From Laetiporus sulphureus 93-53 (taxonomy: Eukaryota; Basidiomycota; Agaricomycetes; Polyporales; Laetiporaceae): a stretch of DNA of 64,000 nt. Both the position numbers and the translations under genes were made by a program. Shown here piece by piece: positions 1 to 64,000 of the stretch. The stretch lies in NCBI RefSeq assembly GCF_001632365.1, contig NW_024468518.1:724199-788198 (forward strand), given 5' to 3'. Below the pieces are notes generated by a model. The model worked only from the letters and a program-made list of their open reading frames with translations. It was not told the origin of the DNA and ran no database searches. Each line of letters opens with the position of its first letter. Position 1 is the stretch's first letter.

Positions 1-189
1 CTGAAAACTGATTGCTAATATGTTATTCAATCTTTTTTTGATCTTTTCATCATCTTTAACATGAAAGATGCTCATAATATTTTGCATCCTTTTATCTCAA
101 TATGATAGTGAAGAGGCTAAAAAGATTGAAACTTTTTTTTGAATATTTTTATTATTTTTGTCTTGAAATTAATTGTTTCATTCTGTGAC
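1..189. repeat. Truncated end of long-TIR element
   Basis: The sequence resembles the right terminal arm of the element at 1,657-2,943: runs of 'aaaagattgaa', then a segment like 'aaattaattgtttca' ending near 'ctgtg'. The left part lies outside the window or is lost. From 190 to about 530 only AT-rich sequence without recognisable features is seen. Confidence 0.45.
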
Positions 190-530
190 ATGAGAATGCT
201 TGAACAATAGCTGACACTATTGTTTATATACATATATATAGGTGTAAATAGGGTTTTTTGCAAGCAGGTAACTGTGGATACTATAAGATGAGTGAAAATA
301 AATCTGGGCTCTTCAGATGATAACATCAATAAGATATCAGAAATTATATCTGAAATATGAAGCATTATTAGCAGAAAGCCTTCTCTAAGCTAAATATGCA
401 TAGTGAGAACTTCTCACTATAATGTTCTTTATCACACATATGCCTTATTGCTGTAGTTGTGATAGCCTCATGATTATGTTTTCCACATACAATATTGTTA
501 ATGTTCTTACCTTACATATACATCATGTTG

Positions 531-1098
531 GAGAAACTTCAATTGCACCAGTAGCTCTTGTTTCCGTATGCTGAGGATGAAGGACTTGAAGTGTAAAGCA
601 ATAAAATGTAAAGATCTGTTCTCATTTCTCAAGCAAAGACTATAATAAGTTCAGAAAATGTTAAACCATTCACTCTACATCACAAAATGGTAAATGCCAT
701 GGTTCGGATCACTGACAAGACATTTAATACAGTGGTTTGAATGGCTTTGAAGTTATCAGCTCTTATGACATTAACCCTAGCAAATTCAGTGCTGTGATTG
801 GCTCTGAATACTTGCATCTGTTTGAATCAGCCATGTCGTGCAGGTTCAAACTCTGGCTTGTATGCTCATTAAAAAAGATAACAAATTTGAGTAAGAAGAA
901 AATGTTACCCAATAAGAAATGTTTGAAGGAATGGCCCTCTCCTAACCTCAGGACAGGGGCAGAAAATGAAACCACTTTGTAATGGTTCACTGTCCCACAC
1001 TTTGTTTAAGTATCCCACAGGAACCAAAAAAATGCTGCATAGATGCCCTAAGTGCTCAGTCATGTACAAGCTCTTTCTTTGTACCTCAAAAATCATAA
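531..1098 (+). repeat. Dispersed direct repeat, copy 1
   Basis: About 570 bp that recur in the same orientation at 5,868-6,466 with roughly three quarters or more identity by eye. Shared landmarks are 'aacttcaattgcacca', 'gtgattggctctgaata' and 'ctcctaacctcaggacag'. A partial third copy lies at about 4,480-4,740. It has short open frames in both copies but no recognisable protein domain. The nature of the repeat is unknown. Confidence 0.8.
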
Positions 1099-1107
1099 AT
1101 AGGTGAG

Positions 1108-1512
1108 GCAGTCTGAGTCTTCAGCCACCATGATGAATTGTTAGAAATTCTGGTTCATATTTTGACCTTTCTAAATGTTTGAACATATCAATAATACATA
1201 GTTAATTCCATCTTGATGCTCTGCAGTCAGAACAACATACAGTCCATTTTCTGGCTCAAAAAAGTGAAGATTTGAGGCCACAGAATCTGTGCAGATGTTG
1301 GCCACCCAAATACTCACACTTTAGATTGTCACAATGTGTGAATAATACTAAATTATGACATTTTGTCATTTGTGCAACTAGCTAGTTGCACAGATAGCAA
1401 ATGTCATAGCTTGGCATTATTTGTACAATACTTTGAGCTGATCTCAATTTAGTTCATCTAAAATCAAAATGTCTCCTCCTGAGGCTTTGTGGCTGCAAAA
1501 CATCATGCTTAT
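1108..1512 (+). repeat. Inverted duplicate block, left copy
   Basis: About 405 bp that recur in reverse orientation at 4,748-5,142. Shared landmarks include 'ttttctggctcaaaaaa', 'gaagatttgaggc' and 'gcaactagctagttgc'. The centre (1,371-1,392) is a perfect 22-bp palindrome inside a longer imperfect palindrome of about 100 bp, so the block may itself derive from a fold-back element. Confidence 0.8.
1371..1392. repeat. Perfect 22-bp palindrome
   Basis: The 22 bases are identical to their own reverse complement, centred on AGCT within 'caactagctagttg'. The core is kept in the inverted copy near 4,870. Flanking bases to about 1,330 and 1,430 also pair imperfectly, as expected of a decayed fold-back element. 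Confidence 0.85.
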
Positions 1513-1656
1513 AGTCCGAAAAATTGTTATTTCTTTTAATGCACATAAAAGGACTTAGCTAACCACATAAAATTGATAAGAAACTTCATGTGAAGATTAA
1601 CTTCATTTCTGACCCTCATCATTCATTCAAGGTGACATTCTTCCTTGATTTAGTAT

Positions 1657-2943
1657 CACTGGGTGAAACAATCAATCATTTGAGGTGCAAGATGATAAAG
1701 ATATTGAAGAAAAAGTTCAAATATTTTCAGCATCTTTACTGTCAATTTGTGATAAAAGGATTCAAAATACTATTAACATCGTTTCTTGTTAATGATGATG
1801 AAAAGATTGAAAAAAATTGAATGACATATAAGCAATCATTTTTTTGATCATTTCACAATTGTTTAGACAAAGTTATGATAAAAGGTTTGAAAATCTTTTT
1901 CATTCTTTTCTTATCAAAGATTATGCACATATTGTGACCATGTCACATTATTATCATTCTACACTAAGCTAATATTAGAATATAAAAAGGTTAATACTTA
2001 GGTCCAGATGTTAGTACTATCTCATAAAGCCTTAGTACTAGCATAGTATTGATCTCTACATCTTAGCACTAGCATAATACTAGCATATGCTAGTAGCACT
2101 AATCTTCAGACTATAGTACCAGCTTGGTACTAGCATAGCGCTACTTTTTGAAGCCTTAGTACTAGCATAGTATGAATGTTTAGACCTTAGTACTAACATT
2201 TAAACCTTAGTACTAGCTTAGTACTAGCAAAGTACTGGCATTCAGATCTTAACACTAGCTTGATACTAGCATAGTACTAGCATAGCACTAGCATTCCGAC
2301 CTTAGTACTAAGTTAGTATTAGCTTAGTATATATATATATTGCTAGCATAATACTAACCTTCAAACCTTAGTACTAATCTGCAGACCTTAGTACTAGCTT
2401 GATACTAGCATAGTAGCAGCATTCAGATCTTAGCACTAGCTTAATACTAGCATAGTACTAGCATAGTACTAACCTTCAGACCTTAATACTAGCATATGTA
2501 GTACTAGCATTCAAATCTTAGTATTAGCATACTGCTAACATTAGAATCTCAGTATTACTCTTCCGATTATAGTACTAGTATAGTGCGAACATGTGAATCT
2601 GAGTATTAACCTTCATATTGTAGTATTAGCTTAGTATATGAAAACAAGGGAGTGACATAGTCACAATATTTTCATCATCTTTGATCAAAAAAGAGTGAAA
2701 AAAGATTTTAAAACCTTTTATCATAGTTTTGTATGAAAGATTATAAAATGATTGAAGAGTTGATTATTAATATCTCATCCAATCTTCTTTCAATCTTTTC
2801 ATCATCTTTCACAATAAAAGATGTTGAAAATATTTTAAATACTTTTATCACAAATTGACAGTGAAGATGCTTAAAAGATTTGAACTTTTCCTTTAATATT
2901 TTTACCATCTCTCACCTCAAATTATTGATTGCTTCACCTAGTG
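1657..2943. mobile_element. CACTA-like non-autonomous element, copy 1
   Basis: The left end begins CACTGGGTGAAACAATC and the right end, read on the other strand, begins CACTAGGTGAAGCAATC. Matching arms of roughly 300 bp extend inward, with runs such as 'aagatgataaagatattg' and 'gtgaccatgtcacat'. Between the arms (about 1,975-2,640) is a degenerate minisatellite built on 'cttagtactagcatagtac'. CACT(A/G) termini and subterminal repeats are the hallmark of EnSpm/CACTA DNA transposons, which make 3-bp target duplications. Here the flanks are TAT and AAT, so the duplication is imperfect. No transposase is encoded, so it would be non-autonomous. The superfamily assignment is an inference. Confidence 0.6.
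1975..2640. repeat. Degenerate 'tagtactagcatagtac' minisatellite
   Basis: Dozens of imperfect copies of an 8-40 bp unit such as 'ccttagtactagcatagtac', often followed by 'taaccttcagacc'. The unit is partly self-complementary (agtact), so the array can fold. It forms the core of the surrounding element. Related arrays lie at about 6,985-7,460 and 12,390-12,690 (opposite orientation), 12,985-13,400, 14,110-14,277 with 14,525-14,735, and 18,230-18,345. Confidence 0.8.
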
Positions 2944-4479
2944 AATGCTGCAGGGTTTGCAATGTGTAATATGTAGAAGAGCTTTTCATTATCTGAAACT
3001 TGGTTGGATCCACCATTCAGCTATTTACAGCCCTTAATTTCCTTTCTGAGCATTCAATCTACACTTCCAGGATGTCATGAACCTTGATAGTGTTTATGAT
3101 GGCTGTATGCCATGGCTGGCAGGATGCAATCGAAGGCATTGGACATCACTATGCTGATCACATAGGATGGTTTATGTGAGGATGCAGCTTATCTGCTGCT
3201 ATCATGATCATCATATCATGACACAGTGCCACTTCATGGTCACACATTCACATTTGATCTCATTGTCAGCCTATGTACAGATCTTAATCCTGACCAGTAT
3301 TACATTGCTATTCATCAATTGAAAGAGAAGGAAAAGAATCATGAGGCAAAGGTAGCAGTTTTAGAAGATATTCTTGCTTTTATTAAACTCCACAAGAAAC
3401 ATTACAAGCTTATGGCTAGTGATCAATGCTGCAAATATGGCAGTGTAGATGATCATAGCAAGATACTTCAAGATATCTGCCATTTTAAGCTGTATTAAAA
3501 TATTCAGAGTGGCCTCAGAAGAGATTTTCATTATCTTAGACTTGGTTTTCAAATCCTGAGTGGCTGACATACTTACAGGTTCTGTAGCCCTCATAACTAT
3601 TCATTAAGCTAAAAGTCTGCTATTGATAAATATAATCACACTCAACATGTTCATTGAGTATATTGTATAGTATGTATGCTTTTGATCAAACTCTGATGCA
3701 CTATATATACAAATGGTACTTTGAAATATTGAACATAGCATGGCTAGACATTGTCTGGCTGAATACAGATTCAAATTTGCTGTATTATGAAGATGATGAC
3801 AGATCACTCATGATGTGAGGCTGTATACCTGTAAAACTGATAACAAGATGACTCTGACCTTTATGTTACCATTCTGAAAACTGAGCTTCAGAATGGCTTG
3901 AAGCATTACAACAAAGGTGTAAAGGAGATAATAATTTCAAGTGTAACTTTAAACAGACATGAAGATGACTTAAAGAGAATACTCTTAAGACTATGACATG
4001 GCCTGATCAATCTTCAAAACTTAATTTCATATATCATCTTTGAACTCATCTCAAAAACATATTAGCAAGATATGAGAGGCCACTCAAAGAAATTACAGAA
4101 TTGTAAAAGCAGTTAAAAAAGAAATGAAAGGGTATTGACAGGTTTGTGCATCAAAGTTTGATCAAAAGTTTACATTAATGTCTTCAGGCAGTGCTTAGGA
4201 CAAAGGGTTGATTAATCAAGTACTATGGTTTTTAGGTTTGAAGGCTTTGGATTGTTAGTGACAAAAGTGTATAAATGAGTGAGCCTGATAGAATTGCACA
4301 TATCTTCAAAACAAAGCATGAATATCTAATTAAAAGATACTCATTTGAAAGCTGAAAAGCATGGCTTTCTAGTGCTATATTATTCGTGAGCATAGCAGCA
4401 GCCAATCTGAAGATAGAAGGGCAACAGTGAAAATTAAGGTGGCTAAAAACTTACATTAGTTAAACAAGGAATAAAAAGT
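2944..4479. other. AT-rich stretch, no gene recognised
   Basis: Low CpG, AT-rich. The longest open frame (3,226-3,498, plus strand, 90 codons) contains a lysine-rich helix-like segment but no domain I recognise, and has no convincing splice partners. It may be a transposon-derived remnant. Confidence 0.5.
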
Positions 4480-4740
4480 GTCATAACTTCAGAAAATGCT
4501 AAATCATACATTATTCAGATGATAGTATATTGTTGGCCAGATTAGATACAGTGGAACGTGATAAAATGCAAATGTTTGAAGTGTTTCGGAAGAATTCAAT
4601 TGATTTGATGAATATTGACCACAGATACAGTACTTTGATTGGCCATGAATATTTGCACTTATTTGGATCAGCCACCTTTCAGATTCAAACTCCGATTCAA
4701 ACCCAGCGCTCTATGTGCATCAGCAAAAATAACATTTTTT
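4480..4740 (+). repeat. Partial copy of the 531-1,098 repeat
   Basis: The segment around 'ttgattggccatgaatat' and 'tttggatcagccac' matches the middle of the two longer copies at 531-1,098 and 5,868-6,466. It sits directly beside the inverted block 4,748-5,142, so the neighbourhood at 0.5-1.5 kb is partly mirrored here. Confidence 0.6.
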
Positions 4741-4747
4741 GGCCTAA

Positions 4748-5142
4748 AAGCATGATGTTCTGAGGCTCCAGAACCTCAGGAAGAAGATCTTTCAATTTTA
4801 GAGGAATGGAATTGAGATTAGCTCAAAGTATTGTGTGCACAATGCCAAGCTATGACATCTATCATTCGGGCAACTAGCTAGTTGCATTAACGACAAACAT
4901 CATAATATGGTCTTATTTGCGCATTGTGACAACTTAAAGTGTGGGAATTTAGATGGCTGACATCCTGTAGCCTCAAATCTTCGCTTTTTTGAGCCAGAAA
5001 ATAATCTGCATGTTGTTCTCATTGCAGGGCATGAAGATATGTCATGTACTATGTATTATCCATGTGGTCAAACATTATAAAAAGTTGAGATATGGATCAG
5101 AATTTTTAACATTTTACCATGGTGGCTGAAGACTCAGATTGT
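4748..5142 (-). repeat. Inverted duplicate block, right copy
   Basis: Reverse-complement counterpart of 1,108-1,512, running from 'aagcatgatgttctgagg' to 'gtggctgaagactcagatt'. The two copies differ by many substitutions and small gaps, so the duplication is old. Confidence 0.8.
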
Positions 5143-5856
5143 CTTACCTATTCTGCTTGTCTAGATGAAATGAGAATAGCATTACAAAGTTAAGCATGAG
5201 CATGCAGTATACTCTATAATGCATGTTTAGGTATCAAAGTGTCAACAATGTCCAAGCCTGCTAAGGTTTTACAGTTCAGCCACAGCAGCACTGAGTGTTA
5301 TTGTAGAAATGCATTGTTAAAGCTGTGCATAAATCATTTATATACTTCAATATGTTCTATGAAGCCTTTGATCATCTTTCCCTTCTGCTATGCATTTCTC
5401 AGGCAATAAAAACATATGTAACACCCTCAAGAAACCATCAGCCACACTTGAAGCTGTGGCTCAGCCACTAAAGGCAAATAAGAGCAATCAATTTTACCAC
5501 AGTGGCTGAAAACTCAGATTGCATAAACTATTCTGCTTGTATAGATGAAATGAAGAAACAGCATATGGAGTGAGTTATGAGGATACAGTATACTCCATTG
5601 TGCATTGCAAGGTTTCAAGTTATCACTGATATCTAAGCACGGAAAGGGTTTTCACTTTAGTCACAGCAGCTTTGAGTGTTACTGTAAAAATGCATTGTTG
5701 AAGCTGTGCACAAACTATTTGTACACTCTATTAAGCCTTTAGTCTTGCTTCTGCACATTTTCTGAGCAATAAAAGCATATGTAGCCAGCTTAGAAAGTCA
5801 TTAGCCACACCAAGAGCTGTGGCTTAGCCACTAAAGCCAAATAAGGCCAATCAATC
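5111..5856 (+). repeat. Tandem duplication of about 370 bp
   Basis: Two head-to-tail units, 5,111-5,490 and 5,491-5,856. Both begin 'attttaccaNNgtggctga', both contain 'cacagcagc', 'gagtgtta', 'aatgcattgtt' and 'agctgtgca', and both end with 'gccactaaag.caaataag'. Divergence is high. No coding capacity was recognised. Confidence 0.85.
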
Positions 5857-5867
5857 TACTCTGATGC

Positions 5868-6466
5868 GGAAAACTTCAATTGCACCAATAGGACTTATTT
5901 GTGTATGCTCAGAATGAAGAAGTTGAAGTGTAGAGCAATAAAATGTAGAGATCTATTCTTATTATTCAAGTAGAGACTATAATAAGTCCGAAAAACGTTA
6001 AATCATTCATTGTAGATCACAAAATGGTGAATGCTGTGGTTTGAACCACTTTGAAGCCATTGAAAGCCGTGGTTTGAATCACTTTCAAGCTATTGAATAC
6101 AATGGTTTGAACAGCTTTGAAGTCATCAGCCCTTCAGGCATTAACTCTAGCAAATTCAATGCAGTGATTGGCTCTGAATATTTGCATCTATTTGGATCAG
6201 CTGTGTTATGCAGGTTCAAACTCCGGCTTGTATGTTCATTAGAAAAGATAACAAACAGCAGTAACAACAAAATGTTATGCAGTAAGAACATTTTGAAGAA
6301 ATGCCCCTCTCCTAACCTCAGGACAGGGGCAGAAAATGAAACCACTTTGTAATGGTCCACTGTTTCACGCTTTGCTTAAGTATCTCATGGGAATAAGAAA
6401 ATGCTATATAGACACCCTAAGTGCCCAGTCCTGTTCAAACTCTTTCTTCGTATCTCAGAAATCGTA
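5868..6466 (+). repeat. Dispersed direct repeat, copy 2
   Basis: Counterpart of 531-1,098. It differs by a local triplication near 6,041-6,125, where 'tggtttgaa' recurs at short spacing. It ends where the arm of the next long-TIR element begins. Confidence 0.8.
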
Positions 6467-7660
6467 ATTTCATCATCTTTGATCTAAAAAAAGTGAAAAA
6501 AATTTTGAAACTTTTCATCATAGTTTTGTATGAAAAATGATACAATGATTGAAGAAATGATTATTAATATTTCATCCAATCTCCTTTCAATCTTTTCATC
6601 ATCTTTCACAACAAAAAATGTTAAAAATATTATAGATACTTTTATCACAAATTGACAGTGAAGATGCTTGAAAAATTTGAACTTTTTCCTCAATACTTTT
6701 ATCATCTTTTACCTCAAATTATTGATTGCTTCACCCAGTGATATTGAAGAAAAAGTTTAGATCTTTTTACCATCTCTTTTAACAATTTATGATAAAAGAA
6801 ATTTAAATTATTTTTAACATCTTTTGTTGTAAAAGATGATAAAATATTGAAAGAAGATTGAATGAAATATTAATAATCACTTTTTCAATCATTTTATAAT
6901 TATTTACATAAAATTATATAAAAAGTTTTAAATACAAATTTCAGTCTCTTTTGAACAAAGACTTTGAAAATATTAGGACTTGACTTTATATACAAAGCTA
7001 GTACTGAGGTATGAAGGTTGATACTCAGGTTTATATGTTAGCATTATACTATTACTATGGTCAGAAGATAATACTAAGATTCTAATGTTAGCAGTATGCT
7101 AATACTAAGCTTTAAATGTTAGTATCATGCTAGTACTGTGCTGGTATTAAGGTTTGGAGATTAGTATTAAGATTTGAAGAATGATACTATGCTAGTACTC
7201 AGATCTAAAAATGAGTACTAAGGTTCAAATGTTAGTACTTTGCTAGTGTTAAGATCTAATTGCTAGTACTATGATAGTAATATGAAGATTTAATTGCTAG
7301 TATCAGGTTAGTATTGTACTATTATTATATTACTATCATGCTAGTACTAAGGTCTGAAGATTAGTGTTAAGATTTAAATGTCAGTACTGTGCTAGTCTGA
7401 AGTTTTCAAATGTGATACTGATATTTAGATCTGAGTATCAACCTTTACATTCTGATATTGGCTTAGTGTAGAATGATAATAATGGGACATGATCACAATA
7501 TGTTCATCATCTTTGATAAAAAAACAATAAAAAAAGATATCAAAATGTTTTATAATCACTTTGTCTAAAAGATTGTAAAATGATTGAAAAATGATGGCTA
7601 ATATGTCCTCTAATCTTTTTCTCATTTTTTCATCATCTTTAACAAGAAAAGATGACTTCT
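6467..7660. mobile_element. CACTA-like element copies, rearranged
   Basis: A right arm ending at 6,740 ('gcttcacccagtg') is followed at once by an internal piece of a left arm ('atattgaagaaaaagttta'). Then comes the minisatellite core in reverse orientation (about 6,985-7,460) and a right-arm sequence ending near 7,660. This looks like two copies joined by deletion of their ends. The assignment rests on similarity to the element at 1,657-2,943. Confidence 0.5.
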
Positions 7661-7849
7661 TTGTTGCATTTAACCATTTTAAAACTCATCTTTCATGAAG
7701 CAGGATGCTTGACAGCATCATATATATGTTCTTTTGACTGCTATTATTTATGTTGTACACTCCGTTGTATACTGCACTCTGCGCAGTTCACATGATAGAG
7801 AAGATACAAGGAAGGGCAAACAAGTGTGTGTGCTAGTCTAAAAAGACTG

Positions 7850-10050
7850 GCATGCTCCTAGCTCAGATTCACAGAAGCAAGGGATGCAGAGGTGTAGGCA
7901 GTAGCAATATGAAGAAAGGCCATCTGAGTGGCTTCACAGACATCACCATGGCTTATCAATAAGCTAGTCAGTGTGAAAAAGCAGTCAATGCACATGTGCG
8001 TGTAGTGAATAGCAGGGCAGGATGTAACTGCAGGTGTTAGTGAATTTGAGCCTGCAGGTGCAATGGGATTGGGCAATGAAATGAGAGAAAAGATAGATAC
8101 CAATGTGCTCATGTCCAGTAAGGGCTTGAACAAGTGTGGCTTCAGTGAAACACTCCAAATCAGAGAGCCAAAAAAAAAACAGGATAAAGAATGATAAAGG
8201 GCGATGTTTTCAGGCCTTGCACTTAGCAGCGAGTTGATCAGAATGCAAGAAAGCCCACCATCAGTAAATGGTCACTCACTCATGCATTCACTATTTTATT
8301 CACATTATTGTCAGGAGAACAGCATGTTGTGCTCTATACATTTCTGTAAACTTTGTACAGTATATACCTCTTTGAAGCACAGATACACACTGATCTTTCA
8401 TGTCCTGTCTGACATCAACATCAGTGACCCATTAATATAACTAATGAAAGGCCCTGAGCATATGTGTACTTAGGGCAGGAAAGGTCATGGAGGCAAGGTG
8501 GGTCACACTAAGTAAGGTAGACTACATGTTGACGTCCATATTGTCACCATGCTCTTCAAAAGGTTGATCAGTGGGAGAAAGACTGCTTGAGCCTATGCCA
8601 GCAGTGCCATTGAGGACATCGAGGATTCTATACTCTGCCTGCTTGGGGCATGCAATGGAGTCCACATGATAGAGATCATGACAGCTGACACATCATGAGT
8701 GCAGGCAAGGATCAGAGGCAGTGCAATTCTCCTTCATGCATGAGGTGCATTGTAATTGATGTGAGTCTTCATGATGACAGCCAGTGCACACATGGCATCA
8801 GAGTGGTTGGCTACACTCTGTGAATAGGTGGCTGTAGGCCCAGCATCTTGTACACTGTCAGAGGTGCAGCTTCTTATACTAGTGCAACATAGTGACAGGA
8901 GCACCAAAAGTGAAGAGGGAGGTGTGAAGGAGAGTGGCTAGAGCAGAGCCATCTGGGTCCTCAAATTCAAGGGCAACAGATGAGTGAGCATCATCAATGA
9001 GTTCAGGTTGATGTGTCGAGCATGGAGGTTGGGTGATAGAAAGGCACTTGATGACCAGATTCTTGCTAAGCTCCTCTGCCAGAGCAAAAGGAGAGTGAAC
9101 TGCTGCACTAGAGCTGGTCTATATGTAGATATTGTCAATGAGAACTCAGGACCGCTTGCTATCTCTGACAATGGAGTCAATGTGGCTGAGTTTCAGGGCA
9201 GATTAAATAGTGGGGAGGTGGGCATCAATGTGAAGGTGAGATGTGTTAGGTGAAAAATTCAAAAGAAGGTTGAAGAAGAAACTTTGGATATGTCACGAGT
9301 GCAGTGAGCCCTTCAGCAGTGAAGATTATGATCAGGGCATGATTAATGTCACTGAGGATGGCAGAGGGGGTGGCAGAGATGAGATATTCAGAAATATGAC
9401 CTGAGAACTAAACCACATACTGTATCAATGCAGATGCATGCTTCTTAGGTGCAGAGGCCTTAGAGGCAGTTGGGGAGGGTTCAGAGCATGCACAGGAGGA
9501 ATTAGATGTGAGGGAATGGATGCCACTGCATAAGACTGCCCCTTGGCAACCTTTTTCTGAGGTGTTGCAACTGGAGGAAGCCAGCACAGCAAAGCCCCAA
9601 CTTACACATGTCTCGAGGGCTGTGAGCTGGATTTTCAAATTATTGTAGAGGGCAGCAATGACAGTGGCAATGTCATCGACTGCAGTCTGAGGAGGTGGCA
9701 TGAGGGTAGGGGTCTGAAGTCAGGATGCCAGAGTGTCATGAAGGGCCACATTGGCCAGCATGAAGGCCAAAAAAGGGTTAGCAGAGTTGAGGTCAGAAAA
9801 CCAGCCAGATATGGCATTGATTACCTAAAGGGTAAGTTTCAAGTCAACCACCATCTTCCCTGCTGGTGAGCCAGCAAGGTGAGATTTGTCAGTAATCTGT
9901 TAGAGGGCAAGTTTGAATTCATAGAGCACAGAGGAAGAGGATAGGGAGGATGAAAGCCTGGCAGGCACCATAGACACTTGCATAGATGATGGTGGTTGCA
10001 GTTCAAGATCCATTTGTTTATAAATAACTGCATAGTCTGATCCAGTATTA
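7850..10050 (-). pseudogene. Decayed coding stretch of unknown origin
   Basis: This segment is less AT-rich than its surroundings but still nearly free of CpG. On the minus strand several frames give protein-like, Ala/Ser/Leu-rich peptides interrupted by stops, for example 7,858-8,133, 8,938-9,180, 9,408-9,701 and 9,635-9,817. Many stops are TGA or TAG at places where a CGA, CAG or TGG codon mutated by C-to-T would give them, as expected of deaminated coding DNA. I do not recognise the family; a transposon-associated or multicopy fungal gene is possible. Confidence 0.4.
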
Positions 10051-10139
10051 CATTAGACACTGATATTTTCATAAAGATTGACAACAACTGAGATGCAATC
10101 ATCTTTCATTGTGTTTATGAGCTCGACATTCACATTATT

Positions 10140-10335
10140 TAATTTCATTAACACTTCTCTCACTCTCTCTCACAGGGGCAAAATTGATCACTCTGCTAAA
10201 GTTCAGAATTTTGATTTCGAGCATGGTGACTTGGTACTAGTCTGGCATATGCAAATCAATATATGTACATATCAGTTCCCTATCTGGGAGGGTGCATCAA
10301 AAAGTATGAGGGCTGAGCTATATCCATTTAATTTT
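10140..10335 (+). pseudogene. Ty3/gypsy integrase C-terminal relic
   Basis: The plus-strand frame reads FDFEHGDLVLVWHMQI, close to the 'F.F..GDLVLV.N..I' segment that I recall at the C-terminal end of many fungal Ty3/gypsy integrases. No reverse transcriptase, RNase H or LTR was recognised beside it. This is a short fragment, so the call is tentative. Confidence 0.4.
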
Positions 10336-10499
10336 CTGATTTGTACAGTATACTGTATACATGCCTTGCAATCAAAAAGTATACTCTTTTGCTACTATAT
10401 TTATTTGTTCATGGACTGCTGTATAACACATCAACACCAGCAAGCCTTAAAAATGACAGGGCTGATTGTTCCTGCATACTATCTCACTGAAGTGACCTG

Positions 10500-11940
10500 A
10501 GAAAGATTTGCCACTTTCATTAAAATGTTGTTTCTTGTCACATTGAATATTCCTATATAAGATGTCAAGTTTCATCACTTTAGCCATTGCACATGTCCCA
10601 CTTTTGTGCATTGGCATAAACAACATTCTCGTGAGCCCTTTATCTTTATGAATATCTGTGCTAATGATGATGCTGAACATGAACATGATAAAAGGCTCAG
10701 ACCACCAGAACAGAATTCTTGTTTTGAGCCTGACAAAGTTAATATCAAGCCACTGTAGTTTATCTTGTGATTAATGAGTGATCACATAGAATGTCCACTC
10801 TTCAATGGAGAATGTTAAGAACATACACATCTGACTATATATATGTCAATGTGTGCACTTCACAGCTGATTATATGATGTTATTGAAATGTCTCACATTT
10901 GTCTTCTGCTAAGTCTCAAGCAAGCAACTGTATAAATGCTTCAGATATGAGCTTTGCAATATTAGACACCAGTTGTAAAGTCATTGACATCACCATTAGA
11001 ATGTGGTGAGCAGAAGCCATGTTTTACTTACTTCTCTTTCTTCTTTTATGACATATGATTTGCTGTGAACCTTCAATGATAGCCAATGTGCACCCCTCAT
11101 GCAGAATTACTTCTGCAGTAGATGTCACTTATCTATCTATGTATATAGAATTTAACCTCTTTAACATTTGTTTTACTTCTGCACCATTCTTCATACCATC
11201 AAAATGATGGTACATGATGCTGCTGCTCTTCTAATGTACATAAGTATCAAATATTGTTTCTGCCACTGCAATGATTAATGACTGTATGAAATCAAGTGGC
11301 AGAAACATTCTGTTTAAGATCTGTAACTATCCCAATGTGGACATTACTCTTATATCACTCACTGAACAAACAGATGCACAGGGTCATCTTAACAGTGCTA
11401 TTAACATCCTTCAGGTAGACCACTCTGATCAGCATTGGCAATGTACATTCATTTTAGCAATTTCTGTGCACCACAAACAGTGTTATCTTTAAAACAGGTG
11501 CAATGAAATTCTTCAATTGACATGCAACCTGGTGATCTAATATATTTCAAATTAGTGTTCCTTATTCTCAGTGAGATGTGGCCATGGCTTACCTCATCAA
11601 TTCTCAACATGCCACATTTTTACATGTCTTACAAGATTACAGTCTTCTTAACCCTAGACAATGCTCAGATGAAATTGCACAAGTCACTCACTTGCAAATG
11701 GATCATGGCATTGTCACCATATGCAGAAGCTCTGAGACCACTGCACTGTGTTCCATTACACTGACATTGAGAAGCTTGTTCTGAAACTTTGTCAGTGCTG
11801 ATCTCACCTACAGCATGGACTGGCATCAAACTCACCTTTGTTGTGGCCTGTGTGATACCATATATCTTGACAATGATGAAATGCTGGTGACTGACATATA
11901 CATGCAACATGGATATGACTTCAGTACACATTATTAATAT
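10500..11940. other. AT-rich stretch, no gene recognised
   Basis: Short open frames only (for example 11,271-11,492 and 11,665-11,958), without recognisable motifs and with the CpG-poor composition of the island. Some may be transposon remnants. Confidence 0.5.
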
Positions 11941-12940
11941 TTTGAATCCTTTTATCACAAATTGACAGTAAAGATGATAAAAAGGTTTAAACTCTTTGTA
12001 AATATTTTCATTATCTTTTAGCTCAAATTATTGATTGTTTCACCCAGTGACAGGTGACTGTATAATCATCTGCCTTAATACACTGAGTGAAGCAATCAAT
12101 ACTATACGATGAAAATAATAAAAATGTTAAAGAAAAAGTTCAAATTCTTTAACATCTTTACTATCAATTGATGAAAAATAAAGTCAAATATTTGTGACAT
12201 TTTTTCTTATAAAAGATGACAAAAATATTCAGAGAAGATTTCAGAGAAGATTGAATGAATATTTATTTTTATTTTTATTTTTATTATTTATAATCTTTTA
12301 TATAAAGTTATAATAAATGTTCTAAATGTTTTCACTCTTTATTTGTCTAGGATGATGAACATATTGCGACTGTGTCATGTGATCATATACAAAGCTAGAG
12401 CTAAGATATAAAAGTTAACACTTAGAATTACATGTTAGCACTATGCTAGTGCTATAGTTAGAAAAAAATTAGAATTCTAATGTTATCAATATACTAGTAC
12501 TAAGCTAGTACTAAGATCTGAGGGTTAGTGCTAAGGTCTGAAAATAGTACTATGCTAGCATTAAGGTGTCAGAAAGTAGTAATAAACTAGTACTATGCTG
12601 GTGATATGCCAGTGCTAAGATTTAAATGCTAGTAATACCATTTGAGCCTGAGTATTAACCTTCATATTCTATTACTGACTTAGTATAGAATGATAATAAT
12701 GTGACATGATCACAATGTATTCATTATCTTTAACAAGAAAAGAATTTAAAACTTTAAAACTTTTTTTATAACTTTTTTTGAAGATCAAAAATAATTCAAA
12801 AATAATTGCTATCATTTCCTCAAATCTCTCTCCAGTCTTTCTATCATCTCTGACAAGAAAAGATGCTCAAACTTTTTGAACTTTTTCTTCAATATCTTTG
12901 CTATCTTTCATCTCAAATTATTGATTGTTTCAACCTTGTG
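11941..12940. mobile_element. CACTA-like element copy with extra arm
   Basis: A solitary right arm ends at 12,049 ('gtttcacccagtg'). After about 30 bp a new element begins at 12,081 with CACTGAGTGAAGCAATC and ends near 12,940 with 'tgtttcaaccttgtg'. The minisatellite core lies at about 12,390-12,690 in the orientation opposite to copy 1. The flanking triplets differ, so no clear target duplication is left. Confidence 0.5.
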
Positions 12941-13615
12941 TTATAATGTGATCATGTCACATTATGATCATCTTACACTAAGTGAGTACTAGGATATAAA
13001 GGTTAATACTTAGGTGCAAATGTTAGTACTATGCTAGCACTATGTGAGTATTATGCTGGTATTAACCTTCAGATGTTGATACTAGCACAGTATTAACTCT
13101 AAAATCTTAGCACTTGCTTGATACTAGCATAGTAAGACTCCTGAGGCTTTAGTACTGGCATTCTATTAACATTTGAACCTTAGTACTGACTTAGTAGTGA
13201 CATAGTAGTGACCTTTGAGACCTTAGTGCTAGTATGATATTAGCATTATATTAACAATTGATAACTAATTAGCTTAGTATCAGCATATTGCTAATGTTAA
13301 ACATTAGTATTATTCTTCTGATCATAGTACTGGTATAGTGATAGCATATGGATCTGCATATAAACCTCCATACATTAGTAATAGATAAGTATAGGATAAC
13401 AAGAGTGACATGATCAAATATATTTATTATATTTGACAGAAAAGAATGAAAAATAACAGAAAGTAATTATTTCATCCAATCTGCTTTCAATCTTTTTATC
13501 ATTTTTAATATAAAAATGTGAAAAGTATCTTAAGTTATTTTATTAGAAATTGAAAGCGATGATGCTGAAAAGCTTCAAACATTCATTTATTATCTTTCAT
13601 GGATGAAGCAAACAA
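12941..13615. mobile_element. CACTA-like element fragment
   Basis: It starts inside an arm ('tgatcatgtcacattatgat'), has a minisatellite core at about 12,985-13,400, and ends with an arm that decays around 13,615. The outer ends are missing or too degraded to place. From 13,616 to 13,815 only AT-rich sequence is seen. Confidence 0.45.
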
Positions 13616-13815
13616 TAATTTAAGAGTGATAAATAAGAAATTATATAACATTGAAAGAATTATTGATAGTATAATAAAAAATTATCACAATCTAATTACA
13701 ATTCATCTATGATAACAATTGTGCTATCAAGTACCCTCAAAAGTATATTCAATTTAGATGATATAGTAGAGGTACTGTGAGGTATTGATTATGGAGCTAT
13801 AGGCTTTATTCTGAA

Positions 13816-14964
13816 CATCAGGTGAAGCAATTAATAACTAAAAATGAAAGATAACAAATACATTAAAGAAAAAGTTCAGATTTTTCAGCATATTTACTGT
13901 TAATTTGTTCAAAATGTTTTTAACACCTTTTTCTGTCAGAGATGTTCAAAAGATTAAAAAAGAGATTAAATGTAATATTAGCAATTGTTTTTATTATTTT
14001 ATAATCTTTTATACAAAATTGAGATAAAACATTTTAGATTCTTTTTGATTCTTTTCTTGTTGAAGATGATGAATATATTGTGACCATGTCACATCATTAT
14101 CATTCTACACTAAACCAGTGCTAGAATATGAAGGTTAATACTCAGGTTCAAATCTTAGTGCCAATGTTTAAATCTTAGCACTGATACAGTACTAACCTTC
14201 AGACCTTAGTACTAGCTTGATACTAGCATAGCACTAGTGTAGTATTAAACATTTGCACCTTAGTACTAACATAGTATCATGGCAGACATGACACAGTTTA
14301 TCAATGTGGAAAATTGTGTGAGAATGTCAGCTGATGTTTTACATTTATGACAAAGCTTTGTCAATTTAGCATTTAAACAGCAAATAGTGCACATTCACAG
14401 CCAAAGTGAAACATTTTCAACATGAAATGCCATAGTTGCAAATGTTTGTCACATGTGTAAGAAATCAGTCAACATTCACACACAATTCCTCACATTAATA
14501 AATCACATTATGTCTGCCGTGTATTAGCATATAACTAACATTTAGATCTTGTAGATCTTAATACTAGCTTTATACTTGTACAGCATAGCATAATACTAAC
14601 CTTCAGACCTTAGTACTAGCATATCGCTAGCATTAGAATCTTGGTATCATCCTCCTAATCATAGTATAGTACCAATATATAAATCTGAGTATTAATCTTC
14701 ATATCTTAGTGGTAGCTTAGTATATGATAACAAAGATGTGACACAGTCACAATATATTCATCATCTTTAATAATAAAAAAAGTAAAGAAGATTCAAAAAC
14801 ATTCATCAAAACCTTATCTAAAAAATTATATAATGATTGGAAAAATAATTATTAATAAATAATCTTATTAACAAATTAACAGTGAATATGCTTAAATATT
14901 TTAAACCTTTTCTTCAATACCTTTATCATCTTTCATCTTAAAATACTGATTAATTCATCTAGTG
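13816..14964. mobile_element. CACTA-like element with nested insertion
   Basis: The left end 'catcaggtgaagcaatt' and right end 'ttcatctagtg' match the family termini. The minisatellite core is split by the 244-bp inverted-repeat element at 14,278-14,521, so that insertion is younger. Arms and core otherwise follow the layout of the copy at 1,657-2,943. Confidence 0.5.
14278..14521. mobile_element. 244-bp MITE with TAT target duplication
   Basis: The ends are CATGGCAGACAT and, on the other strand, CACGGCAGACAT. The element is flanked by TAT on both sides (14,275-14,277 and 14,522-14,524). It interrupts a minisatellite array, which resumes right after the duplication. The ends resemble those of the larger element at 16,466-17,151 (CACCGCAGACAT), and both contain 'catagttgcaaatg', so they belong to one family. 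CAC ends with 3-bp duplications fit a CACTA-type transposase, but no protein is present. Confidence 0.75.
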
Positions 14965-16465
14965 AGATTCTAAGTAAAACATGCTCATATTGTGTGTTTA
15001 TTATAAGAATGTCAAAATTAATTTTATACATAAGCATGTTATGCAATTACAATGAGAACTCAGAATATAAAAATGCATGACATGTTATTATAATTTATTA
15101 TTATGTTAAAAGGGGTGCAGAACCTACACAGTCCTCTTAAGATGCAGAGAAATGGATGATCAGCTGCTATAGAGTCTGGCTTGACTCTTCAGTATCCTGC
15201 TTGAGTTACACATCATGCATTGTATTATAATTATTGCATGTGTTAGTGTTTAATTTTAAGAAGTCTAACTTAAGCTTGATTTTCAGTGATGACAGTAATA
15301 TTCAACCTTTTGTGTCGAGGAAAAGCAACATCTTAGACATATCACTCTTTAATGAGTTTTCTTCTGATGCTAAAGATTTGCAGTGACATCATTTATTTTG
15401 TTAACTTTAGGCACAACCCTGACATGATCGTCTGACTGATGTGTGATGTCATTATCTTCAATAACTTTCAAACTGCAGTCAATTACTGACATTGAGCAGT
15501 ATATTCAGCTTTATCTAGTGATACAGATGTAAATTTTATAATTGCTTTACAAAATGTTGAGAGCTCAAATGGCCCTTTTATAGCATGACCTGAGATAACT
15601 ACATTTAATGTCACTTATAATAAGCTGATTGGATTTTTTTTGAAAAGAGTGACACTCATTTTTTGCAGAATCTGTTATTCTTGTCACATTTCTTTTTGAT
15701 CTTAGAGCATATGAAGCTATACTAAAGTTAAAACATCTTTTTCTTCAAATATATAAATCTAGCAACTATGTGCATTTTATAAAAAATTTAACATATTCAA
15801 TAACTGGCATTTTCTTTATTTTGAAGTCCTCTTTAGACTGAATAATTTAAATGAAATTAATATTGCACACTTTAAGAGATTTTAGAAGATACTCATATCA
15901 TATTTTGTAATATTTCTAATACTGCTGCCTCTCTTTCTCAATAATCATGCCATGATCATTGCTGATAAGCATGCAGTAACCTTAGCAAGTATAGTATCAT
16001 TTAAAGGTGAGCTCTAAGTTCTGTAGCTGCTTACTGTGTGATCATAGTCTGAGACATAAATGTGAACTCATTCATAGTTCAAGAATAAGTTGAGACTTTT
16101 AAAGTCAGATGACTCCTTCACAATTGATGTGACATGTAGTGAAGTGGCATCTGTCATATATAATAAGTAATTATAAATGTCCTTGTATTTTCATCTGAAA
16201 ATATTTTCAATTCTCTTATCTGAAATTATGATATAGCCTTGCACATCTGCGATTGAAACTTGCTGATGTATAATTGGCCTACTGTTACACTGTATGCTAT
16301 GCACGAAAAGATTATCTATTCTAAGGTTCATTTCAGGTGTATGTAGATGAGATGAGCAATAAGTTTTCTGTCAATCTGTCACAGTATTTCTTTATTACAT
16401 GTCCTCACATGACATCTCACACACCACAAGGCATCACGTGCTTCACCTGAATCCCACACCACAGA
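14965..16465. other. AT-rich stretch, possible copia relic
   Basis: No intact frame. On the minus strand near 15,500-15,600 a peptide with 'SVSLDKAEYTA' vaguely recalls the 'SLSTAEAEY.A' segment of Ty1/copia RNase H, but neighbouring motifs are not recognisable. I would not call it a retrotransposon on this alone. Confidence 0.25.
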
Positions 16466-17151
16466 CACCGCAGACATGATGGCATTTGCAACTATGGCAT
16501 ATGCTGAGTTAGTCTTTTGCCGTTGTAAGTGATATTTGCAATGGTGTCATTTCGTATCTCAGATTGTGAAAATGCAACAGGTTATTCAGTGATCACAGAT
16601 TAGTTACAAACATTTTAAGATATGCAAGCATTGTGCATATTTAAACAATATGTCAAAATTTAGCACTGTAAAATTTGAGTTGCAAATTATACGTATTAGA
16701 TGACATTTGCAAGTCCGGCAGATGAAGATGCAAAGGGTAGATTCAGTCAAGGAGGTCTATATTCAACATTAGAATCAATACATCTCACACCTTGTACCAG
16801 ACTGAAGTGATGGTGTTGCATGTGTTCATGTAAATTTCTGCTACGGAATGTTGAATATAGGCCTCCTTGACTGAATCTACCCTTTGCATCTTCATCTGTC
16901 GGACTTGCAAATGTCATCTAATATGTATAATTTGCAACTCAAATTTCATGATGCTAAATTTTGACATATTGTTCAAATATGCATGATGCTTGCATATTCC
17001 AAAAGTTTTCAAACTAATCTGTGATCACTGAATAACCTGTTGCATTTTCACAATCTGAGATACAAAATGACACTGTTGCAAATATCACTTACAAAGGCAA
17101 AAGACTGACTCAGCATATACCATAGTTGCAAATGCCATCATGTCTGCGGTG
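16466..17151. mobile_element. 686-bp fold-back element, AGA duplication
   Basis: Two arms of about 305 bp (roughly 16,466-16,772 and 16,848-17,151) are reverse complements with few mismatches, separated by a loop of about 75 bp. The ends read CACCGCAGACATGATGGC on each strand. The trinucleotide AGA flanks both sides (16,463-16,465 and 17,152-17,154). The high arm identity, in a region where other repeats are badly decayed, suggests recent insertion or arm conversion. No coding sequence is present, so it would need a transposase from elsewhere. Confidence 0.85.
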
Positions 17152-17154
17152 AGA

Positions 17155-17760
17155 TGTGTAGAGGTCAAGTGATAGTCTACACCACATATTTAGGTCTGGA
17201 TCTTTTGATGATAAGATCAGACTGGTCTATTCCAGGAATACAATAGTGATGCCCATTTGGGAACAAAGAGAACAAGGACTATTGTTGAAGATCATCTTAG
17301 CAATCTGCTAACAGTTTAGCCATTGTCACGATGAGAAAGATCATCTCACCATTGTTATGGATGAAGACTGATCTTCTCACTTATTGTTCTAGTTTAAGAC
17401 AGATCGTCTCACCTATTGTTTCACATATAGTTTAGTTGCCTATGATACATAGATAGTCAATTCACCTTATAGTAGTGGTTATGTAATTGGGCCCCCTGTA
17501 TGTGTATATAAGACAAGCCATATAAAGGATGAAACTTCAGATTGTTTCTCCTCGTCTACCATAGTAGTCACTTTACTGAGCCTAACCAGCTCCATTATAT
17601 CTTTATCACCTTTTCAAGCATGCTCTATATCAGTGAGTCACTTGTTGGCTTAACAGCCAGCTAGGGTATCAGGGGAATAAGGCAGCACTTCACAGTGACT
17701 GACTTTTTTGGTCTCTTTGATCTTTTGCCCAGCTAGCGCTGTGACACAATCATTGAATAT
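17155..17760 (+). repeat. Possible solo LTR or promoter-bearing repeat
   Basis: It contains a TATA-like 'tgtatataagac' at about 17,500. Upstream of this (17,290-17,430) a motif like 'agatcNtctcacctattgtt' recurs three to four times. A segment beginning 'tgttgaagatcatctta' could be an LTR 5' end (TG start), but no matching CA end with target duplication was fixed. Tentative. Confidence 0.3.
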
Positions 17761-19230
17761 CAGAAAATAAAACTATTATGCCTCTAGATCTTGCAATGTT
17801 CAAGAAGTAAATACTTATTGATAAGAACATGTCATGACATGTTCACTGCAAATTATAGACAAAAGTCAGCATGCACATTAAAGCTCTCAGCTAATGGTTT
17901 ACGCACATCAGAGCTGAACTTTAAATAATGGTTGAGCTTGCTCAAGGACATTAGGATGGAAAGTGCATTGTATTTTCCTTTCAATGCCAAGTCAACACTT
18001 GGCAGTAAGTCAAAGATTAGATAAAAATTAACCTTGATAATTGATATTAGAGATGATCAGCTGATGCCTCTCAGGTTGTTGCTGTCTAGCCAAATACTCA
18101 TGTGCATCTGCATGTATGTATATATATAGGGCATGGTGTGCAGTGTGTTCTGTCATTTTTTTCTTTCTCATTGAGACCAAGGTGATGATTTGACAGTCAC
18201 AGAGGGGCATCAGCCCATGAACTATGACAAGTACTAAGGTCTAAAGGCTATGTTATACTAGGTCTAAAGATCAGCACTAGGGTCCAAATATTCACACTAT
18301 GCTATACTAAGCTAGTACTAATAGATCTTAGTACAAGCCCTTTAACTTTCTCTCAATGCCACTACCTCACTTATGTCATTCTATTCCCCTCTTTTTACCA
18401 CCACCACTATTTGTGCACCTTTCAGTGTTTCAGCATAAACTGCATTTAGTTACCAGTACTTGACATCAGATATACTGTAAATGTGCAAAAAATGAGATCA
18501 TCTAATCACAAAAGCTTAAGGACAGTAATGTCAGTTGAACAATTTTTGCAATTGATGTTGGCTATTTCATCAGAACAATGATGAAACAATGGTGCTTTGC
18601 AACAGCCTCCATCAACACTGCAGGATACAAATGACTTAAGGTCTATTTCAAGACCAAGCATAATAGTAGCAGCATATACATAAGATCCATCTCTCAATTC
18701 TTTTTGATACTCATGACTGACAAAAGTGTTTGTCACATCTAAAGACTGATTTACAAGTCTGTCTTTTTCCAAACCATTGATCTCTGCATGCAAAGCAATG
18801 GCCCTCTTAATAAAGCTATGGCATATTTGTCTCTTATCTTTGTCAAGGTGTATTTATGGGTTACAATATGTTTTTCTTCTAGATCTGATATTCAACGAGG
18901 AATTGTACAGATAACACATGCTTAGTGTAAATATCCACCTGCTGAAGTAGACATGTCCCTGTATGACCGGTCGACCCATAGAGCTGCTAAGGGGTTTAGG
19001 CAGCTGAGACATGCAAGAAAGCAGGCGAAGATCATGATCAGGCTGTTGAACAATACCACAGACAGTGACAAGGAAAAGGCAGGGAAAGGCTGATGAGGTG
19101 GCATACTGCATGCAGCAATAAAAGGCATCAATTACCTTTCGTCCGATCCAACCTCTGTCCGTCATTGCCCATATGGGCAAGCTTGTCAACTTCCTGCACA
19201 TGAGAAATTGCTGCCCAAAACACACATTGA
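17761..19230. other. AT-rich stretch, no gene recognised
   Basis: It contains a short minisatellite tract at about 18,230-18,345. Minus-strand open frames at 18,506-18,793 and 18,854-19,234 have no recognisable motif and no convincing splice partners. The second ends against the stop codon of the E2 gene. Confidence 0.45.
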
Positions 19231-20948
19231 TCATACAGAATCTGCAATCAAGCGCTGCGGCTGCTCAATCCATATCCTCCACAGCTCCATAAAACCGATG
19301 AGCTCAGCGCCTTCCACTACCCGATGATCCGCGCTCCAGCTAATGCGCACCTTGAGCCTTCTCGCGCCTTTGCCGTCCTCTCCATTCACATCCCACACCC
19401 ACTTCGCCCGCCCGACAGCTACGATTGCTACGCCGCCACTTGGCACGAGCACGGGGGACGCAGAGTCGACATCACCTACTCCGCCGACATTGGAGATAGT
19501 GATTGTCCCTCCACGCTTGGGCATCTCAGCCGACGTGAGTGCGCATGGCACTTGACGCCCGAGATGCGCGAAATGCTTGAGCACTGAGGCGATCTCGTAG
19601 ACGGTGCGTGTATTAACATGCTGAATAGTTGGTGTGTAGAGACCGGTCGGTGTGGATAGCGCGATGCTGATATCGGCGTGCGGGCGGATGGTTAAGGTGG
19701 GCTTGTCAGCTGCTGAAGAATTCGGTTGAGAGGTAAGAGACGAGCGAAAGAGCGGCCACTCCGCCATAGCCTTCGAGAGTGTCTTCATCAGGAATGGTAA
19801 ATAGGTAAGACGAGTATAACGCGCAAACTCTGGGATCGCTGGAGGATCGGGAGGCGGGTAGAACGATGCTGGCGAGACAACAGGCACTGGCGAGTGGCTC
19901 TGTGGCTTCTGTAGATAATGCTTGGGTATATGAGAATTGAGCATGGGAAGGAAGTCGTGTAGGGTCGTTAGGTCAAACGTGCTCGTGCACCTATACACCG
20001 TGTTCGACGAAAGACCACTGTTAACAAGACGGAACTCACCCGAACTGCGGAATCTCCAGACTCTGTTGACCTGAATGAGCTTAAATGTCACCGTTCCGAG
20101 GAACTGAACTGACTTTCGTCATTGCTTTCCACATGTTCAATCTCGTGCGGCCCAGCTCGATGGTGATCTCAGCATCTGAAGCGAGACTGGCGGCAGCTGT
20201 CTCCACCTCCGAGGCTTTCGACGCAGATCCTGCCAGATAAGCTTCGACGTCCTGCTTCTCTATTCTACCACCCTTTCCACTGCCTGGAACCAAGAGCGTC
20301 AAGTCTACGTCTCTCTGACGAGCAAAGTAACGGATTGAAGGAGTAGCTAATACGTCTTTGCCGGATGGTTGAGAGGTTTCAGACGACTCGCTAGAATATC
20401 TGGGATCTAATGGATGCGGCCGCGACTTTGGAACCGCACGTTTGACTTCTCCCTTTATGCTTCCGTCCCGGATGATCGAAGTGGAAGGCTGTTCCTGAGG
20501 CGGCGGCGTAGCACTCTCCAGGGTCGCCAAGGGAGCAGAGCCAGAGTGTGCAGCGTCAGATCCGCTCTCTTCCACCTCGATGATACAGAGCCCTGCACCG
20601 ACTTTCGCGACGTCACCTTCATTGACAAGGATGTCTCTGACAACGCCGTCAAACGGGCTGGTAATCTCCACGCTGGCTTTGTCGCTCTGGACCTCACAAA
20701 GAGGATCGAAGACCTGGACTGAGCTGGCAGGCTTCACGTTCCTGATAGCAGGTTCCTCGCGACAGTGAGAGAAACATAGATGAGGAGAAAAATCGGACGG
20801 ACCATTTAATGACCTCGCATTCGGTGATGCCCTCGCCAATGTCGGCCAGCTTGAACTCCTTGAGCTTGCGAGCCGTGGAGGGAAGCGAGACGCGCAGGTA
20901 ACGAGCCCGAACGCGAGCGACGGGGAACAAGACGCGACGAAGCAGCAT
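19231..20948 (-). CDS. Branched-chain 2-oxoacid dehydrogenase E2
   Basis: This dihydrolipoamide acyltransferase is the core of the mitochondrial branched-chain 2-oxoacid dehydrogenase complex, which breaks down Val, Leu and Ile. Four exons: 20,948-20,803, 20,741-20,114, 20,062-20,040 (23 nt) and 19,990-19,231; 518 residues. An Arg-rich start resembles a mitochondrial presequence. Then come the typical LADIGEGITECEVIKW lipoyl-domain opening, lipoyl Lys about residue 70 in VQSDKASVEI, an E3-binding domain (TPSIRYFARQ...GGRIEKQDVEAYL) and the acyltransferase domain. The 23-nt exon is required to encode the conserved KSLEIPQFG. In the active site His488 is present, but the usual HxxxDG reads HRVVEG, so Asp is replaced by Glu. 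The gene is divergent from dhc1 and borders the repeat island. Confidence 0.93.
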
Positions 20949-21401
20949 TTTGGGGGGGGGTAATGAGCGGTAGACTAGAGGTTGGGAGGGATCCATATTT
21001 AATCGAGTGCGTGATTGAGGGCGACAGGCCAATTGGGCAGTACTTGTGACCTGGGATAAGCGCTCGTCTACGTGAACGCAACGCGACGCGTCGAGCTAGC
21101 ATTCCGTCCAATATTCATCCTTTCTGCCTGTTCCGGGGCAGCCACGACCTGACGTCCTCCACTCGCGTCTTTCCGCTGCGCACCTCGCTATATCATCGCT
21201 TAGGACGCCTGCTTGTGCAGTGTCGATATAAGTGAGTGGCAAAAGTTCGTCAATCACCACCTCTGTTACGATCTAACGTGCATTCGTTGCAGCCCTCTCG
21301 CGTGCATTCTCCTGGGCAAGTGGCAATTCTTCAAGGCCATCATTTAATCCACCTTTGGCTAGTCGCAGAGCTCCATCTTCTCGGAACGATTGTCTCTAGC
21401 C
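20949..21401. promoter_or_regulatory. Divergent promoter, E2 and dhc1
   Basis: 452 bp between two start codons on opposite strands. CpG-rich, with no unambiguous TATA box. Beyond position I see no specific regulatory site. Confidence 0.5.
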
Positions 21402-24400
21402 ATGGCTGCTGTCGAGCCTGCAATACCTCTGGCTAATGGTACCGCGCATGTCAATGGTAATGGCGTTGCGAATGATGGGCTTTCCGAACCTGCTCTACCT
21501 TTCGATGCTTCTGTATTCCGATCGTATCTACTTGCGCTCCTGCCACCCGTAGTGGGGGCATACCTGGAAGAGCTGGACTCTCTGTTTGACAAGGATTTCG
21601 ACGAACGCGTCTCGCGATTCGGAGAGGAAGGTGGAGGAGTGATCTATGTTGTCAAGAAGAAGGACGAGGACGAAGGTGAGCATCCTTTCTCGGAGTGTAG
21701 TTCTCCGTTGACGTCCAAACATAGCAGATGATGCCCCGCCTACATATACATATAAGCTGACCTCGCAGCTAACCTATGACCCTTCCCACGTAACCACCCT
21801 TGCCATCATCAAGCGCGGTCCCACATTAGACACGGCGACTCCCCTAGCTACGCAGCTGCACATCCTAAATCTCTTCGGAGGAGACGAAACACCGTACGAG
21901 AGTTTGCATGCCGTTGTGAGCTGTGCCGTCAAACCATGGTTCGAGGCTTTCGTAGGTGCTCGAGGAGGGAACAAAGAAGGTGACTCCAAGATGGGTAAGC
22001 AGTGTATGCCATCGATTGTGTCTGCTTGCTGACCGGTGATATCTGCAGGCATCCCCATGACGAAGAAGAAATTCGCCGAGCTTGAGCTTTCTCTACTCCA
22101 TTTGCAGCAAAACGTCGAGATCCCAGAGACCCACCTAACCATTCATCCTATAATTCAGAGAACTGTAGAGGAAGCTCGGGCAGCAGGGAGACGGCCCAGT
22201 ATTTCAGATATCCCTCCCAAGCTATTGAATGATAGCAGCTTTCTGAACACCCTGCACGGCCATGTGAACCAATGGATCAAATCCATCCAGACTGTCACCA
22301 AGCTCAATCGCGACGTATCTTCTGGGACTGCATCCCAAGAAATCAACTTCTGGTTAAGTCTCGAGAGAGCACTAGAAGGGATTGAGGCCCAGCTACGCAG
22401 CGAAGAGGTCAACATGGTGATGGATTGCTTGAGGAACGCAAAACGCTTCCACGCCACCGTTAGTTTCATCGCCGACACAGGATTGAAGGATGCTACCGAT
22501 ACAGGTGAGTCGTGCCGGATTGCTCCATTGACGTGCATTCATATCCTGCAGTGCACAAGTACAACCAGCTCATGAAAGACTTCCCGCTGAATGAGCTGCT
22601 TTCCGCCACCGATCTTGAGAAGATACAGGAAGCTCTCGTTCTGATTTTCCAGCACATCAACCGCAAGCTGAAGCTCTCGCCGTATCCCATCCGACGTGCA
22701 CTCCCGCTCGTAGAAGCCATCTCTCGCGACTTCAACGACCAGCTCCTGCGCGTTCTCACTTCACATCGCTTGCTGTATACGCCGTACGATACATTCGAGC
22801 GTCTAATGTCTCAAACCGAAGGCATATTCCGTACCTGGACTGACAACATGAAGGAATTTACCAACGTCGCCCGTGAGGTCACCCGCAAGCGGTCGGAGAA
22901 GTTCATCCCCATCAAGATCGCCGCAGCCCATGCTAAGCTGCAGGAGCGCATCAACTACCTACGGAACTGGCGAAAACAGCATGAACAGCTTGCCGCGATG
23001 ACTGCACCCACCAAAGGCCTCAGCGGAGTCGGCGTTGAGATTGGAGGCATCGATATGGAGGCGGAGGTGAAGGAGGCGTATGAGGTCATCAAACGCATCG
23101 ACGTGCTGGACGTCTCGACCGGTAAGCATACACATCCTGTGTTGCTTTGTCTGGATTCTAAATCGGTCTAGAGGGAAACGAGATCTGGGTGGCTGCGGAG
23201 AACGCCTACAATGAGCGCGTGGCTCGAGTAGAAAACCAGATCATCGCGCGCCTGCGAGACCGACTTGGTACTGCACGGAATGCAAACGAGATGTTCCGTG
23301 TCTTCTCCAAGTTCAATGCACTGTTTGTCCGGCCAAAGGTAGGTGCAGTAGCATCAGATTCATATGTCAACTAAGTACTGTCGATTGCCAGATTCGTGGA
23401 GCTATTCAAGAGTATCAAACACAGCTTATCGACTCAGTGAAGGAAGATATTAAGAAGCTACACGATAAAGTGGGTTGTGCCTCAGGTGTAACTGCCCGGT
23501 GATGTTAACCTTCTCTGCAGTTCAAGACGCAATACAGGTCCTCCGAGGCCTATCACATGTCCCAAATGCGTGACCTGCCGCCGATTTCTGGCGCCATCAT
23601 CTGGGCGCGTCAAATTGACCGACAGTTACAGGCGTACATGAAACGCGTTGAGGACGTTCTTGGTAAGGGATGGGAACTGTACGCCGAAGGACAAAAGCTT
23701 CAGTCAGAAAGTACTGCCTTCCGCAAGAAGCTAGATACTCGACCAGTGTACGAGGCATGGCTACACGACATCAACCGCCGAGATATGGGCGTAAACGGGC
23801 GGCTATTCGAGATTGTCCGGTTACGCGGAGGGAGCTTCCAGCTGGCCGTCAACTTCGACCCACAGATCATCACCCTGTTCAAGGAGGTCAGGAATCTGCT
23901 ATGGCAAAATTTTCAGGTCCCACATGCCATTACGAATATGGCGAAGGACGCTAAGCGAGTCTATCCCCATGCCGTCAGCCTCATGGAGACTGTACGTACC
24001 TATGGACAGACCCTCGACCTCATTGAGAACAACAAGGGGATAGAGTGGCTGGTTGCAGAATATCGGAATGAGGCGCAACGCATGGTCACTCGCGGTAGGC
24101 GATAATCGACAGCGATTAGGATGTCTCGACTAATCATGAATATAGGCATGAACATCAGATGGGATCACTTCGTAAATCAGTATGATACAGCTCGATACGT
24201 CTCGGGCGGTGATCCCCGCGACAATCGCCACATCCAGTTCGTTCAGGAGTTCGCTAGTGTGGTGTCGATCTTGCAGGTCTGCTCTCACCCTTGCCAGTGT
24301 CAGCTTCGTTCGCTGAAGCACAAAACTAGGACAAGACGAACAACGTAATCGACCTATACAAAGACATTGCTCGTTCCGTAGAAGAGCTTTCTACTTGTCC

Positions 24401-25533
24401 GTACACTTCCGAAGCCTTCATAGAATTGTTGGGCAGAATCCAGGCAGCAGTGCGTCCGCTTTACATGCCACATGATGATTAGACAATGACTACCAGTAGA
24501 TTGATCGGCTGAATCTAGAGGGATACGCAAACCTGGAGCACTGGGTAGCAGAACTTGACCAGAGGATCGAAACCGCCTTGCTTCAGCGCCTGACTCATAT
24601 CATTCAAGTCTGGTGTTCGGAATTTGACCGATCGGAGGACGCTGACGGCCGACGTGAGCCTTTGCGAGATGTCATGATTAAGCGTCGAGGTGACAAGCGA
24701 TTGCGGGATGAGAAGGTGAGTAACACCATGCGATATCCATCGGCACTTACTTAGATCTATCTGCAGTCTCTCGACGGTGGGATGACGTTGAAACCCATTG
24801 TACATGAGATTCGGATCCAGAATCAAGTAATCTTTCTCGACCCTCCGATTGAATATGCGCGCCAGACTTGGGTCCAGCAGCTACACAATTGGTTAGGTGA
24901 GCTACAACACGCACTCAAACATTGCTCATCTAATGTTTTCTCAGGAGTCGTCTGCCAACTGAGGAGGATCCAGAGCTCGCGATATGAGATCGGTTTGCAG
25001 ATGCAAGGTGTAACGGCTACAGAAGCGACCTACACGTCTCTGGTGCGTCATGCGCAGCGCAAGCTCTTTGTAGGATTGTTGACTGGTTTGATTCGCAGTT
25101 GACACGATTCACTGATTCGACTCTGGAGCGGCCATTTGCACTCATTGAGCAGAAGGTTCAGCAGCTCAAGGAATACGTGGCCAAATGGTTGCAATTCCAA
25201 TCTTTATGGGATTTGGAAGCCGAATATGTCTTCAGTCGGCTCGGCGACTCGCTGGCGCATTGGCAACAGCTGCTCACGGAGATCAAGAAAGCTCGGTCGA
25301 CTTTCGATACATCGGATACACAGAAGTCATTCGGGGTCTGTGTAATCGACTACGAACAAGTGCAATCACGAGTCAACGCCAAGTATGACGCATGGCAGAA
25401 AGATATCCTCAATCGTTTCGGTGTCAAACTGGGCAATGCGATGAAGGAGATGCACGCCACCATTATGAAGGCCAGAAACGAGCTTGAGCACCAGTCAATC
25501 GAGGGCCTCGTGGGGGCTTCCCGAAGGTTCTAG
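21402..25533 (+). CDS. dhc1: Cytoplasmic dynein heavy chain, tail half (Dhc1)
   Basis: Thirteen exons: 21,402-21,675; 21,728-21,994; 22,049-22,504; 22,552-23,121; 23,172-23,338; 23,392-23,469; 23,521-24,094; 24,146-24,276; 24,330-24,449; 24,500-24,715; 24,767-24,896; 24,945-25,042; 25,099-25,533. They give 1,171 residues, while whole heavy chains have over 4,000. The protein follows the dynein N-terminal tail throughout, for example [34 protein letters not shown] and [16 protein letters not shown]. It stops soon after [12 protein letters not shown], before the linker and AAA motor. A split heavy chain, Dhc1 with the dimerising tail and Dhc2 with the motor, was reported for Schizophyllum commune and other Agaricomycetes as I recall. 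So I read this as the normal split gene and not a pseudogene: all 13 exons are open and in phase. It would act in retrograde transport and nuclear migration. Confidence 0.92.
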
Positions 25534-26807
25534 CCTCACGTTTGTGAGATCTGATTTTCACGTCCAGATGCCCTTTCTCGCATCTCAACACCGGCATTTT
25601 CGATACCACGCACCGATTGTCATATACGTTATCATGCGGATCACCTGTATAATCATTCTGTTATACCTCTAGTATCAAGCGGGCCTGTAGACTCCTACGT
25701 TGCTATATAATGAGCGGTGCGAATCATCTTTTCGCAAGGGAATGAGGAGACAGGATCGTTGCGTTTGAGTCCGGGATAGTTCGTCCATATGGCATAGTAG
25801 ACTGCGTCGTTCATGTTACCATCTTTTGAGGACACGATCACAGGCTCGAGCTATTCCTTCTTTGATCGGAACGGCGCGTTTTCGCGCTGGATCCTTTCGG
25901 ACCGTATTCTACGGCAAAGAACAAATTCTCAAAGGATTGCTGGCAATGAATCGCTCGCATTTACAACTTCTTGCTCTCCTTAACAAGCCTCTTGCCCGCT
26001 ACTGCCGGGTGTGCTCGTTCTTGCGGCATTGATCATACAACTTATGGTGAGCGATATTCAGTTTGTCCATCGTTATAGAGCAAATCCAAATGCTAAACGG
26101 GTAGGATCAAGGTCGAACTATTTCTTTGAATCTGCCCGTTCGATGCATGTCCAAGATCATTACATGGTGTCAGTCTCGCCGCACCCATCTACCGCACATT
26201 CTCCATCCTTGAATTTCTTCATAGCCTGTAGTCCAACGTCATCCAAGAACTCTTCACTGGCTCATAGTGGAGCAAGGCTGTTAGTTTCAAGAACATACGT
26301 GGTATCCTATAAGAGTTCTGGTTGGCAAAGATGTGAAGCATCCAGTTGACTTTTACAAATGCGTGATGAGATCTTCTTCCCGCTGCTTTGCATCAGCTTT
26401 TGATATTGGCATTTGTTCACTATGCACATAGCTGCTTGTCTCGTGAAAGGAACAGAAACTGCCAGTGCTCTTGACTAATACACTAAAAGGCAGTAGTACT
26501 TACACTTCGGTACCACCGGTAGGATATATGTTGGCGAGGATGGGAGCTCAGGTAAGCCTGCCAGGGATATACTTTGCTGCGTTGTCGAGAACTGCATCTC
26601 CCCTCTAACGCTGGTCCTAAACCTGACACTCTGAGTTTCATAAAGGTCTTCCCAACGTAAGGAGCACATATATGTCACACCAAGGGAAATCATTAGAGCT
26701 GGCCCAAGTGCGCTAACTGGAGACTGAACCCTGCTAGCCGAAATGATCAGCCTTTGAACAAATAGATGCACTGCCAGTCCGTACGAGACACATATAAGTG
26801 GTTGCAG
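25534..26807. other. Convergent intergenic region
   Basis: 1.27 kb between the 3' ends of dhc1 and MAM3. It was examined for continuation of the dynein linker and motor; none is recognisable. Only short unconnected open frames are seen. Confidence 0.6.
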
Positions 26808-29348
26808 TCACTTTGATTCCGATCCGTTCATCTCCCCCGGCACAACCTTTGGTGATCCGACCGCCACACTGCCATACTGCGGCACTGTCATACCATTGCT
26901 ATCAGGCATTATCGTACGTTCCGAATGCAGACTTCCGACCGACGACGGCGTTGAACATTCAGTGCCGCTCTGCACTGTATCGACCCGACTCCTACTGGTT
27001 TGCGACGGTGTACCGCTGTTGTTTCGGCTGAAGAGTGGCATACGTTCGCTCGTTGTGGGGACAGTGTTTTGGGAGTTCCTTCGACTGACATGGTATTCAA
27101 CGATGCTAAGTGAAGAATGAAGTGACTTAGGATGACCGATAGGAAGTAATTAAGCGAACGCACCCCCGCATCACTGCCGCGTTCTTGAGACGCCTTGCAC
27201 GGCGCTTGCTTTGGTTATCTTCATAGCGGTCTGTCTCATCTACAATCTCCTCTGATATGATTTCCTAAAAGCGCGTCATTCACCATATGCATGTATGGAT
27301 ATCAGTGAAAAACGAACCTCGATGATGTCTGGATCAGGACCACGAACGTCATGATCTAAATCAAAGAAAATCGCTGCAAGACGTACCTTCGAGAGTGACC
27401 ACGCCTATCGCGCCACCCTCCGCTCCAGGAGTTTTACTAAGCAGTAGTAAATGCGCGCGGCCGGTCTGGCTGTTTTGAAGTGGTCAGACGTCGATGGACG
27501 TGCGGGTAAGGGAAGATTTACAAGTAGTCCAGAGCCTGGAAACAATTGATTGACGGATCCGCCTCGGGCAAAATTGAAAGCGCAAACGACGAAACGGGCA
27601 GTCGTTGAGAGGGGTCATATATGATCAACTGTAGGGGATTGTGTTGAGCACCAGCGTTGCGCGAAAATCAAGACAGGAACACTGATGCGGACCTTCTTCA
27701 AGAGCAGTAGTCCTTCGAATGCAAGCGGACTTCCTGGCCTGTGCACTGGAATGCGCGAATATCCGCTTCGCAATCTGGACAAGAATATTGAAGATAACTC
27801 GATACACGGCATGGTATGAGGCTCACATTAAATCGACGGTATCGTGGTCGAGAATCTGATCTGAACTAATCGTAACAACGTCCTGCACTCATCATCGTTC
27901 ATGATGCATATTTGATAAGGGACGAACTGAATGCATCGATTACTTACCTTCATCGGTGTCATAATAGTTTCTGCGTGTTTATTGTTGAGCTCCAGCACGC
28001 CGTTCAAAATACTAATTTCCTCGTCGCGTAATGGCTCTTCTCCCTGACGATGAAATGCCAAGAAGGATCTAATAGTCGGATGAGCATTAGGTCGAGAACT
28101 GACAGAACTATCTCACTTCAACTCAGCCTTTTTGTACGTGTGCGCGTCGTTTCCGCCCAGGAGGTAGTCTAAAAGTTTCGCAATGGGCCATGCGATAGGC
28201 GCTGTAAGTCCTAGGATTAATGCCATCACGGAATTTCTCGCGAGCAATACTCACCGAATAGATACATCATGCCCAACACAATGGGAGCGCATGATGCGCC
28301 AACTGAGAGGCCATACCGGACACTAACGGCCTGAGGTATGATTCTTGACATATAATATTAGCTTCCGTTAGCAATACGTTTTCAGTTGTGAGAACTCACT
28401 CGCTGTGGAAGACAGTAAAATGGCGTTCGTGAGAATCATATTGAATCCTATTCTGAGCTTACGTACCCAAATATCACTGAAAAGTGACAAATGTGAGCCT
28501 GGATACATCACGTATCCTGAAAGCAACACGAGGAAAACGACAAGCTGGGCCGTGCAAGAGCAGACAAAGCAGAATGACGAGCAATATAGCAAACAAGCGC
28601 ATGCTAGTGAGAGAACGCGACCTAAACCGTTCGAACCCACCTATCATTGTTGTAGCAATGATGACTGCCGCTAAACCCCCACCAAGCTGTTTCATATTTG
28701 AATGAGCGACAACACCTGCATCGGACGATGCGGCTTACAGCACTATTCAGGAATACAGGCAGACTTTCGTTTACGATCTAATGGGGTTCATGAGGAACAC
28801 TCTCGCGGTACTGCTGGGTGTACTCACAACATTGCCTAAAAGCAACACCTATTCAGAGCGTACATGTGATCTATTGGTTTGAAGGTAAGCGAAGACTTAC
28901 CACCAATACCCAATGGCGGCGATGAGTTAGAAGTCGCAGAACTGACGCGTATGATGTAAGCACAAAGACATGCATTGGATGGGTGGCGCACAGACCCTTC
29001 TGCGCATTCTTTCTCTCGACTGGGTCATCCGACGATGTAGCGAGGACGCGGAGGTGCAACTCATCCAGTCCCATCAGACCCAGAGTTAACCTGTCCATGG
29101 CAATCCGTGTGGCGACGCGATTAGACTACGCACCACCCTGCAAATGAAACTGATGCATACCCCGCGAACACACCACCTGCAAGAACGAGAGCAATGCTGA
29201 CAATCAGCTTGTACCAGAACTCGGAAGGTCCGGGCTCCTCTCCGAAAGCTTCGTTGCCTAGCGGGACCTCGTAGGTGGTTGTCGGACTAGCATGGATAAG
29301 CTGCGTGGCATGTAGCAGCAGCAAGAGAAGAAACTGTACGGTTGCCAT
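26808..29348 (-). CDS. MAM3: Mam3/CNNM-family membrane protein
   Basis: Membrane protein with a DUF21 transmembrane domain and a cytoplasmic CBS pair, as in yeast Mam3 (vacuolar, metal/Mg homeostasis) and animal CNNM. Eighteen exons: 29,348-29,161; 29,090-28,996; 28,941-28,901; 28,848-28,828; 28,777-28,739; 28,686-28,641; 28,476-28,467 (10 nt); 28,402-28,400 (3 nt); 28,343-28,255; 28,201-28,117; 28,068-27,948; 27,882-27,827; 27,774-27,693; 27,628-27,522; 27,469-27,387; 27,355-27,318; 27,264-27,164; 27,105-26,808. They give 500 residues. Landmarks in order: signal-like Leu-rich start, GLTLGLMGLDELHLRVL, IVNESLPVFLNS, FGEIIPQA, DEEISILNGVLELN, AETIMTPMKDV, GYSRIPVHR, GVVTLE...EIISEEIVDETDRYED. 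The C-terminal 95 residues are Ser/Thr-rich and probably disordered. FGEIIPQ is complete only if the 3-nt exon is used. Confidence 0.92.
28400..28402 (-). other. 3-nt microexon of MAM3
   Basis: On the minus strand 'ttccacag|CGA|gtgagt' has a good acceptor and a consensus donor around three bases. The upstream exon ends ATATTTGG and the downstream exon begins AATCATACC. With CGA the join reads GGC GAA ATC (Gly-Glu-Ile) and restores FGEIIPQ. Without it the frame is kept but Glu is lost. RNA evidence is needed. Confidence 0.7.
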
Positions 29349-29791
29349 GAATGCAGAAGGAAAGCCAGTGAGGAGCACAGCCGGGCGTCTACTGACGCGT
29401 TTAGGTGACTTGCCGATCTTTTTCTTTCTCCTTTAGAAAACATATCGCAATATAAGCGAGATGGGGATCACGTGCTGGCGTAGATTGTCCTCGTTGTTTT
29501 TGAGATAAATCTAGTTTGATATTTCAAGCTCATGTATTGTAAAGGGGGATTTTACGGGACTGAATCGCATTTACACAGTCAAAAACGGGCCCAAGTCTGG
29601 GGTGTTAGTCGTGGGCTGAGATGCAAAGAAAGTACCGAGTTCTACTATGAGAAAGATGTGGGATTCCCTTTATCACATCTGAGTTAATATAAGCAGCTTT
29701 GCGCAAATTAATGCCCAAACATTATTCACTTGCCGGAAGGCTGGATTATTCAATTCAATTCTAAAGCCTTTCCTGCAACAAGAACCGTGTG
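29349..29791. promoter_or_regulatory. Divergent promoter, MAM3 and TRM2
   Basis: 443 bp between two opposite start codons. It contains AT-rich and pyrimidine-rich tracts, and no specific site is assigned. Confidence 0.45.
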
Positions 29792-32301
29792 ATGCAACCT
29801 TCACTTACGAGGTGTCTCAGTTCTATCTCGCGCTTGGCGAAATCTTACCGTTTCAAAGGCGCCGTTCCTACTTCTACTATGCCCAAGAGCCAGAGTCGAA
29901 CTTATTCTCCGGCGGAAAGTGACCCTGACCATCGTCCTGAAAAGAGGCCTCGTCTAGAGGAAAATTTTCAAACCATGGGCCCGATTCATTCTTACCAGGG
30001 AGCTACAGAGCAAGCGGACGGCAAGAGTAAAGAGACACTGCCACAGTTTGCTCAAACAGTTGCAGCAGGCGAGCCTTCATCTAAATCGAAAGCACCAAAG
30101 AAGAAATCGAAACACAAGAAAGTCATTCCTGAGCCATACTCAGGAGAATTTGTGGTAGCTCGGGACGTAGAAAACCTTCTCGGACAGGAAACTGTGAAAG
30201 AAGCAATCGCCGGCGGGACAGAATGGGATGCACCCTTCACAGGCAAGGAGGAGATCGAACTTATAGTCTCTGGTCTATCTTCAACTGGTGCGTACAAATT
30301 ATTCGGTTACATTATTTATATCATACGGTCCAGTCTCCATGGCGTCGACTTCTTGCGAACCTCTCCTGCTTCCAGACCACGCTCTGCTCCCATACTTCTC
30401 TTCAGCAAACGCTCCCGTTGCTGAGGTCCAACCACTCTGGACTGTCCTCGCATATGGTCTGTAGACGTATTCTGGCCATGGCATGGTTCTATGTAGTATT
30501 TTATTGAAAGGACGATCTCAGAGTATTGCAATTTGGCGTTTACCACTCGGCTTCCAACGGTTGCGCATCATCGTAACGGGGTATACCGATTCATTCATAA
30601 GCAAACTGCTTAGGCATTCTTAACCCAGTTTTTTAACGTCTACAAAATGATTTTTCTTGGTACACTTGCTTATGACTTATACGCAGGTGACTCGTTGTCA
30701 ATTGCGCCGTCACCGCGCAAACCATGGGTGATTGTAACACCACTGGCTCTTCCTGGAGAGAAGATCCGTGTCCGTGTCTATAGACATGCGCGATTATACT
30801 CCCACGCGGATCTGCTCGAGGTTGTTACGGCCAATCCGGAATGGCGCGACATGACGAGAGTTCAGTGCGAATATTTCGGAAAATGTGCTGGTTGTCAGTA
30901 TCAGGTGAGTGTTACTTAGCTTCTTATTGCTGATGAGCTAGTATGTTTGATCCACTCTTTCAAGATGTTGTCATATGAAACCCAACTACAGCTTAAGCGC
31001 AACGCAGTAGTAAAGGCATATGAAAACTTCTCCGGTAGCAAGCTATGCCGTCTCATACAAACCGTTTGCTGATTCTGATCAGGTCTCCTGCCTTCTTCGA
31101 TTTCTGAAATTCCTGAGACGATAGGTTCCCCATTGCAATACGGGTATCGAACCAAGATCACTCCACATTTCGATGCCCTTCCCAGGAAGCTACGGAAAGA
31201 CACAAAACACGCGTTTGCGGACAGCGGAGCCAAACCTGACTGGCTGAGGATCGGGTTCAACCAGATTGGCACAAGGCAGGTGATGGACATTGAGGTTGGT
31301 CTTTGCTGTGTCCGACATTGTGAGGCTGTGATTGAATATGTTTGATTAAGGAATGTCCGATCGCCACTCCAACCCTGAACGAGGCCCTCCCCTCCATTCG
31401 TCAAAATGTCATACAGTACGTTTCTTGTGCACCGGTTGCGATCCCTCGCTCATTGATCCTCTGTAGAAATGCTTGGACATACAAGAAAGGGGTCTCCTTG
31501 CTCCTGCGTGACTCTTCAACAATTTCAACGGAGCCTATGACTCCGAGTTCCCTAAATACAACATCTTTGCCAGAAGTTGTAGCAAAATCAGGCGATTCAG
31601 TCGCCGTCTCAGTCACTCAGTGCGATGCCATTGACGGCCTAGCAGCGCCGCTCGAGGAGCACGTTTGTGTCACCAATCACAAAGCAACGGTACGCGAACG
31701 TGTCGGGGACACACTTTTCGAGTACACTGCTGGTTCTTTCTTCCAGAATAACAACTCGGTCCTCCTCCCACTCACATCATACGTCCGCGACGCAATCTTC
31801 CCTCCATCCCCTTCTTTCCCCACCTCTGCCCCTACTCACCTCGTCGATGCCTACTGTGGCAGCGGCCTCTTCGCGATCACACTCGCGCCCTACTTCCAGC
31901 AAGTCGCAGGCATTGAGATCTCTGAGGAATCCATCCGCTGCGCGACGCGGAACGCCGAGCTGAACTGCCTGCCCATGGGACGCTGCAAGTTCATGGCGGG
32001 CGACGCGGCGAATATCTTCGCGACGGTGCAGGACTTCCCGCGGGAGCACACGGCGCTGATCATTGACCCGCCGCGCAAGGGCACTGACGAGAAATTCATC
32101 GACCAGCTGTTACAATTCAATTGCGCGACCGTCGTTTACGTTAGCTGTAATGTCCACACGCAGGCGCGCGACGTCGGGATGATCCTGCGGAAGTCGGAGC
32201 AGAGGGGCGGATGCAAGTATGTTATGCAGAGCCTGAGAGGTTTTGATCTTTTTCCACAGACAGCGCACGTAGAGTCCGTGGCCGTTCTTCGACTTGTCTA
32301 G
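29792..32301 (+). CDS. TRM2: tRNA (uracil-5-)-methyltransferase Trm2
   Basis: Makes m5U54 in the T-loop of tRNA using S-adenosylmethionine. Six exons: 29,792-30,287; 30,687-30,904; 30,965-31,034; 31,083-31,294; 31,351-31,415; 31,467-32,301; 631 residues. A Lys-rich N-terminal region precedes the TRAM-like part and CEYFGKCAGCQYQ. The methyltransferase fold follows: DAYCGSGLFAITLA for SAM binding, DPPRKG, catalytic Cys about 581 in VVYVSCN, and Glu about 623 in AHVESVAVL. The first 23 residues (MQPSLTRCLSSISRLAKSYR) resemble a mitochondrial presequence. A second in-frame ATG at 29,879 would give a form without it, so dual targeting by alternative starts is possible. Intron 1 is about 400 nt, far longer than the rest. 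Intron 5 (51 nt) is a multiple of three without stop. Confidence 0.93.
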
Positions 32302-32455
32302 CACAATAATTACATTACAGGCACTTACATTGTTTACTGTTACTTGAACGCAGCCTGTTCCGCCACACTGCGTGGAACTACCGCGAGTATGTACTAAGAT
32401 CCAGCTGGCACCACCTTCTCACAGCAGCATGTAACAACGCGAACCCAGTTGCTTA

Positions 32456-34457
32456 TTATTTTTCAGCATGCTCAGTAGCTACATCACCCATCGGTTCTCC
32501 CACTTTGATCCTCTGCCCTGCATGCACAGCGAACTGGAACCTGTCTGGCGCCTCAAAAATCAATACAATCGTGCTCCCGAGACAGAATCCGCCCATCTCT
32601 TGGGCTTTAGTGAGCGGCTGTCCCCCCAGGATGGGCGACGCTCCAGTGTACACCGCTTCGGTGTATGTTCCCGTAGGCAGTTTCCGTCTGGAACCTACGT
32701 TCGTTCTGAGAGCCTGGACATTGTGAGCATTCAATAAAGTAACACGGAAGATGGGGCGGAAGCAAAAAATGCGTACCTGGTCGAAACTGATTTTGATGCT
32801 GCCTACATTGGTAGCTCCGACCGGCACCATGCTGAAAAAGCCATATCTCCAGCGACCAAGGAGGGCAACGCGCTCGTTCAGGACAAACAGGTTCTCCAGC
32901 TGCTTGACCATCCAGGGTGACACGGAGAAGAGGTCGCCTACATGACACGTGGACCATTCAACCTCGTCGTAAAAGATTGTCTGTGACGCGACTTACCTAT
33001 GAAATGCCTCCTTTTCTCCACCACCCACGCAGCTGGACTGTGGAACCGATGATAATCACCGGGTGCCAGATAGATTACCGCGAAGTACAGAGCGTTGCCT
33101 GGCTTGACGCGCACCCTGCTCGTCCTACGCTCGATGAATGGTTGCACGCCCATCTCAGCAGCGACAGACGCGTCGTGTGCAACAACATCTTTAAGTGGCT
33201 CTTGAGAGGGAACGGACGCATCGATGCGTTGTCCGTAGAGCTCCGCCGCGTGTTTATGTGGTGACGCTGATGGCGAAGCACCGCCCTTTGACTCTGCTGG
33301 CGTCGCGGTGCCCGACGCCACAGGAGTTGGCGGTGTGGAGATCCCGAGGAACTCATCCAGACTGTATTCAATACCGTTGATTTCGGCAAAGTCGCGATCA
33401 TTCACTTCCGCCATCTCCCGCTCCGGAAACTCCACGTCCATTGCGCGAGGCAAGTTAGGTCTCTCGATGCCCAGGAGCGCATCCAAGGAGTAGGTACTGC
33501 CCTTTATTTGTTCGATTCGGCCATTCACGATCGTTCCGAAGTGAAGAACTTTTCCGTCGGCGGGGCTAACCTGAGCGGGTTGGAAGCATGTGGTCAGGAC
33601 GACTAGAACAGTGCGCGACAGAGGCGGAGTCGTACCAGTATTGTGTCCGCTATCGGACGCGTGCCGTCCTTTAGCTTTCGGTAGAAAAATTCACCGAGGC
33701 TTGCGTACTGCGTAAGGTCCTCAGGATTGATTTCGTTCAGGTTGCACCCGAATATCCGCGCATACAGGCGAAAACCGATGGGTCGGAACCATACTGGCAG
33801 CTCCAATGAATTGAGATAGCCCCAAAGGCGCGAAAGGTTACGCAGAGGGAGAGCACCCAGGACGTGTACCTATTTCGTGCAATCTTGTGAGCAACTTTGA
33901 ATACTGCCAAACGAGCAGTTCGAATGCCCTCGCAAACGTGCAACGTGCGACAACCAATCCGAGGTATGAAGAGAGGCATAGTGTGACGAGTCTAGGAAAG
34001 AATATCCATATATGCGAAAGCAGGGAAAAGAGGACGTACGTGCCATGGACCCTTCAGATAAACGACCTCGTGACCATGCTCGTCAATGTGAATCTCCTTC
34101 ACAGCCGCTCTCTTACGGTACTGGAGGAATACGAGGAGAAGCGCCCCTACAGCTACAGGCAAAGGATACCATTTCGTCGGTGTTTTCGTCCAAGCATCGA
34201 TCAGCCTTCCTATGCCAGCACTCAGTCATGCTAATATACGCCTTCAGGACGGGCCTGCACGCACGATGCAGCGAAATTTTCGGTCCACTCTTGAGATCTT
34301 CATAGAGTTTTTGGCCGCTGGTGAATGGCCTGTCACCAGTGCGCTTGAGGATGGCCTCTACAGCGCGCCTGGATCTCTCGTGGAGACGGTCACGGTGGAG
34401 GAAGCGAAAGGCAGATGCACGGGCGATCGCGATCGGACTCCGGTTGTGGGTGAGCAT
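32456..34457 (-). CDS. PSD1: Phosphatidylserine decarboxylase, Psd1 type
   Basis: Mitochondrial inner-membrane enzyme that makes phosphatidylethanolamine from phosphatidylserine. Six exons: 34,457-34,265; 34,209-34,040; 33,869-33,636; 33,570-32,997; 32,937-32,777; 32,713-32,456; 529 residues. The order is an Arg-rich presequence, a transmembrane segment at about 78-95 (WYPLPVAVGALLLVFLQY), ILVSPADGKVLHFG, YLAPGDYHRFHSP, FFSMVPVGATNVGSI and GGFCLGST. The LGST motif is where the precursor self-cleaves and Ser (about 491) becomes the pyruvoyl group. Between the ADGK and YHRFHSP parts is a long Ser/Thr/Pro-rich insert. The start was chosen because the first ATG in frame gives a good presequence. 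Convergent with TRM2, 154 bp apart. Confidence 0.93.
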
Positions 34458-34712
34458 CAAAACATCCAAGAAGACGGGCTCGTCTTTCGACCAGCTAACA
34501 AGAGTATTTTGGCGCTGCAAGCGTTGTTGTAGGCGGTTGAGCAGCGAATATATGCGCTGTGCGCGCCAGTGTCAACGACGCGTCGCATCGGCAGGCAATC
34601 ACGTATCCGTTTAACGCCGCATACTCATTCAAAAACTTACAGTCTACAAACTACAATGAAGTCTGATTTAGAAAACATGTGATGAACGTAACAACCTCCA
34701 AACACCAGCAAT

Positions 34713-35856
34713 TCAAGCATACTGCAAGAAACAGTCAGCATTCTCGCTCGAGCGTTAGAAACGAGATACGTACCCGAGTGAATGTCCCCATCGTCATAAA
34801 CGTCTCCCTCTTACCGTTGTCCTTCGACTTGTATAGAGATTTGACTGCTTCGCTCATGTGCGCCTTCCGCTTCGCCTCCTCCTCCGCAAGACTAGCTGCC
34901 ACAGCCTTGCTCGTCGCCGCAATGCTGGGGTTCATCGAAGGAATGGGTGAGACATGTCTCTTCTTCGCTTCTGGCTTTGCAACATCCGCCGGTTCTGTCA
35001 CAGCCTTCCGTTTCTTGCGCTTCGTCTTCGGTGGCTCAGCAGCCCGCCGACGCTCCATGGCCTCGCGCATTTTCGCACCCTCCTCTGGCGACGGGTTGAG
35101 GGTAATAATATCGACGGTGCGATCATACTTAGTCGCACACTGCGGGCAGACGTCTAGCTGCTTGCTCTCAGCCTCTCGCTCCTTCTCCTTCCTTTTCTCG
35201 TCCAGTTCTAGCTTGCTTTCCCGCTCGGCGGGGGAGGCGCTGCCAGACACCGCTTTCAGACCGGCAAGGGAGAATACACATCCGCAGGTCGACATATACA
35301 CAAATGGCTGCGAGCCGTTCATCTCCTTGAAATTCAACGGACACATGAACGTTGCCCGGTCCAGAGATTCGTCAGAAGTGGTTGAATTGGTGTGATTATG
35401 TGTTAGCCTGAGCGTCGTCACATCCTGGAAATAATAAAACCCCGTCAGTTGAAAAGCGCGGCAAAGATTCGAGTCTGTCACGCACCTTAAGTGACCTGAT
35501 ATGACCACAGATTTCTTCGCCGTCTCCGTAAGCACCCCTGTCTAGCAGGAACTCTAATAGTGAGTCCTTATTATATAGCTTGCCTAGAGAACAGGATACG
35601 ATAGGTTCCTGCAGCGGACGCTGTGGAGAATGAGAGATGAGCGTTACGAAATCAATCAGCACGTTCCACCGATACATACCTTCGACAATGCGCAGAAGAA
35701 CCAGCGCGCGCGAGTCTGATTTGCTTTGTCTGCCTGTTCGGCCTGCAATCAAAGTAATAAGAATACCATCCCCTTCGAAGTTGCCACATCACGTACCTTC
35801 GGCTTGCTCCTGACGAGATCTCGTCGATCAGGGATACTGCCTCCATCATTACCCAT
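34713..35856 (-). CDS. rtf2: Replication termination factor 2 (Rtf2)
   Basis: Nuclear protein with a variant RING-like zinc domain. In fission yeast Rtf2 acts at site-specific replication fork barriers and is linked to splicing. Five exons: 35,856-35,797; 35,742-35,680; 35,620-35,486; 35,424-34,774; 34,721-34,713; 305 residues. The family start MGNDGGSIPDRRDLV is clear. Next come WFFCALSKRPLQEPIVSC, GKLYNKDSLLEFLLD, TFMCPLNFKEMNG, STCGCVFS and CPQCATKYDR, a Lys/Arg-rich tail, and the conserved end MTMGTFTRY. The last exon is only 9 nt (TAT GCT TGA) and supplies the Tyr of GTFTRY plus one residue. Reading through the donor instead would add about 11 unrelated residues. Confidence 0.93.
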
Positions 35857-36119
35857 TTTTCTGGAGTATCTGAGATGATGAAAATGAAGATGGGGAAGTA
35901 CGAGCAGAACGTATGTGGGAGGCAGGCGTATGCACACTCGATCAATATATGGGCATTAGTAACCACGCTCGGCATTTGCCGATCTTAATTCACGTGACCG
36001 AGATTGTATTGAACTTCGAACAGACGCCACGCTGCAGCCTCCCGCACTGGAAGCGTATATTTATTCTCTCGATACGTCCACCTCTGCATCGCAGCGTCAT
36101 GCTGCAGGAACTCAGTCAT
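35857..36119. promoter_or_regulatory. Divergent promoter, rtf2 and MED21
   Basis: 263 bp between two opposite start codons, so the promoters must overlap or be shared. No specific site assigned. Confidence 0.5.
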
Positions 36120-36755
36120 ATGGATCGCATCACACAGCTCCAGGATGAACTGCAACAGGCAAGCTCTCAACAATATACGACGAGGCGAAGCGGTTGATTT
36201 CTCGCCCAGCTCCTCACGATAATGTCTAGCACAATCGCGTTCCTCACGTCCCGAGCGAACTTCATGCAAACCAGCCCCGACGTTCCGATTACGAAGATGC
36301 GTCCGGAGGGCAAGGTCGACACGCCGGAGATGGCTGAAGGTTGTGTATCATGCGGTCTTGCATACAGCTGAACTGAAGTCGCGCTGCACTGGCAGCGAAC
36401 AGGAAGGAGCTGGTCGCCGACCTTATCGTGAAGGCGAAGCAGATTGACTATCTCATACAGTCGCTTCCGGAGCCTGAGCCAGAGGAGGTGCAGGTACGAG
36501 ACTGCGCTCATTTCTCTGATGTTTGTCCTGAGAAGATCTCAGGCGAACCGCTTTCGAGTCCTCGAGGAGGAGATGACTGAGGCGAATGCTGAGTACGTGC
36601 GAGCAGTTAACCGCGCAAGTGAGTTATTTTCTGCCTCACAACAGGAAATGAATCGATCAGTTGACCGTCGCGCAGAGAGCTTATACCAGCAGATATCGGC
36701 TGTCTTGCGAACTATGTTAGATGATCAGGATCTGCCGGACGACATGCCTGGTTAA
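36120..36755 (+). CDS. MED21: Mediator subunit Med21 (Srb7)
   Basis: Small coiled-coil subunit of the Mediator middle module, partner of Med7, required for RNA polymerase II transcription. Five exons: 36,120-36,158; 36,210-36,339; 36,396-36,493; 36,543-36,618; 36,676-36,755; 140 residues. It starts MDRITQLQDELQQ and continues LLTIMSSTIAFLTSRA, ELVADLIVKAKQIDYLIQSL and EYVRAVNRAKSLYQQI, all in the family's order and length. Intron 1 uses a GC donor (CAG|gcaagc...cccag). Intron 4 (57 nt) is a multiple of three without stop. Splicing it gives the expected NRAKSLYQQI, while retention would insert 19 residues into the helix. Confidence 0.93.
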
Positions 36756-38036
36756 ATGTTCCAAAGAGGCTCTAATTGATTGCTCACTTCGTTCACGCCG
36801 TGCTGTCGTCGGCATCACCTGGACTGTGTCAGCGGTGCTACTTTGTCATTTCACAACAGCCTCTGTCAATACACTGTACACCACCGACTCATCGAGATAA
36901 CAGCAGAAATCCTTCCGTACTCGCCCGCTCTGTTTACAGTGGAAACAGAGCGGGCGAATACGGAAGGGCGGAAATCATATAAGTACGCACCTGCATTACT
37001 GTCGCAGTGATGATAACGATTTTCCACCAACGGCGAGAAATGATCAGAAGGCGTTGTCCCACTTAGGTTGCTCTCCGTTAACAAGCCAAAGATCATGACA
37101 GAAAGTCTAGGAAATTATGGTGCCCCGGCGTTAGCCAGGCGCCACCTTCCTGTCTCATGGGCACAGAGGTCGGTTAGGGCTGCAAACGACTGGGGATCAC
37201 AGATTGCGGACTAATGGCAGGTGAATTGGTTCATTGTTCTCAGCACATAGTGGCGCAAATTTAGGATGGCACATCTTCGATTGCCGCCTCTTTGGATACA
37301 CTATATATCATGGCGCACTATTATGGGCTTTGCGCACGACTTGCCTCGCAAGGAAACAAAATGGGCGCGCATACAAAGCGATGGCTAAATGTTTTCATTT
37401 AATTCGAGAGCTGTGTATCGTAAGTGGGTACTGGTGGATGCTACATGTAGTGTTTGAGGCAGCTCACTTTCGACTTCATGCACATGTTGTCACCCAGTTT
37501 GCAACCATCGTCTGACGATTCCCGCATCGAAGGAGCGGCAACAAGTAGACACCTAATACTTGCTCAGATGCATAGGTCTTTGAACTAGGGCTGCTTCTAA
37601 AGCAGCTAAGTCATTTGTCGGTCGTCTGAATCTTCCACAGTGCGCATAGCACTACTGGCACCTCAAACCACATGATCCTGGTTCCATGGGCGTCGAAAAG
37701 TTTCCGATGGCAGTTTCGTAGTATATTAAATGAGTGCTGACGGTGAAACTGATACAGAGTGCAAGCTCAGAAGGATAGCCGTTAATTAAGTTAGAGAGCA
37801 GCAGCCCCGCCGATCGTGCGATCAACATGTAATCTAATCTAATCTGTGGCCACCTCGGGACGCTTAGTCCTCTGCCATCTCCTCGTCCACCTCAAGTCCA
37901 CCTCGCCACTCTCGGCGACCATCAGAGACCGTTATCGCTAGTCTCTCAGTGATATTTAGCTCTGACGGAGAGTGATAACAGGGAATTACAGTAGCAACCA
38001 CCACAACTCACCACCTGAACTCGCTGAATAATCAAC
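36756..38036. other. Intergenic region before cullin
   Basis: 1.28 kb. Apart from the hairpin at 36,911-36,967 I see no feature. The open frame at 37,234-37,515 has no recognisable motif or splice partner and is probably chance. Confidence 0.5.
36911..36967. repeat. 57-bp hairpin with 25-bp arms
   Basis: The left arm (36,911-36,935, starting CCTTCCGTACTCGCC) and the right arm (36,943-36,967) are reverse complements with one mismatch, separated by 7 bp. It lies about 150 bp after the MED21 stop. It could act as a stem-loop in the transcript end or be a tiny inverted-repeat element. Confidence 0.85.
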
Positions 38037-41000
38037 ATGACGGACGTCTTCACCATTTTGAGTCTGCCAAAGACTTCCGACGCCTTCAGTGCAGCATTCA
38101 CGTCTAGCACACATGTTGCCGATCCGGGGTCGGCTTCTCCTCCACGCAAGATGGCACGCTTGGACGTCGATTCCGATTCTGCATCTACCTCCAGGTCTCG
38201 CGCCTCCAGCAGGCCCCAGCCGCGCGAAGGCGGCGGACCTGTGGTGATCAAGTTCATAGGACTAGCAGGTATGATCACGCATCTGAATCTCAGTAAATGA
38301 TGGCTGGAAGTCAGCAGCCCAACCGTCTACCAGTGCTCAGGGCGACAGAGATTTCGCTCTTGTCAAGCGAAGCATCCGAGTTTTGTTGAGCAAAGATAGT
38401 CGCGATGTTCTGCCTGCCACTTATGATCAGATCTACCGAGCGTGTCGTTCTGCTGTATGTGTGCATGGACGTGGAGAAGGTTTGTACGAGAACGTGCGCC
38501 TTGAGCTGGAGAGATGCATCGGAGGTCTTGCGAATGGCCTGCTCCAGAGCAGAGCGGAGGCGGTGGAATGGCTTGTTGCCTTCAATGATGTATGCGCTTG
38601 GTTCGAGAGAGCAGTGGTACAACTTTCAATTATCTCTTCGCATGATTTTCACTGAGGCATATCCAGGGCTTTTTAGAATCCACATTGACGTACCTCGATA
38701 GGACATACGTGACAAGCAGGAAGGAACTACGCGACATTCAGTAAGACCCCACGTAATTCCGTCATCGCACATTAACCTTATGTCTGCATAGCACTCTATC
38801 ATACGATTCTTTTGCTGCACGTATCTTCGAGAATGCCGGCATCATGGAGCGACTACGCGCAGGTATCAAATCATGGCTAGAATGGGAACGCAGCCAACCG
38901 TAAGAGGGCTGTCTCTTTGCATATTTTCACGGTATTTAATACTCTGGGTCCACAGTGCACCTCACAAATTGAGGGACCAGATTCTGAAGCTCATCCGACA
39001 CTTGTTTGTGCATGGCCAGTACCATGCAGTTTTCGAGTCCTTCTACATCAGCCTTACGCGGTCGTTCTACGCCGCCGAGTCTGCGGAGCGCGCCGAAGCA
39101 CTGAAAGGCAATGCACAGAAGTTTTTGAAGCATTGCGAGCACCGCAGGCAGGAAGAAGACCAGCGTGCGAGGGACGTACTGCCTGAGTCGAGTCGGGGAG
39201 AGATTATAGATGTCACTGATAAGGCACTGCTGTCGAGCAGACTTGTCTGGCTAGCAAAAGATGGTGTGTTCCATGTTCGATTCAACAGCTCGTACGAGTT
39301 TGCTAAGGTGTTATCGTCACTCAGCACTCGGCCCGTTGATGGAGAAGAAAAACGAACAAAACTTGGGCAAGATGTACCACTTGTTCGCTAAAGTAGATGG
39401 ATTGAATGTCCTATGTGCTGCCTTCAAGCTGCATGTCCAGGTATGTGGAGGACACCCAATGCGCCACAAAGCAGTATGCTGATCGCTTACGATAGAACAC
39501 CGTGCGCAACATTGTCAAAGATGTCGAGCGCGACGAGGACATGGTCCCGCGTCTTCTCGAATTCAAGGCATTTGCTGACCGCCTCGTGAACGACGCCTTC
39601 GCTGACACAGTCAGCGACGGCCAACAAAGTACTGCGCTGCAAGCCAGCGCCTCCATCTCCGCGCGCTCGCCGAAAAAGGTACCCAACAAGGACTTCGGCT
39701 ACGCGCTGATCGACGCGTTCCAGTCTGGCTTCAAGACACGGCGGAACAAGCCTGCAGAGATGATCGCGAAGTACCTCGATCGTGCGATGCGCAAGGGGCA
39801 GAAGGGCAAGAAGGACGAGGAGTTCCAGGCGGAGCTGGACGCAATGCTCGGACTGTACAGGTTCACGGACGATAAGGATGTGTTCAGGACGTTCTATCAC
39901 CGCGCGCTGGCGAAGCGGCTGTTGCTCGAGCGGTCGGCGTCGGACGACTTTGAAAAGGCGATGCTGAAAAAGTTACAGGAACGTGCGTACGCGACTTTAC
40001 GGTGTTGCATCAATCATAGAACTGATTGTTGTGTTCATTTCTGCCAGAGTATGACCCTGAATTCGGTATGGGGGACAAGATGTTCAGCGATCTAATGCTC
40101 TCTCGCGACCTGATGGGCGAGTATCACGAGCAGCGCGCGCGATTTGGTGATGAGTCTAGCCAGAATCTGTCGGTCATGGTCCTTCAGAGCAGCAACTGGC
40201 CATTTGCGGCGCGGAAGCAAGACGTTGATCTTCCGCCAAATGTGTGGTGTCGCTCATGTTATACGGTTGAGTGTCACAGCTAACAGGGTTCGCAACATCA
40301 CAGATGCAAGATGAACTGAACGAATATGCTGCCTTCTACAAGCACAAGCACACAGGGCGCAAGTTGGATTGGGATCATGCACTCGGCACGGCTACGCTCA
40401 GGGCGAAGTTCAAGAATGGGGAGAAAGAGCTCTCTGTCAGCCTATACCAGGCCATCGTCCTCCTGCTCTTTAACGAAAGTGCCGAGATTCATTTCCGAGA
40501 TATCAAGGAACAGGTTCGGATGGGTCAGTATTTTGACCTCAGCTGATTATCATGTGGCCACTGACAACCCCGCAGAGGACTCGGAACTACGACGGACTTT
40601 GCAGAGTCTCGCATTGGGAAAAAAGCGGGTACTAAAAAAGGTGCCGATGAGCAAGGACGTAAAGGATGACGACGTCTTCCAATTCAATGCCGACTTCACG
40701 GACCCCCACTACCAGGTGCACATCAACTCCATTCAAGTCAAGGAGACGGTGGGTTCCGTTTCATCTCCCAACTCCGACTCTGTCTTGCTCACATGTGTAC
40801 CACTAGCCGGAGGAGAGCCGGCGCACGCAGACGTCCATTGAAGGCGACCGGAAGCACGCGCTAGATGCGGCGATCGTGCGAGTAATGAAGGCGCGGAAAG
40901 AGCTGCACTACGAGCAGCTGAAGGCGGAGACAATCATCGCGGTGAAGAGCCACTTTTCGCCCGAGGTGAGCGTGATTAAACAGCGCATCCAAGGGCTAGT

Positions 41001-41061
41001 TGAGCAGGAGTACCTGCGGCGGGACGAGAAGGACATGAACCTGTACATCTACGTGGCTTGA
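38037..41061 (+). CDS. CUL4: Cullin-4
   Basis: Scaffold of CUL4-DDB1 type RING ubiquitin ligases, nuclear, acting in DNA repair, replication and chromatin control. Eleven exons: 38,037-38,268; 38,315-38,616; 38,667-38,740; 38,792-38,899; 38,956-39,263; 39,325-39,440; 39,496-39,982; 40,048-40,241; 40,304-40,523; 40,576-40,748; 40,807-41,061; 822 residues. An N-terminal extension of about 80 residues is Ser/Arg-rich. Cullin repeats follow, then KDVFRTFYHRALAKRLL, ELRRTLQSLALGKKRVL and VHINSIQVKET. The C-terminal winged helix has the neddylation Lys about 766 in IVRVMKARKEL and ends NLYIYVA. I assigned CUL4 over CUL1 and CUL3 because of ELRRTLQSLALGK and INSIQVKET. The acceptor of exon 2 is uncertain by 3 nt. 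Confidence 0.9.
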
Positions 41062-41372
41062 TTCGGATTGTGCGTGTTTGTATGCATCGCTTGTCCTCCT
41101 ACTGCTGCGCTGCGCATAGAATTGTATTCATTCATGACATTTTCTTGATCCTACGCTCCGGTGAACGGAAGTGGTATGGATGTGGCGCGGTACCGAGGCG
41201 AGGGGCGGGAGAGGGCAAGACAGCCGCAGCCAGCTGATCGCTCGTGCGCTGCCATATCAGGGTAGGCGCCTGCACCCTTCTTCTCGACTTCGCGTGATGG
41301 TCAGTCCACGGGGCCCGCGGTCTCAATCTTGTTGCCTGTCCGAAAAGATGGACATCCTCGTCATGAACCACC

Positions 41373-42719
41373 ATGTCCCCCGTCCCCTCCCCGTCCTCCT
41401 CCTCGTCTACGCAGCCCATCCCCCGCGATGACTCTCCGATCGCCATCGGCCAGCATGTGCGTTTCGACGCCGACTGCGTGCTTATCCCCGACCCAAGCCC
41501 GGTCTCGCGCATGCCCCGCCTTGTGACCAAGTCTTATTCCGTTCCGCTCTGGAGGAAGCGCGGCCAGGATCCGTCGTCCGTGTCAGACTCCGAGCTCGAT
41601 CGCGAGGACGAGCATGTCGTGCTGAAGGTCTCCGTGCCCAGGTGAGTACTTCGGTCGTCTCGCACGTCCATGCTGACGCCGCACAGCATCGCAATCAAGT
41701 CACGCTCACCATCAAGGTCGGAGGCAGCTCAGCAGCCGCTGGTGCCGTGCATAGTATACCACGATCATGATTGCCACCCGGTTTGCGCGAGAGGACACCG
41801 TCGGCAGGCGTCGTTGCCCTCTACTCCGCGATTGGATGTTGTCACTGTCCCTCTACGCCCCTGCTGTCCGAATTGCTACCACATCACTGAAGAGTGTCTC
41901 CGCGAGGGCTCAGCATGGGAGGAAAAGTTCACGCGTGGTGCGCGGCGCTTGCGGGCGTCAAGTGCCGACGCTCGTCCTGCGCATTCTAGCCAGACGTTGT
42001 TCGACACGATACCGGGCTTCGACTCGATCATAGCTGTGGATGAGGTGGACAAGCGTCGTAGAGCTCGCGTTAATGAGAAATCGCTCTCCACGTCAATACC
42101 CGAGTTCGATCTGCACAGCGACGACGAGGAACTTCTGCTTCCCTCATTAGCACACAGGGCCGCGACTATGCGACGCGCTCTCGGTAAATCACGTCGCAGC
42201 GCAAGGTTGGACCATACAGCTGAGCTGAAATTGGCTGCCACGAGAGCCCAGGCAAGCACCGTATTCTCGCCAGTCACGCCGCCTGATTCTCCTCTATATG
42301 GTGAAGGCCACCACGCGCTTCACCTCGAGATGGGCGAGAGTCCGCCCCTTGATCTGCCGCTTCATGATCCGAGGGAGGATCAGAAACTACCACCGCCACC
42401 GCCACCAATCCTCCCCTCTTACTCCAACTGTACGAACGGTTCGATGCCAAATCTCCTCTCAAATACCCTTCCTCGCTCTAGATCCTCGACTCCGAGCGTG
42501 TCACCGATACCTGGCGCTATATTCCCTCACTTTTCATCTATATCGACACCTGTGCACATGCACCTGCTTGGGCGCCCTTCGCTGGACCACATGCACACCG
42601 GATCGGTGGGCAGGCGGCGGCCACATCTACACCTGCCGGGCCCGGGGTCGTTTTTCAAGGTCTCTGCGGAAATTCTGAAGGGCGTCAGCATGAGCGGGGG
42701 CGCACCGCTCTCGGTGTGA
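41373..42719 (+). CDS. Unrecognised Ser/Pro-rich protein
   Basis: Two exons, 41,373-41,641 and 41,687-42,719, give 433 residues. The intron has consensus ends (AG|gtgagt...cacag) and keeps phase. Visible features are a Ser/Pro-rich start, GQHVRFDADCVLIPDP, a possible small Cys cluster (CCPNCYHITEEC), an acidic SDDEELLLPSL stretch, a poly-Pro run (LPPPPPPI), Ser/Thr-rich linkers and a Lys/Gly end. No enzyme motif or membrane segment is seen. It lies 311 bp after CUL4 on the same strand. I do not recognise the family; a basidiomycete-specific regulatory or disordered protein is possible. Confidence 0.75.
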
Positions 42720-43950
42720 TGTGGGCCATACTGTAAATCAGTTGATGTGTGAACCTCCGCTGTAGGCCGTCAGAAACACTCGCTGAATGCGCATGATGTG
42801 CGTGCGCCACTGCCGCTATTCGCCTGCATCAAGGTGAAACTGATCATTTTTTCTGCCGAGAAGAAAGGGCGTCTCGGTTTTCATTTTAGGAGAGAGTTTA
42901 ATGCTCTGTTTGGTAAAGTGGCATATCGTGTGATTCATATTGCTTTGAGGGACTCCTTGGATATCGTGGTGCGTTGTATGCATGTCCTGGTGCTGTTGTT
43001 CTGGCCTCTTGTCTGCTGTGCTGTCGATACTGTTATAGTCAGGTCTTATTGTCTTGTGTGAATGGTAACGTTTGCAACAGCATGTGCTCCGTTGTGGCGC
43101 GATCAAATCTAGCTGGCGGTTGAGCTTACATCGCAGTTCGCAGGAACGCGTCCCATTGACTGACTGCATCACGCCATCAGCAGAACCGTGCGGACGCATC
43201 AACCATCAGCACCGCCCGCTGAAGCTTGGAGATGCCATCGGTCTGACTCTGCATGAAAGAGTTACACAGCGGTGATGCTGAGCGAGAGTGGCCGATGCGG
43301 TCGGGGACGACGAGAGGCAGCGCACGGATTCCCATTGTCGGACGGTCCGCTTGGAGCGCGATTACATGCTGACGATGTTGATCCATGAGCTGAAAAATCC
43401 AGAGCAATGTCGGATAGTAAATTAGGGACGGATGATTTGTTCGGCAGCGCCAGTATCGCGTTCCCAACCGCACCCGTGTAATGCGCCTGATATTATTCGG
43501 GGCCATACAGCTCGACGAGAGTCCGGGACAAGCGTAACATCGACACCCGCTCGCCGCGTCGATGATAGCGTAGTGACGAGCCAGATAATTGCAAAGAGAC
43601 CGCTAACAGTTGTAGTCATTGTTTCACGCCCGCGCGTGCCTGGGCGACAGCGGTCCCGCCGAGTGCCAGCGCTTGCCCTCCCCTCCGCACTGCCGTCCCG
43701 CCCATCCACTCACCTTCATTTTCTTCCCCTTTCTTACCCCGTCGCCCTGCACGTTCTGTGCGCGAGCTGTTCAGTGAGCGTCCCGGCCATCACCTATTGT
43801 TCATCACGGCCTGACATCCCATCACAGTAATCTGCCTTCTCGGCGGTTCGCTCTGGGCTGACATCAACCGGTGTCCATACATCTCTCTTCCCCTTGAACT
43901 CCTCCGTTCCCTATTTTCTTCCTTTTCTCCCCCGTGTATATCTACCAGCC
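42720..43950. other. Intergenic region upstream of G-alpha
   Basis: 1.23 kb. Pyrimidine-rich tracts (about 43,690-43,930) lead into the G-alpha start and probably hold its promoter and 5' leader. Open frames on both strands look like chance. Confidence 0.5.
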
Positions 43951-45583
43951 ATGGGCGCGTGCTTGTCGTCCGGCCCGCTCGACAATGTCACTGAGGAAGA
44001 TAAGAGGCGCCATCGGGAAGCAGAGAAGAGTCTCAAGGAGGTGCGTCATCCCGCCCTCTCGCACGCGTGCCCATCGCTCACCTGCCCGGTCGCGATTTCA
44101 GGCAAAAGCCCGGCTGTCCAAGCAGGTCAAGGTGAGCCCGCTCTCTGGCAGCCCTGTGCTGCAGAAGCTCATCTGCGCAGGTCCTCCTACTCGGCTCCGG
44201 AGACTCGGGGAAGTCCACCATCCTCAAACAGATGCGCCTTATCCATAAGGTGCCCTTCTCCGACCAGGAGGTTGAGTCATACCGGCAGCTCGTGTTCAAC
44301 AACCTCACGCATGGCCTCAAGTACCTCATTGATTCGATGGAGGATATGGAGCTCGAGGTCTCGCCAGAGAACGAGCAGTATGTGCAGCTGATCACTGATG
44401 CGCCGGACCTAAAAGACGGCGAGGCATTCCCGGAGCAATATCATGAGCCGTTGCAGAAGTTGTGGGAGGATATCAACGTCCAGAAGGCATGGGAGAGAGG
44501 GAACGAAGCTGCCCTGCCGGACAAGTGAGCATCCTCCGGTCTTCCGCGCGCATAGATGAAGCTGAGTTATGCGTTCACAGCCTCATCTACTACTTCCCAG
44601 ACTTGGATAGGCTGTTTGACCCAGCATATGTTCCAAACGAGCAAGACATCGTCCAGGCTCGTGCGCGGACCATTGGCATCACAGAAACGGTGTTTCAACT
44701 CAAGGACCATGAGATGCTCATGGTGGACGTCGGTGGCCAGAAGAGCGAACGTCGGAAATGGATTCATTGTTTCCAAGATGTGACAAGTATTCTCTTCTTG
44801 GTGAGTCTCAGCGGGTACGACCAATGTCTGGTTGAGGACAAGGACGCGGTATGTTATTCTTCATTATCGAGGCAACATCCTGGACTGATCAACGATCAGA
44901 ATCAAATGCAAGACGCGATGACCATCTGGGACTCGATATGTCATTCGCAATGGTTCAAGCAGACATCAATCGTTCGTACACTTTGACTTGAGCATCATTT
45001 GTTGTGTTGATGTGCATATATGCGCGCAGATCCTTTTCCTGAATAAGAACGACCTGTTCGAGAAGAAAGTTGAGCATTCGAACATCAAGAACTTTTTCCC
45101 GGTGGGTGCCAATGATCTCATCGCCGCTTCCCAGCTGGTGCTAATACATCGGCGATAGGACTATGAGGGCCAGCCGGGCGATGCCAGTGCAGGTCGGGAT
45201 TATTTCAAGAAACGTTTTGCACGGTTAGCGCAGAAGGCGAACCAAAAGGAACGAGAAGTCTATATCCAGTACGTTCTTCGGCTGGGTGGTCCTTCAAGGA
45301 GCGATTGGGTGGCTGACATTTGTCCAAGTACAACTACCGCAACAGATACCGCGATGCTTCGGATAGTTATGGCTGCTGTCGAAGGTCAGTCTAATCTTTA
45401 CATCTGAACTCGTTTGTAGCTGACGAGTTTCTGTGCAGAGTGAGTGTCTTGTTCTTTCTCTATCCCCCCGCATCCACACCTTTCTTCCCTCCTTTGTCAC
45501 CTTGACCGCATGCTTAATACGACGGCGACCCATCCTTCAGCATCATTCTTCGACAAAGCCTTCAGACTGCGGCACTGATCTAG
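43951..45583 (+). CDS. Heterotrimeric G protein alpha subunit
   Basis: GTP-binding switch acting with seven-helix receptors at the plasma membrane, in fungi in pheromone and nutrient signalling. Ten exons: 43,951-44,040; 44,102-44,131; 44,181-44,524; 44,581-44,848; 44,900-44,971; 45,030-45,101; 45,159-45,268; 45,329-45,384; 45,439; 45,541-45,583; 361 residues, the family length. MGACLS carries a myristoylation Gly and palmitoylation Cys. P-loop GSGDSGKST (45-53) differs from the usual GAGESGKST. Arg182 and Thr185 lie in RARTIGITET, Gln208 in DVGGQKSE, with NKND at 273-276 and TATDT. The end IILRQSLQTAALI lacks the pertussis-site Cys. Joining VE to IILRQ in frame needs a one-base exon. Agaricomycetes carry many G-alpha paralogues, so no symbol is given. 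Confidence 0.93.
45439..45439 (+). other. 1-nt microexon of the G-alpha gene
   Basis: The sequence 'ctgtgcag|A|gtgagtg' gives a consensus acceptor and donor around one base. The upstream exon ends GTC GAA G at 45,384 and the last exon begins C ATC ATT CTT at 45,541. G+A+C makes the conserved Asp of AVEDIIL. Without the extra base the frame shifts to a 12-residue unrelated tail. No other acceptor/donor pair between them gives the needed length (1 modulo 3). Confidence 0.7.
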
Positions 45584-47176
45584 TGTGATGCCATTTTATT
45601 CATTTCTTGATTTATGCCACGTCATCATCTCCCTGGATTTTTTATTACGCGATGCCACTGTTCTGCTGTACTCATATCCTATCCTCCTCTTCGGCCATTC
45701 TTGTTTTATAATTCCTCGCCGTCCGCTTCGAGAATTCCACGTCTTCTTTTTGTCTCACTACCCTCCGCGTTGTTGTTTTTTTAACTCATTTTCCTTCCCG
45801 GAACCCATTCATAACTGTTCATGACCATTGCAACTCATCCACGTCTTCCTTTCTGGTGTCCTACTACGCGTCTAATTTTCGTCCGCGCCTCCATCGTAAC
45901 CTCCGGAATATCATGCTCGGACTTGGCAATGTACCCGCACCGCTGCGCTGTCCCTCGTCTTGCAGCACAATCATAAGCAATAATGTGGGTAACGTTCCCA
46001 CGTGGACTGCTATTGGCCGAAATCTCACTGCTATGCTTATTGGTCAGATTCGCGAAATTATGCTGTAACGATTCCAGCACGGACGATCCGCCCGTACCCG
46101 GCGTGCACATCAATGTTCACATCTGCATCCGCATTCGTGCTTGTGCGTGTGAGCTGTTCGGCAGGACTCCGTACAGCGCGGCGGTTTCACTTCATCGGGA
46201 CCCACGAGTGTCGCCGAAGATGCGGTTCTGGAAGACTTCTTGTGGTCGCTTGATGGGACGCATATGGCCGTATGTCTCGTATGTCTTTCTCGCCGCTTTT
46301 TATAAACCCTCATCATTATCCGCAATATGATACCACCTGTACTAGCTATAATTCAGCTACCTCTGACTGCTTTCCGGAAAATATACATTCGCTTTCGTTC
46401 GCTATGGCATCTCAGCGTCAGGGGCACGGGCGCCGAACGAGGCGTGCTATGAGTGGCTGGTCATTGCTGCGCAGTATCTCCTGAAGGAGTACGCCACCCC
46501 GACGCTCTAATTTGTGTGCGCTCCGACGATGGTGTGGATAAGCGTTGGCCATGCGTTTCATAGTGCGGGTCGGCGACGGCTGCGGCGCCCAGCGTGCGCT
46601 AGTGAGAGCGGCAGGAGATCTATGAGATAAGATCATTTTTTGGACATGATACTGTGAAAGCCATGGAAGGATTTACGGCGGCGGCTCGCTCCGTGAGAGG
46701 CATCTGAGTGCTGCCTTCCCCGTCGAGGACACGCGCACGTTCTTATGCTTCCGCAATACAACGGCAGCGGGACCTCTGCGGTCGAGACTCCTTCAGTTGC
46801 TTCCCCAGAAGAGAGCTCACTGCTAGGCAACACATATTACACCAGAAACTTTCCGAGACAGGTCACACCGATGCATGCCAATAGACAACTTATTCTCGTC
46901 GACCATGGGGTACATAGGCGAGGAGAAACATAACGCGCCGCCGTCCGCATGGTTAGGTAAGACGGAAGATGACGTCGGAACACAGAAATGTCCATTCTGT
47001 CCGAATGATTGTTCCGGCAGAGACACAACTCCGCCGTTCATCGATATCGAGGAGATGAACGCCGGCACGACACCGACCGTGGTATTCAATCCCCGAGTTG
47101 ACCGTCAGGTACATCCGCATATATTCCTGATGCAATATCAAGTACAACACACGAGAGAGAACAAAATGTTTCCCGC
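45584..47176. other. Intergenic region, no gene recognised
   Basis: 1.6 kb between the 3' ends of the G-alpha gene and the SDR gene. Many short frames; the longest (46,875-47,366, plus) runs antisense into the last SDR exon and shows no known domain. Confidence 0.5.
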
Positions 47177-48531
47177 TCAAATGCCCTGCCCACCCGTGAC
47201 CTCAAGGGTGTGTCCCGAGACATACGAGGCGAGTGGTGAAGCAAGGCTGCACGAGGTTGATAAGCATAAGCATCAGGTTTCAATCTGGCTTCGCTGTCAG
47301 ACAGCACTCACAAGAGAATGCCCGCGGCGGCCTCGTCGGGCGTCGCACCTCTGCCGAGGGGGATGAGCGCGCTCGGGTTTGCGCCTCCCGTGACGGCCGT
47401 CTGCGACTTCGGGATACCGAGCGCGACTTTCTTGCCCGCGATTTCGATCGTCGCGCCTTCCTCCTTCGCGGCCGTTAACCTAATGGATATTCCTCAGCTC
47501 AGGGAGACTGCGATGCACGGAGCAAGGTACCGAGTCTGGACGTAGCCAAAGGCGACGGTGTTCGCCCTGACGTTGAAGGGGCCCCACTCCTTGCAAATGG
47601 TCTTCGTCATGCCGACAACAGCAGCTTTGGCAGATGCGTAGTTGACCTGGCCTACGCTACCATGGAGGCCGGAGACAGAAGAAACGTTAATGATGGAGCG
47701 GTTCTCAGTGTTGCCCTGGGACGTATGGTATCCATGAGTTAGAGTGTCATGCGTGGGAGGAATACCCCAGTCTACCTTGATGCGCATATACGGGGCGGCC
47801 GCACGGATGAGACGGAATGGCGCACGTACGTGCACCTTCATGATGATGTCGAACGCGTCGTCAGGCGTTGTATGAAGCATGCGGTCGTACGTGAAGCCCG
47901 CATTGTTCACGATGTGGTTCAGTTTACCATACTTCCTAGTAGGCGAGAACCGATTTTAGTCTCGGAGTTTGCAGGAGACGCATGCATACGAACTTTATGG
48001 TAGCCTCGAGGACCTTCTGCGGGAAGTCATCTGCGCTGACATCGCCGCCGATGGCAAGAGCGTCACCGCCCGCTTGCTTGATCTCGTCTACGACGGCTTG
48101 CGCCTTTTTCTCGTCCAAGCTGGCATTATGATGTAAGTCACGTGATACATATTCCATAATGCAAGTTTAAGAAGGGTTGCATCAGAACAAGCGTACGCAC
48201 TCCGTCACGACGACTTTCGCGCCTTCTTTCGCAAAGAGCAAAGCAGCACTGCGGCCGATACCCTATGAAGTTGTTAGCAGACTTATGTTTATAAGAAATC
48301 ATGACTGTGAGAGACGGCTCACTTGCGCTGCGCCTAAACATGACAGAGATCATATCGTTAGACACACGATAAGATACCGAGCAAATGAGTATAGAAAGAC
48401 CGCGACATTGCGATCCCCGTGCATCACGCGTCTAACTACTCACCAGTGATGATAGCAACCTCCCCAGCGAGCAAACCACGCGAGTACGTGTTCGAAAGAT
48501 GACCAGATACCTGCGCGAGACGGTCGGCCAT
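47177..48531 (-). CDS. FabG-like short-chain dehydrogenase/reductase
   Basis: NAD(P)H-dependent reductase of the SDR family, closest by pattern to 3-oxoacyl-(acyl carrier protein) reductases. Eight exons: 48,531-48,444; 48,333-48,323 (11 nt); 48,262-48,201; 48,119-47,994; 47,935-47,776; 47,715-47,531; 47,479-47,312; 47,246-47,177; 289 residues. The cofactor motif TGAAQGIG (29-36) is completed by the 11-nt exon. NNAG is at 106-109, and Ser162 with YASAK (Tyr175, Lys179) has the usual spacing. It ends GHTLEVTGGQGI. An insert of about 30 residues (KVALGIPKSQTAV...) precedes the C-terminal part. A role in mitochondrial fatty acid synthesis or as a general dehydrogenase is possible; the substrate cannot be told. 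Confidence 0.9.
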
Positions 48532-49334
48532 TGTGCAACGGGACGTGGAGGAGAGTGGGGGTGGATGATGGGAGTAGAGACACAAGGTGTGCGACCCCAG
48601 GGTCGGAAGAGACGGTGCTCGACCGGTATGGGGAAATCATGTGCGTTCTCGCGCGTGCTTACCCCGGACGAGGCATTTGACGCCGCGGCCTTGCTTTCCT
48701 CCGCGAACGACTTCTCGCTGAGTGGATCGCGCGACAATGCAAGTGCAAAGTCCCGCAGTTCAGCGAAATGCAGCGCGAGATGCGCACTCTGTCTCCCTGA
48801 GCTGGTAAGCAACGCGGCTGTTGCGCCAGTTTAGCTATCGACAGTCTGACCGTCAGTTTGCCGAAGTGCAAAGAGGACGAGCTACACGGAGCAATCCATT
48901 CCACATGATTGCGAAACGCCGAGCATGATACTGTACAAGTTGCCGGCGCCGCTACTCCAGATATCAGCAGCATCTTGACAAATGAAGTTTGAAGCTTTGA
49001 AGACACAACCATATAGTAGTAGGAAGCATACTAACATGCATGTCCTAAACAGCATGCACTGTCATCGATCATCATCGTCGGCACTCATGCTTTGCAATTG
49101 GATTCCACCCAGCTCTAGGAGATCGTAATCCCTTCGGTTTTAATACAATAGTATAGACACGAATGTTACAATCGTAACCGTAGGAGGATCTACGTTAGAG
49201 TACATCGTGTCGACTCCACAATCGTGGTCACAAATGTAATGCAAATGAAAGAATCGCCTTCGCGTTATCAAGCGACCCGTCAGTGCACTTACTGAGTTCG
49301 CCCGCACACATCAAGCATTAACATACCGTACACG
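48532..49334. other. Intergenic region with unexplained open frame
   Basis: Minus-strand frame 48,812-48,650 reads protein-like (LHFAELRDFALALSRDP, then SFAEESKAAASNASSG followed by a consensus donor gtaagc). No start exon or continuation could be joined to it. It may be a 5' leader of the SDR transcript or part of an unrecognised small gene. Confidence 0.3.
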
Positions 49335-50978
49335 CTACAAGAAGCTCCCCTTCTTGCCCGTTCCAAACCGATCCCCAAGACCCCGAGCCTCCTTAATGAG
49401 CTTGTCGCGCGACTTATCGTCCATGAGCCGTCCCGAAAGCGCCATATCCCGACTATGGTCCCAGATGACCGATGGGCCCTCTTCACCCTCGCTGCCCTCC
49501 TTCGTGGAGGCCACTTTCGAATGCTGTTCAAGGAGCGCACCGCCCCGAACTTTTTTCTGCAGCATCGCAACACGATCAGCACGCAATTACTCGAGACGCA
49601 AGAGAATCACCGACCGTATGCTCTTCAACGCCCCTCCTCACCTCCTCCTCGTGCCTCCGCCTCTTACGCATCTCCCGCTCTTCGTCCGGGCTGACGGCGT
49701 TCACGTCCGTCACGCGCCGCCGCTTCCCCGCGACTTCGTCCGCGATGCGTTGCTGCCGCTCCGCAGGGGTCTCCGTCCAGAGCGAGCTGTCAGTGTTGCG
49801 TGCGGGAGCGGCCGTGCGTGCGAACTGGCGCGGGCGGTTCAACTTCGTGGGATCGATGGCTGTGGATAGCCAATGAGGTTAGGTTGACGGAGCGTTCCAT
49901 GAAAGGTGGGTGGACATACAGGCTAGCAGGTCCGACGAGGATGGCGGGACGAGCATCCATTCTTCACGCTTGAGGGCTTTTGGTTTGCTAGCTTCCTGAA
50001 ATGGGCATGTAGATTAATTTATGCTCTGTTCGCATATGCATGATAGAACGGGAGTGGAAGAATGCCAATCTCAAGACAACAGCCATGCATTCATCCTTCT
50101 CAACGAGATTGACTGGCGTGAATGAGTATTTGGAGTGCAACTCGACAGCAAGCTGCAGCATATCCACTCGAACTCGAACTCCTGCACAGTTCCGCCCTGG
50201 TGAGGAGGGATGAGGATCAGATTCTGCGGGGAATTTGCCGAGGTTCAGGAGAGAAGGAACTGAATTCGAAGGACACCAAAGCCCTATACGGCTCAAACTT
50301 CTGCTTCGCAACATAATTCACCACGTCCGCCGGTGATCTACACACGTACTCTCCCATACCGGACTACTCACATTATGTCACGGAGCGGAGAGGTGCAACA
50401 TGCAGCACGAGGGTCTCAATGATCACACCGCAAATGTCCACAGATAGACGGAACATTAGCACAAAGCTTACCTCCATCTGCTTCCGCCGTCTCTCTTCCT
50501 TCTCGAGGAACTCCTGGACAGCATCCTTCTCTTCCAGTACCACCCCTCCGGGCAGCGGTCTGGGCCCATAATCGTCCTCGTCCTCCTCGTCCTCATACGA
50601 CCGTTGCACACCACCCATACTAGGTGGGAAGGTGGGGCCGATCGTTCGCTTGCCTGCAGGCTCCCTAGTAGCATGCCCACCTTGCCGAGCAGCTAGTAGG
50701 TCGGGAGGTAGCGCCGGAGCATATTCGTCTTCGTCTTCTCCTTCTGCAGTCGCTGTTTGGGCGGGTTCCGAGAACACCGCTGGAGGAATTTGCGGCCCAA
50801 TTGACTCGTGCTCTTCCTTGGGAGTCGATTCCGCAGGCTTGGCTAGCAACTCTGGAGGAATCTGCGGCCCAGTTGGCTGGTGCGGTTGTAGAGAATCATG
50901 CTGTGGTTGATTTTCGACCGCTTCTATATCCTGGTTGTTGCTGGGAAGAGGACGAGCTGGTGTGCTGGATCCAGTCAT
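49335..50978 (-). CDS. GPALPP-motif/DUF3752 protein
   Basis: Four exons: 50,978-50,472; 49,995-49,920; 49,859-49,615; 49,556-49,335; 349 residues. The N-terminal half repeats GPALPP-like motifs five times (GPQIPPELL, GPQIPPAVF, APALPPDLL, GPTFPPSM, GPRPLPGG) between acidic linkers. The middle has EEWMLVPPSSSDLL and ARNTDSSLWTETPAERQQR. The C-terminal part is a charged helix followed by DKSRDKLIKEARGLGDRFGTGK. This is the layout of human GPALPP1 and its fungal relatives, whose function is unknown to me; nuclear localisation is likely from the Lys/Arg clusters. Divergent from the deaminase gene, 194 bp apart. Confidence 0.85.
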
Positions 50979-51172
50979 GCTCGGGTTGACGACTATAAGG
51001 AGACTGAAGTTGAAGCCGCCAATTAGTGCAAGGCGGTAATGAATGACATTTAAACACGTGGGATGGTGGCCGCTGAAACCGTCTGGCTCCGATCCCGCTC
51101 GAGTGCGGCAACTTCATGTATATGCGTCCTCACGTCCGTCTTCGCCTGAAATTACCACCGCGTGGATAGCAG
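50979..51172. promoter_or_regulatory. Divergent promoter, GPALPP and deaminase
   Basis: 194 bp between two opposite start codons, so the two promoters must overlap. No specific site assigned. Confidence 0.5.
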
Positions 51173-52437
51173 ATGGCGTCGACGCATCCGCACAAAATTG
51201 CTGGCTATGCCGCGGATGCCCTGCACAGTCTCACCCCTTCGCAGATCAAGTTTCTGCAGGCATTGCCCAAGGCAGAGCTGCACGCACATCTGAACGGATC
51301 GATACCTCTGTCCACGCTGCAGAAGCTTGCTCACGACTATCACTCAACAAACGCTCACGCTGCGTCTGAGAAGGACGTTGTTCGCGCAGGTATTGAACGA
51401 CTCCAGCGGGGAGTCGTCCTCAGCGAGATCCACGAGTTCTTCGGGCTCTTTCCCGCCATCTACGCCCTCACTTCGACTCCGGATGCGCTCGAAAAAGCGA
51501 CAAATGCCGTGATGCATCACTTTCTAGGCGACTCGTTGGATGAGTATCCCCAGGCAGCGTACCTGGAGTTGCGGACGACCCCGCGAGAGACGCCATCCAT
51601 GAGCCGCTTGCAGTATCTCGAAACGGTGCTCAACCAGGTGGAGAAGTACCCTGAGCACAGAGCGGCACTGATCGTGAGTCTCGATCGGCGCATGAGCAGC
51701 GAGGTCGCGGCGGAGTGTGTAGATTGTGCCGTGAAGCTCAAGGCGCGCGGCAGGAGGGTCGTCGGCATGGATCTGTGCGGGGACGTCACAGTATGTGTCT
51801 GAACGCACTATCCTGCTTGTTGGACGTGTGCTTAACTCGTGCACTCGTAGGCAGGAAATGTGGCAGACTTTGAGCAGCACTTCCGCGCCGCAAAGGCCGC
51901 AGGGCTCGGCGTGACCCTCCATATCGCAGAGGTACATGCCCGTATCCCATACGTCGAGGTCCTGAATACTCACATGCACCCACAGATTGAAGACACACCC
52001 GCAGACGAGATCCATAAGTTGCTCTCCTTCAAGCCCGACCGCCTCGGACATGCTACCTTCCTCGATGACGCCTCCAAAGAGGCCGTCCGCAAGAGCAACG
52101 CGTGCATCGAGATCTGCCTGTCATCCAACCTCCTCTGCAAGACCGTACACACGCTCGACATCCACCACATCCGATACTACCTGCAGCACGACCACCCCAT
52201 CGCTATTTGCGTAGGTTGCCCTTCGGTCCAACTCTGTTGCGAGATCAGACTGCTGATGGTTCGTCGTGGTTGTAGACCGACGACATTTTACCGTTCCGAA
52301 ATTCGCTTCTCGGCGAGTACGCGCTGCTCATGGCTGCCCCGCCGCTCGGGCTCGGGCTGACAGAGGCGGAGATCCACAAGGTGGCCCAGATGGGGATGGA
52401 CTGTCGTTTTCCCAGTACTCGCAAGCCTACATCATAG
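51173..52437 (+). CDS. Adenosine deaminase-like protein (ADAL type)
   Basis: Zinc hydrolase of the adenosine/AMP deaminase superfamily. ADAL proteins deaminate N6-methyl-AMP, so this is probably a clean-up enzyme for modified adenylates. Four exons: 51,173-51,790; 51,851-51,931; 51,986-52,210; 52,276-52,437; 361 residues. Metal ligands His37 and His39 lie in ELHAHLNGS, HIAE holds the catalytic Glu233, and DRLGHATFL and CTDD (Asp310, Asp311) complete the site. ELHAHLNGS with Asn favours the ADAL branch over true adenosine deaminase. Intron 2 (54 nt) is a multiple of three without stop; spliced, HIAE joins IEDTPADE as expected. The C-terminus (CRFPSTRKPTS) is short, so the last codons are less sure. 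Confidence 0.9.
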
Positions 52438-53035
52438 AGCACATACATTGACATTGACCAACGCTAGCAAGAATCTATAGTCCGCCGCGCCAATTTTCCG
52501 CCACAATCTGACAAACGCCGCCGCGCGCCACATTGACAAGCCTGCCCTAAACGCGTAGGGTATATATAAGGCCACTCTGCGTTTCTGGTTCCCATTCTTG
52601 TGCTCGGGCACGTACTGTCGCCAGTGAGGTCCATACCGAGGCACAGTCTTTTGCTGATTGCAAATTACACATCCGAACACGTCTGTTGGCTTCGGCCTCC
52701 AGCAATTTTTGGAAACCCTCCCTTTTCCTGTGATAACATTTTGTTTGAGGAAGCTGGATGGGTAGTAGAGTACTTCGGATTGTAATTTGTAGTTGTGCAG
52801 AGCCACTTGCAGTATATTGAGCCACTTAAAAAAATCATTGAGTGCTCGAGTGTCACTGGCAGTTTAAAAGAGAGAAGTGCTATGTATGCAAGTGAGTTAC
52901 ATGTACTAGTACTGTAAGATCCGTGTATGACTGCAGTCCGTCGTTGCAAGCGTGAAGGTACAGAGCAGTACAGTATGACAAAGTCCCAGCGAGAGAAAAA
53001 ATCCGGATAAGTTACAGCTGTCCTCATGAGAGTCC
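52438..53035. other. Convergent intergenic region
   Basis: 598 bp between two 3' ends; no feature recognised. Confidence 0.5.
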
Positions 53036-54368
53036 TCAATACCTCTCCATAGCTGGTGGATACCCACGTCCTTGGCCCATCCCGCCGCTATATATCTGCT
53101 TCCCACTGACGCCGCCAACGAGGCTTGCGGTGTGGCCACCGTGATAGCTGCTGACGATGTCATCCTCGTAGTCTCTGTCAGAACCGCCAAGCAATGGGTC
53201 CTTGACTTCCCAGACCATCGCTTTCGAGCCGACGGAAAACTCCAAGTCTTCCCGCTGCGATTCCATTTGCATGGAAAGCTCAGCTAAATAACACGGGACT
53301 GTAGAACGGCGACGTACCGTGATGCTGTCCCAGTACTTGTACACCATCATAACACTAAGGAGCATGCAGAGCGTGAAGAAGAACAGCCCGTCGAGATAGT
53401 GCTGGATCGCATTGCATATCGTGGCGCTGAATGCGAAGAGGATTATCTGCGCGATCGTGAACGACACTGCACCAAACACAATGTCGCCGATAGGCCACCG
53501 CTCCTCGAGCGTGCGGAAGACGAGGATGAGCTGCGAGACGACGTAGACGACGACGCAGAACAGCGGCCAGATAAAGTAGATCACCCAGATGCCGATGGGC
53601 TTCGTGTAGCTGAGCCCGGCAGTGTTCTTGAATGTGGCGATGGCGATGAAGAAGCAGACTCCGAAAACGGCTAGTATTGAAAGCCGGAGTAGCTGGAAAA
53701 CGTTAGACAACGTTCAAAATGGGGAAACGTTCTTCTCCGAGGGACTCACCCATAGCGATACCGGCGTGCCATCTTCCGCGAACTGGAACCCCACGAAACC
53801 GTTTATGAGGAGACAGACATATGCGGCAGCTACGAGGCCGGTATAGGCTGCTGCAAACCACTAGCCTCTCGTTGGAGCTGGTCGAAACAAAAACGCAAAG
53901 AGAACTCACGGGATAGCTGACATTCGCGGTCGGGATGATAGCGGAGTCGAGAAACAGCGCAAGCAACTCAATAATGGCATAAAGATAGAAGAACAGCAGG
54001 ATTTCCTTGCGTCCTATTCCAAATCAAGTCAAGTTCCCTCGGCAACTCAGTAAGAGCACGAGCGGACGGAAATTGAAAGTTCGCACCAACCGCCGTGTAC
54101 TTGCTGCGGATGTGGAAGATCATGACCGCCGTCATGATGATAGCGACAATGTGGATGAAGCCCGTGGCTGGAGCGTCCGTCCGTCCATCAGATGCGGCAT
54201 GCGCACCAGGGGGAGTTGCCTACCTGGCTGGAAGATAAGCGTGCCAGCGATGTCAACATTCCTGCTGTAGCACTTCGGCTCGATGCCGTCGCTGGAGCCA
54301 ACCATGGGGCAGATGACCAGCGCGGCCGTCTGGCATATCTCGTCGAAGGACCCGAACTTGATGGACAT
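53036..54368 (-). CDS. CHS7: Chitin synthase export chaperone, Chs7 family
   Basis: ER membrane protein; in yeast Chs7 lets chitin synthase Chs3 leave the ER. Six exons: 54,368-54,224; 54,167-54,087; 54,013-53,910; 53,860-53,750; 53,692-53,318; 53,254-53,036; 344 residues. The start [20 protein letters not shown] with [20 protein letters not shown] is typical. Six to seven transmembrane stretches follow, including [28 protein letters not shown] in two parts, [12 protein letters not shown] and [27 protein letters not shown]. The tail is a cytoplasmic Gly/Ser-rich segment with REDLEFSVG. The last intron (63 nt) is a multiple of three without stop; if kept it adds 21 residues. Convergent with the deaminase gene. 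Confidence 0.92.
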
Positions 54369-57300
54369 AGCGCGCAAAGGAGAGGCGGTTCGAGCGAGCG
54401 AAAGGGGGGGACCGGATCCGTCTACGCAACACGAGAGTGTTGGTAAAGAGAGACCGACGACGACCAGAGAGCGGCGAGGACAGCGGGTGGGATGTAGGAC
54501 CCGTGTGGAACGACGCTGAGGCCAACGTTCGCGCTCGCATATCCCGGCTTGCCGTCACGCATTGTCACGCATGTGACTGTCGACGGGCGACGTCCGTCAC
54601 AATACACGACGCGTTCTCGTGTGGCCGCCTATCAGCTGGCTCACTAGTCGGCACTATAGCTTGCCCCGCGAGCTGTTCTTCCGGTACTTCAAGTTGCTGC
54701 TGTTCTCTTGCTGGGATGGAGTCGTTCAACGCTCAGAATTTCTTGCTTCTCCTTGTCAACGGTAGCAGTTCTCAGGTTGTGCAGCTGAACCTGTTGCTCG
54801 CCTCGATCGTCATCGAGGCTAACGCGCTGACGGACTGCCTCAAATATCGGCGGCACGTTCACATACCGCCGAGAATAGACGATGATGACTTCGGCTGGCT
54901 TGACAATGGACACGTCTCATGCTGGCTTAATACTCGTGGAGACCATTACGCGGACTACAGTGTTCCGGCAAACCCCAACTCAAGTAGACCATTTGTCCAA
55001 GCTGAGTGTCTCTACAAATTGTCGCGCCATAACGCACAGCCACGTAATCGGCCTCGAGCGCTACGCGACCCGATAACACGTAATAGTGTTCCACCGCAAT
55101 CGCAATGAGAAGATCCGCGGGTACAAGTAACCCAAAAACCACATATCTCATGCGGCTGACTCCGAATAACACTTTCATCACAGCGAACTGGAACCTCGCC
55201 CAGGACACGTACGTGGGAACCATATCAAAGAGCCCTGTAGGTGTCATCGCCCTCGGTGTCGTATCGCCAGCCTGGGTCCCAGCCATGTCCGGAGAACGCA
55301 GAACTGCCTCAAGTTGGCCAATGTACGCACCTGTGCATGCGAACGTCAACCCCACGCACATATTGTTAGGAAGCCCGCACATCGGTCCCCCCGCGCTAGG
55401 CTGGCGACTCTCACCAGACTCCATACGTGTCATACTGGGACATGAAACACCGATCGCAGCGACCGAATGAATGAATGGATGGATAGATGGACTTCGGCGG
55501 ACACGAGGTGCGCGCGTCTGCGATGCCTGCCTGGGGCTCGCGCCGTTACTGCAGAAACGGTGAGACGGTCTTCTGCATTTGGAAGGCAGAACCGTCGCAC
55601 GAGCCTCCCGTGGTGCCATACAAGCTTGTTGCCAAACCACGACTCGGCGTCTACGGTGTGCATTGATGTTCCACGACGGAACGCGCATACCGCATTCGCG
55701 TGACGCGGCGACAGCTACGACAGCTAGCGATATCTGGCAACCTCGCAATACAGAAGCAATTTGTCTAGTTATATGCTCTCGGATCACCGTCGCGGGCCGG
55801 AATGGATGAATCATATCAACGTGCTCAGTTGAATTACACATAAGGCGTAGACGGTGTTGGGATGCTGACTTGGCCACTTGGACCTGTCACTCTGTGGCTC
55901 CGGCTTTCATTTGATGCACTGTTAGATTGCTCAGTTGCTGAAGCGGAACGCCTTTCCGATGGACGCTGGTTCGCGGCAATGCAGGCTCGTGATGTCCATC
56001 ATTTTGTCACCTCGGGTGCGCCGGTAAGCCACCGCCTTCACTACACCATTGTGACGGATATTTCAAGCTGTTTAGCTGTCACGAGGAAGGCGTGTTTAGC
56101 TCGCTTCCGATCCGATGGATGCATCGCGAGATGATGCTGTTACAAGCCACGTATCACTCATTTACGCGAGCAAGCTTCAAGCCTCTACATTCAGCATTTA
56201 CGTTCCTAGTGATTGATGCTTTCTCTCGCGACCGTCAGTCGGCGTGAGCATGCGCTTCACCGTAAGAAGCATCGTGCCAGCAGCCTAGCGCATATCGATT
56301 TGCATCGATACTGTATCACTAGAAGCGTCCGTCCCTGTGGGTAATGCGGTGATGGAGGCGAGTCCGACACCCGACCTCCCACGGGAAATTGTAGAAGGTA
56401 CGCGGGGAGGGGACCTACGCCGAACGGGCAAGGCTTGATGCACGGCGCCATACTAGCACGCTTCCATCGGAGGGTAAAGCATGGCAACGGCCACTGGTAA
56501 AATGCAGGGTATGATTTGAGGAGATGGCTAGTCAGATCTGGAACGTCCGTGATCTATCTTGAATCTCGTGTGTTTTTTTACGGCATGTTGATTGCGAATG
56601 TCGCATAATCATACTTTGGATATCTGCAGGGCCGGGCAACCCCGCTTCCTGGGGATTCCGACGCTTCATAGAATCCCAACGGCAGATTTGAGACTAGCTT
56701 CCGACCTGAAGCACTGTGCCCGACGGGGCTGGGGCTTGCGAATGCTCCACTGTAGGACCACAACCGGTGATAATATGACCATTGCAGAGCGTGGTACATC
56801 TGCGACCGCCCATCAGCTTCCGCGCACAATTAGCAGGCGCGGATTCACCCGGTGGGTAATGTCGATGATGTGCAGTGTGACATCTCGGGAGCTTGGGTGG
56901 TGGCGAAGGGAAAACGAATCGCATTTTCGTTCTTGGCCATGACAGCGCACCAACTCTCATAAATCTGCGCTGATGGGGCCGGCAGGCGAGCAGCGAGGCA
57001 GGGCATAACATGTGCATCGGTACAATCACGACGAGAACGCGACTGAAGTCCCCAATAATTTTCGCTGACGCCCAGAGGTTGGATTGCTGCGCGCGAGGAT
57101 GTGAGCAAAGGGACTAACGTTCCTGGCAGTTACATGGATTATGACATCCGAAGCAGCCGAAGGATCCAGAACGCGCGTAATAGTTGGCGGTTGGTATAGG
57201 ACGCCATGAGTCTAAGCGTGACAAATAGATGATCGGCTTTGGCAATCGTTTGCACCGATATGGCAATGCACTAAGAATCGCATGTGGTGTGGCCTACCGG

Positions 57301-58123
57301 GAACCGGACGAGAGAAATCGTATGCACACGTGGAAGTAAAGGTGGGCGGGAAAGAATACAATGTGCGAACGTATGGATTTGTGGCCGTGCTTGGTGACAG
57401 GCATGCCTCTGGACGCGCCACTGATCGCAGATGAGGGGCTTGTGGCCAACAGGGGAACCATCGGCACGGATCCACTATGGAGAAATCGAGCCGATAGCAT
57501 GAAATCCCGCAGTCCCATCACTGTGCCACATAACCAGCTCCCCATCATCCGGCCGCGCAAAGCCTCCGTCCTGCCCTTTTTCAACCCGAAAGATACGAAT
57601 TGTCGTTTGCAACAACTCCGCAGCCAATCTGGCGCTAGATCGGGGCTGGGTACGAGGTCTTCTGCCTGATCGGGACAGAGAAACAGAGAACGTGACCTCC
57701 TCCTGCCGTATATGGGCCGTGGAATTTGGGAAAGGTTATGGGGAATCCCCAGCCGCAGTGCCGAGGTGGCGGGGAGTGAAAATTGCGGGGGCGCAAAAAG
57801 GGGAAAATACGAAAATGTTGTGGTGGAAAGAATTAGGCTAACGGGCTTCGGATGGCGGATCTGGATGGGCGGCGATGGCGGATGCTCGGTCAAGGACGAC
57901 AGAATGGCCAGTTCGTCTTCTCGTTGGCGACACAACAGCTTTCCCCTGTTTTGTCTCTTTCCGGTTATTTTCAGCCATATCCTCCATTTTCTTTCTTCGA
58001 CCCCGTTCTCTGCCATGATCTTCACAACTCCTTCACCGTTATATGTCATCGCGACACTTGCCGTTTTCGCTCTCCTTTTCTCTGAACCGTTTTCCGGTCC
58101 TCCTCCTCCTCTAGCCTTCTGCC
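54369..58123. other. Long intergenic region upstream of cyclin
   Basis: 3.75 kb. It holds one open frame of interest on the minus strand (listed separately). From about 57,360 on there is a pyrimidine-rich leader that probably belongs to the cyclin transcript. The rest shows no recognisable gene, tRNA or repeat. Confidence 0.5.
54927..55877 (-). CDS. Uncertain open frame, possible membrane protein
   Basis: 316 open codons on the minus strand without a clear ATG near the 5' end. The part from about 55,440 down includes hydrophobic stretches such as VVFGLLVPADLLIAIAVEHYY that could span a membrane. Upstream is Arg/Ser/His-rich sequence unlike a protein domain. Plus-strand frames also stay open over much of the same DNA. 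Candidate splice sites exist (for example near 55,425 and 55,340), but I could not assemble a coherent family sequence. It could be a fast-evolving fungal gene, a decayed one, or chance. Confidence 0.25.
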   Translation of the reverse strand: MAKSASQHRLRLMCNSTEHVDMIHPFRPATVIREHITRQIASVLRGCQISLAVVAVAASRECGMRVPSWNINAHRRRRVVVWQQACMAPREARATVLPSKCRRPSHRFCSNGASPRQASQTRAPRVRRSPSIHPFIHSVAAIGVSCPSMTRMESGESRQPSAGGPMCGLPNNMCVGLTFACTGAYIGQLEAVLRSPDMAGTQAGDTTPRAMTPTGLFDMVPTYVSWARFQFAVMKVLFGVSRMRYVVFGLLVPADLLIAIAVEHYYVLSGRVALEADYVAVRYGATICRDTQLGQMVYLSWGLPEHCSPRNGLHEY

Positions 58124-60220
58124 ATGGCTCTTTATACTCCTCCATCTCTTCCTCGTACCCCTTCATCCTGTCCAATGGACGCCCCTTTGCCCTCGCTGCC
58201 CACAGAGTTCTACTCATCGTGGTCTACATGGCGCCAGACCAAGGTCGACACGCCTCTGACGCCGCCTTTGTCCACCGTCTCTGCTCGACGCGTTTTACCT
58301 CCTCAAACGCATTGCAAGCCAGTGTTGCCACCAATAACATACTTTGACCACACTGCGTCGCGTGATTCACCAGGTAAGACGCGTCCAATTGTCTTGCAAG
58401 TGCCTTCATCTACTAACTTCTCCCAGTTACGCCACCGCAGGCAGACGACTCATATGAGTGGCATAGCCATGGATCGACTTCTGTGAAACTACCACCTGTT
58501 CAAGCGTACTCCCCCGCATTGCATTATCGTCATTCTGTCTCCTCTGTCGAGGAGAACCAGGCAGAGTGCTCCTTGCCTTCCCCACCACTAGCTCTAGACT
58601 GGTTCACGAGCTCCGAACATCGCTCTTCTCAATTCATCGCGGAGAAGATTTGCGAAATGATATGTTACCTCTGGTTCTCCAGCCTGTCCCCATCCTCCTC
58701 ATCGCCATCAAAACGTACTCGTACAGCTCCTCAAGAGCAAGAGCCTTATATTCCTTCCAGTAACTCTGCGACAGCATCGCTTCAATTTTCTGTGTCCCCC
58801 GCCTTTGTACGCTTCATGCAGAAAGTACTCGAGACAACGCAAGTTAGCCAGTCTGTTATAGTTCTATCGCTACATTATATCTACCGCATGAAGGCGCGTA
58901 ATCGTTTCACGTCCGGGCAGCCTGGCAGCGAATACCGGGTCGCCATTGCGGCTCTCATGATGGCGAACAAGTTCGTGGACGAGTGAGTTTCTGTTCCTGA
59001 TGAGTGACTTGTCGATTCTAATTATATGCTCAAGCAATACGTATACGAACAAGACGTGGTCGGAGGTTTCCGGCATTGACCTCGCCGAAATCAACAAAAT
59101 GGAGAAGGAGTTCCTACTCGGCATCGACTTCGGCCTGTACGTTGACAAGTCGACGTACGACTCATGGTTGAACCTATTGCAAGGACTTGTCCTGGCGAAG
59201 GAGCGAGAGCTGCAGCATTGGCGGCGCTCTTGGAGGCCGGCCCGTGCGCTGCACAGGGTCCACCCGCACAGACACACGCTCCCGCATGCTGCTCGGTTAC
59301 ATTCGACTTCACATCGGGCGCGGTCGTCGTCCCCTACACGCTCCTCGCCTTGTGTTCCCTCCATGTCCTCTCGTGACGTCTGTTCGCCGCTCTCAAACGC
59401 CGATCAATATCCGGCATACTCGACAGGCGCGAAGCGCACTGCAGTTGATGCGTTCAATACGTACCCGCAGCCGGCTCCTCCGCCGAGTCAAACCCGGCGG
59501 TCTACGGGTCTTACGCTGCGAATACCGGAACTCGAGTATTCGAGCGGGCACTCGAGTGAGAGCTCAGCGTCTCCCATGGAGCCTTTGCAGTCGCTTTCCA
59601 AGCTGTCATTGGCGGGATCTCCTGTGGTCTATTCTCCTGCGGACGGTGGAAGAGGGCAAGTATGGATGTCACCTGTGGGGCAGTCAGAAGTACCGCAGAC
59701 GTTGGTATCGGCATACTATGTCGATGATAAGCGGTCGTACGCTGTGCCGCAGGTTAGTTGCAAAATGGGCTGCATTCTATCTCCGAATCGCTCACGCTCC
59801 ATGCTTTAGAACCTGTACTTTTACGCGCTGGCATGTTCTCCAACTGAGGAGAACAGCGCGCGGAAGGGCAAATTGCGATATCACCAACCCCAAGTCAGCT
59901 GCTCCGCTATGTCGAACTTACAGCCGACTGTGCCTATGGTGGTCCAGTCTGCTTCCGCAAGCCCATATGACATGCACACGCAATTACCAGCCGCCCGTGT
60001 ATTACCGCCGCTATCCGAGGTGTCGAGGCAATGGCCGCAGACATGCGAGTCGCTCGGCGCATGTCACGCACACGTGCAGCGTGTTTGCGAGCGGCCAGTG
60101 CCCGAAAGCGTTCCTTCAGCGCCATTCGCCAACGCTGGGCCTCCGGGCTTCCGATTCTACGCAACTACCACGCCGGCTTCGCCGCCGCACTACTACGAGG
60201 CGAGTGACCGGTATAACTAA
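58124..60220 (+). CDS. PCL-type (Pho85-like) cyclin
   Basis: Cyclin partner of a Pho85/CDK5-like kinase, by analogy linking cell cycle, morphogenesis and nutrient state. Four exons: 58,124-58,373; 58,427-58,982; 59,035-59,752; 59,810-60,220; 644 residues. After a Pro/Ser-rich N-terminus of about 160 residues comes the cyclin box: FVRFMQKVLETTQVSQSV, SLHYIYRMK, YRVAIAALMMANKFVDDN, YTNKTWSEVSGI and INKMEKEFLLGIDFGLYV. The remaining 300 residues are Ser/Pro/Tyr-rich and probably disordered. Upstream ATGs exist in the leader: one at 58,015 is out of frame and overlaps the start, and one at 58,043 opens a 23-codon frame ending just before it. Translational control is therefore possible. Confidence 0.9.
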
Positions 60221-61643
60221 TGAAACGCATTCGGACGTTTTTGTGTACCTTATTACATCGATGGTAACCGCGTTCAGCGTCCGCTCAGCCATTTGTACTC
60301 TTGTTCATCCGCCGCGCATCTCGCTTTCTCACAGAGACAGTATGATTTCACCTGCCGCACACGCCGCTTCCCTTGCATCATTATAGCATCTGCCATTCTC
60401 CATCGGCTATACCCTCCATCCCAGCATACGAACGGTCGAATCGTCGCATGTCACCATAGAATCCTCATCATTCTTCGCTAGATATTGTTGCGAAGTTCAT
60501 TAACCTTATGAGTTTATGTATAATGTTGCACAGAAACGATAATACGAAAATTGTACTGTTTCATCATTCCCGAAGGTGCTCACATCTCTGACTGGGCTGA
60601 GAAACATCGATATATACGCCATGTTCGCCGGCTGCTGTGGCATCCTGTAAGATCCGTCTGTCAGGTCGTTCGACCCTGATCCACCTGTATAATTGGTTTA
60701 CGAGAAACACATCGCCTTCTCACATCGGGAGTTTTGTCATTTAATCCGGGAGAAAAGTACAGACAAAATTTGAATTGACCAATGAGATTCGCTACAATAG
60801 TACTTTTGTCCCGGATTAAATGACAAAACTCCCGATGTGTCTGATTGTCAGAGCACTGGCCCCGCGCGTGGACTGGATCGTAAATGGACAGAAAGCTCCG
60901 AGTTCGGAGCAGTATTAGCTTGGGCTGCGTCATAGAAGGATCAATGCCTAGAGTTCCCGAGCATATCCACATTTGATTACGGATGAGTCTATGGAGAACT
61001 GTCGCACGGCGTCAGCTTGCAAGCCGCAGGGGGGGTTATCAGCATCGCTTGTTCAAACCCAGCAATTGAGGCAGGTGGACTTCGGAATGGCCACGATGGC
61101 CAGTGAAACGAAGCACGTGCTTCGGGCAGGAACTCGTCTGGAATGGACAGCCGTAGGAACGAATGCACGGGCGGCCTTTTCCAAGTCATTCTCTATGGCG
61201 AGGATCTGCCAGTTGGGGACGTCGTCTTGGAGCCGCAACTCCAGGTTCACCGGGCGCATAGAGAGAAGTCGAGCTCATGGGGGAACTGCAATTAGCACGA
61301 TTCGCGCGGCCGTCAGCAGACCAGACCCTGGATATCTGACCGATGCCTCAGCATTGCCACAAGTATGCAATCAAGGGTACTGATGCCTGCGCTTGACGTG
61401 CAAAGATGCACGAGCTGCTGGCGGTTGATGTGGCCGGGAAGTCACGCGGTTATTAAGCGTATTTGCCTACCAAAGAGACGTATTATTACGATCCAGGATA
61501 ACACATTGCGTTGCTGGGACGGGCGTGCCTGCATCGCATAGTCTGTGAATCTCTCATAGGTGGCACAATTAGAAGACGCATGTATATGCTGGGCGCGTCC
61601 GGCCCCACTATATGCACAGCTCCCTGGAGAACGCAGAATCGGG
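60221..61643. other. Intergenic region with inverted-repeat element
   Basis: 1.42 kb. Besides the 119-bp element at 60,721-60,839, open frames at 60,973-61,383 (plus) and 61,053-61,259 (minus) show no recognisable family. Confidence 0.5.
60721..60839. mobile_element. 119-bp MITE with TCT target duplication
   Basis: Arms of 40 bp (60,721-60,760 and 60,800-60,839) are reverse complements with one mismatch, separated by 39 bp. Both ends read CACATCGGGAGTTTTGTC on their strand. TCT flanks each side (60,718-60,720 and 60,840-60,842). The ends start with CAC and the duplication is 3 bp, as for the elements at 14.3 and 16.5 kb, though the rest of the terminus differs. Near-perfect arms suggest a young insertion. 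Confidence 0.85.
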
Positions 61644-62179
61644 CTAGTCATTTGAAACGGTCGAGGAAGGCACCGATTCCGCGTCGCCAGACTCCGCCTC
61701 TCGGCGCGCCTGCTGTTTTGCACGCGCAAGGGCGATATTAGATAGCGTGAAACCTTGGGTGAATTGCCAGCCGGAAAGTACGCCGGTCACTGCGAACGCG
61801 CAAGGAGTCAGCCAGGAGGTCCGCGCATACAGTTGGGAACGTCCGCGGTACTCACGAGCCCCACAGGCGATCGTCGTATTTCTATTGAATCGGAAGAGCT
61901 TGGTCCCGATGACAACTGCGGGTGCATAACGCGCGTGAAAGGAAAGTCCCCCATGGCCATTTGATGTTGTAGCGTAGGTGCCATCAACGGATAGGTACTC
62001 ACCGCTGATGAGAGCCGCAGTAAAGCCTGCGAAGACACCATCTCTTCTGGCGTCCTGTGAAGTGTGTTGACGTTCGTAGCTGTTCGCAGGCAGTTGCGTC
62101 GTATTCTCACCTTTTTGCATATGTCCACCGTATCCGCAGGGAGGCCATATGCTGCGTCTTCGATCTTCGATGTGAACAT
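61644..62179 (-). CDS. Small two-helix membrane protein, unnamed
   Basis: Four exons: 62,179-62,111; 62,054-62,003; 61,915-61,856; 61,789-61,644; 108 residues. All introns have consensus ends and keep phase, which supports a real gene. The order is a polar start (MFTSKIEDAAYGLPADTVDI), a first hydrophobic hairpin (DGVFAGFTAALISVVIGTKLF), RFNRNTTIACGALTGVLSG, FTQGFTLSNIALARA and a charged Ala/Glu tail. Two glycine-rich membrane segments with a short basic loop (FRFNRNTT) are likely. I do not recognise a named family; a small organellar inner-membrane protein is one possibility. Divergent from the Zip4-like gene. Confidence 0.8.
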
Positions 62180-62397
62180 GGATGATTGCTTGCCGGAGGG
62201 AGGTGTACAAACGGAGATCAGCCACCGGCTCAGTCCTGCCTCAACTTCAAACCAGCCAGACGCGTCCCGTCACACTACTTACGTTTACGAACGGATGTCA
62301 CGATTCTGAGATGGGTTGTGACGAGACGTGACTGTACGCGTCCTCGCTCGACACACGCTGCAGCCGTTGTTCCTCTCTCTCGCGCCATCCTCACTGA
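62180..62397. promoter_or_regulatory. Divergent promoter, membrane protein and Zip4-like
   Basis: 218 bp between two opposite starts. No specific site assigned. Confidence 0.4.
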
Positions 62398-64000
62398 ATG
62401 TCGGCAACGAAGCGAAAACTCAAGCATGACCCCTTGGATGTGGCTCAGACGATCACAGGTAAACCGGCTGCTCTGCTCAGCATGGCGTGTCTAAGATATG
62501 GGGCATTCAGATATCCTGAATGCCCTCAAGCCTGAGCTTAAACGCAATCCCCTTGCCCGGTCTACATGTGCCGAACTGCATCGGCTCGCTTCGCTCGCCG
62601 AGCCTCTCGTCCGACAGCGCCCACGGCCCACTGAAGACTGGATTCGCATTGCCAACACGCTAGACTCCGAAGGTATGGCGCGCGCACCGTCAGCCCATGA
62701 GATGGCTCAGAGATCGCAGGTGTCTCTCTGTGGAATACATCGGCTTCTGCGCGAGATGATGATACGGAGGATGGTCGGGCGACCATTGCTGCTCGTAAGC
62801 ATCAGTCCGTGTTGAGCGCTGGGAACCCACTCAAGCCCCAATTATGATGTCCCCACCCACAGTGAGGCTAGCAGGTTTTCGGCTGATTGAGGCCGGACTG
62901 GAACCAAAACCGGGCGTGGAAAGTAATTATACTAACTATAGCCGTGGAAACAAGGTATTCATAACAACCGTTACAGCCCTTATGCATATACTTCAACTGG
63001 CTAGTAAAGCCGGTGTCAGCCTAGCAGGTTCGTGCGTCCAGGAGCTTCCTCGGGAGAACACGGTGACGACCCTTTTGACTGTCGCAGCTAGCGGAAACCA
63101 TGATACCGCAGCTCATGTGCTCGCATGTGCAGCGCAGGTTCTGCTTCGCAATTTTAGACCTACACCGCTCAGTGTCACTCACATCTCCGTTTCAGTACGA
63201 GGAGGCCCTGAAGAAGGCTGAGGACCCCGAGGAACAACACGCGAGCAGCCGCGCGCGTGCAATTGTTGTCTATTATTCGAGCAGAATGGAAGCGGCGAGT
63301 ACCCGTTCATCAGGCAATGTCACGCGCTAATGCGGATATCTAGGCTTGGAGAGAAGATAACAATACTGTAGCCGAATTTATGTTGCAGAAGATCATAGGT
63401 AAGCGCTATCCGGCGGCCCTACTCAGACTCATGCGACCTCGCCTAGAAAATGAATACTTGGCGCTGTTATTGCCACAAGACGTGAGATGACTCCACACGA
63501 ATTGCGGAATTCCTATTGACGGATCATCATAGCGGGGATCACTCGCATCTAAGCTATTGGAGATAGGCAAAGCTCTACTGAGAGCAGGTTCACGAGTCAC
63601 TGATGTAACTTTGCGGGGAAGGCGTGCCGGCGATGCTGTGAAGTGGTTACAGAAGGCATTTACTGTTTTGGAATACCTGGATGAAGCAAGTAGCCCGGGT
63701 AAGGGCGATTTGAAGGTTTGTTCAATCGCGTGGCATTCTGTTGTTTACTAATCAGTTGAATAACTCCTCCGGCAGAAGTCCATTCTTCGAAGCCTATGTG
63801 AGCGTCAATCAAGTGGAGCAGGTTGGTTGCACGTCCTCACGATCCGGCGATTCGGACAGCTCGGGCGTATTTCCTCTCTTCCTCCGAAGATGAAGAGAAT
63901 CTGGTCCGTGCTGAAACAACCCTGAACGAACTCGCTTCGTCAATGGACATGACAGAGCTTGTCAGTTGCCAATTCAAGTGTATTGTTTGGTGATGTTAAC
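62398..64000 (+). CDS. Zip4/Spo22-like meiotic protein, 5' part
   Basis: TPR-type protein resembling Spo22/Zip4, a scaffold for meiotic crossover formation and synaptonemal complex assembly. Eleven exons lie in the window: 62,398-62,458; 62,496-62,672; 62,720-62,794; 62,863-62,922; 62,977-63,137; 63,196-63,294; 63,344-63,398; 63,447-63,481; 63,533-63,715; 63,776-63,797; 63,860-63,960. They give 343 codons, and the gene continues beyond 64,000. Family-like parts are GVSLWNTS, LRLAGFRLIEAGL, AEFMLQKI, KLLEIGKALLRAG, AVKWLQKAFTVLEYLD and ILRSLSRAYFLSSSEDEE. Intron 6 uses a GC donor (GCG|gcgagt). Intron 1 (37 nt) is very short, so the first exon is less sure and ATG 62,498 may be the start. The family call is from memory of the pattern. 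Confidence 0.72.

Follow-up and report, generated by a model that had tools for sequence, protein, structure and literature searches.

The window analyzed here, a single stretch of 64,000 nucleotides (G000:C9:724199-788198), was examined together with the assembly to which it belongs (38.6 Mb in 124 contigs). Spliced translation places a complete G-alpha gene at 43951-45583, with its ATG at 43951, if the path that we term type A is followed to its end. The seven introns that separate the eight upstream coding exons are 49-61 nt long. When the adenine at 45439 (A45439) is included, the product is a G-alpha of 361 residues that ends in MAAVEDIILRQSLQTAALI. G-alpha subunits are recognized by their GTP-binding motifs and an N-terminal acylation signal, and the translation contains GSGDSGKST, DVGGQ, and NKND and has the N terminus MGACLS. 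The full protein covers positions 1-333 of the 333 in the Pfam G-alpha profile (PF00503) with a score of 397.1 bits (cut-off 48.8). The protein made by skipping A45439 also matches (profile positions 1-331), and because both forms match, Pfam does not arbitrate between them. The closest protein among the best 120 of 1690 matches is P0001 of Laetiporus sulphureus (Polyporales; 97% identity over 100% of the query), and the product is a basidiomycete G-alpha subunit of the kind that is annotated as GPA2-like or "alpha subunit 4."

Two further properties of the region were observed. The P-loop (window 44181-44240) reads GSGDSGKST and departs from the usual G-alpha P-loop, which is GAGESGKST; the variant is invariant in two 25-row alignments of chosen relatives and seems, from these sequences, to be normal for the G-alpha group of this gene. 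The GC content is 0.28-0.41 at 1-20000 of the window and 0.49-0.56 in the remainder, which suggests that the AT-rich part is a repeat-rich or decayed stretch beside gene-rich sequence.

A Candidate Single-Nucleotide Exon Completes the Reading Frame

A first-pass annotation of this DNA had claimed that a one-base exon is needed to finish the G-alpha protein. Exon 8 ends in GTC GAA G and the type A terminal exon begins C ATC ATT CTT CGA, as that annotation had it. Insertion of A45439 between them gives DIILRQSLQTAALI followed by a stop codon, and A45439 would then be the middle base of an Asp codon. Direct joining of exon 8 to the terminal exon gives ASFFDKAFRLRH and a stop codon, the unrelated tail of 12 residues that had been foreseen for the skipped form. 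The predicted features are listed in Table 1.

Table 1. Predicted features of the G-alpha gene and its two 3' ends (window coordinates; a slash marks a splice site)
Feature	Position	Strand	Basis or remarks
G-alpha coding exons 1-4	43951-44040, 44102-44131, 44181-44524, 44581-44848	+	spliced translation, P0001 match, Pfam
G-alpha coding exons 5-8	44900-44971, 45030-45101, 45159-45268, 45329-45384	+	spliced translation, P0001 match, Pfam
GTCA, four bases added by alternative donor 45389	45385-45388	+	enumeration; main rival for the frame
Intron upstream of the one-base exon	45385-45438	+	54 nt, AAG/GTCAGT ... CTGTGCAG
Candidate single-nucleotide exon A	45439	+	middle base of Asp codon GAC; common to isoforms A and B
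Downstream intron, type A path	45440-45540	+	101 nt, GTGAGT ... CCTTCAG
Terminal exon, isoform A	45541-45583	+	tail (D)IILRQSLQTAALI, stop; identical to transcript-like P0002
Downstream intron, type B path	45440-45965	+	526 nt, encloses the type A terminal exon
19-nt exon, isoform B	45966-45984	+	(GA)C ACA ATC ATA AGC AAT AAT = (D)TIISNN
Terminal exon, isoform B	46048-46068	+	ATT CGC GAA ATT ATG CTG TAA = IREIML, stop

The splice signals around A45439 are strong (CTGTGCAG on the 5' side and GTGAGTG on the 3' side). The upstream intron resembles the seven introns before it in size and has a CTRAY branch-like site 15 nt before its 3' splice site; such a site is absent from the 101-nt intron, as it is from four of the seven upstream introns. 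A45439 thus appears, from the DNA, to have what a single-nucleotide exon should have: a 3' and a 5' splice site, flanking introns of 54 nt and of 101 or 526 nt, and a base that is required both for the frame and for conserved sequence. In the three PDB alignments shown, the Asp that it would create falls opposite the Asp of the C-terminal helix of animal G-alpha proteins.

We enumerated the internal exons of 1-79 nt that are bounded by AG and by GT or GC and have acceptors at 45405-45519. There are 38 such candidates, 16 of them with a length of 1 modulo 3. Among these 16, only A45439 gives the exact junction VED-IIL (...AAVED/IIL), which agrees with the earlier claim that no other base fits. 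The other one-base candidate, T45445, has weak sites and a product with VEV, and it was rejected. Completion of the frame by a different short exon of length 1 modulo 3 is nevertheless conceivable in principle, given that 12 of the 16 keep the frame (45420-45426, for example, would give VEADDIIL), but the 11 in-frame candidates other than A45439 alter or lengthen the junction, and VED directly precedes tail A or tail B in 67 of the 68 transcript-like homologues described below. We regard this reading as exceedingly improbable.

The motif YAG-A-GTRNGT occurs once in the window on either strand, at A45439. In dinucleotide shuffling of the 156-nt intron (20,000 shuffles), it appears with room on each side in 0.145%. 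Bare AG-A-GT appears in 18.9% of the same shuffles; because it is so common, the surrounding consensus and the relatives carry the case for A45439.

Two features lie beyond the first-pass annotation: a second terminal exon set that needs the same A, and the existence of joins that keep the frame by removing a single intron. The enumeration found six of these joins, with proteins ending in AALI, and they were rejected. One uses donor 45389 and keeps the whole IILRQSL tail, as VEGHIIL.

The Junction Residue in Related Proteins

Three protein searches (the best 120 of 1690 matches, all 42, and the best 120 of 1468) gave 159 distinct homologous proteins, all of which we classified and split by source. 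Those that came only from short contigs (lgn, jgi, and ena; longest 3167 nt) are called transcript-like (n = 68), and the others came from named records (ncbi, uniref, and nr; n = 91). The term transcript-like rests on contig size, and conservation of the base is read from protein tails, whose types were assigned by pattern, or by eye for P0147 and P0137.

Comparison with Agaricomycete orthologues had been put forward in the first-pass annotation as a check, and when it was made on proteins it favored the one-base exon. Among the matches listed, Asp directly follows MAAVE (or MTAVE or MTTVE) in 67 of the 68 transcript-like homologues, with tail A (D-IILRQSLQTAALI-like, DIILRQSLQTAALI-like) in 38 and tail B (D-TIISNNIREIML-like, DTIISNNIREIML-like) in 29. 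The lone exception, P0136, continues as VEECVSR... and is a read-through. For 50 of the 67 Asp proteins, no contig of the entry reaches the length of genomic DNA that the same isoform occupies in the window (21 of the 38 of type A, below 1633 nt, and all 29 of type B, below 2118 nt), and these contigs are therefore most likely spliced RNA; the contigs of the other 17, all of type A, are big enough to be genomic. Asp is also invariant in two alignments of 25 relatives each, whose rows were chosen for having Asp and hence provide no evidence.

The named records, again among the matches listed, give a different picture. VED with a proper tail is present in 3 of the 91 proteins (all from Mycena, with tail B), and the remaining 88 lack the proposed junction and tail. 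Another 27 end in exactly VEE followed by a stop codon, and 35 have VEG followed by other sequence, often short and intron-like. Gly is followed by tail B in seven proteins and by tail A in three, each with exactly one extra base, and Gly plus one further residue precedes tail A in five (VEGN twice, VEGA, VEGS, and VEGY), as use of the +4 donor would produce. VEA is found in four, three of which resemble the skipped tail. Two are VEEC... read-throughs, and five fall into none of these groups, including Serpula P0083, in which VED is joined to an unrelated tail. The ten Gly models would be expected if reads with an extra A had been fitted onto the genomic G beside the junction.

The +4 donor bears on the main rival for the frame, according to which there is no one-base exon and donor 45389 (GTCTAA), four bases downstream of the end of exon 8, adds one residue to give VEGHIIL or, with tail B, VEGHTII. 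The intron so defined is of the GT-AG type and restores the frame, and tails of this kind are those of the 5 named-record proteins just mentioned. Yet the donor is weak (TCA/GTCTAA), and Gly follows MAAVE in none of the 68 transcript-like proteins, compared with Asp in 67. Moreover, any GTNNGT donor supplies a GT at +5 at no cost, so that gene finders will often be able to build a +4 model. We consider it very unlikely that this donor replaces the one-base exon.

The suggestion in the first-pass annotation that inclusion and skipping of A45439 could act as a switch finds little support: the skipped tail is present in 0 of the 68 transcript-like proteins, and skip-like ends are confined to named records.

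The VEE end would have a simple origin in the DNA. It corresponds to GAA GAG TGA, that is, to exon 8 joined to the acceptor before A45439, with A/GTGAGT then read through. Its exact recurrence in 27 of the 91 named-record proteins, across several orders, is what a conserved AG/A/GTRA predicts. The genera concerned include Punctularia (Corticiales) and also Grifola, Schizophyllum, Coprinopsis, and Bondarzewia, which we take to represent further orders. A wrong residue at the same codon is found in Thelephora (Thelephorales), Jaapia (Jaapiales), and Gloeophyllum (Gloeophyllales); this fits the presence of the base and is no proof of the base alone.

A different reading of the same records is that the donor after A45439 is often unused, so that the main or a regulated product is the truncated VEE form and the switch consists in retaining the second intron. 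The window would yield the same end, and some of the 27 models are perhaps supported by reads. Against this stands the absence of the VEE end from all 68 transcript-like proteins (although clustering at 90% could hide truncated forms), together with the fact that gene finders can reach VEE by default, with no need for a one-base exon. Frequent disuse of the donor is compatible with our preferred explanation, and we think it rather unlikely, if less so than use of the +4 donor.

Some individual models deserve mention. Somion occarium P0014 ends in VEE and P0131 has a skip-type frame (VEASFCDK...); their longest contigs are equal in size, and they are probably two models of one gene. Mycena kentingensis P0135 and P0137 both read through past the presumed one-base exon as VEEC... 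and finish with tail B and tail A, respectively.

Taken with the sequence of the window, the Asp in 67 of 68 transcript-like proteins and the three Mycena proteins with VED and a proper tail uphold the claim that the G-alpha C terminus needs a one-base exon, and this exon is very probably real and old.

Two Predicted Terminal Exon Sets Share the Same Phase

Downstream of the type A terminal exon, the window contains a second set of terminal exons. They would be joined in the context TTGCAG/CACAATCATAAGCAATAAT/GTGGGT for the 19-nt exon and GGTCAG/ATTCGCGAAATTATGCTGTAA for the exon that follows, and the set is entered in the same phase as the type A exon: each finishes the codon begun by GA. With A45439 the product ends in VEDTIISNNIREIML and a stop codon, whereas without A45439 the frame is lost and through the +4 donor the junction becomes VEGHTIIS. 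The tail encoded in the window, TIISNNIREIML, is identical to that of L. sulphureus P0001 and to that of the transcript-like P0015. One gene would thus possess two terminal exon sets of matching phase, as expected of alternative G-alpha C-terminal isoforms. The isoform B path places a 19-nt microexon between introns of 526 nt and 63 nt, so that two microexons are consecutive.

Tail A exceeds tail B by one residue, and the receptor-facing end should therefore be set differently in the two isoforms. Structure models of one type A and one type B relative place the Asp in the last helix (mean pLDDT 75.1 and 75.3, respectively); their last eight (type A) and six (type B) residues score below 50 and are too weak for comparison of the tails. 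A search for a third tail downstream to 48500 returned three pattern matches (46885, 47634, and 48278), none of which resembles a G-alpha tail, and no clear picture emerged from poly(A)-like signals.

Tails A and B Probably Do Not Mark Two Old Paralogues

The two tails could instead come from a pair of paralogous genes present in every species, with the downstream B-like exons a relic or part of a second gene. No pair of A and B transcripts from a single named species was seen among the proteins compared, as this reading would have it. In the all-against-all comparison of 137 proteins, no same-species pair of short-contig proteins with tails A and B was found, in a database that is clustered at 90% and in which such pairs are rarely visible. 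Identity reached at most 98.0% in any pair; among A-B pairs the highest was 94.7%, between Mycena kentingensis P0135 and P0137, which are read-through models on two contigs.

We made a quick tree of the 92 protein cores with a recognizable tail, cut before the junction; the 67 of 159 proteins without one were left out, and the tree carries long-branch warnings. The labels (52 of tail A and 40 of tail B) do not form two clades and change 26 times. Shuffled labels gave means of 30.3 and 29.9 changes, and 24 and 45 of 500 shuffles were as low as 26, so that the labels are slightly clustered, a point in favor of paralogues. On the other hand, the starred (strongly supported) branches require 11 or more changes, whereas a single old duplication would call for about one, and this argues against two old paralogues. 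The simplest reading of these sequences is that each lineage has a single gene whose 3' end comes in two alternative forms.

The genome points in the same direction. The B exons of the window have intact splice sites and phase and encode exactly the tail of L. sulphureus, and in P0001 of that species the same upstream protein (97%) is followed by tail B. The 3' part of the gene has no second copy in the genome: 45329-46200 matches only itself, and the 19-nt exon occurs once as an exact sequence, with nine more places at three mismatches. With these observations on the other side, separate genes for the two tails seem to us as improbable as use of the +4 donor, and we return to alternative ends of one gene.

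Elsewhere in the genome, 13 or more loci match G-alpha (L031-L043), several of them weakly and with divergent C termini, which makes for a large G-alpha-like family. A recognizable last exon with an unsplit Asp or Glu codon is present in 10 of the 13 (all but L035, L038, and L042), as judged with a pattern that could find unsplit codons only; the weak match C4:411935-412201 lies outside this comparison. One of these paralogues, L033 (G000:C41:50000-53500), has two tandem tail-like terminal exons, at about 2475-2525 and 2647-2694. The first follows TTTTTAG at 2475 and encodes EESILQAHLRSIDLI and a stop codon, and the second follows TATTGTAG at 2647 and encodes EEAILRAHLVAADLA and a stop codon. 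Both start with TCGAAGA in the same phase, and they may be another pair of alternative C termini. These fungi may make general use of G-alpha tail swapping.

Discussion

We consider it highly probable, from the DNA and the proteins of relatives, that a conserved single-nucleotide exon is the common junction to two alternative terminal exon sets that encode two receptor-coupling tails. The 54-nt upstream intron would be removed to the acceptor CAG/A, after which the RNA would read GTCGAAGA/GTGAGT and present a normal-looking donor. This donor could be joined to 45541, giving isoform A (...VED-IILRQSLQTAALI), or pass over 45541 and be joined to 45966 and then 46048, giving isoform B (...VED-TIISNNIREIML). 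Both paths would be entered in one phase, and a single base would serve two receptor-coupling tails. Introns near 55 nt would allow the spliceosome to work across introns, as a one-base exon needs. The upstream intron is presumably removed first, much as at a recursive splice site, except that one base stays in the RNA. On this explanation, A45439 would be used in L. sulphureus mRNA, both isoforms would be made from one locus in one organism, and tails A and B would be expected to differ in receptor preference. The switch, if there is any, would lie after the base, in the choice between the two terminal exon sets.

A broader proposal, to which we give an even chance, is that the exon has been kept across several Agaricomycete orders as a one-base ratchet point that chooses between mutually exclusive terminal sets. 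Splicing would then let one G-alpha serve two receptor classes, perhaps according to life stage or partner, with the VEE protein as a third form if the donor is unused.

If the broader proposal is correct, it would supply, as far as we found, the first known case of a one-base exon from which an alternative splicing choice branches and likewise of a receptor-tail switch in a fungal G-alpha. The factors of its two splice sites cannot occupy a one-base exon simultaneously, so that each case is a test of how the spliceosome finds its sites. If both tails are made, splicing would give one G-alpha of mushroom-forming fungi twice the receptor-coupling repertoire, and the splice point would be the very residue that opens the receptor-contacting end of the protein. 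Studies of fungal G-alpha signaling may, where they depend on annotated models, be working with proteins whose C terminus is wrong or missing.

The animal GNAO1 gene, which encodes G-alpha-o, has alternative C-terminal exons that give alpha-oA and alpha-oB. It resembles the fungal gene in that one G-alpha gene has two terminal coding exon sets and two C termini, and differs in that larger exons are swapped and a one-base hub is not known from it. The fungal arrangement looks as if it evolved independently.

The single plant example of a one-base exon cited by the first-pass annotation was correct, but the list was incomplete, since two plant genes and a group of Fusarium genes are described. 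Plant APC11 has such an exon, which in Arabidopsis is also an A and which has been studied with a minigene (PMC4674806), and plant VPS55 has one that is followed by a GTRAGT donor (PMC8831610, 2022). Like the G-alpha exon, these consist of one base between AG and GT, are needed for the frame, have been missed by annotation, and are long conserved; they differ in kingdom and gene. In VPS55 the forms described are those with and without the base, whereas in G-alpha the base seems to be constant and to lead to two downstream exon sets.

The Fusarium CYP621A P450 genes contain a single-nucleotide exon that reads confirm in two species, in a paper that styles itself the first fungal and second overall case (PMC12940212); the VPS55 report of 2022 is earlier. 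CYP621A shares with the G-alpha gene a fungal host, a base in the middle of a conserved codon, phase-1 and phase-2 boundaries, and annotation errors around the exon. It differs in being from an ascomycete and in its AG-G-GT context, and alternative tails are not described in the sections considered. A one-base exon flanked by group II introns is reported from mitochondria, where the splicing chemistry is different (PMC12308204), and another is reported in placozoan mitochondrial cox1 (PMC5436844). The shortest exon reported for Phanerochaete P450 genes is 6 bp (PMC1184071), and in the passages considered of another paper microexons figure only as a mapping setting (PMC3990503). Among the titles and abstracts listed from the open-licence literature, we found none that reports a one-base exon for any G-alpha gene or for a nuclear gene of a basidiomycete, or two tails for a fungal G-alpha. 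One-base exons are known, as are tail isoforms of G-alpha, and their combination is new as far as we found.

Recursive splice sites, or zero-length exons, are a mechanistic parallel to A45439. Their consensus is CAG/GTAAGT (PMC5126111), and in both cases a CAG acceptor is followed at once by a GTRAGT-like donor, with two splicing steps at one point. A recursive site leaves no base, whereas at the G-alpha junction an A lies between CAG and GTGAGT, and one base would be kept in the mRNA between introns that are short.
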